A stretch of DNA of 37,915 nt from positions 1-37,915 of IMG/VR virus record IMGVR_UViG_3300018083_000069; one strand, given 5' to 3'. The stretch comes from a virus. Under the pieces are notes generated by a model, which was given only the letters and a program-made list of their open reading frames with translations, did no database searches and was not told the DNA's origin. The translations under genes were made by a program, and so were the position numbers. Position 1 is the first letter of the stretch. Every line of letters starts with the position of its first letter. Below, piece after piece: positions 1 through 37,915 of the stretch.

Positions 1-4
1 AACG

Positions 5-175
5 ATGTCCGACGACTGGAAAGTAATCAGGATGCTGATCATAGCGATGGTCGTAGCACTTCTGGTTGGGTTGTGGATTCGCTCCGAGAACAACAGTAGC
101 GTTTGCTACGACGAACTCTCTCAACCGAGAGACTGTAGTTACGACGGACCCCCGGTAGATACAGGAGAAGAGTAA
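5..175 (+). CDS. Small single-pass membrane protein (56 aa)
   Basis: The ATG at 5 opens a 56-codon frame ending in TAA at 173-175, one base before the next ATG. Residues about 8-25 are strongly hydrophobic (VIRMLIIAMVVALLVGLW), followed by a polar, Cys-containing tail (C34, C44), so an N-terminal membrane anchor with an exposed tail is likely. Only four bases lie upstream inside the window. If the right edge of the window is joined to the left edge, a GGGAG sits 6 bases before the ATG, which would be its ribosome site. No family is recognised. Confidence 0.55.
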   Translation: MSDDWKVIRMLIIAMVVALLVGLWIRSENNSSVCYDELSQPRDCSYDGPPVDTGEE

Positions 176-176
176 A

Positions 177-371
177 ATGATCATTCCCATCAAGGTAACA
201 GTAATCATCCGGGTCGATACCAACGACTACAAGGAGATAGAACTGGACGCACCGGAACCGACTCCGGCACAAGTCTGTGAGACTCTGAGTTACGACTGGG
301 ATCAGGGAGTTCTCGACATCGGCGAACTTCTCGAAGACCCGGAGTCACTTTCAATTGAGCTTCACGAGTAG
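177..371 (+). CDS. Hypothetical protein (64 aa)
   Basis: The ATG at 177 follows the previous stop by one base, with GGAGAAG upstream as ribosome site. The protein is acidic with a beta-rich start (IIPIKVTVIIRV) and a Pro/Glu-rich middle; no Cys pair or membrane segment is seen. It is probably co-transcribed with its neighbours as part of the early small-protein cluster. No function is recognised. Confidence 0.6.
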   Translation: MIIPIKVTVIIRVDTNDYKEIELDAPEPTPAQVCETLSYDWDQGVLDIGELLEDPESLSIELHE

Positions 372-443
372 CCTGTAGTGGCTTCGGGTTCTACACTAGA
401 TGTCCTGGTGTAGTTCCCCAAACTACTACAGAAAGAGACACTG

Positions 444-617
444 ATGGCACAAGATGGTTACTTCTCCTGCATGGGTTGCGGGAGGTTGTTCAAACTCAAC
501 GAAGTTGAGATAAGCGAATACGGGTTGCATGACTGCAACAGGCCGGAGCATCGCAGGGTTCTTCCAGAAAACCCCGGTTGGTTGAATCGACTCTTGGATC
601 GACTCTTCCGGAGGTAA
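444..617 (+). CDS. Small Cys-rich, putative zinc-binding protein (57 aa)
   Basis: The ATG at 444 runs 57 codons to TAA at 615-617. It begins with a CxxC pair (FSCMGC, C9 and C12) followed by HDC at 29-31, a spacing that could bind one zinc ion like a short zinc ribbon. The C-terminus is basic (LLDRLFRR). GAAAGAG lies before the start. It is one of several Cys-pair mini-proteins in this phage. The metal binding is inferred, and no precise family is recognised. Confidence 0.55.
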   Translation: MAQDGYFSCMGCGRLFKLNEVEISEYGLHDCNRPEHRRVLPENPGWLNRLLDRLFRR

Positions 618-618
618 A

Positions 619-792
619 GTGGTTCCGATCTTGCTTCTATTGGCAGCTATGTTCACCATGATAGTGACTCTAGGGTCATTGTTCTTGTTGCATCTGCGAG
701 ACCATGAGAAAGAGCAGATCGACGCCGAAGACTTTGCTAGGAAACTACTAGACATGATAGAAGAGAGACAGGACGATGAAGGACCCGAGTGA
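619..792 (+). CDS. Small membrane protein (57 aa)
   Basis: GTG at 619, one base after the preceding stop, with GGAGG at 610-614 as ribosome site. Residues 3-25 form one hydrophobic helix (PILLLLAAMFTMIVTLGSLF), followed by a charged, probably helical cytoplasmic tail with many Glu, Asp and Lys. The 3' end overlaps the next gene by 17 bases, suggesting translational coupling. It could be a spanin-like or accessory lysis protein, or an early membrane modifier; nothing in the sequence decides. Confidence 0.55.
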   Translation: MVPILLLLAAMFTMIVTLGSLFLLHLRDHEKEQIDAEDFARKLLDMIEERQDDEGPE

Positions 793-931
793 GTACCCCG
801 TCATAAAGAGAGACGGGAGAGCTTACAGCTTCCTAGACTGCACTTGCAACGGTGCTTGTCTCAAGCGAGACTGTGTCTACTGTGCGTTCGAGTTACCAGA
901 AGGAGAGTGCCCAGGTGCCGAAGGAGAATGA
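776..931 (+). CDS. Small Cys-rich protein (51 aa)
   Basis: The ATG at 776 overlaps the end of the previous gene; stop TGA at 929-931. It has six cysteines in 51 residues: C22, C24 and C28, then C33, C36 and C45 (LDCTCNGACLKRDCVYC). The pattern suits a small zinc- or iron-sulfur-binding knuckle. AGGACGATG places a plausible ribosome site close to the start. The metal-binding role is inferred from Cys spacing only. Confidence 0.5.
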   Translation: MKDPSEYPVIKRDGRAYSFLDCTCNGACLKRDCVYCAFELPEGECPGAEGE

Positions 932-1262
932 CATCAAGTCCTACAACGAGATTCTGGAAGAGTATCCAGACGAATACTTGGACTGTAGAGTCGATCGTCA
1001 TGCATGGATGCGACCCAAGTTGATTGATCCTTGGTTGGCTGTTCCTTACGGCTGGCCGGTCTATCGTGAATGCAGTTCCTGCGGTGCTTTCTGGGCTAGG
1101 TCATACAATCGCATGATGACGGAGAAGATTTACGAGAGGCGTGTTTACCCTCCCGGTTATCTTCTCAAGGGTGTAGGCCACAACACCAAGAAGCGTGGCC
1201 TACAGTTCGTGCGAGAGTTGATCGAACGAGAAGGTACCATCTACATCGACGGTGATTCTTAA
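915..1262 (+). CDS. Putative zinc-binding protein (115 aa)
   Basis: The frame is open from 852, but GTG at 915 is preceded by AGGAG (901-905) at good spacing, so I start there; it overlaps the previous gene by 17 bases. The core reads C-x4-H-x-W early (CRVDRHAW) then CSSCGAFW, a C/H...CxxC arrangement common in small actinophage zinc-finger proteins. The C-terminal 40 residues are basic (KGVGHNTKKRG). A nucleic-acid-binding role is possible but not shown. Confidence 0.6.
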   Translation: MPKENDIKSYNEILEEYPDEYLDCRVDRHAWMRPKLIDPWLAVPYGWPVYRECSSCGAFWARSYNRMMTEKIYERRVYPPGYLLKGVGHNTKKRGLQFVRELIEREGTIYIDGDS

Positions 1263-1507
1263 TGACGGACAATCAGCAGAAGAAGGCTCGATTTGACGTC
1301 CTATACTACAACTACCAAGCGTTGCGTCGTGATGAAGAGACGGGACAACTACGAAACAACTTCGTCTCGTCAAGCTATATAAAGAACTTTCTCTACGGAA
1401 CCGCCTTGGTGCATTACCGAGAGGTCTCGAATGAGAGGCTAGATACCATTCTGAAGAACCTTTCAGGACGCTTCCTGATGGAATACAGAAAGCAGAACTG
1501 TGACTAA
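1262..1507 (+). CDS. Hypothetical protein (81 aa)
   Basis: The ATG at 1262 shares a base with the preceding TAA (TAATG), a typical coupled start. The protein is rich in Tyr, Arg and Asn, with no membrane segment, Cys pair or familiar motif. It overlaps the next gene by 8 bases. It belongs to the tightly packed early cluster; no function is recognised. Confidence 0.6.
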   Translation: MTDNQQKKARFDVLYYNYQALRRDEETGQLRNNFVSSSYIKNFLYGTALVHYREVSNERLDTILKNLSGRFLMEYRKQNCD

Positions 1508-1805
1508 GATACGATTGCCGTGGGGTGAAGAACGTCACGTCGAAACTGATGTCGAGCAGTTCAGTCTCGACACAATGAGTATGACGGCGATGTATTACAT
1601 CGACTGTCCTGATCCTACACTGGTCGTTGTGAAGAGCGAAGACTTCCAGTTAGTAGAAGACGATACGTTCGTCGTTCGTTCCTGCAAAGTCACATTGACT
1701 GATGCGTGGGATGAAGAGGAAGACGAAGATCGTATCGAGCAGATCTGGAAGGACTTCATCCTTCTCGACGATTCAATCCCGCCCAGGATAACTCGGAGGC
1801 AATAG
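1500..1805 (+). CDS. Hypothetical acidic protein (101 aa)
   Basis: Starts at GTG 1500 inside the end of the previous gene and ends at 1805. The C-terminal half is strongly acidic (DAWDEEEDEDRIEQIWKDF). The first half is mixed beta-strand-like sequence. The 1-base overlap with the next GTG suggests coupled translation. No domain is recognised; the acidic stretch could serve protein-protein contacts. Confidence 0.6.
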   Translation: MTKIRLPWGEERHVETDVEQFSLDTMSMTAMYYIDCPDPTLVVVKSEDFQLVEDDTFVVRSCKVTLTDAWDEEEDEDRIEQIWKDFILLDDSIPPRITRRQ

Positions 1806-2197
1806 TGCCAACAGTGAACAAAGCGTTCTTCCGTCGTCCTAGAACAGCGAAGGAAATCGGCGACAGCAATTTGTCGGTTCAGGTTTCCCGTGCTGTCAAA
1901 GACGGAACGTTGCTCAAGAACGGGACTGTGTTCTACTACAGGTCCGGATGGTTCGAAAGACTAGAAGACAAGTGGGAGACGAAGGATCTGTTCCTTCACT
2001 ACCTGCTGTTGTTCTCTCGTCTGCACGAAGTTGTTTCCAAGGCTAAGCAGTTGGAAAGTATGCCGACTAGTTTGCGAAAGGTAACGGCCCAACTGAGAAA
2101 GATAGCGGAGGAACTGCTCAATCACGCAGACGAGCTAGACCGAAGGGCTGATCTTCTTGCGCTCGAAGAAGAGTCCAAGACAGAAGCTGCTGACTGA
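1805..2197 (+). CDS. Hypothetical protein, HTH-like N-terminus and coiled-coil C-terminus (130 aa)
   Basis: GTG at 1805; a second GTG at 1814 is possible. The N-terminal half (RRPRTAKEIGDSNLSVQVSR, followed by a short VKDGTL...FYYR hairpin) looks like a small winged-helix or HTH fold. The region from about residue 65 onward is helical with heptad-like Leu spacing and ends in an acidic tail, so a coiled coil is likely. It could be a DNA-binding early regulator, but this is inference from sequence shape only. Confidence 0.55.
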   Translation: MPTVNKAFFRRPRTAKEIGDSNLSVQVSRAVKDGTLLKNGTVFYYRSGWFERLEDKWETKDLFLHYLLLFSRLHEVVSKAKQLESMPTSLRKVTAQLRKIAEELLNHADELDRRADLLALEEESKTEAAD

Positions 2198-2414
2198 GCT
2201 TGCTGCTGCTTACAGTCTCTGCGTTTCTCAGGGTGAAGATTACATCTGGCACGCTTACGGAGAAAGAATCCGAGAAGCGGTGCTCGCAAGAGCAAAGTAT
2301 AACATCGAGCCAGATCCTGAGGACGCAGAGGCGTGTAGGAAATACGAAAAGCAAGTACGGTTAGCAATTCTAAACCTACACACGGAGGTACAGCAATTCT
2401 ACTACGACAACTAG
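2157..2414 (+). CDS. Hypothetical helical protein (85 aa)
   Basis: The frame starts at TTG 2157, overlapping the previous gene by 41 bases; no ATG or GTG is available nearer. The sequence is helical and charged (GERIREAVLARAKYNIEPD) and ends QQFYYDN. There is no Cys pair or membrane span. The start is uncertain because TTG carries only a modest upstream AAGGG. Function is not recognised. Confidence 0.5.
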   Translation: MRSKKSPRQKLLTELAAAYSLCVSQGEDYIWHAYGERIREAVLARAKYNIEPDPEDAEACRKYEKQVRLAILNLHTEVQQFYYDN

Positions 2415-2418
2415 TTCT

Positions 2419-2691
2419 GTGAAGCGAAGAACACTAGCCGTTACAGCGTCACTGGCTGTAGTTGCCATCTTGGCCGTTCCAGAAACTAAGCAGCCTACAG
2501 AAGCCGAGATAGTTGCCCAGCTTCCGAAGGAAGTTCGGGTGCTTCTACCTGGCGGGCTCTGTGATAGTATTCATACGGCTTTCCTACTGGAAGTCGAACG
2601 ATTCCCCGAAGCATCGAACGCCAACAGGGCAGCGATACAAGAGAGAATCGAATACTACCGGGCCTGGCTTCGACGTAAAGGATGCGGCTAA
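2419..2691 (+). CDS. Small secreted or membrane-anchored protein (90 aa)
   Basis: GTG at 2419. It begins KRR followed by a hydrophobic segment of about 16 residues (LAVTASLAVVAILAV) ending before PETKQP, a typical signal peptide or signal anchor. The remainder is soluble with two Cys (near residue 48 and at 89), which could form a disulfide outside the cell. It is the last gene before the 2692-2852 promoter region. Export is predicted; function is unknown. Confidence 0.6.
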   Translation: MKRRTLAVTASLAVVAILAVPETKQPTEAEIVAQLPKEVRVLLPGGLCDSIHTAFLLEVERFPEASNANRAAIQERIEYYRAWLRRKGCG

Positions 2692-2727
2692 GTTCCGAAA
2701 GTACGAAAATCCTTTGGGCACTAGCTC

Positions 2728-2756
2728 TTGACGGGGTTTCGGCCCTATGGTACTGT
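2728..2756 (+). promoter_or_regulatory. Host sigma-70/SigA-type promoter
   Basis: TTGACG at 2728-2733 and TACTGT at 2751-2756 are separated by exactly 17 bases. The -35 is near consensus and the -10 keeps the TAnnnT core. It sits in a 161-base gap just upstream of the small acidic gene at 2853 and the 303-aa gene, which have the most biased codon use in the window, so it probably drives strong early transcription by host RNA polymerase. Confidence 0.6.
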
Positions 2757-2811
2757 GAGGGGCGTGGGGCGGAGCCTGCCTGGACGGCGGGACCCCGAAA
2801 GCTAACCTCAC
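2755..2811 (+). other. Structured 5' leader (nested inverted repeats)
   Basis: Three nested pairings lie here: GTGAGG (2755-2760) with CCTCAC (2806-2811), GGGG (2766-2769) with CCCC (2793-2796), and CCTGCC (2775-2780) with GGCGGG (2786-2791) around a 5-base loop. With transcription starting near 2763, the two inner stems would be the first structure on the mRNA, about 60 bases before the ribosome site at 2838-2846. A 5' stabilising hairpin is the simplest reading; a cis-regulatory RNA is possible. Confidence 0.45.
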
Positions 2812-2852
2812 AAAACGACCTCGCCCATTAAGCGAAAGGGAAAGAGAACACA

Positions 2853-3017
2853 ATGGAAAACCGAACGCTTGTCATCCGAGTTCCACTCAACGCAGAGGAT
2901 TCCGATGACATCATCGGCGACATCGACACCAACGAAGTCATCCTCTCGGAGTTGATCAAGGAGCGTTACGAAGACGTCTTCCTCACCGTCGAGACAGGTG
3001 ACCGAGTTTCTTCCTGA
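2853..3017 (+). CDS. Small acidic protein (54 aa), highly expressed type
   Basis: ATG at 2853 with AAAGGGAAAGAG upstream; stop TGA at 3015-3017. It is very acidic (DSDDIIGDIDTNE) and ends TGDRVSS. Codons end mostly in C or G, unlike the preceding genes, which together with the promoter at 2728-2756 suggests high expression. Such short acidic early proteins are often host-takeover factors in phages, but nothing here identifies a target. Confidence 0.6.
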   Translation: MENRTLVIRVPLNAEDSDDIIGDIDTNEVILSELIKERYEDVFLTVETGDRVSS

Positions 3018-3085
3018 ACAAACTACCTCTGATCTGCACTTCCGACTACCATAATGCTTGGGGAACACTTTATCCAGACTATCCC

Positions 3086-3283
3086 TTGCGCTGGATTTGC
3101 GGAGTGTGCTACGGTATCAACAGACGACAGATACGAGCTTGTGCTCGCTACTGTAGTAACTGTCTAGCTGGATTCTCAACTCCCGGCGAAACAGATAAGT
3201 GCCCGAATTGTAGTCGGGACAAGCGCAACACCTGGCGTTACCAACAAACCCACTACTGGAAAAGGTTGCATCCAAATGTCTGA
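3086..3283 (+). CDS. Small zinc-ribbon protein (65 aa)
   Basis: TTG at 3086 gives a 65-residue protein with three Cys pairs: CGVC (5 and 8), CSNC (23 and 26) and CPNC (39 and 42), a pattern like a rubredoxin or zinc-ribbon fold. The C-terminus is basic and aromatic (WRYQQTHYWKRLH). No ATG or GTG lies in frame upstream, although the frame stays open to before 3017, so the true start may differ. It overlaps the 303-aa gene by 8 bases. Zinc and nucleic-acid binding are inferred. Confidence 0.5.
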   Translation: MRWICGVCYGINRRQIRACARYCSNCLAGFSTPGETDKCPNCSRDKRNTWRYQQTHYWKRLHPNV

Positions 3284-4187
3284 TGTCAACATCGGAACGG
3301 AAAACCCGTTCACCGTCACTCTGGTCGAGAAGTGGCTGGCTTCCAAGGAACTGGTCGACACCCTCGACGAGAAAATGGCGTTGGAGAGTTTCGGTCGCAC
3401 GAAGCTTCTCAACACTCGGTTCGAGGCTGCCAACCCCGACATGACCGACAAGAAGGCCAACAACCCGGTGGCCACTTCCATCCGAAACGCACTTTCGGCG
3501 GAAGGTTTGTCGGACGAGCAGTTCGCCGGACTGTACGAAACGGTCCGTCGGGTTCTCAAGGAGTACGACAAGCGTCTCGACACGTTCGTCGATGCGAACA
3601 TCACGAAGGTCGATGAGTCCGACAAGCCGAAGGAAGCCGAGCTTGTCGAGTTCCGAAAGGAACGCAAGATTCACGTCGACAACATGAACGGCATCCGGAA
3701 CCTTCTGGAAGGAACCGATCCGGATTGGTTCAAGGCCGTGGGTGTTTCGATTCTCGGCAAGGAGAAGATCGACAACCTCCGTGGTGCTGTCGGGGATCGT
3801 GCGAAGACCGGAAAGCGTCTCGGCGGTACTTTCCAGTTCACGGTGACCGATCCCGAGGGAACCGAAACGGCGATCACCGAGCGAAAGCTCTCGGCGGTTC
3901 AGACCCACCTGAAGAAGTTCGTCAAGAACGTCGGTGAACTCTGGAAGGCGATCGAAGAGCAGAACCCGAACTTCGATCGGGCCAATCCCCCGGACCGTTT
4001 CGAGTTCACGGTTTCCGGTCACAAGATCGTCGCCAACAAGATGACGGACGAAACTTCCGATGACGACGACGAGTCCACGGAAGACATCAACGAACTGACT
4101 CTCGATTTGTCGGACGACGATCCGGCAGACTTCGAGGCGGATTCCGACGACAACGTGACGGAGTTGTTCGACGACGACGATTCCTGA
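3276..4187 (+). CDS. Hypothetical acidic-tailed protein (303 aa), codon-optimised
   Basis: ATG at 3276. The body (residues 1-250) is charged and mainly helical with no recognised domain. Residues about 250-303 are dominated by Asp, Glu and Ser (DETSDDDDESTEDINEL and ending ELFDDDDS). Codons end almost only in C or G, and the TGTAG/CTACA motif common in neighbours is absent, so it differs clearly from adjacent genes and is probably very highly expressed. Acidic tails occur in ssDNA-binding proteins and DNA mimics, so DNA handling or inhibition of a host DNA-binding factor is possible. I do not recognise it. Confidence 0.65.
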   Translation: MSDVNIGTENPFTVTLVEKWLASKELVDTLDEKMALESFGRTKLLNTRFEAANPDMTDKKANNPVATSIRNALSAEGLSDEQFAGLYETVRRVLKEYDKRLDTFVDANITKVDESDKPKEAELVEFRKERKIHVDNMNGIRNLLEGTDPDWFKAVGVSILGKEKIDNLRGAVGDRAKTGKRLGGTFQFTVTDPEGTETAITERKLSAVQTHLKKFVKNVGELWKAIEEQNPNFDRANPPDRFEFTVSGHKIVANKMTDETSDDDDESTEDINELTLDLSDDDPADFEADSDDNVTELFDDDDS

Positions 4188-4226
4188 GTGAACTAAGACC
4201 TGGGCATGTCTTTAAACTGCCATCAT

Positions 4227-4312
4227 GGCTCGGCAGGAGCGCCAAGAAAACAATGGTCTCTGTCTCTCCCGGAGTTCTTCTTGTGCAGCTAGTTCGATTC
4301 TAGCTCGGGCCA
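4227..4312 (+). other. tRNA-like element 1 (T-arm plus acceptor stem)
   Basis: GCTAG-TTCGATT-CTAGC (4288-4304) is a perfect 5-bp T-arm with canonical T-loop. It is followed by TCGGGCC (4305-4311), which can pair with GGCTCGG at 4227-4233 (five Watson-Crick pairs and two G-T), then a discriminator-like A. The 54 bases between do not fold into normal D and anticodon arms: the best anticodon stem has a loop without T33. It may be a decayed or unusual tRNA, or a tRNA mimic. It fills most of the gene-free 4188-4342 gap. Confidence 0.3.
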
Positions 4313-4342
4313 CTACACCACCCTTCCCGAACGAGGACGGGT

Positions 4343-4549
4343 ATGTTTACAGCTTTCTTTGACGCCGTACGCAGAATAACAATCTTCATCCTAGGGGTCT
4401 TGATAATCATCGAGGCTCTCTACGAAGAGTCAGTACCGATTAAGTCAATCATCTTAGGCATGATAATGGTGGGAGTTCTTCCACTAGAAGACCTACTCCC
4501 GTGGAGTAGAAAACAACAAGAAGCGAAACGTCAGGTCGAAAAGGAATAG
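4343..4549 (+). CDS. Two-helix membrane protein, holin candidate (68 aa)
   Basis: ATG at 4343 with GAGGACGGGT upstream. Two hydrophobic segments, about residues 12-25 (TIFILGVLIIIEAL) and 33-47 (IKSIILGMIMVGVLPL), are joined by a short turn. The C-terminus is charged (SRKQQEAKRQVEKE). Size, two spans and charged tail fit class II holins and other actinophage small membrane proteins. It lies far from the endolysin, so the holin role is only a candidate. It is flanked on both sides by tRNA-like T-arm structures. Confidence 0.6.
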   Translation: MFTAFFDAVRRITIFILGVLIIIEALYEESVPIKSIILGMIMVGVLPLEDLLPWSRKQQEAKRQVEKE

Positions 4550-4573
4550 CTGGTTCGATTCCAGCATCGACCA
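4534..4573 (+). other. tRNA-like element 2 (acceptor/T-arm minihelix)
   Basis: GGTCGA (4534-4539) pairs with TCGACC (4567-4572), enclosing a perfect T-arm GCTGG-TTCGATT-CCAGC (4549-4565) after an 8-9 base linker, with A at the discriminator position. This is the top half of a tRNA without D and anticodon arms. It overlaps the last codons of the 68-aa membrane gene. Its 3' part (TTCGATTC...AGC...CCACT) resembles the element at 4288-4312. Confidence 0.35.
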
Positions 4574-4576
4574 CTT

Positions 4577-4622
4577 GCCAATCTACAGTCAACGGTGATT
4601 CCACCCACCGTGTAGATTAGGC
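4577..4622 (+). other. Long bulged hairpin
   Basis: AATCTAC (4580-4586) and ACGGTG (4592-4597) pair with CACCGT-GTAGATT (4606-4618), giving 13 bp with a 5-base bulge, extended outward by GCC/GGC (4577-4579 and 4620-4622). No T-run follows, so it is not a classic terminator. It stands directly before a second strong stem at 4624-4670. A processing site, attenuator or structured RNA is possible. Confidence 0.5.
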
Positions 4623-4623
4623 A

Positions 4624-4670
4624 GCCGGGGAACTGTGCTCATACTCCCAAAGGTGGTCCAGTTCCCCGGC
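4624..4670 (+). other. 12-bp stem with 23-base loop
   Basis: GCCGGGGAACTG (4624-4635) and CAGTTCCCCGGC (4659-4670) are perfect inverted repeats around a 23-base loop. ATAATCGAAC follows rather than a T-run. The stem precedes the ribosome site of the gene at 4703 by about 20 bases. It resembles in design the long stems at 8593-8675 and 29635-29683, each lying near a strongly expressed gene. Confidence 0.55.
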
Positions 4671-4702
4671 ATAATCGAACAATAAAGAGAAAGGCAACCG
4701 CC

Positions 4703-5140
4703 ATGCCTGATACAGTTACCAAGGAAACTCCTACCGAGGAACCAGAAGTCGAAGAGGTTCCTTGGGAAGATAAGGACGTCGATCTTCTCGCTCTCGCTTT
4801 GCAGCGTGTAGGTCCCTTCTTCCTCGGCAACGATGTTCGTTCCGTTGAAAGCGCTCGGGCTGTAGCTCTCGAATTGCTCCAGGCTTTCTTGGATATGGGA
4901 TACGAACAGCCGAAGCCAGCGGCGGATTTCGCCGAGTACGCAAAGACACAAGCTTCTGTCTATTTGGACGAATCGCTTCAACAGCGTTCTGGTAACGCTC
5001 GACTCCCGTCGAATCTTCCTGAGCCTTCACCTACACCTACAGAGCAGATGGCGAACGCTCGACGTAAGAACGACGAAACTTCCGATGAAGGCAAGTCCTC
5101 CGCTGAACAGCGGCAGGCTAACATCGGCGGTAAGAAGTGA
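4703..5140 (+). CDS. Hypothetical protein with repeated DVDxLALA domain (145 aa)
   Basis: ATG at 4703 with AGAGAAAGG upstream. After an acidic Pro/Glu-rich N-terminus comes a helical domain (about residues 24-70) containing DVDLLALALQRVGPFFLGND, then RSVESARAVALELLQAFLDM. The same pattern occurs in the gene at 5403-6125, so the two share a paralogous domain. The C-terminus is Pro/Ser-rich then basic and looks disordered. The function is unknown. A role in virion or capsid accessory assembly can be imagined, but nothing in the sequence shows it. Confidence 0.6.
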   Translation: MPDTVTKETPTEEPEVEEVPWEDKDVDLLALALQRVGPFFLGNDVRSVESARAVALELLQAFLDMGYEQPKPAADFAEYAKTQASVYLDESLQQRSGNARLPSNLPEPSPTPTEQMANARRKNDETSDEGKSSAEQRQANIGGKK

Positions 5141-5406
5141 GCGAACGTCCAGCAGATTCAGAAGACAGGGAACAGATCAAGCAGAAGGAACTCGGCGAGC
5201 GTGAGCATCACGCTCGAATGGAACAACTACAGATGGGCGATGAGAACGCCGAAACTTCTCTCGCCCGTTCTAAGGCTGAACTTCCAGAACCTCCCCCGCC
5301 AGAAGGCGGAGAAAGTAGAGGTGCGGAAAGTCCAGGGATAGAGAGGGGAGAAGACCCGGAGCCTGTTATTCTAAAGGCTCCCTACACGCAGTTTCGTAAG
5401 CTGTGA
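5137..5406 (+). CDS. Hydrophilic, probably disordered protein (89 aa)
   Basis: GTG at 5137 overlaps the previous stop by 4 bases (GTGA). The sequence is highly charged, with a helical first half (KQKELGEREHHARMEQLQM) and a Pro/Gly/Glu-rich second half (ELPEPPPPEGGESRG). No fold or motif is recognised. It sits between the two genes that share the DVDxLALA domain and is coupled to both, suggesting a common process. Confidence 0.55.
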   Translation: MSERPADSEDREQIKQKELGEREHHARMEQLQMGDENAETSLARSKAELPEPPPPEGGESRGAESPGIERGEDPEPVILKAPYTQFRKL

Positions 5407-6125
5407 CCGAACCTTTCATGGCGTCGATTGTCACGTCGATGCCAGGAGGCGGACAAATACAGCCTTACATCTCCCCAAACCCTCCATTCAGCGACGTAGA
5501 CGTAGATCAGCTAGCTCTTGCCATGAGAACCCAGGGAAACTGGTTCATGGGAAGGGACTGTAGGACCGAAGAACAATCCAGAAAAGTTGCACGGGATCTA
5601 TTGATTCTCTGCGACACAATGCGTTACTACAAACTCTACCCACTAGACGACGGCCCGCTAGTTCCGGGTTGGGTTCCTCCGGTTCCTCCTAACCCAGCAA
5701 CAGGTGTAGTTGCGGGAGCCCCAGGATACTTTACGCCTCCGGGTTGTGATAATCCGCAGACAATGCAAGATTTGAACTATGGACTAGGCGCCGCCGGACA
5801 AACAAATCCCTGGCCATTAGGAAACTGGGTAGATATCGGCCTACCGGACAACCCTGATATGGCTACGTGGATAGGTCCTGCCGATCAAACGGCTAACTAT
5901 CTCTCCTGGGTTCAGGGTCCGTTAAACAAGGCTAGTGTGAAGATCAGTCAGAACTTTCCACCAGAGCCAACCGTTACGAACGGCGATCAAGCAAACGCTG
6001 ATAAACTACAAGGACTGGGTTACTTTCCCGACGGCTCCGGAGCATGGGCGTCGTGGGATAACTTCTTCCTTGGTAAATGGTGGTTCACCTGGACCGGAAC
6101 AAAATGGGCACCGGGGACATTATGA
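5403..6125 (+). CDS. Hypothetical protein, DVDxLALA domain plus Trp-rich C-terminus (240 aa)
   Basis: GTG at 5403 overlaps the previous stop. Residues about 30-80 carry DVDVDQLALAMRTQGNWFMG and CRTEEQSRKVARDLLILCD, matching the domain in the 145-aa protein upstream. A Pro-rich linker follows (VPGWVPPVPPNPATG), then a Gly/Trp/Asn-rich region ending FFLGKWWFTWTGTKWAPGTL, which looks like beta-structure of a structural or surface-binding protein. The combination suggests an adaptor with a binding head, but I do not recognise the family. Confidence 0.6.
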   Translation: MTEPFMASIVTSMPGGGQIQPYISPNPPFSDVDVDQLALAMRTQGNWFMGRDCRTEEQSRKVARDLLILCDTMRYYKLYPLDDGPLVPGWVPPVPPNPATGVVAGAPGYFTPPGCDNPQTMQDLNYGLGAAGQTNPWPLGNWVDIGLPDNPDMATWIGPADQTANYLSWVQGPLNKASVKISQNFPPEPTVTNGDQANADKLQGLGYFPDGSGAWASWDNFFLGKWWFTWTGTKWAPGTL

Positions 6126-6220
6126 TTCTAGCTGTAGATCCAACCCTCATCACCGTACTAGTCATCCTTGCGATCGTTGCACTCATTCTACTGATCATCT
6201 ACCTACTCCGCCGAGCCTAA
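6122..6220 (+). CDS. 32-aa single-pass membrane peptide
   Basis: The ATG at 6122 overlaps the preceding stop (ATGA), and TAA is at 6218-6220. Almost the whole peptide is one hydrophobic helix (TLITVLVILAIVALILLIIY) ending LLRRA, giving N-out/C-in topology. Peptides of this kind occur as pinholin-like or small regulatory membrane proteins. The tight coupling and clean composition argue that it is real. Confidence 0.55.
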   Translation: MILAVDPTLITVLVILAIVALILLIIYLLRRA

Positions 6221-6230
6221 CAAGGGAGCT

Positions 6231-7199
6231 ATGAAACTACTAACCAGAGAAGACATTCCCGAGAACGCTATCACTATCAGTCCTACACAGGTAGCTCTCT
6301 TCCAGAGGTGTAACTATAAGTGGAGTCTCGTACGCCGAGAGAATCTGTCTGAGTTCCGTGTTCAGACACAGAAGATGTCTCTCGGTGAGATGTGGCACAA
6401 GCTGGCCGAGAACTACTATAAGAAGTTCATCGGTCGGCCGGTTCAGATTCTAACGAGTCAAGAACTGGTCGAACTGATGGAAACTACACAAGCCGAGAAC
6501 GGATGGACTGACTACGAGAGTCAGTTGCTGTTCTTCAACGCCTACACTATCATGATCACTTACATGAAATGGGCCGAGCGTGGTGAGAAACTAATCCCTG
6601 TAGGAGCCGAAATTGAAACGTTCGCCGATACCACGCTTCGCAGTTCAAAAGCTACAGGACGCCGACCGATCTATCTCCACGGCATTGTTGATCTACTCGC
6701 AGAGCGGAGGGCTGCTTTGGGAATCGTCGATCACAAGACGCACACAAGGCGCCCGTGGACTACAGATTCGATCGTCTTTGACATCCAGACGAATTTCTAT
6801 CCGCTCCTCTTTTCACTTCAAGGCGTGGAAGTCGAATGGATGATGATCAACACGGTCGACATGTGGTTGCCGAAGAACAACGTTCACGAGGCACTACAGC
6901 GTGAAGAGCGTTTCCAGAGGCATCAACTCAAAGTTACTAAGACAACTCTCGACGCTTACCAAGAAGAACTGTTCGGTCTCATCGACCAGATGTGGCGGTA
7001 CGAGAACTTCAAGTTCGGTCGTCGACTCGACAAGTTCTGTAGTGGCTGCGGTTTCAGTGAAATCTGCATGACCTACCTACAGGGCAGTTCCATAGATGAA
7101 CTTGCTAGCACTAAGTTCCAGACTACGACAATGGAGGTACAAGACTTTGACATTGATCAGTTCGACCTCGACTCGGAAGTCTACCCGGAGCTACCATAA
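6231..7199 (+). CDS. Cas4/RecB-like PD-(D/E)XK exonuclease
   Basis: ATG at 6231 behind AAGGGAGCT. The nuclease core shows H (SLGEMWHKLAENYY), Asp in LHGIVD (about residue 150) and D-x-K in GIVDHKT (about 167-170). Cysteines C27 (QRCNYKW) and C270, C273, C279 (CSGCGFSEIC) form the 1+3 arrangement that binds a 4Fe-4S cluster in AddB and Cas4 nucleases. At 322 aa it matches phage stand-alone RecB-type enzymes. Next to a Sak4-like ATPase and an SSB it likely resects DNA ends for recombination-dependent replication. Confidence 0.85.
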   Translation: MKLLTREDIPENAITISPTQVALFQRCNYKWSLVRRENLSEFRVQTQKMSLGEMWHKLAENYYKKFIGRPVQILTSQELVELMETTQAENGWTDYESQLLFFNAYTIMITYMKWAERGEKLIPVGAEIETFADTTLRSSKATGRRPIYLHGIVDLLAERRAALGIVDHKTHTRRPWTTDSIVFDIQTNFYPLLFSLQGVEVEWMMINTVDMWLPKNNVHEALQREERFQRHQLKVTKTTLDAYQEELFGLIDQMWRYENFKFGRRLDKFCSGCGFSEICMTYLQGSSIDELASTKFQTTTMEVQDFDIDQFDLDSEVYPELP

Positions 7200-7942
7200 T
7201 GCCTGTAGCTGACGCAATAAGGACTGGAGATGAAGCCTATCTCGAACGATGGAAACTCTTCCTCTACGGATGGCCAGGTTCGGGAAAAACTATTCTCGCT
7301 GCTAAGGCTCCACGACCCCTCATTATCGAGTTCGATGACGGCGGACAAGTTGTCTTACGGAATCTCCCGAGTGAACTCCGCTCGGCGGTCAAGTGGTACT
7401 CGACGCAAGACTGGGAAAAAGCAGTTCGTTTCCTACGTGATCTATGTCGAGATAAGAAGTTCCTAGCGGAAATCGACACCATCGTCGTCGATACCATCTC
7501 TTCTCTACAAAGCATCGAACGTGAGCGACAGATCCGTGGTGTAGACGTTCTTGTAGAAGAGAAGAACCCGTTCCACGAAGCTATCTATTCTGCCAACAAC
7601 TTCCGAATCGTCAAATTCATCGAAGCTCTTCTGAGCACAGGTAAGAACCTCATCCTCACGTGCCACATGACGGAGGATACAATCACAGTTCAGGGACTAC
7701 AGAAGAAACTAATTCGACCAGGTCTTAGCCCCGCCCTAACCAGAGAAGTGATGGCGATGATGGATTGCTGTTTCTTCCTGGAACTAACCGGAGCTACACG
7801 AACCCTTCGGGTTCAATCCGGTACCGACTTGCTAACGAAGTCACGATTCCCGATCGGGAAGAACCCGATCATACGAGACCCAGACTGGCAAACGCTAGAC
7901 GGTTTCATTAGCCAACTACAACAAACAAAGGAACACGCATGA
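7199..7942 (+). CDS. Sak4-like RecA-fold ATPase / annealing protein
   Basis: ATG at 7199 shares a base with the previous stop. Walker A is GWPGSGKT (residues 24-31), and a Walker B-like strand IDTIVVDTISS lies near residues 93-103. At 247 aa this matches the compact RecA-core proteins known as Sak4 or phage AAA_24 ATPases, which with their partner SSB promote strand annealing. The 4-base overlap with the SSB gene and the upstream nuclease supports a recombination module. A plain RecA paralogue without annealing activity cannot be ruled out. Confidence 0.8.
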   Translation: MPVADAIRTGDEAYLERWKLFLYGWPGSGKTILAAKAPRPLIIEFDDGGQVVLRNLPSELRSAVKWYSTQDWEKAVRFLRDLCRDKKFLAEIDTIVVDTISSLQSIERERQIRGVDVLVEEKNPFHEAIYSANNFRIVKFIEALLSTGKNLILTCHMTEDTITVQGLQKKLIRPGLSPALTREVMAMMDCCFFLELTGATRTLRVQSGTDLLTKSRFPIGKNPIIRDPDWQTLDGFISQLQQTKEHA

Positions 7943-8565
7943 CGGACCAGACTACCACTCCGTTCACGGACGATGACGAAGAGGCGCCGTTGGATTCCGG
8001 TTTCGTCTTCGCTTCGACAGAAGACGACACACCTGAATTCGACTTCGACAAGATGTTCGGTGAAGACGCCGACTTGTCGATGGTGTACCCTCCCGATGGT
8101 TGGTACAACGCACAGGTGAAGGGTGTCCTACACCAAGAGAAGACAAACACCGATGGTCCGAATACCGGCAAAGTCAGCCGTGGTTGGAACATCAGTGTGC
8201 AGATCGACCAGCCTTCCGGTCCGCTGGCAAGTTACAACGGGACGTTCTTCGGAAAGTACATCTGGCTCGGTTTCAAGCCGAACTGGACTCCGAACGGACT
8301 CAGGGAACTGTGTAGTTTCCTTTCGGCGACGACTGGAGAAGACTGGGAAGGTCGGAATGTGAACTTCAAGGAGTTCCGACCAGAAGTTCGAGACGTTCGT
8401 GGGCGACGCAACGTGGCGATGAGTTACTTCGATGACATGCCGGTGTCGGTTCGACTCCAAACGGTCGAGGAAGTTGACAAGCGTGACGGCGAGTCAAAGC
8501 CCCGAACCAAGATCATGGGTTGGCGTTCCGTTTCGGATTACGAAATGGACGAAGAGCCCTACTGA
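7939..8565 (+). CDS. Phage ssDNA-binding protein (DUF669-like)
   Basis: ATG at 7939 overlaps the Sak4 stop. The 208-aa protein has an acidic N-terminus, an OB-type beta core (YPPDGWYNAQVKGVLHQEKT through GRNVNFKEFRPEVRDVRG) and an acidic C-terminal tip (SDYEMDEEPY) like SSB tails that recruit partners. Genes of this type are standard neighbours of Sak4-like ATPases. Codon use is biased toward C/G endings, as expected for an abundant protein. It likely coats ssDNA during replication and annealing. Confidence 0.75.
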   Translation: MTDQTTTPFTDDDEEAPLDSGFVFASTEDDTPEFDFDKMFGEDADLSMVYPPDGWYNAQVKGVLHQEKTNTDGPNTGKVSRGWNISVQIDQPSGPLASYNGTFFGKYIWLGFKPNWTPNGLRELCSFLSATTGEDWEGRNVNFKEFRPEVRDVRGRRNVAMSYFDDMPVSVRLQTVEEVDKRDGESKPRTKIMGWRSVSDYEMDEEPY

Positions 8566-8567
8566 GA

Positions 8568-8585
8568 ACCCCGCCCTTCCGGGGT
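8568..8585 (+). terminator. Hairpin directly after the SSB gene
   Basis: ACCCCG (8568-8573) and CGGGGT (8580-8585) form a 6-bp stem with a 6-base loop, three bases after the stop codon, followed by AATTCC rather than a T-run. It may protect the mRNA 3' end or act as a weak terminator together with the stronger structure at 8593-8675. Confidence 0.4.
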
Positions 8586-8592
8586 AATTCCA

Positions 8593-8675
8593 CAGCCACG
8601 GGAATCCTGACTAGCCGTACTCTCTAATCCTGAGGGTACGGCTTTTCGGGTAGAGAGACAGAGTTCCCGTGGCTG
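8593..8675 (+). terminator. Nested terminator inside a 12-bp outer stem
   Basis: The inner hairpin AGCCGTAC (8613-8620) / GTACGGCT (8636-8643) is followed by TTT and fits an intrinsic terminator. It is enclosed by a perfect outer inverted repeat CAGCCACGGGAA (8593-8604) / TTCCCGTGGCTG (8664-8675). The right outer arm ends just before the GAGGGAGGG ribosome site of the primase gene. The arrangement suggests attenuation between the abundant SSB and the less needed replication enzymes. Confidence 0.6.
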
Positions 8676-8699
8676 GGAAAAGAAAGAATCGAGGGAGGG

Positions 8700-10457
8700 A
8701 TGCTCAATGAGTTCTTCGACTACGTCTTCGGTGGCGACCAAGAGGGTTACTTTGCGCTTTCACTCTTCAAAGGTGGAAAGCCAGCAAAGGAATGGTTCAT
8801 CAAAGTACCCGATGGAATCTCTCGGGTCTCGGAAAACAAAGTTCAACAACTAGGAGCGCAGGGTGATGTCTATTTCACTCCTGCGCTCTTTCACGTCCAA
8901 AGACGCCGGATGGAATTTTGTCTAGGTAGCTGGGTTAGCTGGGCCGATGTGGACGACCTGCCAACGGACGTGCCACGAGACGGCCCTAGCTGCCCGCCTG
9001 CCGGCCTCCTGGTCGCCTCGGGCTCCGTCGGTAGGGTCCACCAGTACCGACGATCTGAGGCGTGGCTTGGGCGTGAGGCACTTTTAGAGACGAACCGTTT
9101 CTTTGGAAACGCAGTTCCTGGTGCAGATAAGTCCGGACATGATCCTACACAATTACTCCGGATCCCCGGTACTTTCAACCACAAACACACTCCACCGAAA
9201 CCAGTCTCTCTCCTAGAGAACCACGGTACAGTCTTCGATCTGACAGAGTTCAGGCTTCCTCAGATGAACCTTCTCACGCCGAAACTCGGCATGGAAGAGG
9301 TTTCGATCCAACGGTGGGAAGAGTTAACGGAGTACACGAAGAAGCTCTACAACTCCAAGCCATCCGAAGGAACCCGTTCCGACAAGCTGTTCGAGCTAGC
9401 GTGTAGGTTACTCGAAGAAGAGTTCGCACTAGAAGAAGCACGACACATCGTCGATGAAGCTGCCAAGAAATGGGGCAAATTCGACAACCGTTCCGACAGG
9501 AACGAACAACTAGATACTATCCTACACCGGGCTCAAGAGAAGACGACCCCGCCCATCAGAATCGTTACCGACGAACCACCGCCAGTTGCTGACGACGACA
9601 TCAATTGGAATGAGGCTGTAGGTTTCAAGACTCTGATCACAAAGAGTCCACGAATCGAATGGATCATCCCAGGAGTTCTCGGCAACAAAGGTTTGATGTA
9701 TCTCGTTGGACCTACAGGGATCGGCAAGACAACCCTGGCGTTCAACCTCGGAATCACGATCGCATTAAGCAAGAAGTCGTGGTTAGGGTTCGAGATTGAA
9801 CAGCGAGAGCGAGCAGAGAAAATCTACGTAGCCAGCCATGAAATGAACAGCGCTGAGCTTACAGAGTTCCTCTTACCAATGTCGAACAACATGACGACTG
9901 ATGAGCTTGAGCACCTAGAAGAATACTTCCAGACTCGTGCAACCGGACAGGCTGTAGCTCTTGACGATGAACGAAACCAGAAGGCATACGAGAAACGACT
10001 TCGAGACGGTGGCTTCTCCGGCTTTATCTTGGACACTCTTGGGGCTTCGACTAAGACAAGCCTACAGGATGAGACTGGTGCAAGAAAGATTGCCGACTGG
10101 ATTGACAGACTCCGACAACAACTCGGAATATGGTGCATCGTAATTGCACACCCGAGGAAGGTACCTGCCGGAGTCAAGAACTACAGGTTCACCATAGACG
10201 ACGCTTACGGCAGCCGTGTCTTCGGTGATCGTGCCAATACCGTGTTTATCATGCAGCGTTCCAAAAGCGGTGTAGAATTCGATGGTGTGAAGACTAGGTT
10301 CCTCAGTGGAACCAGCACGCTGTTCCTGAACAGGAACACAGACCATTGGTTTGAAAAGACTTCTGCTAGAGAACCAGAGGCTGCGAAGCCTGCACTACAA
10401 ATGACCGGCGAACTAAACGAGGAAGATCTAAAGGGCAGCGATGACATTGACCTATGA
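8700..10457 (+). CDS. DNA primase-helicase (AEP primase plus RecA-type helicase)
   Basis: ATG at 8700 behind GAGGGAGGG; 585 aa. The N-terminal AEP-type primase shows WADVDD (D83, D85), SGSVGRVH (H114) and LRIPGTFNHK (about 153-162). A PriCT-like helical linker (residues 228-260) follows. The C-terminal helicase has Walker A GPTGIGKT (337-344), a Walker B-like strand near 440 (GFILDTLGAS) and VIAHPRK. It unwinds and primes at the fork with the downstream DNA polymerase, whose gene overlaps by 17 bases. The catalytic stretch (8931-9060) is far richer in G+C than its flanks. Confidence 0.85.
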   Translation: MLNEFFDYVFGGDQEGYFALSLFKGGKPAKEWFIKVPDGISRVSENKVQQLGAQGDVYFTPALFHVQRRRMEFCLGSWVSWADVDDLPTDVPRDGPSCPPAGLLVASGSVGRVHQYRRSEAWLGREALLETNRFFGNAVPGADKSGHDPTQLLRIPGTFNHKHTPPKPVSLLENHGTVFDLTEFRLPQMNLLTPKLGMEEVSIQRWEELTEYTKKLYNSKPSEGTRSDKLFELACRLLEEEFALEEARHIVDEAAKKWGKFDNRSDRNEQLDTILHRAQEKTTPPIRIVTDEPPPVADDDINWNEAVGFKTLITKSPRIEWIIPGVLGNKGLMYLVGPTGIGKTTLAFNLGITIALSKKSWLGFEIEQRERAEKIYVASHEMNSAELTEFLLPMSNNMTTDELEHLEEYFQTRATGQAVALDDERNQKAYEKRLRDGGFSGFILDTLGASTKTSLQDETGARKIADWIDRLRQQLGIWCIVIAHPRKVPAGVKNYRFTIDDAYGSRVFGDRANTVFIMQRSKSGVEFDGVKTRFLSGTSTLFLNRNTDHWFEKTSAREPEAAKPALQMTGELNEEDLKGSDDIDL

Positions 10458-12207
10458 GTTAGACCCAGCGAGCAAGTTCAAAGAGCAACTGCGGCGCACC
10501 GGCATCTTTGTTCTCGACGTTGAAACGTACAAGACAGATACGTTCGACGGCAAAGAACTCATGGGTGTAGCTGTAGGTATCCCGACTGGCCTAGATTTAG
10601 ACACGTTCTACTTCACGCCACAAGAATTCGTCGACGTCATTCCGCTATTGCGGGGCAAGGAGATGATCGGCTTCTCGTTGATGTTCGATCTAGAGATTCT
10701 AGAGCAGAACGGATACGTTCATGACGGGTTCATCTGGGATGTTCTTGTTATGCACCACATTCTCAACGAGAATGAGTACAACTACAGCCTGGACTTCCTG
10801 AGTCTCCGGTATTTGAAGGAAACCAAGGGAATTCGATGGGGCGAAAGCATCGTCGACATCGGCAAGATCGAGAAGATATACGGCTGGAATGAGATTCCGT
10901 TCCAGTTCATGAGTGAGTACGCTCAGCAGGACATTCGGCTGACGTATAAACTCTTCCTTAGAGACAGAGGCAAGCTCGAAGAACAAGGGTTGGCCAAGCT
11001 TTACAAGACATCGGCTCGGTACATTCGGGCACTACAGCACATCGTTCAAGAAGGTTTGTTAGTAGACTGGGACCTTCTCGACGTTATGCAGGCTGTAGGT
11101 CAAGAAGAAATGCGACAAATTGAGAAGATCGTAGGCTTCGAGCCGAGCAAGCGCAAGCAACTAGACGAACTACTCTATACAGAGATGAAACTGCCGTGTC
11201 TATCCTACACTCAGAAAGGACAACGTGGACAAGACAAGGAAGCGCTCAATCGTCTTATTGATCAGTTCCCTCAGCATGGGGATCTGTTCCGCAACATTCT
11301 ACGCTGGCGCAATCTGGCAAAAGCGGACTCAACATGGTACGAAGGATTCAAGCGACGTCGAACTGCTACCGATCGAATCCATCCAGGTCTTAAACAACAC
11401 GGCACGGTTACGGGCAGACTGTCTTGCGCTGAGCCGAACCTGCAACAGATTCCTAGAGACGGAGCGAGAGTCAAACGTCTCTTCGTGGACCCTCCGGGAT
11501 CAGTGCTTGTAGAGTTTGATTACAATGCTGTAGAACTACGACTCGGATCATTCTATGCTATGAGGCTAGGCCATGATCCTATCATGTACGAACTCTTCGC
11601 AGAAGGACTAGATCCACATGCAGCAACAGCAACCGTCATCGGAGCCTACGATCAACTCGATGATAGATATACTGCTCGACAAGTTGGTAAGACTGGGAAC
11701 TTCGCGTGGATTTACGGAGTTGGAGCTGACACTTTTAAGGCACAGCTATATCGAATGTTCGGATTCAGTTGCACACTCGATCAAGCGGAGTCTTGGAAGG
11801 AGGCTTTTCACGGACAGTACCCAGGATTTCGTCGAGCTAACTTAGCGTACGCCAACTACCACAAGCGGTACGGACACGTGGAAATGTGGAACCGTCGCCG
11901 GGCACGAATCCAACCAGAAGTTCCTGGTGTACAAGCTAAGCACCATATTGCTTTCAACCGTGTAGTTCAAGGCGGTTGCGGGCAAATACTCATGCAGAGC
12001 ACCATCATGCTGAGTGAAGCGATAAAGCGTGGTGAGATACAAGCTCGGATCTGCAATTCAGTACATGATAGCCTCTGGTTCTACATCGCACCGCATGTGC
12101 TAGAGGAAACTACAGCACAGATCATCGACATTATGGAAGCCCCGCCCACCAAGCGTTTCGGGATACCGTTCTCAGTAGAGGCAAAACAGTTGAACAAGGA
12201 GGGCTAG
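10441..12207 (+). CDS. polA: Family A DNA polymerase with 3'-5' exonuclease
   Basis: 588 aa starting at ATG 10441. The proofreading domain has D26/E28 (FVLDVET), a second Asp in FSLMFDLEIL and YAQQDIRL. The polymerase domain has motif A FDYNAVELRL (about 357-366), motif B RQVGKTGNFAWIYG with the conserved Lys, Phe and Tyr, and motif C VHDS (about 541-544), where the usual Glu after HD is Ser. Length and lack of a 5'-nuclease domain fit phage replicative Pol A enzymes. It is translationally coupled to the primase-helicase. Confidence 0.93.
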   Translation: MTLTYELDPASKFKEQLRRTGIFVLDVETYKTDTFDGKELMGVAVGIPTGLDLDTFYFTPQEFVDVIPLLRGKEMIGFSLMFDLEILEQNGYVHDGFIWDVLVMHHILNENEYNYSLDFLSLRYLKETKGIRWGESIVDIGKIEKIYGWNEIPFQFMSEYAQQDIRLTYKLFLRDRGKLEEQGLAKLYKTSARYIRALQHIVQEGLLVDWDLLDVMQAVGQEEMRQIEKIVGFEPSKRKQLDELLYTEMKLPCLSYTQKGQRGQDKEALNRLIDQFPQHGDLFRNILRWRNLAKADSTWYEGFKRRRTATDRIHPGLKQHGTVTGRLSCAEPNLQQIPRDGARVKRLFVDPPGSVLVEFDYNAVELRLGSFYAMRLGHDPIMYELFAEGLDPHAATATVIGAYDQLDDRYTARQVGKTGNFAWIYGVGADTFKAQLYRMFGFSCTLDQAESWKEAFHGQYPGFRRANLAYANYHKRYGHVEMWNRRRARIQPEVPGVQAKHHIAFNRVVQGGCGQILMQSTIMLSEAIKRGEIQARICNSVHDSLWFYIAPHVLEETTAQIIDIMEAPPTKRFGIPFSVEAKQLNKEG

Positions 12208-12554
12208 TGGCAGCAACAGCAAGAGGACTTAGTAAGCTCGTAGCAGCAGCTACAACGGCAGGTAACTTCGATCCGATCGACATGCTAGGAAACCCGGGGT
12301 TGGAAAGGTGTCAGGGTTTCTGGATAATGAACACGGATGCAACGAACATCGCCTACTTAAACACAGCAATAGCAGCAACAGTCCAAGGTGATGATACCAT
12401 TCCGTTGCTTCCTCGTATTCCGACCTGGGTTGCAAAGCCTGCGGTCAAGAAGGGTGCAAACCCAACTGCGGCTACTCCGTGGAGTTTCATCGGTGCTACA
12501 GCGACCTGCAACTTGATCGTGGCATCTGATGACGGATCCTGGCATCCAGCCTGA
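12207..12554 (+). CDS. Hypothetical Ala-rich protein (115 aa)
   Basis: GTG at 12207 shares a base with the polymerase stop, with AAGGAGG upstream. The sequence is rich in Ala, Thr and small residues (ARGLSKLVAAATTAGN), has a short Pro-rich middle (TIPLLPRIPTWVAKPAV) and ends WSFIGATATCNLIVASDDGS. It looks more like a beta-rich structural protein than an enzyme, which is odd among replication genes. It overlaps the WhiB gene by 26 bases. The family is not recognised. Confidence 0.55.
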   Translation: MAATARGLSKLVAAATTAGNFDPIDMLGNPGLERCQGFWIMNTDATNIAYLNTAIAATVQGDDTIPLLPRIPTWVAKPAVKKGANPTAATPWSFIGATATCNLIVASDDGSWHPA

Positions 12555-12864
12555 AAACAGATCAGTCGATCTAAGTGCGTTCGCCAACATCTTTAATCGT
12601 CCTACCTGGGAGAGAATGGGTGCGTGTGTAAGCAGACCGACTGACATCTGGTTCAGTAACAAACCTGCGGACATCTTCATCGCCACAACGGTGTGTCGGG
12701 AAGTCTGTCCTGTCCGATGGCGATGTTTATCGCAGAACATAGATGTCCCTGTAGGAGTATTCGGCGGCTTGACCGCTGACCAACGAAAACGAGTAAGGGA
12801 AGAATTCCCTGTGATAGTGCAACAAGAACTACAACGACTACTTGAGAACAAGGAATCTGGATGA
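12529..12864 (+). CDS. whiB: WhiB-family iron-sulfur transcription regulator
   Basis: ATG at 12529; 111 aa. The four cluster ligands are in WhiB order: C33 (MGACVS), C56, C60 and C66 (VCREVCPVRWRC), followed by the Gly-rich turn GVFGG (76-80) and a basic helix (TADQRKRVREEF). WhiB proteins bind a 4Fe-4S cluster and the SigA subunit of RNA polymerase, and occur only in actinobacteria and their phages, so this is the best host marker here. With no phage RNA polymerase in the window it is the obvious candidate for redirecting host transcription. Confidence 0.88.
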   Translation: MTDPGIQPENRSVDLSAFANIFNRPTWERMGACVSRPTDIWFSNKPADIFIATTVCREVCPVRWRCLSQNIDVPVGVFGGLTADQRKRVREEFPVIVQQELQRLLENKESG

Positions 12865-13298
12865 CACTCTACCTCGGGATCGACCCAGGTAAGACTACAG
12901 GCTATGCCTGGGTTAGCTGGCGAGACAGGCAAATGATCCTACACGACTTCGGCAACGTTCCCTGGCCGGACTTCATGGCATGGGTCAAAGGTTGGGACTC
13001 CAAAGCCTACGATCTAACAGGATTCTCCCCTGAGAACGTAATCGTGGTCTGTGAAGACTTCATCCTTCGTAAGTCAGCCGAATGGACTCCTACACCTGTT
13101 ACTAAGCAAATTGGGGTCTGCTACGGAAAAGCCTATGACCTGGGCTGGCATTTCACGGTGCAACAACCGATGATCAAACCTGCTGGGTATAAAATGGCTA
13201 AGTACAAGGGCACTCCTACTCATTGGACCGACGCCTATGTTCACGCAGTTTATGCAATTCATCAAGGCGTAGATCCAGAAACGAAAATCATATGGTGA
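12861..13298 (+). CDS. RuvC-like Holliday junction resolvase
   Basis: ATG at 12861 overlaps the WhiB stop by 4 bases. The RNase H-fold acidic residues are visible: D8 in LGIDPGKTTGYAW, E65 in VVCEDF, and D124 in HWTDAYVHAVY. The 145-aa length suits phage RuvC-like resolvases. It probably resolves branched replication and recombination intermediates before packaging, complementing the Sak4/nuclease module. Confidence 0.8.
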   Translation: MTLYLGIDPGKTTGYAWVSWRDRQMILHDFGNVPWPDFMAWVKGWDSKAYDLTGFSPENVIVVCEDFILRKSAEWTPTPVTKQIGVCYGKAYDLGWHFTVQQPMIKPAGYKMAKYKGTPTHWTDAYVHAVYAIHQGVDPETKIIW

Positions 13299-13306
13299 GG
13301 TAGGAT

Positions 13307-13621
13307 GTGGAACTCCGGAGCCGTTTCGTAAACGCCCAAGTAGCCGAGATGATGGCTCGGCTTGGAATGCACTCGTGGAGACTCTCGGATGATGAGCGGT
13401 TCTTCATGCACCGTTACCTTTATCTGAGTGTCCTAGAGACGTTCAGAACACTAGGCATTCCCTACACAGAACAAGATAAGGTACTACCCACTGAAAATGC
13501 AATGCCTCTCCAGGTACCGGAGTTCATGAGGATTCCGGCAATCCCCCCGCCTGGGGAGGATAATACAGAAGCACTCCAAATCCCTATCCAGGAGACAAAT
13601 GGCCACGGTCGAGACGTATGA
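13307..13621 (+). CDS. Hypothetical protein (104 aa)
   Basis: GTG at 13307 behind GTGAGGTAGG; an overlapping ATG at 13305 is in a short dead frame. The N-terminal two thirds are helical (QVAEMMARLGMHSWRLSDDE, then RYLYLSVLETF). The C-terminus is Pro-rich (RIPAIPPPGEDN) and likely flexible. It overlaps the next gene by 23 bases. No known domain is recognised. Confidence 0.6.
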   Translation: MELRSRFVNAQVAEMMARLGMHSWRLSDDERFFMHRYLYLSVLETFRTLGIPYTEQDKVLPTENAMPLQVPEFMRIPAIPPPGEDNTEALQIPIQETNGHGRDV

Positions 13622-13943
13622 GCCAACGTGGAGAAAGTGCGATGAATGTGAGATCGCCTACTTCATCGGTGCAACCCTCAATCCGAGAAATCACCAATGG
13701 CGTCCAATCCCACTGTCACTATATCCGGATGCAGAGGGAAACTTTGAGATTGACTGGCGTCAAGACCTCAAAGAAGTCTGGGACGCAGATAACAACAGTC
13801 TCGGCGTTCATCCTGTTGTGGTTTACGGAGTGGGTATTTACCGACCCCACAATCCAAGCCACTTTCTGGATGATCTTCACGGAGAAGACCGACCCAGGCA
13901 GAGGCTCCATAATTTTCGACTCCTGATGGACGAAGATGACTAA
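13599..13943 (+). CDS. Hypothetical protein with N-terminal Cys pair (114 aa)
   Basis: ATG at 13599, preceded by AGGAGACAA. A CxxC (KCDECEIAYF, near residues 14-17) opens the protein; no second pair follows, though several His (H32, H86, H92 region) could complete a metal site. The middle is beta-rich with Trp and Pro. The following gene overlaps its end by 8 bases. Function unknown. Confidence 0.6.
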   Translation: MATVETYEPTWRKCDECEIAYFIGATLNPRNHQWRPIPLSLYPDAEGNFEIDWRQDLKEVWDADNNSLGVHPVVVYGVGIYRPHNPSHFLDDLHGEDRPRQRLHNFRLLMDEDD

Positions 13944-14112
13944 CTTCTTCGGGCTCGTCGCAATGTTCGCTGTCCTAGCAATCGGCAATCGTGCAGCCCA
14001 AGGCGATGAACTAGGGGTGAATAACAAGTTCATGTCATTCATTGCCAAATTCGGTCCAGTAGCCCCTCCCGGTATGACTTTCGCCTGGCAACGTTGGTGG
14101 AGAAATGATTAG
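13936..14112 (+). CDS. Small protein with hydrophobic N-terminus (58 aa)
   Basis: ATG at 13936 lies in the end of the previous gene (GAAGATGAC), stop TAG at 14110-14112. Residues 4-16 are hydrophobic (FFGLVAMFAVLAI), and the rest is soluble with a Trp/Arg-rich end (WQRWWRND). It could be a membrane-associated peptide. Its close coupling to genes on both sides supports coding. Confidence 0.5.
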   Translation: MTNFFGLVAMFAVLAIGNRAAQGDELGVNNKFMSFIAKFGPVAPPGMTFAWQRWWRND

Positions 14113-14311
14113 AGCACGAGAGGGACAACGAGTTCGTGACCTAGAATCAGGCATGGTTGGTACTGTAGTTCGTACCTGGAACATCGAAGTCGGTGAGTGG
14201 TGGATAGAAGTAGAGTGGGATAGATCCACAATGGAAGCTCACGAAGTCGAACCCTTCGAGGAAGATGTGGAACCCAGACCTTACTACAACGAAGATGTGG
14301 ACCATCACTGA
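14105..14311 (+). CDS. Hypothetical SH3-like small protein (68 aa)
   Basis: ATG at 14105 overlaps the previous gene. GQRVRDLESGMVGTVVRTW followed by EWWIEVEWD and HEVEPF is the strand pattern of a small SH3/KOW-like beta barrel, often used for protein or nucleic-acid contact. The C-terminus is acidic with His (EDVDHH). It sits immediately before the endolysin with a one-base overlap. The fold assignment is by pattern only. Confidence 0.55.
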   Translation: MIRAREGQRVRDLESGMVGTVVRTWNIEVGEWWIEVEWDRSTMEAHEVEPFEEDVEPRPYYNEDVDHH

Positions 14312-15201
14312 TGCTGGCAATTCCGGGGTATCAATGGATCGGGAACAACAATACGAACGGCGGAGATTACGTCGGTGGATATCCTGCAAGTATCTGCCTG
14401 CACATGACTGTGAGTTCTGGACTAAGCATGTCTTATGCCCAGAGTCACCAATACCCGCCTCATGCGTGGGCCAATGTCTACACAGGAGACAAGTGGCAGA
14501 GTCTTGATCTGAACAGATCCGGCAAAGCTCTGTATCAACCACCCTACACCAACTCGTACCTGAACCGTAAGTGGTACTGTATCCAGACCGAACTAGTTGG
14601 GAACCCTGTAGTTAATGTCGAGACCTATTCCAGACAACAATGCGATTGGATCGGTCGCAACGTTATCGCTCCACAAGTGCAAGCTTTGCGGAGTATTGGG
14701 CTGGACGTTAACCTTTCCAACGTTAGGTATCACACGGACAGTTCTGGAAGTGCGTCCGAATACTGGCATGGCAGAATGTCAGACGCCGAGTGGGCGGCAT
14801 TCGATGGAATTTGTGCACATATTGACGCTGTCGGCAACGACCACTGGGATTGCAGTGTCGAACGAACGGATTTAATGGTCGAGTCTGCAATCGCAGAACT
14901 CGGAGGAAGTGTAGGACCTGGTCCTGTAGTAGATGAGGAAGAAGACGATATGATGCGATACGTGGTACAAGTAGGCGGCGGTGGAAAACACGGCCCTGGT
15001 ACTATCTGGGCTATTTCACCTACTGAACCAAAGGCGTGGCCCATTGCTACACCGTACACAGTAAGCGTCCTACAGGCTCACGGAGTGTTGATGACCAGGC
15101 AGCAAATGGAGGCTAAGAAATACACGTTCGAGACGGACGGTGGGTCAATCACTTCTACTTACGAAGTGATGCCGGTACTAGAGAGCATTCCGGACAAGTA
15201 A
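14311..15201 (+). CDS. lysA: Endolysin: N-acetylmuramoyl-L-alanine amidase
   Basis: ATG at 14311; 296 aa. The N-terminal two thirds follow the amidase_2/PGRP plan of actinophage lysins: H31 in ICLHMTVSSG, YPPHAWAN (48-55), IQTELVG, H170 (ICAHIDAV) and NDHWDCS with H178 and D180 as likely zinc and catalytic residues. An acidic linker (VDEEEDDMM) leads to a C-terminal domain of about 85 residues with no recognised cell-wall motif, presumably binding the envelope. It cleaves the stem peptide from peptidoglycan at lysis and has no signal peptide, so a holin is needed. Confidence 0.78.
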   Translation: MLAIPGYQWIGNNNTNGGDYVGGYPASICLHMTVSSGLSMSYAQSHQYPPHAWANVYTGDKWQSLDLNRSGKALYQPPYTNSYLNRKWYCIQTELVGNPVVNVETYSRQQCDWIGRNVIAPQVQALRSIGLDVNLSNVRYHTDSSGSASEYWHGRMSDAEWAAFDGICAHIDAVGNDHWDCSVERTDLMVESAIAELGGSVGPGPVVDEEEDDMMRYVVQVGGGGKHGPGTIWAISPTEPKAWPIATPYTVSVLQAHGVLMTRQQMEAKKYTFETDGGSITSTYEVMPVLESIPDK

Positions 15202-16139
15202 TGAAGAAGGCTCTTATCGCCGGCCTGATCCTAGGCGGTGGGATCATAGGCTCTGGAAGTGTAGGAGCCCAGGTTCCCGACAATCAAAGACCGCCGCTAG
15301 TCACAGACTACGCTAACTATCCAGGAACGCCGCAAGCGTTTCTTACACCCGGTTGTGATTACACTGGGGTCCTTAATCCAACGTTCGGCACCCATAATTC
15401 GGTAACGAACGTAGACATCGGACCTGTGTCCGACCTCTCACTTCTTCCAGATTTGAACGAAGCCGATCTGGTTAGAATGGCATGGACAGACGTCGCACCA
15501 GAATGTGTAGGATCTGCTGTTTCGTTCGTCGTCAAGGTAGCACAAGGTCCAAGATTTGATCCGAACGTAGATCAGCTTACAGGACCAAACGGCGGTTACT
15601 CAGTGGAGTTTTTAGTGCCTGGGCCGGGAGAAATCACGTTCCCGATGCCAGACCTAGCTCGATTCGGTCTTGGCTGCAATTACCAGCTTGACGCGATTGT
15701 AGGCGTTCCGCTACAAGATGTTGGTCCGTCTGGTTCGTATTTCACTGAGGCTCTGCGCATTCAACAAGGTAAGCAGACAGCCGATAATCGTACTACAGTC
15801 ATCTCAGCTAAGAACGGTGAGTACCTAATCTGCACAGTACCTACGACAACGGTACCGGTAACTACACCACTAACAGTTCCAACAACAACAACACCGTCAA
15901 CCACAACAGCAACCACCATACCAACCACCAGTCCACCAACAACCACTCCGTTCATCGTAACACAGGCTACTCCTACACTTACAGCTTACGTCGAATATCC
16001 ACCGACAACTCCGAAACGTACTCCACTCGCAGAGACAGGCTTCTTTACGGACTTGGCTATTCTATTCGCCGTAGCGTTATTCATACTCGCTCTGATGTTC
16101 CTTGCGTTGTCGCACCCAGAAAGGATGAGAAGTGAGTGA
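15201..16139 (+). CDS. Sortase-anchored (LAETG) surface protein
   Basis: ATG at 15201; 312 aa. It starts with a signal peptide (KKALIAGLILGGGIIGSGS, probable cleavage after SVGA). A soluble beta-rich domain follows to about residue 210, then a Thr/Pro-rich stalk (213-250), then LAETG (276-280), a hydrophobic helix (DLAILFAVALFILALMFL) and a short basic-containing tail (HPERMRSE). This is the full layout of a sortase substrate, and LAxTG is the motif of class E sortases in high-GC Gram-positives. A phage protein displayed on the host wall could block superinfection. A role in lysis is also possible given the adjacent endolysin. Confidence 0.72.
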   Translation: MKKALIAGLILGGGIIGSGSVGAQVPDNQRPPLVTDYANYPGTPQAFLTPGCDYTGVLNPTFGTHNSVTNVDIGPVSDLSLLPDLNEADLVRMAWTDVAPECVGSAVSFVVKVAQGPRFDPNVDQLTGPNGGYSVEFLVPGPGEITFPMPDLARFGLGCNYQLDAIVGVPLQDVGPSGSYFTEALRIQQGKQTADNRTTVISAKNGEYLICTVPTTTVPVTTPLTVPTTTTPSTTTATTIPTTSPPTTTPFIVTQATPTLTAYVEYPPTTPKRTPLAETGFFTDLAILFAVALFILALMFLALSHPERMRSE

Positions 16140-16713
16140 GTACTCGTTAGTCTCGGTAGATATCGAAACTACAGGGCCGTCACCTTCGGTGTCTGAAATG
16201 TGTTCCATCGGTGCTGTAGCTCTCGATGAAGACTACAACCGTGCTGAAGTATTTACTGTTAACCTAGAGTTCCCGCCTGCTGCTGCCCACAAGTGGGATG
16301 ACAACACAATGGAGTGGTGGAAGCAATGGCCGGAACAATGGGAAGCGCATCGTTATAGCCCACTTCCGGTTGTAGATGCCATGCAAATGTTTGCCGACTG
16401 GCTAGATGAAATGGTTGAGGGCAAACCACTATTCGTAGCGTGGCCTGTAGGATTCGATTGGGGCTTCGTAAACGACTACTTCCATGACTACTTAGGGAGG
16501 AATCCGTTTGGCTACTCTCCTCTCTGTCTCAAGAACTATGCTGCTGGTGTACTTCGCAATCCAGCTATGCTTGGGGGTTCCAGAGAGGAAGCTTTTATGC
16601 CTGATGGCTGGCTCGTCACGCCCGAGAGTATCGGTCTTCTCCCGCATATCGCAATCAATGACGCGATTGCTCAGGCAATGATGATCCGCAACATAATGAG
16701 GTACACTGGCTGA
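16132..16713 (+). CDS. DnaQ-like DEDDh 3'-5' exonuclease
   Basis: GTG at 16132 overlaps the previous gene by 8 bases. The catalytic set is D10 and E12 (VSVDIETTG), D109 (PVGFDWGF) and H172/D177 (PHIAINDAIAQA), the DEDDh arrangement. 193 aa is a stand-alone exonuclease domain without the polymerase part. The family A polymerase here already carries an exonuclease, so this enzyme may act on host nucleic acid, mRNA or recombination ends. Confidence 0.82.
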   Translation: MSEYSLVSVDIETTGPSPSVSEMCSIGAVALDEDYNRAEVFTVNLEFPPAAAHKWDDNTMEWWKQWPEQWEAHRYSPLPVVDAMQMFADWLDEMVEGKPLFVAWPVGFDWGFVNDYFHDYLGRNPFGYSPLCLKNYAAGVLRNPAMLGGSREEAFMPDGWLVTPESIGLLPHIAINDAIAQAMMIRNIMRYTG

Positions 16714-17075
16714 TGGCTACAGAGCACGGATTCAAGATGGAACAGAAGAAGGACAACAAGGTAGACGTAGAAGGCAAGACACCAGACAACAAGAATGACC
16801 GTCGTGGCAGTAGCAAGAAGAGTTCAGGAGGAAAGATGGATCCAGCGATGTTGCAAGCAATCATGATGATGCTTGCTCAAATGGAAGGTTCTGCTCCCCC
16901 AGGTGGTCCTGGGGGTCCTGGTGGAATGCCTCCCGGTGGTCCTCCTATGGGTCTTCCTCCTGGTGCTGTTCCTATGGGTCCGCCTCCGGGACAAAACCCA
17001 GCAATGCAGGGTAGAATGGGAATGATGCCTCCGATGTCAGGTGCAATGCCTCCTGGTGGACCTCCTGTTCGATAA
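16713..17075 (+). CDS. Pro/Gly/Met-rich low-complexity protein (120 aa)
   Basis: ATG at 16713 overlaps the exonuclease stop by 1 base. The first 45 residues are Lys/Asp-rich and probably disordered. A short helix (PAMLQAIMMMLAQM) follows, then about 60 residues made of Pro, Gly and Met (PPGGPGGPGGMPPGGPPMG). It resembles no enzyme. A flexible linker, adhesive, or phase-separating protein can be imagined. The repeated PPG units come from CCTCCTGGT-type codons, not from host-like repeats. Confidence 0.55.
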   Translation: MATEHGFKMEQKKDNKVDVEGKTPDNKNDRRGSSKKSSGGKMDPAMLQAIMMMLAQMEGSAPPGGPGGPGGMPPGGPPMGLPPGAVPMGPPPGQNPAMQGRMGMMPPMSGAMPPGGPPVR

Positions 17076-17228
17076 ATGCCTTGGAAAGCGAAGGACGCCA
17101 AAAGGCACACAAAGAATCCAGACATCGAACCCGCCAAATGGGCGGCGATCAGTAATGCCATTCTGAAACGCGAAGGCGATGAAGGGAAGGCGATACGGAT
17201 AGCGAACAGTCGAGCGAAGAAAACGTAA
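17076..17228 (+). CDS. Short conserved-type phage protein (50 aa)
   Basis: ATG at 17076 directly after the previous stop; TAA at 17226-17228. It opens MPWKAKDAKRHTKN and continues KWAAISNAIL...GDEGKAIRIAN, the pattern of a widespread family of short basic phage and bacterial proteins (MPWxxKDAxxHT type) of unknown role. The frame shifted by -1 stays open from 17183 and continues in phase with the next gene, so a fused product is conceivable. Confidence 0.6.
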   Translation: MPWKAKDAKRHTKNPDIEPAKWAAISNAILKREGDEGKAIRIANSRAKKT

Positions 17229-17377
17229 CTCCGACGTTCCCTGTTCTTCCTGAACCTAGAAATCCTGGTGAGCTTCCTACACCATCGCTGCCGGAAGAAC
17301 CGGAACAACTCGAAGAATCCGGGTTCGTCAACATCGGAGAAACTAACGACGACATCTTCACCTTCGGAAGAAGTCCG

Positions 17378-17683
17378 ATGTGGGACGGAGATGCTGTATT
17401 AGACAGGGCGCGACTCTTTGAGCAGCATACAGAAGGAGTCGAAGCTCCACAAACTAAATCCACCCGTTCTTCGGAAACGTCCGTCTGCGGCTACTGCGGT
17501 GTAGAATACGTTCTCACAGAAGGCCATTCGTGTCTTCAAGGCGTACCTGCCGGAACTGTAGTTAAGCGTTCAGACGGAACATTCCTCATAATCTTGGAGT
17601 CAGATGACAGCAGCGTAACTTACTACCAGATCCCAGAAGCTACCAAAGTGTCTCTGGAAAAGTTCGTCGAACATCACGAGTAA
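17378..17683 (+). CDS. Hypothetical protein with C-terminal zinc-knuckle motif (101 aa)
   Basis: ATG at 17378 with GGAAG upstream. About residues 36-50 hold CGYCG...HSC, a CxxC-x9-HxC knuckle, followed by a small beta domain (VVKRSDGTFLIILESDDSSV). The same frame is open back to 17183 and encodes a plausible Pro/Glu-rich segment (LPEPRNPGELPTPSLPEEPE) with no ATG, GTG or TTG. The real protein may therefore be longer, using a non-standard start or a frameshift from the 50-aa gene. It is the last rightward gene before the terminator. Confidence 0.55.
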   Translation: MWDGDAVLDRARLFEQHTEGVEAPQTKSTRSSETSVCGYCGVEYVLTEGHSCLQGVPAGTVVKRSDGTFLIILESDDSSVTYYQIPEATKVSLEKFVEHHE

Positions 17684-17687
17684 CGTA

Positions 17688-17719
17688 AAAAGCCCCTAGG
17701 TTTTGGCCTAGGGGCTTTT
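17688..17719. terminator. Bidirectional intrinsic terminator between converging operons
   Basis: AAAAGCCCCTAGG (17688-17700) and CCTAGGGGCTTTT (17707-17719) form a perfect 13-bp stem with a 6-base loop, and each strand ends in a T-run. It lies 4 bases after the last rightward stop and 26 bases after the last leftward stop, so it serves both arms. Confidence 0.92.
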
Positions 17720-17744
17720 GCATGCCTAATGCTCTGGAATTGTG

Positions 17745-20700
17745 TTAACCGTAGGTGCCAACCGACCTCCCAGCCTTCTTCATGTAGTTCAACATTTGAC
17801 GGATTTCAGGGCTTGTTATCCTACCGAATCGCTCACTCTCCGGATCAATGCCTCTCTGCTTAGCAATCTCCATGCGCAGACTCTTAACCTGTTGGTTCAT
17901 CAAGTTCCGCCTGTGCTGGAACTCCGACTTCTGATAGGTCTGATCAACGTTCCTAAGCTGCGGACCCAAAGCTGTAGATGTAACTGAAGGAGCTATAGCA
18001 CGATCACCGGGCGGTAAAACGTTGTATGCCAAACGTCCAGGAGCGCCCAGAGTAGATCCTACAAGCCACTTACTGAAACTCGGTTCAATAGGACCACCGG
18101 TACTTGCATTCGTACCTGTAGCTTTCTCAAACCACATCTTCAAAGCGGGGTTCGCCATGTTGGCTGAGTTCTGTGCAATCGCCTGAACACCCTGGTTAAC
18201 ACTGTGCGTGTCGTAAGCTCTTTGTAGTGGGCCAAGAACCGTACCGACATCAGATGCAGGCATAAGTCCTTGCATCATAGGCAAGAACACAGAAGTGTCG
18301 TCAGAAGCACCAGAGGCGAACCGAGCGATTTGGCTAACAATGTTTCCCTGGGAACCAGCTACAGCCAAACGCACTGGCATGGATTCCCGAATCCAATCAG
18401 GAACCATCCAGTCACCGTTGCCGTCATTTGTTCCGATTACGTTTTGAATGGCCTCGAAGGTCTTTGGGTAAGCATTCATGAAGCCAGGCTTGGTGAACAA
18501 CATCGACATCTGTAGGGGTGCGTTCTTACGGAAGAAGCTGTAGAACGGAATCAACCGCTTCATGTATTTCTTCTCAAACGATGACAACGAACCGTAGTCG
18601 ATGTTGAACTTACGAACTCTCTCTGCTGCCGTCTTAGCAGCTTTCTGTTCTAGTTGCGTAGCGGCTTCTGTGCCCATGTGTGCACGAATAGCCTCTAAAT
18701 TCCTAGAACCTATTTTGTGTTCCTTAGCGTAGCTCTTTAGACCGCTCGTCACTTCCTTGTCATAACGGTCAATGAAGTGAGCGTATCGCTGGTTTGTCTC
18801 TCTTGCTATGTTTACATCAGCCATCCTAGCTTCAGCAAGGTTAAGTGCATTAGAAGCGGTCTGCTTTACGTTCTTGTCTAGCGTGTCCTTGATGTTGGCA
18901 AATTTGAGGGCAGTTCCGGGGTCCTTAGAGACTCCTACAGCACCGGGGTCTCCTACAGCACCCTTCATTCTCTCAGTAACAATTTCACCAGAGAAGACGC
19001 CGTTCTCTGTGCCAGCATTCCAAATCTCTCGTGGGTTATGAGCACGTCCGCCGATGCGGATGGCTACGTCAGATGGAGCGCTTAGGTTAGGTACATGAAG
19101 TGCAGAAGTTGGATCACGAAGCGTTTCGGCTAGGTCAATAACGTCGTTCTTCTTAATTTCCGAGAGCACCTGGTGAGCCTGTAGGTACCTGCGAGGATCG
19201 AAAACGCCGTCGGCGAAGTTAGCAATCACATCACTTACGGCGTTTCTAGTCATGTAGCCTGGATTTAGCGTAGTGTTGAGCGCCTTCCAATGGCTCATTA
19301 CACGATCAAAGTGCTGCATGAACTTAGCACCGAGGTCGTCGTTATTAAGAATCTCGTGTTGAGTATTCAGGAGCCTCTGGATCGGCTCAGGAATCACCAT
19401 ATTCTTAAAATCTGAGTGTTGGGCTACTTCGTTAAGTAGTGCGTTTCCGCCCTTTCCACGTTGAACGTTAGTCCAACGAATGCCCATAGACTCCTTGGCG
19501 GCTAGGTTGTCTAACATCGCCCTGCCTTCGACGGAATCAGCCTTTATTCCGATGGTTTCCAAGGCTCTGCGGACGATCTTAGCTTGGGTTTGATCCCGGA
19601 ATGAGTTAGCCATCGAAGTGATATGGGACTCACCAATGTCAACTACAGGGTCAGCACGGGTACTGAGAAGTCCATTCGGACCCTCAAATGGCGTCATATT
19701 GGGGGACACATACGACTCGCCGGCTTTGCCGAGTTGCTTGTTCTGGCCTCGAATAATCTCTAGCTCTTTAGGCTTTAGTACACGCTTGGGGAGTAGCTGA
19801 TTTGTACTATCTAGAATGGCATCTTTCTCGCCTCTGGAAAGATCCTGCCACTCGATAACATTCTTACTCCGAGAAATTCTACCTGTCGGCTTACGGTACT
19901 CACTCAGACTAAACAGACTGGGCTGGGAGGCTTCTTGTTGTGTAGGAAGGAGATGACGGTGCATCCCAGCTTCCATTTCTTTCTCCGTCATCATACGACG
20001 ATGACTACGCACATAATCTACGTACTCACCGATCGTATTAATGCCGCCATCTCGGGCTTCCATAAGGGCGCTAGTCTCGCCTCGACCCATACGCATGATT
20101 CTGCCAGCAAGACCGCCTACAGTATCCTGGGTTATTAGCGGAACATCCTTGACTTCATTGAAGTACTCAGGATTTTCATAAGCTAGTGCTGCGATGCGAC
20201 GTGAGCCGTAGTCTACTTCATTGTGTAGTTTCAGTAGAGCCCGCTGATTGCGGTTCATTTTCCCCGCAAAGTCGCTTTGGATAGTTCGTGACTCGCTAGC
20301 TAGTCCAAATGGCTCTTCGGCATTACGAGAGAGCGCCTTAACAAATCCTCGTGCTTCTCCTTCAGGACCCTTGACGAACTCACGAAGCTTGTTGACTACT
20401 TCCGGCTGTCTAACTTCTGCTACACCTATCTTACGGCCTGGCAGACCGACTTCAACCTTGAACTTATACGGGTTCTCTTTACCGAGCTGTTTGGCTAAAT
20501 CAGCTACAGCCTGCGGCATGTGTTCCGCAGCCAGAGTACCTTCTTCGACTGCTTTGCCGATTTGCTGTGTAGCTCGCAAAGTAGCTTCGCCGGTAGATAT
20601 GCCTTTGAGTGGTGCTAGTCCGACGTAAGTAAGAGGATCTAGAGCAATGTCTCCTACAAACCCACCGACGCCGAGTGCTACCTTGTTCTTAACCCCGAAG

Positions 20701-21023
20701 TCGTCCTTGAGAATATCCGAAACAGACGTGTGTCTCTTGCCTGTCAACCCTTCCCAGAAGCCTACAAAGGGATCAGTAGAAAGACTAGCTCGGTTCTTCT
20801 CGTTAAAGGATTCGTAGAGTCCTGTAGTAATCGACGACTTCAACTGGTCCAAAACGTTGAAAGTAGTCTTCAAAGCACCTAATCCAGCCTGCTTTAGACC
20901 CTCTCCTTTTGCTCCGAGAGGGTCCTGCTGAATCCTATGAGGCGACCCACCTTCGGCTCGTTGTTGCCGAAGATACTGGCTCATCTTCATAATTTCGTCT
21001 TGGGTTAGCTGCTTAGAAGCCAT
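17745..21023 (-). CDS. Large internal virion / ejection-type protein (1092 aa)
   Basis: ATG at 21023 (minus strand), stop at 17745. It is the last and longest gene of the leftward operon. The sequence is helical and Ala/Lys/Gln-rich with amphipathic stretches (KVALGVGGFVGDIALDPLTY near residue 110-130, SLADM-type helices later) and no enzyme motif I can see. In T7-like podoviruses the genes after the nozzle encode internal core proteins that are ejected with the DNA. Size and position fit such a protein, but no homologue is recognised by eye. Confidence 0.7.
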   Translation of the reverse strand: MASKQLTQDEIMKMSQYLRQQRAEGGSPHRIQQDPLGAKGEGLKQAGLGALKTTFNVLDQLKSSITTGLYESFNEKNRASLSTDPFVGFWEGLTGKRHTSVSDILKDDFGVKNKVALGVGGFVGDIALDPLTYVGLAPLKGISTGEATLRATQQIGKAVEEGTLAAEHMPQAVADLAKQLGKENPYKFKVEVGLPGRKIGVAEVRQPEVVNKLREFVKGPEGEARGFVKALSRNAEEPFGLASESRTIQSDFAGKMNRNQRALLKLHNEVDYGSRRIAALAYENPEYFNEVKDVPLITQDTVGGLAGRIMRMGRGETSALMEARDGGINTIGEYVDYVRSHRRMMTEKEMEAGMHRHLLPTQQEASQPSLFSLSEYRKPTGRISRSKNVIEWQDLSRGEKDAILDSTNQLLPKRVLKPKELEIIRGQNKQLGKAGESYVSPNMTPFEGPNGLLSTRADPVVDIGESHITSMANSFRDQTQAKIVRRALETIGIKADSVEGRAMLDNLAAKESMGIRWTNVQRGKGGNALLNEVAQHSDFKNMVIPEPIQRLLNTQHEILNNDDLGAKFMQHFDRVMSHWKALNTTLNPGYMTRNAVSDVIANFADGVFDPRRYLQAHQVLSEIKKNDVIDLAETLRDPTSALHVPNLSAPSDVAIRIGGRAHNPREIWNAGTENGVFSGEIVTERMKGAVGDPGAVGVSKDPGTALKFANIKDTLDKNVKQTASNALNLAEARMADVNIARETNQRYAHFIDRYDKEVTSGLKSYAKEHKIGSRNLEAIRAHMGTEAATQLEQKAAKTAAERVRKFNIDYGSLSSFEKKYMKRLIPFYSFFRKNAPLQMSMLFTKPGFMNAYPKTFEAIQNVIGTNDGNGDWMVPDWIRESMPVRLAVAGSQGNIVSQIARFASGASDDTSVFLPMMQGLMPASDVGTVLGPLQRAYDTHSVNQGVQAIAQNSANMANPALKMWFEKATGTNASTGGPIEPSFSKWLVGSTLGAPGRLAYNVLPPGDRAIAPSVTSTALGPQLRNVDQTYQKSEFQHRRNLMNQQVKSLRMEIAKQRGIDPESERFGRITSPEIRQMLNYMKKAGRSVGTYG

Positions 21024-21026
21024 AGA

Positions 21027-22259
21027 TTAGTAATCCCAAGGCCACTTGTTCCAGTTATTGCTTACCCAGTTACCTACACCCTGCGCTTGATCCCATCCCC
21101 AAGGATCGCCGTTGGTATTTCTGGTACCCCAGAAGCCGTCGCCGCCACCTACACTTCTACCTAGACCTTGAAGCATATCCTGGACCTGCTTCAATCCAGC
21201 TTGATTGCTGTTGTAGGTCTGTAGTCCTTGAGGTCCGCCGGTCAACCAAGCATTTGCCGCACCAGGATCATTTGCACTGATAAGACCAGAGTCGATCATA
21301 CCAGTGAGCGCACTAGGATCACCTGTTCCTGGATACTTAGCCTGGAACTCTCGTTCATTGAAGGCGTTTGTGGCTGCAGAAGAACTCGCCGTATCTTCAC
21401 GGCCTAGGTTGAACTGTCGTACACCCTCATTGAACTTAGCCCAATCCAGCGAATCGTCCTTCGCAGCAGCGGCACGAGAGTTAGCTCCCGATTCTTGCAT
21501 AGCTGCAATATCCCTAGCGTTTGCAAGAGATGCTGCGTGTTCAGAAGCCTGTTCATTGAGCTTAGCCTGCTCGAAATCTCGTTGCCATTGTGCTGCAACA
21601 AGCTGGTTGTACATATCTACCAGATCGCTCTGTCTGACGTTCATCAGATCAGCGATCTTATTGATTACATCTGTTTCTTGTGTGGTTCCCGCGAGCTTGT
21701 TCTGACCAAGCATGTTGAGCAGATCGGACTCAAAGCCCGACAGCTTCAATGCTTCGTTTTGATGAGCGCTGGCGATCCCCATATCAGCCAGAGAACCCAT
21801 CTTAGCAACCCAGTCAGATAGGGTGCTTCCGTAGTTTGTTCTGGCTCCTTGGGCGTAGCCTAGCTGCTGGTTCGCTACGTCTTCCAACTTACCAGAGGAA
21901 ACTAGTCCTTGTCCAGACTGGCCTAGAGCCGCAGCCATCTGAGCGATGTAATCCCTGGATCCCTGCTGGTATCCTTGAATGTTCTTAATCGCTTGATCGT
22001 AGCCTTGATTCGTCAAATCTACTTGCTGATTCAGAGCGTTCTGTGTATCTGTTTTATTCGCTCCGAGAAGACCGTACAGGGTAGCGAAGTTGGTCCCGAT
22101 GTTCGTTCGCCCAGTGTTGCCGAAACCCTGAATAGCTTGTTCACTCGAAGCTGTGTTCTTCTGCGACAGTTCAAGCTGCCGCTGTAGTGCTGCTTGTTGG
22201 GGATCGTACTTTACCGCAATATTTGCTTGTGCGGCATCCCATAGACCTGGGTCAGCCAT
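21027..22259 (-). CDS. Putative internal virion protein (410 aa)
   Basis: ATG at 22259 overlaps the previous stop by 1 base. The protein is Ala/Gln/Asn-rich with long helical heptad-like regions (LELSQKNTASSEQAIQGFG; VAAQWQRDFEQAKLNEQASE) and a Trp/Asn/Gly-rich C-terminus (GNWVSNNWNKWPWDY). It resembles the 345-aa protein upstream in layout: repeated short helices plus a Gly-rich patch. Both probably belong to the ejected core or inner tail of the particle. This is inferred from position and composition. Confidence 0.62.
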   Translation of the reverse strand: MADPGLWDAAQANIAVKYDPQQAALQRQLELSQKNTASSEQAIQGFGNTGRTNIGTNFATLYGLLGANKTDTQNALNQQVDLTNQGYDQAIKNIQGYQQGSRDYIAQMAAALGQSGQGLVSSGKLEDVANQQLGYAQGARTNYGSTLSDWVAKMGSLADMGIASAHQNEALKLSGFESDLLNMLGQNKLAGTTQETDVINKIADLMNVRQSDLVDMYNQLVAAQWQRDFEQAKLNEQASEHAASLANARDIAAMQESGANSRAAAAKDDSLDWAKFNEGVRQFNLGREDTASSSAATNAFNEREFQAKYPGTGDPSALTGMIDSGLISANDPGAANAWLTGGPQGLQTYNSNQAGLKQVQDMLQGLGRSVGGGDGFWGTRNTNGDPWGWDQAQGVGNWVSNNWNKWPWDY

Positions 22260-23296
22260 TACCAGAAACCTCCAGGATTAGAGTAATCCGTGGGCATATA
22301 TCCTGGTGCGCCGGGTGTCGAAGCCTTGTAGATTGCACTACCAAGGTTCTTCTTAAGATCAGCAACGTTCTGTCCCTGCATTTCCGGAGCAGAATACAAC
22401 AGACTTAGCTGATGACTAGCACCGGATTGACCAAGCAAAGCGATCTGGTTCACGATGTCTTGGTAGGAATCAGACGGTGCAATCCCAGCCCACGGAATGT
22501 TCCATCCAAAACCACCTCCGCCTGCTCCACCTCCACCGCCACCACCGCCTCCACCACCTCCGCCCCCACCACCAGGAGCATAAGGAGACGGAATGTTAAT
22601 TACGGGACGATTGTTAGCGGCTGCTTCTGCGGCTGCTCTGTTTGAATCTGCGATCATTCGAGCGTTATCAGCGGCTGCTCTATCTCGTTCGCCTTGAAGA
22701 CGAATTTCGTCTTGACGACGTCGTTCAGCTAGATCTTCCTCGCCTTGCTTGCTCCACATATCAGCACGCTGGAAGTTCACATCTCGAACGGTATTAGCGT
22801 AGTTGCCTCTAATACCTTGTTGAGTGTTTCCTAGCCCAAGTGCTAGATCGCTTAGATACTTGTTATAGTTAGTCTCAAGATCACCGCGAGTCTCGGCGTC
22901 AGCGGTAGATCCGATCATACCGGATGTTGCAAACTTAGCGATCAGAGCATCTAAAGCTTTCTGACGTGTAGTTCCGGCATCAGTTTTCTGTCGATCGAAG
23001 TCCTGTTGGGCAGCGAACAACTGGTTGTTTTGCTCTAGCTGCTTATCCGCTAACATCTGCTCAAGAGCCTGGCTCTGAGCAGCGTACTTAGGATTGAAGG
23101 CGTACTGCTGAACTGTAGGAAGTACGGGAGCAGCACCGGCAGCAGAAATTTGTCCAGGAGTTACTGCACTGAAAGGACTCTGCTGTCCTACAGGCCCCGA
23201 GGCTTGTTGGTTTCCGGAGTCGATGATTCCAGTACCGGAAGTCCCCAGTTTATTCTGGTCGTCTGATGTCTGTAGACCGTATTGGTTAATGGGCAT
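22259..23296 (-). CDS. Putative internal virion protein with poly-glycine linker (345 aa)
   Basis: ATG at 23296. A Gln/Ala-rich helical N-terminal two thirds (YAAQSQALEQMLADKQLEQN; ERRRQDEIRLQGERDRAAAD) leads into PYAPGGGG, a run of about 16 Gly, then AGGGGFGWNIPWAG and a C-terminal domain. The Gly run is encoded by mixed GGN codons (22515-22575 on the plus strand). It is expected to be a long flexible linker between a coiled-coil part and a small domain. Virion location is inferred from operon order. Confidence 0.62.
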   Translation of the reverse strand: MPINQYGLQTSDDQNKLGTSGTGIIDSGNQQASGPVGQQSPFSAVTPGQISAAGAAPVLPTVQQYAFNPKYAAQSQALEQMLADKQLEQNNQLFAAQQDFDRQKTDAGTTRQKALDALIAKFATSGMIGSTADAETRGDLETNYNKYLSDLALGLGNTQQGIRGNYANTVRDVNFQRADMWSKQGEEDLAERRRQDEIRLQGERDRAAADNARMIADSNRAAAEAAANNRPVINIPSPYAPGGGGGGGGGGGGGGGGAGGGGFGWNIPWAGIAPSDSYQDIVNQIALLGQSGASHQLSLLYSAPEMQGQNVADLKKNLGSAIYKASTPGAPGYMPTDYSNPGGFW

Positions 23297-23522
23297 AGCC
23301 AGCCAACCTCTTATTGATCGCTGCCATGAGCGCCGGATTCATTTGTTGTGCGTTGACCGGTGCTGGTTTTCTTGGTCGTCCGGCTCCCGGTGCGGCGGGA
23401 AGGCCACCGAGGTAAACATTACTACCTCTCGCCATCTCCCCTGTTAAACCTCGTGGATCGAATACCTTCTGTGATGCTGTCGGTGGACCTTGTAGGCCCA
23501 TGAGCATTTCCTGTAAATTCAT
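23286..23522 (-). CDS. Small virion-operon protein (78 aa)
   Basis: ATG at 23522, preceded by GAGGTGTAGGCC on the minus strand. It has a short helical N-terminus (MNLQEMLMGLQGPP), a Gly/Pro/Arg-rich centre (LPAAPGAGRPRKPAPVN) and a C-terminal helix (PALMAAINKRLAGYAH). It overlaps the 345-aa gene by 11 bases. No family recognised; it may be a minor or assembly protein of the tail core. Confidence 0.55.
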   Translation of the reverse strand: MNLQEMLMGLQGPPTASQKVFDPRGLTGEMARGSNVYLGGLPAAPGAGRPRKPAPVNAQQMNPALMAAINKRLAGYAH

Positions 23523-23525
23523 GGC

Positions 23526-23978
23526 CTACACCTCGGTCATTGTGAATGCGATCCAACCCCAGTCATTACCGTCAGAAGAAGTATTGCCTGCTGGAATAGT
23601 AATTGTCCACTGATGGTCACCAGCAGCTAAATTTCGTGCGACGTGAGCACCTGTAGTTTGTTTGTGCGAAGAAGCTTCGTTCATAAAGTAATAGCCCCAG
23701 GTACCTACGAAACCACCATCTAATTGAAGTGCGGTTCCGGCCATTCCTACAGCATTAGCCCAACAAGTAGCACCGTATGTGACTAGAACGTCCGCTCTAA
23801 ATGGGTGTGTAATAGTGAAGCTCTTGGGCCAAGCACCGGTAGATTGAACGTTGAAAACGTAAGTACGCCCGGATGCTCTAACTAGAGCGTCCTTGATGCG
23901 ACCGAAATTACCTACGGTGTAGGCGACCAACGATCGGTCGAATTGAGGTGGTGGAATGAGGTCTAAGTAAATACTCAT
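23526..23978 (-). CDS. Putative tail-tip or receptor-binding domain protein (150 aa)
   Basis: ATG at 23978 overlaps the stop of the nozzle-like gene (ATGA). It is an all-beta sequence with many aromatic and Gly/Thr residues (FNVQSTGAWPKSFTITHPF; HQWTITIPAGNTSSDGNDWG) and ends WIAFTMTEV. This is the look of a jelly-roll head domain on phage fibres or appendages. Its position straight after the second nozzle-like gene supports a tail-surface role. Host binding is inferred. Confidence 0.55.
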   Translation of the reverse strand: MSIYLDLIPPPQFDRSLVAYTVGNFGRIKDALVRASGRTYVFNVQSTGAWPKSFTITHPFRADVLVTYGATCWANAVGMAGTALQLDGGFVGTWGYYFMNEASSHKQTTGAHVARNLAAGDHQWTITIPAGNTSSDGNDWGWIAFTMTEV

Positions 23979-25546
23979 GCGGTCTTCACTGGCGGACTAG
24001 ACTTCGGCTCGAAGGATCGGTCTTCATTCATGAACGTAAGATCGTATACGGCAATGAAGCTACCCGACTTATGTTGAACTTTAGCCTGGAAGTATCTGCC
24101 GTATCCTGAGCCCCGAGCTTTAACATTCATTGCGCCGCTAACACTGGGTACTTCGGTTCTGGTAGTAGTCACGTTGTCGTCTGCGGTGTTGCTTACGGTA
24201 ATACTACCAGGCTGAAACGTGTTTACATCCCCTACAGACAAGCCGACTAGATGATTGCGCTTCTTCTTCATAGCTGAGTCGAAATCGTACTTCTTAGTAG
24301 TGAACGTACAATCGAAATCTACAGAGTTATCCTTGTAGACGTTAACACCGAACGACCAGATCTGATTCCCAGTAGAAGACCCGAAAAGCAGTGTTTCTGG
24401 GTAATGCTCATCCCAGAGAACTTCACCCAAGGCGGTTACTCCGCCGCCTAGTTTATACATCGTCCAGCCTTCGGTTCGCACATCGAATACAAGAGCTGTA
24501 TTGATGGTACCGTTGCTAGAAGGCATCCAGAGAATGTACTTGAAGTCCCAATAAGAGGCGTACAGATTCATCGCCGTCTCGGGCTTCCAGTAATCCCTGT
24601 AGGAATCGAAGAAGTCTCGGATTGGATCTGAAATGTTCTGGAACGTGACGCCGTCAGTACGAACTACACCATCTACACTAAGGAAGTAGATGATGTTATT
24701 GATGACTTTGACGGTTCCTCGACCTACACACCCGATCCTGTCAGAAATCAATCGGTACTGCCAGTTACTTGGTGGACCGTCGGCAGATACCATGTAGGTC
24801 TTCTTGGTCTTGAAGAAAAACATTTGCTCATTGAACGGCAGCATAGCTACCAAAAAGTCGCCGTCACCGAAATCCAGGTTGAAGTTAGAAAGTGCGGCTC
24901 CACCCCAGTCACTAAGGTTAGTAGCGGCTGAATACCACACTTTCGTCTCATGGCCAGAGGAATTGTACTTGCCCATCGTGTTGATGATCCAGCCACGGTT
25001 CTTGAAGAGACTGATTTGGGTGCCAATCGGCGAATTAGTTATAGGTCCGGCTTGACCTACAGAAGTATCGCCGTAGAAACCTATGACACCGGTAGCCATT
25101 TCGGCCGGGACCTGTGTAGGCCACCAACGAACTCCGGTACAGTTATACGCCGTAGCAGAGTTAACTCCACCATATTCAACCATTGACTGTAGAGAACTTA
25201 GAGGACCACCAGCCAGAGTTAGTCTAGTTGCAGCCCCACCGGCTGCGCTTAGTCGCCAGGTTTCGGTGTCGTCTGTTACGAATATTCGGTTAGAAAGCGA
25301 ACCTACACGAGTGCGCTGTAGGTAAACTACACGCAGTTTAGTGGGAGTATAGGGTGCCGTTATGGAAGCAACGAGGTTAGCACCCTTACGCTTCTCTAAA
25401 TAACCGTCGGTGTTGGTGTTGAAGTTGATGAGTTCGGCTAGTTCTTGGTCATCCTGAGAGTACGCTTCTGGAACTGAACCAGACAGAGCCGTGTTCATGC
25501 CCTTGAATTTCTTGATCGTGACTGGCTTGAACGCTCTACCCAGCAC
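23975..25546 (-). CDS. Nozzle-like tail protein, second copy (523 aa)
   Basis: GTG at 25546. It is a clear paralogue of the 574-aa protein at 26707-28431: both begin with IxKFKGMN and NxxGYLEKR and share SDRIGCVGRGTVKVI followed by YFLS-x-GVVR-DG. The repeated beta-blade pattern suggests a beta-propeller like T7 gp12-type nozzles. It is about 50 residues shorter and differs most in the C-terminal third. Two such genes in one podovirus suggest a hetero-complex or a divergent second ring. Confidence 0.68.
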   Translation of the reverse strand: MLGRAFKPVTIKKFKGMNTALSGSVPEAYSQDDQELAELINFNTNTDGYLEKRKGANLVASITAPYTPTKLRVVYLQRTRVGSLSNRIFVTDDTETWRLSAAGGAATRLTLAGGPLSSLQSMVEYGGVNSATAYNCTGVRWWPTQVPAEMATGVIGFYGDTSVGQAGPITNSPIGTQISLFKNRGWIINTMGKYNSSGHETKVWYSAATNLSDWGGAALSNFNLDFGDGDFLVAMLPFNEQMFFFKTKKTYMVSADGPPSNWQYRLISDRIGCVGRGTVKVINNIIYFLSVDGVVRTDGVTFQNISDPIRDFFDSYRDYWKPETAMNLYASYWDFKYILWMPSSNGTINTALVFDVRTEGWTMYKLGGGVTALGEVLWDEHYPETLLFGSSTGNQIWSFGVNVYKDNSVDFDCTFTTKKYDFDSAMKKKRNHLVGLSVGDVNTFQPGSITVSNTADDNVTTTRTEVPSVSGAMNVKARGSGYGRYFQAKVQHKSGSFIAVYDLTFMNEDRSFEPKSSPPVKTA

Positions 25547-26127
25547 TATATCGGCCCCATATCGAAGACTCGAACTCTACCGTAACTCATGACCGCCGTA
25601 ACGGCGTCTGCCCAAGCAGCACCAATGATACCGACGACATTAGTAGGGGCTCCGTCGAAACATTGCCATACGTTCTCACGCTTAGGCCAGTTGGAATAGT
25701 TAGTGACCAAGAGTTGAAGATCGTAGCCTGCGGCAGTCTGGTACTTAATTTCCATGAAACCTGTATTAGCAGCAATCAGGTTGACGTCATACTCTATCTT
25801 GTACTTGCGCCCTGCTACCTGTACAGGTAGCTGCGTTAATATCCATGCAGGGCTTACCGTGAGCGGAATGTCGTAGACCATAGCACCACGAACAAGACCC
25901 CAAGCCGTATTCCACGGAGGCTTCCAGGAGGGTGGTGTAGTTTTGTCGGTAAAGACCTCAAACCCACCGGTAGAAGACAGAAACGAAACCATCCCTACGG
26001 TTGGATTCGGTATCTCCGATGCTCGCTCAGTGGTATTAGCGAACTGCAAAACCATCTGATTCTGCAAGTACGAATTGATGTCAACGGCGTTGAAATCCTC
26101 GCCTGCTGCCCAAGTTTTAGTAGGCAT
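25546..26127 (-). CDS. Tail fibre-type protein, copy 2 (193 aa)
   Basis: ATG at 26127, stop overlapping the next start. It opens MPTKTWAAGEDFNAVDINSY and GMVSFLSSTGGFEVFTDKT, the familiar start of actinophage minor tail/fibre proteins in which a short N-terminal anchor precedes a beta sandwich. It is paralogous to the 192-aa gene just upstream (same PTKTW start, PSWKPPWNTAWGL, RVRVFDMGP end). The C-terminal variation suggests different ligands. Surface binding is inferred. Confidence 0.68.
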   Translation of the reverse strand: MPTKTWAAGEDFNAVDINSYLQNQMVLQFANTTERASEIPNPTVGMVSFLSSTGGFEVFTDKTTPPSWKPPWNTAWGLVRGAMVYDIPLTVSPAWILTQLPVQVAGRKYKIEYDVNLIAANTGFMEIKYQTAAGYDLQLLVTNYSNWPKRENVWQCFDGAPTNVVGIIGAAWADAVTAVMSYGRVRVFDMGPI

Positions 26128-26705
26128 TAGACCGGCCCCACATCAAAGACTCGAACACGGCCCCAGTTAGTAGTTGCGGCAAAATCTATTCGTCCTACAA
26201 TGCGAATGTCATTGGAGGTTTGGCCGATTACAATTTCTCCGAGACAGGCTCTGATCCACCATCCTTGGTTCTGAGCCCATTGACCGAACGTCCCACTAAG
26301 AGCCCCGTTCATGAACTGCATGGTGGCTGTTTGAGCCTGCGGAGCACCGATAGCGATATTTATGTCTAACTCTACTTTGTAATACCGTCCCGGTAGATTA
26401 CAAGGCAGAGTAGGCACGAGAAACTGGTTCGAGTTAGTCCAGGTAATGTCTGCGACGGCAGCATTATGCATTAGCCCCCAGGAGGTATTCCAAGGAGGAC
26501 GCCATGACGCCGGAGACGTCTTATCTGTGAAGATCTCAAGAGCACCCGTACTAATCAAGTACGAGGTCATTCCAACTGTAGGCGTTGGAACGGCAGTAGT
26601 TCTGGCAGCAGCGTCGGCGAAGACCTGAACAGCCTGTACTTGCAGGTATTGGTTGACGTCAGCGGCTTTGATTTCTTCGCCAGATTGCCAGGTTTTGGTT
26701 GGCAT
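26127..26705 (-). CDS. Tail fibre-type protein, copy 1 (192 aa)
   Basis: ATG at 26705. It starts MPTKTWQSGEEIKAADVNQY, continues GMTSYLISTGALEIFTDKT and ASWRPPWNTSWGL, and ends GRVRVFDVGPV, aligning along its length with the next gene. The two were probably made by tandem duplication and then diverged in the central strands. They lie between the two nozzle-like paralogues, so they are likely fibre or appendage subunits attached there. Confidence 0.68.
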   Translation of the reverse strand: MPTKTWQSGEEIKAADVNQYLQVQAVQVFADAAARTTAVPTPTVGMTSYLISTGALEIFTDKTSPASWRPPWNTSWGLMHNAAVADITWTNSNQFLVPTLPCNLPGRYYKVELDINIAIGAPQAQTATMQFMNGALSGTFGQWAQNQGWWIRACLGEIVIGQTSNDIRIVGRIDFAATTNWGRVRVFDVGPV

Positions 26706-26706
26706 T

Positions 26707-28431
26707 TTACCTCAACAGATATCCGGAGGTTAGCTTACAGTTATTGTCCGGTCCTGCCTTAGCGATGTTGGCGGCCGGAATTTGCTCGACTTTGCTTCCA
26801 CCTGGGCGGGAATATGGTTCAATACCGCGTTCTTCTGCAAGCCATGTTATGTCGTACACAGCCGAATAAGCCAAAGAACGCATCAATGTAACGGAGGTGT
26901 AGCAGTACCTGAAAGGACTTCTGGGAGGCTGGCCTAGAAAATTAGTGACTCCGAACTTGACAGGTTCATAATACGCTGTAGAATATCCGAACATATCGTC
27001 TGTGAAATTACTTATCTGGTAAATCGCACCACCGGCGGGCGTAGTATCCGTAGGTTCATTCTTAACGGTTACCCCGCACGCAAACATGCGCTTCTGTGCT
27101 ACAGGAGCACCAAAGTCCAGCTTCTTAGTTCTGAATGAGCTAGTAAAGGCTATGCCGTCATCAGACCAAGACTCAGAACTCATCTTCCAAATACGGTTCT
27201 TCTTGGTACCGGAGGTATAGTTTGTACCAAAGAAGAGAGAATCAGTACCTAGATCAGAGAACCTAGCCTCACTGAATGCTTGTACGTTATTAGCTAGCGT
27301 CCATCTAGTCCAAGTAGAAGACGCGATATCGAATACCAGCGCACCGTCATAAGCCCAACCCTCGCCAGTGTCCCTGGGCATCCAGAGGATATACTTATTC
27401 TGCCAGTGCGAGGCGTACATATTCATCGCCAAGCCTGGATCTTTGAAGTCTCGGTACTGTTCTAGCAGATCCTTGACGTTCTCCGAAATAAGCTCAGCCT
27501 GGGCGCCGTCGAAACGAACTACACCCTCCAGACTCAGAAAATAGAGCTTACCGTCGATAACCTTTACCGTACCGCGACCTACACAACCGATTCGATCCGA
27601 AATCAATTTGTATTGCCAGTCAGCAGGCTGTCCTTCTGGACTGACAGAGAAAATTTTACGTGTCTTGAAGCAATACAGTTGGTCATTGAACGGCACTGTG
27701 GCGATTAGATAATCACCGTCGCCAAAGTCCAGGTTAAAGTTTCGCATGGCGACGCCGCCGAAGTCCGCCAGATTCGTTGCTCCAGAATACCAGACTTTGG
27801 TTTCGTTACCGGTAAGTTCAGTACTGCCGTTTGAATTGATGACGAAGGCACGATCCTTGAAAATGGTGATATGCGTGCCTATAGGTGTGTTAGGTATCCA
27901 ACCCGGAGTTTCGACGATGTTATTAGCGACACCGATACTGAGGAATCCGCCCATCGCAGACGTTAAACCAGTACCTTGACGCACTACAGTTACGGTGTAG
28001 GCAGAGGCTGAATTGAGGCCGCCGTATTCAGCGGCCCATTGTGCTTTCGCAACCGCACCGCCACCGTGACCTATGTTAATACTTTGGTATTCGCCGGTCT
28101 GTACGTTAACTCGCCACAAATTAACGTCATCTGTCACCAGAATGTAGTTATACGTGGAAATGTTTAGCGTACCGCTGGCTGGTCCAAAAGTACCGCGTTG
28201 TATACCGATTATCCGTAGACCGCCAGTACCCACTGCGGGATTGACGATTCTAGTGAGTTCCTGAACTCCCCAGCGCTTCTCTAAATAACCTCTTGGGTTG
28301 ACATTGAAATTGTTGATGTCAACCATTTGATCTTCGGCGGGGCCGAAGGACTCACTCTTCACGGCAGAATTACGTGAAGCATTCATTCCTTTGAACTTAC
28401 GGATGGTGTGCTCTTTGAGGTCGCTACGCAT
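26707..28431 (-). CDS. Nozzle-like tail protein, first copy (574 aa)
   Basis: ATG at 28431, overlapping the adaptor gene by 8 bases, the usual adaptor-nozzle order of podoviruses. N-terminal IRKFKGMNASRN and PRGYLEKRWG are followed by repeated blades (FNLDFGDGDYLIATVPFNDQ; SDRIGCVGRGTVKVIDG). The length is below T7 gp12 (about 790 aa) but near other actinophage equivalents. It forms the tail tube below the adaptor ring and, by paralogy with the 523-aa protein, may pair with it. Confidence 0.7.
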   Translation of the reverse strand: MRSDLKEHTIRKFKGMNASRNSAVKSESFGPAEDQMVDINNFNVNPRGYLEKRWGVQELTRIVNPAVGTGGLRIIGIQRGTFGPASGTLNISTYNYILVTDDVNLWRVNVQTGEYQSINIGHGGGAVAKAQWAAEYGGLNSASAYTVTVVRQGTGLTSAMGGFLSIGVANNIVETPGWIPNTPIGTHITIFKDRAFVINSNGSTELTGNETKVWYSGATNLADFGGVAMRNFNLDFGDGDYLIATVPFNDQLYCFKTRKIFSVSPEGQPADWQYKLISDRIGCVGRGTVKVIDGKLYFLSLEGVVRFDGAQAELISENVKDLLEQYRDFKDPGLAMNMYASHWQNKYILWMPRDTGEGWAYDGALVFDIASSTWTRWTLANNVQAFSEARFSDLGTDSLFFGTNYTSGTKKNRIWKMSSESWSDDGIAFTSSFRTKKLDFGAPVAQKRMFACGVTVKNEPTDTTPAGGAIYQISNFTDDMFGYSTAYYEPVKFGVTNFLGQPPRSPFRYCYTSVTLMRSLAYSAVYDITWLAEERGIEPYSRPGGSKVEQIPAANIAKAGPDNNCKLTSGYLLR

Positions 28432-29095
28432 CCATTGACTCGATCTGCTCGTACGAAGAACGAACGATCGGGTACGAGAAACCGTCCGCTTCTGTCACAA
28501 AACTAGACAGTTCCATTATCTTGGCTAGGTAGTCACCCTGAACGAGCTTATAAGCTTGATAGTCGTTTTCCTGTAGTTTACACTTCGCCAGAGCATACAA
28601 ACACATAGCCTCATGGCAAGCATCAGGAAGCACCGGAATATCCACACCGGCAACAAGATCGGGAGGTTGTGCGGTATAGATCAGGTCTAGATCAATTCCC
28701 GTTCTTCCGGGAGACTGATAAGGCCAGAACACCATTCGTCGTGCTGGTGTGGAGTTAAAGTCCTGAATGGCATAATACGTGGGATTACTGGTACCTACAC
28801 CCCCGCCAAGCTGTCCATAGAAGTCAGCATAGGAGGTCTTACTGATCTTACTTCCGTTCCAGAAGACGTGTAGTTCCTGATCGAAGTCCGCCGGAAGAAC
28901 TGCTCCGCCTTGATTATCTACAACGCCTGTATCTAGTGTTGTGATTGTAGCGGTTTTCTGGAAGTATTCCAGCCGCCTACACATTTCCTTCTGCGCCCAG
29001 TTGAGGTACTGCGTGATCTGTGCCGTCGTGAACTGAACGTTAGATTCGTCTCCCGCAAGAGCCGACACGAACGTTTGTAGACTAGTCAGATTCAT
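28424..29095 (-). CDS. Head-tail adaptor (tail tubular protein A-like)
   Basis: ATG at 29095; 223 aa. The order completion gene - this gene - nozzle matches podoviral adaptors such as T7 gp11. The sequence has an N-terminal helical pair (FTTAQITQYLNWAQKEMCRR), a beta extension with PADFDQELHVFWNG, and a long C-terminal helical region (CHEAMCLYALAKCKLQENDY). Twelve copies would sit on the portal and hold the nozzle. The assignment combines pattern and position. Confidence 0.72.
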   Translation of the reverse strand: MNLTSLQTFVSALAGDESNVQFTTAQITQYLNWAQKEMCRRLEYFQKTATITTLDTGVVDNQGGAVLPADFDQELHVFWNGSKISKTSYADFYGQLGGGVGTSNPTYYAIQDFNSTPARRMVFWPYQSPGRTGIDLDLIYTAQPPDLVAGVDIPVLPDACHEAMCLYALAKCKLQENDYQAYKLVQGDYLAKIMELSSFVTEADGFSYPIVRSSYEQIESMDA

Positions 29096-29561
29096 AATCT
29101 CTCACGATCGTCCGACGGGCGGGGTCATCGTCTATGAAGATGATTTCACCTTCATGGCCCGGACGTGTATCCGGTATAGTATACCGGCCTTTCGGGCTTC
29201 TAAATACTTGTAGTAGGACATCCTTTGCTGCCGTACGCCAAGAGTTTTCAGCCTCTTTCTGCTCGGCCCTAACTTTCGCGTTATTCGCATCAAGTTTAGC
29301 CAGGACATTAACTTTATAGCTATCACAATCGTGAAGCATATCCAGCAGACGGTTATCCAGGGTCTGGGCTGTAAGTACGGGTCGCCAAACATTATCCCTG
29401 CACAACTCAACAACACGGAAAGGAGCGTCGCCCGGATCAGGATTCGGACAATACTGGATCTTAAGGTCCGGCCAGAGTCGACTGATTTCCTTGACGACGT
29501 GGGCGACATCATCTTCAACATGGACGAGTTCTCCGTCCATTGAGATAGCATCCCAGGGCAT
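29082..29561 (-). CDS. Hypothetical head-region protein (159 aa)
   Basis: The frame is open from 29606, but the ATG at 29561 has a perfect AGGAGG on the minus strand (29568-29573) six bases away, so I use it. The protein begins MPWDAISMDGELVHV, has a charged alpha/beta middle (DDVAHVVKEISRLWPDLKI) and a long helix (VRAEQKEAENSWRTAAKDVL). It lies between capsid and adaptor genes with a 14-base overlap to the latter. It may be a head completion or decoration factor. Unknown family. Confidence 0.65.
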   Translation of the reverse strand: MPWDAISMDGELVHVEDDVAHVVKEISRLWPDLKIQYCPNPDPGDAPFRVVELCRDNVWRPVLTAQTLDNRLLDMLHDCDSYKVNVLAKLDANNAKVRAEQKEAENSWRTAAKDVLLQVFRSPKGRYTIPDTRPGHEGEIIFIDDDPARRTIVRDYESD

Positions 29562-29576
29562 ATTAGGCCTCCTACT

Positions 29577-29602
29577 AAAAGAGCCGGCCCCGAAGGACCG
29601 GC
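29577..29602 (-). terminator. Intrinsic terminator with UUCG tetraloop
   Basis: On the minus strand GCCGGUCC-UUCG-GGGCCGGC (29602-29583) makes an 8-bp stem (one U-G pair) with a UUCG tetraloop, then UC and UUUU (29580-29577). The U-run runs directly into AGUAGGAGG, the ribosome site of the next gene, so it lowers but probably does not abolish read-through from capsid to tail genes. Confidence 0.8.
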
Positions 29603-29634
29603 CCAATTAGTCAACCCCGCCCAAGGGGAGAAGA

Positions 29635-29683
29635 TGGGGGAATAGCCGAGGGAACACGGCGGATGTTGGCGGCTATTCCCCCA
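29635..29683 (-). other. 14-bp stem after the capsid gene
   Basis: TGGGGGAATAGCCG (29635-29648) and CGGCTATTCCCCCA (29670-29683) are perfect inverted repeats around a 21-base loop, starting four bases after the capsid stop codon on the minus strand. There is no T-run. A 3' mRNA stabiliser for the abundant capsid message is likely, acting with the terminator at 29577-29602. Confidence 0.65.
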
Positions 29684-29687
29684 GAAT

Positions 29688-30878
29688 TTAGCCTTCGGTG
29701 ACGCCTGTCAAAGCTCCGAGACCGTTTCGACGACGAATCCCCATCTCGAAGTACCTCTTGATGAGAACGTCGTAAGCATCGGTATCGGCTACTTGGACGA
29801 ACATCGACCCCGTCTTGTCCTCGAAGTGCCAGTCCTTCGTGTGGTAGATTCGCATTTCCTTTTCCGGCACGAAGTACATCTTACCAGCAGGACAGTCCGG
29901 ATCTTCAACCACTGGAAGTTCTTGCGGACCGTAAATGAAGGGTAGGCCACGGAATCCACCCTTGAATTCGACGGTATTGTTCTGACGACGCTGCTGAACT
30001 AGCAGGTTGAAGTAGGCCAGCCGAACACCGAGAGACGTGAAGATTGCGGTAACCTTCCCACCACTCTTACGCACGGCGTCACAACGCTTGATCATGGCAA
30101 CTTCCGAAAGAGCGCCATTCAAAGCAAGCGTGTTCGCCTTCCAGACCGGATCGTTGACCCCAAACAAGTTCACCGAGTTGTTGGCCATACGATCCAGCCC
30201 GGAAGGCTCACGCTGAGTACCTGCTGCATAGTTGCCAGCACGGGTGAACATCTGCAAACCAGCGGATACAGCAGCGGCAGCACCGTCGAAGGTAACGGTC
30301 ATCGCGGTGTAGTCAACGGCTGTGATGTTCCTGGCAGCAGCAACAACGGCGCCGGTTGAAATGGTTACGACGTCAACAACAGCGTCGATTTCCAACCAGT
30401 AAGCGTCGTCCACGGTTACGGTATTCAGCGTACCTGTGCTCTGGATCGTAGCAAGGTTCCCAGTTCCAGAACCGTAGAAAATTCTGTTCTGGTCCTTTCC
30501 AACAGACATCTTGAGCACAGACATCTCATTGTCGACGGCCTCGACGAATGCGTCCATGTCGGACTCTGCGATTTCAAAGATCTGGCCCTGGATCCTTGCA
30601 CGGCCGTAGCCGTAGTACAAAGGAACCTGGACTTCCTTTGACCGAGAGCGACCAGGAGCACCGAGGGTCTCATTCTCTTGCCGGAAGGAAATACCCTGGT
30701 TCTTTCCGACGAGAATGGGGAAGTCCACGTACTTACCACCCGCCCGGTGCGTAACTCCCTTTGAAGAGGACTCAATGCGCTGGGTGAGTACGGTCTCATC
30801 CTGAATGTTCTTTGCGATCGGTCCCTCATAGTGAACCTTCAGGATTGGAGAGATTGAAGAGATATTAACGTTCGGCAC
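29688..30878 (-). CDS. Major capsid protein
   Basis: GTG at 30878, with CAAGGAGCAA upstream on the minus strand; 396 aa. It follows scaffold and portal, and its codons are C/G-ended with almost none of the TGTAG/CTACA motif, as expected for the most abundant protein. N-terminal VLTQRIESSSKGVTHRAGGK and the alternating beta/helix sequence (VQVPLYYGYGRARIQGQIFE; SDMDAFVEAVDNEMS) are compatible with an HK97-type fold seen in T7-like capsids. Position gives most of the confidence. Confidence 0.85.
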   Translation of the reverse strand: MPNVNISSISPILKVHYEGPIAKNIQDETVLTQRIESSSKGVTHRAGGKYVDFPILVGKNQGISFRQENETLGAPGRSRSKEVQVPLYYGYGRARIQGQIFEIAESDMDAFVEAVDNEMSVLKMSVGKDQNRIFYGSGTGNLATIQSTGTLNTVTVDDAYWLEIDAVVDVVTISTGAVVAAARNITAVDYTAMTVTFDGAAAAVSAGLQMFTRAGNYAAGTQREPSGLDRMANNSVNLFGVNDPVWKANTLALNGALSEVAMIKRCDAVRKSGGKVTAIFTSLGVRLAYFNLLVQQRRQNNTVEFKGGFRGLPFIYGPQELPVVEDPDCPAGKMYFVPEKEMRIYHTKDWHFEDKTGSMFVQVADTDAYDVLIKRYFEMGIRRRNGLGALTGVTEG

Positions 30879-31735
30879 TATTCCATTGCTCCTTGTAGGG
30901 CAGCGAGTAAACTCGCCTTCCGTTCGTCGTCCGTCATTTCTGACGGCGCTTTCGCTGCTTGTGGGGGCAAAGATGCCGAGCTGAGTACCCTTGGAGCATT
31001 GGGAGCTTGACGTTGATTAACTCCCGCCTGGATTTGCTCTACGATCAAACCTACAGCGTCATCCATCTCCATCCCGCCCTTCATTAGATGAAGGATCATG
31101 GTCTCGGGGATCTGAGGATACTGAGATTTGACCGCTGCGAGTCCAGACTCAATTTCTCGCTGGTACCTTTCGGTTTCTCTGTTGAACTGGTCGGTCTCAA
31201 AGCGTTGGTTCATCGCCCCGAGAGCCATTTTGTATTGCTGTAGTTCCCTCTGAACGGCCGGAGGAACCCATTCTTGCTGAGGTTGTCCTGGCTGTCCTGG
31301 TTGCTGCTGAGGGTTTTGCTGTGCGACCTGTTGTGCGTTCTGAACCGTTTGTGCGGCTTCTTGACGCCCATAACCCTGACTAAGTAGCCATTGAGTAGCA
31401 GTATTAGGATCCTGCGTAATTAGTTGGGCTAGTTGAACAGCCTGTTGAACCTGATCAAAATCCCCAAGTTGGTCGTATTGACCGTATTTCCTGGAGATAC
31501 CGTCGGCGTACTTGCTGAATCCCTTATCCCATTGCTGAACGTGTCGAGTAACGATATCACGCTCGGCGTCAGGAACAGTGTTCAAATAGTTCTGGGCAAA
31601 AGCTGATAGTTTCGGACCTTCTTGTACTTCCGGAACTACAGTTTCGCCGCCTGGGTCTGGCTCATATCCTTCATCGCCGCCAATAGCTCCGCTAAGTTGG
31701 CCAGAAAGATCGTCGCTTCCCATCGCATCAGACAT
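30878..31735 (-). CDS. Scaffolding protein
   Basis: ATG at 31735; 285 aa, between portal and capsid genes as in most podoviruses. It is acidic at the N-terminus (GGDEGYEPDPGGETVVPEVQ), very Gln-rich in the middle (QNAQQVAQQNPQQQPGQPGQ) and helical toward the end (MTDDERKASLLAALQGAME), the typical low-complexity plus C-terminal capsid-binding helix design. It would assemble with capsid protein and leave before packaging. The stop overlaps the capsid start by one base. Confidence 0.82.
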   Translation of the reverse strand: MSDAMGSDDLSGQLSGAIGGDEGYEPDPGGETVVPEVQEGPKLSAFAQNYLNTVPDAERDIVTRHVQQWDKGFSKYADGISRKYGQYDQLGDFDQVQQAVQLAQLITQDPNTATQWLLSQGYGRQEAAQTVQNAQQVAQQNPQQQPGQPGQPQQEWVPPAVQRELQQYKMALGAMNQRFETDQFNRETERYQREIESGLAAVKSQYPQIPETMILHLMKGGMEMDDAVGLIVEQIQAGVNQRQAPNAPRVLSSASLPPQAAKAPSEMTDDERKASLLAALQGAME

Positions 31736-31762
31736 TTACAATCTCACTTTGTTAGTAGCAAA

Positions 31763-33769
31763 TCAACTGGGGGCATTTTGTGGTCCTTGTGCTGGTGGTT
31801 GCGCTCCTGGGGCGCCAGGTGCTCCGCCCGGACCAGCGGGCTGTGGGGCAAGCATACCGGAAGCAGCCGCGTGCAGCAAACCTCTAGCCTGAATCATAAT
31901 AGAGTCATCGCATGGTATCTGTCCCATTCTAATGCCCTGGATTACCTGTGGTTGCCAAGGCAATTGAAGCATTGGATTGGTTTCTAGCAGGAAATAGACG
32001 ATGTGGATGAAGGTATGGGCGTTAAACAGCAAATCAAGGTTCTGATCTTGCTGAGTAGCCTCTTGTCCCTTCCTGTAGAAGTCATGACGCTGAATATGCT
32101 CCAAATGCGCCTGATAGTTACCTACGGGCTGCTGTAGTCCTTGTGCCATCTTGGCATTTTCTAGATCCGCTTCCCGAACATCGACCTGCATTTCCTCGTA
32201 AAGTCGATCCGTATCGCCAAGATCCAACGAGTTAAGAGCCATCGGAGCCGGAACCACGCCCATCTTGAGTAGCTCCATGATTTGGGCTTGTTGCGCAGGG
32301 TAGCTTCTCGGCGTAGCGCTTCCAGGTACAACTCGCCAATCCGTTTGTCCGTTAAGATCGGACTGCGAGAAGTTGAAGGCTTCAAAATTCTGATTTTGTC
32401 CTACAGTCTTGACCATATGCTGGGCATCCCAGTATTGGCCTACATACGAGAGGAAGTGTTGGATTACCTTCTGCCACCCCTTCTCCTTGTCACGAATCGT
32501 ATCCATAACAAGTGATGACTCGTCCTCCTGCAAATATGCGATGGCCGTCGCAGCAGTAACTCCGGGCGGTAATTGCTTCCCATCCTGAGTCTGTTGTGAT
32601 GCAAGCTCATCCATTTCTGTTCGTAGCAAAGTTAAATGATCTATGACGTATGCCGGAAGCCCAACAAGGGGTATTGGCTGGGGCGGATTAGTACCAGGCT
32701 TATGTAGAATGATTTCACCGGGGACGTTCCGGATCTTACGAGGCGAAATCGAGCCTTCCACAGCGGAAAGCATAGGTTTAGCCATCTTGTTCTTATCTTC
32801 GATGATTTGGGACCGAGTACGGTTGTACTCAAGCTGAATTGGGATAAGGTCGTTGATAAGGCTATCCGCATAGAACATCCCCGATTCTATGTACTGTCTC
32901 CGAGTGAATGGGAATTGGCCATGTGCGTACGGAAAAGGCTCAGCCTGTAGGACTTTACCCTTTATGTAGATCAGATGTAGTCCATCAGGGTAAGTTTGGT
33001 CATTTGGCTTGACCCAGACCTCTTTTACCTCAACACCCTTCTGCTTCGCCTGTTGATCAGTCATTCCCATGACCGTCATCAGACGAGATTCGACGGTGGA
33101 AGACGAAAGAGTCATCGTTTCGTCGACTTTTACGCCGTATTCCTTGCTCAAGAACTCCGGATCGCGAACTACACAATGCATAATCCACGGCTGACGCTCA
33201 ATATCGGGCTCGTCTAGGTTCGGAACGAATAAATGGAACGGAGAAACGGCTTCACAGACTGGTCCGCCCATAGCTCCGCCTACATTGACCGAATCCGAGT
33301 AGTAATCCTTCGAGAAAGCGGTTCCGCAAAGCAACATCCAGAAGTCTACACGCTTCATAACGTCCGCAACTTCGCAAACGTCCGTCAAATAATCAACAAG
33401 CTTATCGGCAGCACGAGCAGAAGAGACATCAATAGTATCCGTAGTATTAGGGTTAACGAATCCTCGAACCCGCTCCTTGTTGAGTCGGGCAAGTTCCTTT
33501 CGGACAATTTTTCGCACACGGTTGACGGTGATCCTTGTCTTAGAACGATTCGGAGGCGGCTCTATGAGCTGTCCGAGGCTTGTTGGCATCTGAGAATACT
33601 GCCATGTGACCCATTGCTTCCCAAAGAAGAAGGCAATGTTGATGTACCACTGACGCTCGAACTGCTGCCGAGCCATTTTTGCCTTGGAATAACGAGTTTC
33701 CCAAACAACGAGAGGTTCTGGCTCTCCTGCTTTACCGTTCTGAGAGACGTCTGTGTTTTCATCCATCAT
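31763..33769 (-). CDS. Portal protein
   Basis: ATG at 33769 (a TTG at 33775 with nearby GGGGG is an alternative start); about 668 aa. After a short acidic start it has an RQQFERQWYINIAFFFGKQW motif, then helices and beta strands typical of podovirus portals (KIRNVPGEIILHKPGTNPPQ; DELASQQTQDGKQLPPGVTA; DESSLVMDTIRDKEKGWQKV). The C-terminus is a Pro/Gly/Ala-rich tail. Twelve copies form the DNA channel and dock the terminase and adaptor. It follows terminase in the operon. Confidence 0.88.
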   Translation of the reverse strand: MMDENTDVSQNGKAGEPEPLVVWETRYSKAKMARQQFERQWYINIAFFFGKQWVTWQYSQMPTSLGQLIEPPPNRSKTRITVNRVRKIVRKELARLNKERVRGFVNPNTTDTIDVSSARAADKLVDYLTDVCEVADVMKRVDFWMLLCGTAFSKDYYSDSVNVGGAMGGPVCEAVSPFHLFVPNLDEPDIERQPWIMHCVVRDPEFLSKEYGVKVDETMTLSSSTVESRLMTVMGMTDQQAKQKGVEVKEVWVKPNDQTYPDGLHLIYIKGKVLQAEPFPYAHGQFPFTRRQYIESGMFYADSLINDLIPIQLEYNRTRSQIIEDKNKMAKPMLSAVEGSISPRKIRNVPGEIILHKPGTNPPQPIPLVGLPAYVIDHLTLLRTEMDELASQQTQDGKQLPPGVTAATAIAYLQEDESSLVMDTIRDKEKGWQKVIQHFLSYVGQYWDAQHMVKTVGQNQNFEAFNFSQSDLNGQTDWRVVPGSATPRSYPAQQAQIMELLKMGVVPAPMALNSLDLGDTDRLYEEMQVDVREADLENAKMAQGLQQPVGNYQAHLEHIQRHDFYRKGQEATQQDQNLDLLFNAHTFIHIVYFLLETNPMLQLPWQPQVIQGIRMGQIPCDDSIMIQARGLLHAAASGMLAPQPAGPGGAPGAPGAQPPAQGPQNAPS

Positions 33770-34007
33770 GGTCAATGTTCAGCACCCCCATCAAGAACCG
33801 TGCATCTTCATCGTCATCATCAACGAGAACTACAGGTTCGTCATCGAACTCATCGGGAACTACAAACACATCGGGCGGGGGTGATTCACCTTCGGTAACA
33901 GCTACACCTGCTTCATTAGAGAGCATCAAGGTCCAGATCCGAAGGGTTTGCTTCTGTTCCGAGTGAGAGAGGTTCATCCGAATCTGTTCGTTTTCTAGCT
34001 CTCGCAT
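33759..34007 (-). CDS. Hypothetical small acidic protein (82 aa)
   Basis: The frame is open to 34097. I start at ATG 34007 because GGAAGGAAG precedes it; ATG 33926 would shorten the overlap with the upstream gene from 92 to 11 bases. The N-terminal part is helical (RELENEQIRMNLSHSEQKQT). The C-terminal half is acidic (VPDEFDDEPVVLVDDDDEDA). It overlaps the portal start. Possibly a small packaging or portal accessory protein. Confidence 0.5.
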   Translation of the reverse strand: MRELENEQIRMNLSHSEQKQTLRIWTLMLSNEAGVAVTEGESPPPDVFVVPDEFDDEPVVLVDDDDEDARFLMGVLNIDHDG

Positions 34008-34434
34008 TTTCACTTCCTTCCACCGGAGCGGCACCCACCAACCCAGCCACAGCAGCGCGGAGGTCCCGGATAAGATTCCGAGCAATAGTGAGATCACGGT
34101 TTAGTCTCTCATTTTCCTCGTAAACTCGGCTAGCGCTTGCCTTAGACACGTACCCAGCGACAGAGGCCAATCCGACGAAGTCTTTTTCTCCGATGTACAT
34201 TCTACCGCCGTCGAAATCAACCCCGGTGTCCAAGAACCACACGTCGTCGATACTGCGGGAGACGAAACTACACGCAGGAAGCTGCAATCCAGTGGTAAGG
34301 AGCTGAAATCGCGCATCTTTTCCACCTACAGGGCTAACAACCTCTAGACTATCGACAGTTTCTTCCCAATCCGGATCGCCTTCTTTCATCTGTAGGAGCG
34401 TACTCCGACGATAAATCCTACAGTCCCTGTTCAT
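33916..34434 (-). CDS. Hypothetical protein of packaging operon (172 aa)
   Basis: ATG at 34434 overlaps the previous stop. The N-terminal region is beta-rich (FQLLTTGLQLPACSFVSRS; WFLDTGVDFDGGRMYIGEKD), followed by a helix (RVYEENERLNRDLTIARNLI) and a disordered basic/acidic tail (RARKRTDSDEPLSLG). It lies between the terminase/Acb2-like genes and portal. No family recognised. Confidence 0.6.
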   Translation of the reverse strand: MNRDCRIYRRSTLLQMKEGDPDWEETVDSLEVVSPVGGKDARFQLLTTGLQLPACSFVSRSIDDVWFLDTGVDFDGGRMYIGEKDFVGLASVAGYVSKASASRVYEENERLNRDLTIARNLIRDLRAAVAGLVGAAPVEGSENARARKRTDSDEPLSLGTEANPSDLDLDAL

Positions 34435-34673
34435 CAGATACGCTCCGGTCCGAGAGGTTGCGACACCGCGACGGCTTGGATTGAACGCATTAAAGCGTCT
34501 TCGAGATGTGTGACTGCTAGGGACTTAAGACGACCATCGGGGCAGACTTCGTTAACATGATGAGCAAGATCCCGAAAACGTTCACGTAGCTCAGCATAAA
34601 CATTAGCGACGTTAGCGTTTCCAGGATGAAATCCCATCGTCTGTTCAATTTGCTCTGCAAGTTGGTCGCTCAC
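34434..34673 (-). CDS. Acb2/Tad1-like cyclic-nucleotide sponge (79 aa)
   Basis: GTG at 34673 overlaps the terminase stop by 4 bases and has AGGAG seven bases upstream; a TTG at 34676 is an alternative. The core LRERFRDLAHHVNEVCPDGR then SLAVTHLEDALMRSIQAVA matches the helical pattern of the Acb2 domain (LA...i.e..PdgRe.slAlT.LEeA.mwa..AIA) found in phage anti-CBASS proteins that bind cyclic di- and trinucleotides. The length fits. It sits between large terminase and head genes, so it would be made late. The family call is by motif; activity is inferred. Confidence 0.68.
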   Translation of the reverse strand: MSDQLAEQIEQTMGFHPGNANVANVYAELRERFRDLAHHVNEVCPDGRLKSLAVTHLEDALMRSIQAVAVSQPLGPERI

Positions 34674-36139
34674 CAATCATCTCCTAACACTGGATGGTAC
34701 TTGTCGTTATCCGAACCTAGGAAGTCTCGTTCGGTGTACTCTTCATCTCTAGGAACAGTATGCGAGGGGGTCCTTGGCTCAAAATGAGGAACGTCTGCAC
34801 CTCCCCATTCGTTTTCCGGGCGAGAGCACACAAGGTATCTAAGTGCATCAACGGCGTGATCGTTTCTTTTTTCAGGGGCTTCCTTTGGTTGCTTGGCTTC
34901 CCTGGCCTTCATACTGGCAAATTGGGACCATCTATAAGTATGTAGCTCTCTGATAAGATGGGTACAATCGTTAGTAATGAGAAGTCCTCGGGTATCCAAC
35001 AAACGACGCACTCGATTAAGTCCGTAGGGTACGTCATTGTTTCCAAGCCCAATGAAGACATCGTCGCGAGAATACTCGGATTGAACCGACTCTCCGTTGA
35101 CTGCGTTTCTTTGGGAGATGGAAGGGTCGCCAACACGATAATTGACCTTGAACTGAATATTCCTGGTTCGCTCCCAGAAGTTAACTTCGGAGGCGTGTTC
35201 GGTGATTGTTCGTTCTGCCTCGTAATACTCATGGAAGACAATAATCCGTCCTTCATTGTCCACGTAAGCCCACAACCAAGCCGTCGGATTCCTGAGCCCA
35301 TGATCCATTCCGGTGATTATCGGGTGAACTACAGCACTAGGGTCAATACTATCGACGACATGGAGAGCAGGATTAAAACTAGGATAAACAAGACCAGAAG
35401 CAGCGACGAATTTGCCGTACTTCCTAGCTTCCCGTTCTTCGCTTGACATTCCAGCGAGCATTGCGTCAAGAGCCCCAGGAGGAAGGAAAGGGTTGTACTC
35501 TGAGGGTGCTTGGAACACTGCTGCTTCATCGTGTAGGTTTCCCTCGGTGAACGGTTCGTAGATTCTCCTGTAGACCCAAGTCATTCCGAGAACTGGCGTC
35601 ATTGTCATCCACCAATTACCCTGTACATCAACCAGTCGTAGCATGTTCTCGTTAAATATGCTTTCAGGCGGTTCTTCGTCGATCCAACAAAAATTACGAG
35701 AAGTACCAGCGTGCTTTTCAGTATCCATCTCGCCTGTGAGGAAGTCCATCTTACTGCCGTTAGCTAGAGTGAGAACACGACTTTGCTTATCGTAACTCTG
35801 CTCCCAACTTCCGGAGACAAGCGCGCTTCGAGGAAGCCATCTGTCGAGTTCGGGGAGCATAATTTTCTTGAGACCTTGCTCAATATCGACGCTAACTCCT
35901 CTGCCGAAAACGGGAGGTTCCGGTATTCGTCTGTAAGGATGATTACCAGTGAGCCAGAATGACGCCTCTGTGGCTCCGGAAACAGTTTTCCCTGCCCTGT
36001 TTCCTCCCAGAAGAAGACGTCCGATGGCGTCGCTGGCATGGAATTTCTCCTGAATTTCGTACGGCGTGTACCCGAGCAAGCTCGGCGACGTTACCCTTCT
36101 ACGAAGGGATCCAGCGAATTCTTCACGAAATGTCGTCAT
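34670..36139 (-). CDS. terL: Terminase large subunit
   Basis: ATG at 36139; 489 aa. Walker A is GGNRAGKT (45-52), Walker B with catalytic Glu is CWIDEEPPES (D154, E155/E156), and motif III-type MTMTPVLGM follows. The nuclease half begins near ITGMDHGLRNPTAW (about residue 275) and contains VGDPS. It translocates and cuts DNA with the small subunit, whose gene overlaps it by 17 bases. Length is typical for podovirus terminases. Confidence 0.93.
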   Translation of the reverse strand: MTTFREEFAGSLRRRVTSPSLLGYTPYEIQEKFHASDAIGRLLLGGNRAGKTVSGATEASFWLTGNHPYRRIPEPPVFGRGVSVDIEQGLKKIMLPELDRWLPRSALVSGSWEQSYDKQSRVLTLANGSKMDFLTGEMDTEKHAGTSRNFCWIDEEPPESIFNENMLRLVDVQGNWWMTMTPVLGMTWVYRRIYEPFTEGNLHDEAAVFQAPSEYNPFLPPGALDAMLAGMSSEEREARKYGKFVAASGLVYPSFNPALHVVDSIDPSAVVHPIITGMDHGLRNPTAWLWAYVDNEGRIIVFHEYYEAERTITEHASEVNFWERTRNIQFKVNYRVGDPSISQRNAVNGESVQSEYSRDDVFIGLGNNDVPYGLNRVRRLLDTRGLLITNDCTHLIRELHTYRWSQFASMKAREAKQPKEAPEKRNDHAVDALRYLVCSRPENEWGGADVPHFEPRTPSHTVPRDEEYTERDFLGSDNDKYHPVLGDDW

Positions 36140-36818
36140 CGTTTAGTACCAATTCCAGTACGTTCTCGGTTTTTTCGGAAACTACAGCTCCTACAGCCCT
36201 AAGCTTACGAGCCGGTGGCGTGCCGTGCACGAGCAAGTAATCGAAATCGTTGGCGAGAGCTGAAAGCACGTTTCTGTCGACGTGGGCCTCAAGAATTTCG
36301 AGAATCCCTTGCATGAGATTAGCTGCCTCCGATTTATCGGAGCTTGTTCCTTCTGTTAGCTCTCCCGTTAGCGTTAAGTAAAGCTTGATGGCACTAACGT
36401 TTCCACCAGAAGCTTCACGGCTTAGCGCTTGGTGAACTCTAGAACGCTCGTCTGGTAGAATTTGTTCAAGACGTGTCTGTAGGGCACTCTGGAACAACGG
36501 GTTCTTAAGCCAAGCGTTGTGCTGTGAGAGCGTGATTCCGAAGCTCTTCATCTTAGCCGCAATTGGTCGACCATCTCCGGCGGAGCATAGTAAGTCGATC
36601 CATCGCACTTGTTTCGGAGTCAGAGTAGGCGTCCCGTCTACAGGAACCCCGTTAGCGCTCAGGTACTTAAGGTACCTCGCGTTAGCGAAGACTTCGGCTA
36701 GGCAGGTTTCAACGAGGTACTCTCTGAAGAGTTCTTCGTCAGACGTCGGCAAGCGACGGAACTTCCAGTAATACGTCTCAATGAGAGCTACAGTCGACTG
36801 GACTTGCTTACTGGCCAT
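36123..36818 (-). CDS. terS: Terminase small subunit (putative)
   Basis: The ATG at 36818 has GAGGAAATCA just upstream; the frame stays open to 36830 but that extension is the ribosome site. The 231-aa protein has an HTH-type centre (LTPKQVRWIDLLCSAGDGRP; ITLSQHNAWLKNPLFQSAL) and a helical stretch ALSREASGGNVSAIKLYLTL with ALSREASGGNVSAIKLYLTLTGEL-type oligomerisation pattern, common in small terminases. It directly precedes TerL. It should recognise the packaging site, which may lie in 37213-37753. Confidence 0.7.
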   Translation of the reverse strand: MASKQVQSTVALIETYYWKFRRLPTSDEELFREYLVETCLAEVFANARYLKYLSANGVPVDGTPTLTPKQVRWIDLLCSAGDGRPIAAKMKSFGITLSQHNAWLKNPLFQSALQTRLEQILPDERSRVHQALSREASGGNVSAIKLYLTLTGELTEGTSSDKSEAANLMQGILEILEAHVDRNVLSALANDFDYLLVHGTPPARKLRAVGAVVSEKTENVLELVLNDDDIS

Positions 36819-37212
36819 TGATTTCCTCAAAAAAGCGAATAAGTGTACTCGGGATGCGGTAATGGTGTAGGGTGTAGTTAATGTCTATCAACGGCATACA
36901 TGCCTTCTCACTGAACTCAGCTCCGCTGAGGCCACTCGAACGCAGGAATTCAGCGAATTCTGGGCCGTTACTGGGAACTACAGTTACACCCCGAGGCCAA
37001 TTCTCTCTGCGAACTGAAGTTCGGAAGTCATGGTAGGCAGGAATTAATTCGACGGCGTCAGGGAACGTCGAGAGGAAGCGCGGGTGTAAATGGTGAGGAA
37101 TGCCTTTTTCTTGGGCTTGAATGAGGACTACAGCTAGAGCACACTGATGAGCCTGTTCGAGTTGAGTTAAACCGAGACGGTTTCGGAAAGAGACCAATGG
37201 GTTATTAGTCAC
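36808..37212 (-). CDS. Tandem helix-turn-helix regulator (134 aa)
   Basis: The frame extends to 37437, but GTG 37212 has GGAG five bases upstream and the protein-like sequence begins there. Residues near 13-36 (GLTQLEQAHQCALAVVLIQA then QEKG) match the XRE HTH spacing G-L-S/T-Q...E..A...I...E.G. Near residue 95-125 a second similar unit (SGLSGAEFSEKACMPLIDIN) precedes YRIPSTLIRFFEEIN. It is the first gene of the leftward operon, facing the palindrome array at 37420-37600, and its stop overlaps the small terminase start. It may repress or activate the control region. Confidence 0.55.
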   Translation of the reverse strand: MTNNPLVSFRNRLGLTQLEQAHQCALAVVLIQAQEKGIPHHLHPRFLSTFPDAVELIPAYHDFRTSVRRENWPRGVTVVPSNGPEFAEFLRSSGLSGAEFSEKACMPLIDINYTLHHYRIPSTLIRFFEEINGQ

Positions 37213-37275
37213 GTTAGCTCCGAGTAGGGTGGGGCGGGGCAGCCTTCGACCTGGTCGCGTGGGGCGATGGAGGCT

Positions 37276-37281
37276 ATTATA
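37276..37281 (-). promoter_or_regulatory. Candidate -10 of leftward (late) promoter
   Basis: On the minus strand TATAAT, a perfect -10, lies 64 bases before the HTH gene start. The -35 position at 17 bases (TGGTCC) is poor, so activation by a regulator such as WhiB, or an operator effect from the upstream palindromes, may be needed. G-rich sequence surrounds it. Confidence 0.4.
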
Positions 37282-37419
37282 TACACACGTCGCCAGGAGG
37301 ACCACCGAGGGGAGGGGGTAACTTAATAGGATTTGGAATGTTTTGCTAATTTGGGAAAATTTTATCTGAATTGGGGCTACGCGCTCTACGGGGGACCAAG
37401 TCAAACTCTGACCGATTTC

Positions 37420-37600
37420 GTAATACAACTGTAACAATCGTAACAGGCCCGTAATATAGCACGCATTATATTACAATGTCATGACTTTGTAACAATCGTA
37501 ATATAGCGAGCACTATATTACGAATCGTAACACTTGTCACACGATCGCAGTATTACCGTAATATTTCGGTTCGTCACAATATTACAAGATCTTGTAACAC
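37420..37600. repeat. Palindrome/direct-repeat array (operators or origin)
   Basis: Within 180 AT-rich bases: GTAATATA/TATATTAC around an 8-base spacer (37451-37474); TCGTAATATAG/CTATATTACGA, 11-bp arms with 6-base spacer (37496-37523); TATTAC-C-GTAATA (37551-37563); and TTACAAGATCTTGTAA, a perfect 16-bp palindrome (37582-37597). GTAACAATCGTAA occurs twice, at 37431-37443 and 37489-37501. The array lies between the leftward operon and the rightward gene at 37754. Operators for a dimeric regulator or replication iterons are both possible. Confidence 0.75.
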
Positions 37601-37674
37601 GTTTCGGCGTGGGTTTCCGGCCGGACCCGGTAAACTGATATCACAAGCGAAACGGACGGAACGCAAGAATCGGA

Positions 37675-37693
37675 TCCGAAAGAAAGTTTCGGA
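37675..37693. repeat. Hairpin in leader of right-edge gene
   Basis: TCCGAAA (37675-37681) and TTTCGGA (37687-37693) pair around a 5-base loop, 60 bases before the GTG at 37754. GCGAAACGG occurs on both sides. It may be part of the 5' untranslated leader. No T-run follows. Apart from this hairpin I see nothing else assignable in 37601-37753. Confidence 0.4.
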
Positions 37694-37753
37694 GCGGAGT
37701 TGCGAAACGGGAATCGGACGCTAGAATGGAACTACACAAGCGAGAGGGACAAA

Positions 37754-37915
37754 GTGAACGAGAACGAGATCGAGATGCAAGTCTGGTCACGACGTGACGA
37801 ATGGGGCGCCATCATAGTGTGCTGCGAGAAGTTCGACCCGACGCACACTGTCACGGAGATGGTATTCATCCCGACGATGGCGCCGATGGTAGTTCATCTC
37901 ACGGATCCGGGAGCG
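37754..37915 (+). CDS. Partial small protein at right edge
   Basis: GTG at 37754 behind GAGAGGGACAAA opens a frame that is still open at the end of the window (54 codons). It begins MNENEIEMQVWSRRDEWGAI and contains ICC followed by EKFDPTHTVTEMVFIPTM. If the window is a closed circle the frame would run 33 codons into the left end, to TAG at 97-99, overlapping the gene at 5-175 in another frame. It is the first gene of the rightward arm past the control region. No family recognised. Confidence 0.5.
   Translation, partial: MNENEIEMQVWSRRDEWGAIIVCCEKFDPTHTVTEMVFIPTMAPMVVHLTDPGA

Follow-up and report, generated by a model that had tools for sequence, protein, structure and literature searches.

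Inside the packaging operon on the minus strand of the window (the whole stretch of viral DNA analyzed, 37,915 nucleotides), a gene encoding a 79-aa protein lies directly behind the large terminase subunit gene, terL. The features of this operon and of the replication genes are as follows.

34434 to 34673, minus strand: acb2-like gene, 79 aa, GTG start at 34673-34671 and stop ending at 34434 (PF24729, PHROG 1454, AlphaFold, Foldseek)
34681 to 34685, minus strand: AGGAG, likely ribosome-binding site in the 3' end of terL, 7 nt before the acb2 GTG (read directly)
34670 to 36139, minus strand: terL, large terminase subunit (PF03237, 1.3e-9; phrog_2, 1.3e-24)
36123 to 36830, minus strand: probable small terminase subunit (phrog_24579, 4.4e-9)
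33916 to 34434, minus strand: 172-aa "YIG" gene, function unassigned, right flank of the terL cargo site (aligned across six relatives)
31763 to 33775, minus strand: portal protein (phrog_156, 2.9e-41)
29688 to 30878, minus strand: major capsid protein (phrog_14242, 4.2e-73)
10441 to 12207, plus strand: family A DNA polymerase, polA (PF00476, 1.6e-56)
12207 to 12554, plus strand: 115-aa gene directly 3' of polA, counterpart of the gene behind acb2 in the relative G001 (36% identity)
12529 to 12864, plus strand: WhiB-like regulator (PF02467, 8.2e-10)

The open reading frame contains both LAHHVNEVCPDGRLKSLA and AVTHLEDALM, the two motifs named in the original prediction. It is under purifying selection (pN 0.14, pS 0.72 against an 80%-identical relative), which together with the matches to PF24729 (8.4e-14) and PHROG 1454 (9.1e-18) argues against a chance reading frame. 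On the minus strand terL ends with ...GTG TTA GGA GAT GAT TGG TGA, and the predicted 4-base overlap with the large terminase was read as GTGA at 34670-34673, while the 3' end of acb2 overlaps the start of the 172-aa gene by 1 nt. The latter gene gave no match in a Pfam search and is followed by the portal gene, a gene in the scaffold position and the capsid gene. A place within the terS-terL-portal operon is therefore supported, but the statement that the gene abuts head genes holds only approximately, since ∼660 nt, which include the 172-aa gene, separate acb2 from the portal start (33775). Promoter and terminator patterns showed no excess over shuffles; three sigma-70-like promoter matches cluster at 37453-37540 on the minus strand, just upstream of the minus-strand operon, in a region whose total does not exceed that of the shuffles. 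Searches for tRNA and Rfam matches returned none.

The recognizable replication genes (PD-(D/E)XK nuclease, AAA ATPases, and family A polymerase) and the WhiB gene occupy the plus strand at 6 to 13 kb. The virus is an actinophage, as had been proposed: it has the WhiB gene, and the isolates closest to it in capsid protein infect Arthrobacter, Microbacterium, and Cellulosimicrobium. No provirus or host came to light when the GTDB genome collection was scanned with the capsid protein. Two paralogous pairs, of 523/574-aa and 193/192-aa proteins, are encoded on the minus strand at 23975-28431, suggesting a tandem duplication; the 523- and 574-aa copies both match one single gene in G001 and likewise in another relative, G011.

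The 79-aa protein had been assigned to the Acb2/Tad1 hairpin family, and it scores 52 bits against Pfam PF24729 (Acb2_Tad1_hairpin), for which the curated cut-off is 27; T4 Acb2/Vs.4 matches the same model with 71 bits. NCBIfam gave no match. A single-protein phmmer search against PDB sequences was too weak (0.94) and a profile was needed: one made from a few relatives matched the solved "Acb2 homolog 43" (9ptq) with an E value of 4.2e-7. Haemagglutinin matches in the PDB sequence and profile searches were rejected as coiled-coil noise. Acb2 proteins that have been tested by experiment are only 16 to 24% identical to it. The call of family and place was sound, and the protein is an ordinary further member of the known Acb2 family.

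Three T4 ligand contacts, Y8, T68, and F82, are usable as residue tests. With the T4 Acb2 mutant Y8A, described as binding-deficient, Panoptes is no longer triggered (PMC12657218, PMC12657230), and T68M is described as lowering affinity (PMC12657230). The conserved Thr of the second long helix (T68 in T4) is present as T55. A MAFFT alignment and the VIA end points agree in placing T55 opposite T68 and F15 opposite Y8, so that the window protein has Phe and not Tyr at this position; the Pfam ranges instead place H16, not F15, opposite Y8. The expectation of conserved nucleotide-contacting residues is therefore borne out for the Thr, while the aromatic at the Y8 position depends on the alignment (F15 or H16). 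R30, R48, K50, and T55 are each kept in at least 60 of 64 homologues, and W63 in 58 of 63, with the window protein carrying Arg at position 63; conservation at positions 9 to 16 is inflated because this stretch served as the search pattern. The T4 loop insertion falls at the hairpin tip in one alignment and inside the first long helix in another. The hairpin-tip placement fits the structure better, but as the two alignments differ here, residues of the first helix (R30 with K23/K26) can be paired only tentatively.

The AlphaFold model (64 sequences, mean pLDDT of 90) has helices at residues 3 to 13, 20 to 43, and 48 to 70, that is, a short N-terminal helix and two long antiparallel helices with no extra domain, in the helix order described for Acb2 (PMC10419184). 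The top Foldseek match in the PDB is cGAMP-bound T4 Acb2 (7uq2; probability of 0.84, with an E value of only 1.1), and VIA aligned residues 13 to 73 of the model on residues 6 to 86 of a 7uq2 chain with a Z of 6.4 and an rmsd of 2.8 over 61 residues. Because several unrelated helical hairpins reach a similar VIA Z, the fold is consistent with Acb2 but not decisive, and fold searches alone do not discriminate among helical hairpins. The anticipated structural match to Acb2 was in this sense obtained only in part: the best match and the three-helix model agree with it, but the E value and the shared Z do not single it out.

Comparison with known proteins shows the same mixture of likeness and divergence. 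T4 Acb2 (Vs.4, 7uq2) shares with the window protein the Pfam family, the helix order, and the Thr (T55/T68), and in the MAFFT and VIA alignments its binding-site Tyr (Y8) faces another aromatic (F15), but identity is 19%, the window hairpin is ∼20 residues shorter, and in these alignments Phe stands in place of the T4 Tyr; the T4 gene lies in a small-gene (vs) region whereas the window gene lies in the packaging operon. Pseudomonas phage Acb2 (p26; 8h2j, 8h2x, and 8ixz) has the same helix order, an aligned aromatic (Y11), a Lys/Arg 15 residues on (K26/R30), an Arg (R67/R48), and the Thr (T74/T55), but is 16 to 21% identical, longer than the window protein, and low in the VIA table (Z of 5.7 to 5.9). 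Acb2 homolog 43, the closest solved relative by sequence in the profile search, is similar in length and shares a P(D/E)GR.KS motif, but identity is 24% and its aligned stretch lacks an aromatic at the Y8 position. Statler gp57, Yotsuba gp61, and the hairpin genes of cluster E mycobacteriophages resemble the window gene in family, size, and kind of host, but lie in replication or small-gene regions and not behind terL.

A first scan gave twelve viral contigs that encode a related TerL, and in these and in later finds we read the junction behind terL. The junction holds acb2 in the window, in a 99% contig, and in G011, acb2 plus a gene for a 179-aa protein in L002, the 179-aa gene alone in L005, an HNH_3 endonuclease gene plus acb2 in G024, and two tiny ORFs in L009 and L011; it is empty in L156, L154, G001, and three fragments of the G001 lineage. 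Relatives with 48 to 77% identical TerL lack acb2 at this site, and a homologue of the 172-aa gene comes next wherever the junction is complete. Such variable occupants before a constant gene indicate that the terL junction serves as a cargo site, in which the presence of acb2 is optional. The 179-aa gene (L002, 5249-5788; L005, 4658-5197) encodes an N-terminal hydrophobic stretch and has no Pfam match. The HNH_3 endonuclease gene of G024, found between terL and acb2 at 2784-3230 of L157 (IMGVR_UViG_3300020020_000139), is a possible vehicle for mobility at the cargo site.

In G001, a relative of 43.3 kb, the replication and structural blocks are syntenic with those of the window, but acb2 is missing behind terL. 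When the complete record was scanned for the family, a copy turned up on the plus strand at 21286-21531. It sits between polA and a 108-aa gene and shares 4 nt with each of them, the overlap with the polA stop reading ATGA; this operon carries replication genes and lies on the strand opposite to the terL operon. No acb2 is present behind polA in the window or in G011 and G024, both also syntenic with it, where 115-, 97-, and 101-aa counterparts of the 108-aa gene directly follow polA. Identity to the window 115-aa gene (36% for G001 and 28% for G011) is weak, and the correspondence is positional. Contigs from several data sets show that the G001 lineage carries nothing at the terL site, whereas acb2 behind polA was found in a single contig, because the other contigs of this lineage are fragments without polA. 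The plus-strand half varies in gene order as well: a gene block 3' of polA in the window (13599-16713) precedes the replication block in G001 (11518-13915). The occupied and empty sites show that acb2 stands in different operons within one phage group, which keeps the gene and not its place; probably, it is also expressed at different times.

Either one gene moved between the operons, in a direction that we can only infer, or close copies entered the two sites by exchange. In the tree, acb2 from the window, L002, G001, G011, and G024 falls in a single clade (100/98), separate from 62 other phage homologues; inside this clade the window, L002, and G001 genes group together (96/80). The single clade argues against separate horizontal acquisitions of close copies in place of movement of a resident gene. 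Separate acquisitions are nonetheless nearly an even proposition, given that acb2, at 64% identity, ranks second in similarity among the gene pairs of the window and G001 (capsid, 66.5%; TerL, 54%; polA, 42.5%) and that an HNH endonuclease gene sits beside it in G024, although the excess in acb2 identity is modest.

A hand-picked, not random, set of isolated phages shows a similar spread of sites. Hairpin genes are found just before the terminase in Nairb, Nergal, and Syra333, between protease and capsid in NoodlelyBoi and Quhwah, directly behind the portal in ScarletRaider, behind the holin in Bing, and in replication or small-gene regions in Namago, Tripp, Bantam, Syleon, and Yotsuba. Arthrobacter phage Jasmine (NC_041875.1, 4149-4672) has two tandem hairpin genes (9 and 10) directly upstream of terL, the second a weak match without the N-terminal motif; this phage is cultivable and usable for expression timing. 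In a census of PHROG neighbours, which is qualitative and gives no per-locus proportion, head, tail, terminase, and holin neighbours recur. Some members from actinophages, with Statler gp57, Yotsuba gp61, and those of cluster E mycobacteriophages among them, already bear the name Acb2 or cyclic nucleotide sequestering protein in their annotation (PMC13348362, PMC11953737). A late-operon position of acb2 is therefore neither unique nor fixed, and the packaging-operon location originally emphasized is true of the window but is neither constant, given the polA site in G001, nor exceptional among actinophages.

From its family, predicted fold, position, gene overlaps, reciprocal occupied and empty sites, single-clade ancestry, and purifying selection, we consider it likely that the gene encodes an Acb2-type cyclic-nucleotide sponge. 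Copies of the protein, each with a short helix at the N terminus and then a helical hairpin, would assemble, presumably into a hexamer, and would bind the cyclic di- and/or trinucleotides that CBASS-like signaling enzymes of the host produce, so that effectors would not be switched on. Since acb2 is a small cargo gene directly behind terL, has its own AGGAG within terL, and begins in the GTGA stop/start overlap, it should be produced together with the terminase and head proteins.

A sponge of the hairpin family for a signal other than that of CBASS, such as a Thoeris gcADPR-type molecule, the cyclic oligoadenylates of type III CRISPR, or a Panoptes-type decoy nucleotide, seems improbable. PF24729 covers both Acb2 and Tad1, which have the C-terminal helical hairpin in common, Tad1 binds gcADPR in addition to cyclic di- and trinucleotides (PMC12043709), and the GTDB scan returned no host. 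However, the N-terminal antiparallel β-sheet of Tad1 (PMC12043709) is missing from the 79-aa model, which has no strands and is in this respect Acb2-like and not Tad1-like, and the best structural match is Acb2. That the protein is instead a packaging accessory working with TerL, as its translational overlap with terL and its location might suggest, is very hard to reconcile with the relatives that lack acb2 behind a similar TerL, the G001 copy behind polA, and family members far from any terminase.

With an Acb2-type sponge as the preferred reading, the time at which it is made becomes of interest. Mutations in the capsid help phages that lack acb2 to evade CBASS (reviewed in PMC10419184), and the weaker effect of T4 Acb1 has been suggested to reflect its later expression (PMC12657230), which makes sponge timing a live question. 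One speculative and rather unlikely explanation is that evolution re-times the sponge, placing acb2 behind polA or terL to match the moment at which the cyclic-nucleotide alarm of the host rises, for example, through capsid or packaging products, or to avoid an early sponge that would be punished by decoys such as Panoptes. If so, late counter-defense cargo would insert at the 3' junction of terL, possibly spreading with a neighboring HNH endonuclease.

These results extend the Acb2 family to a group of uncultivated actinophages and bring the new observation that the operon of acb2 is not fixed among close relatives, a caution that the location of a single gene is a poor guide to its timing or function. 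They also provide a natural experiment, with the same sponge gene in apparently early and late operons of otherwise syntenic phages, by which the question of when a sponge must be made becomes testable.
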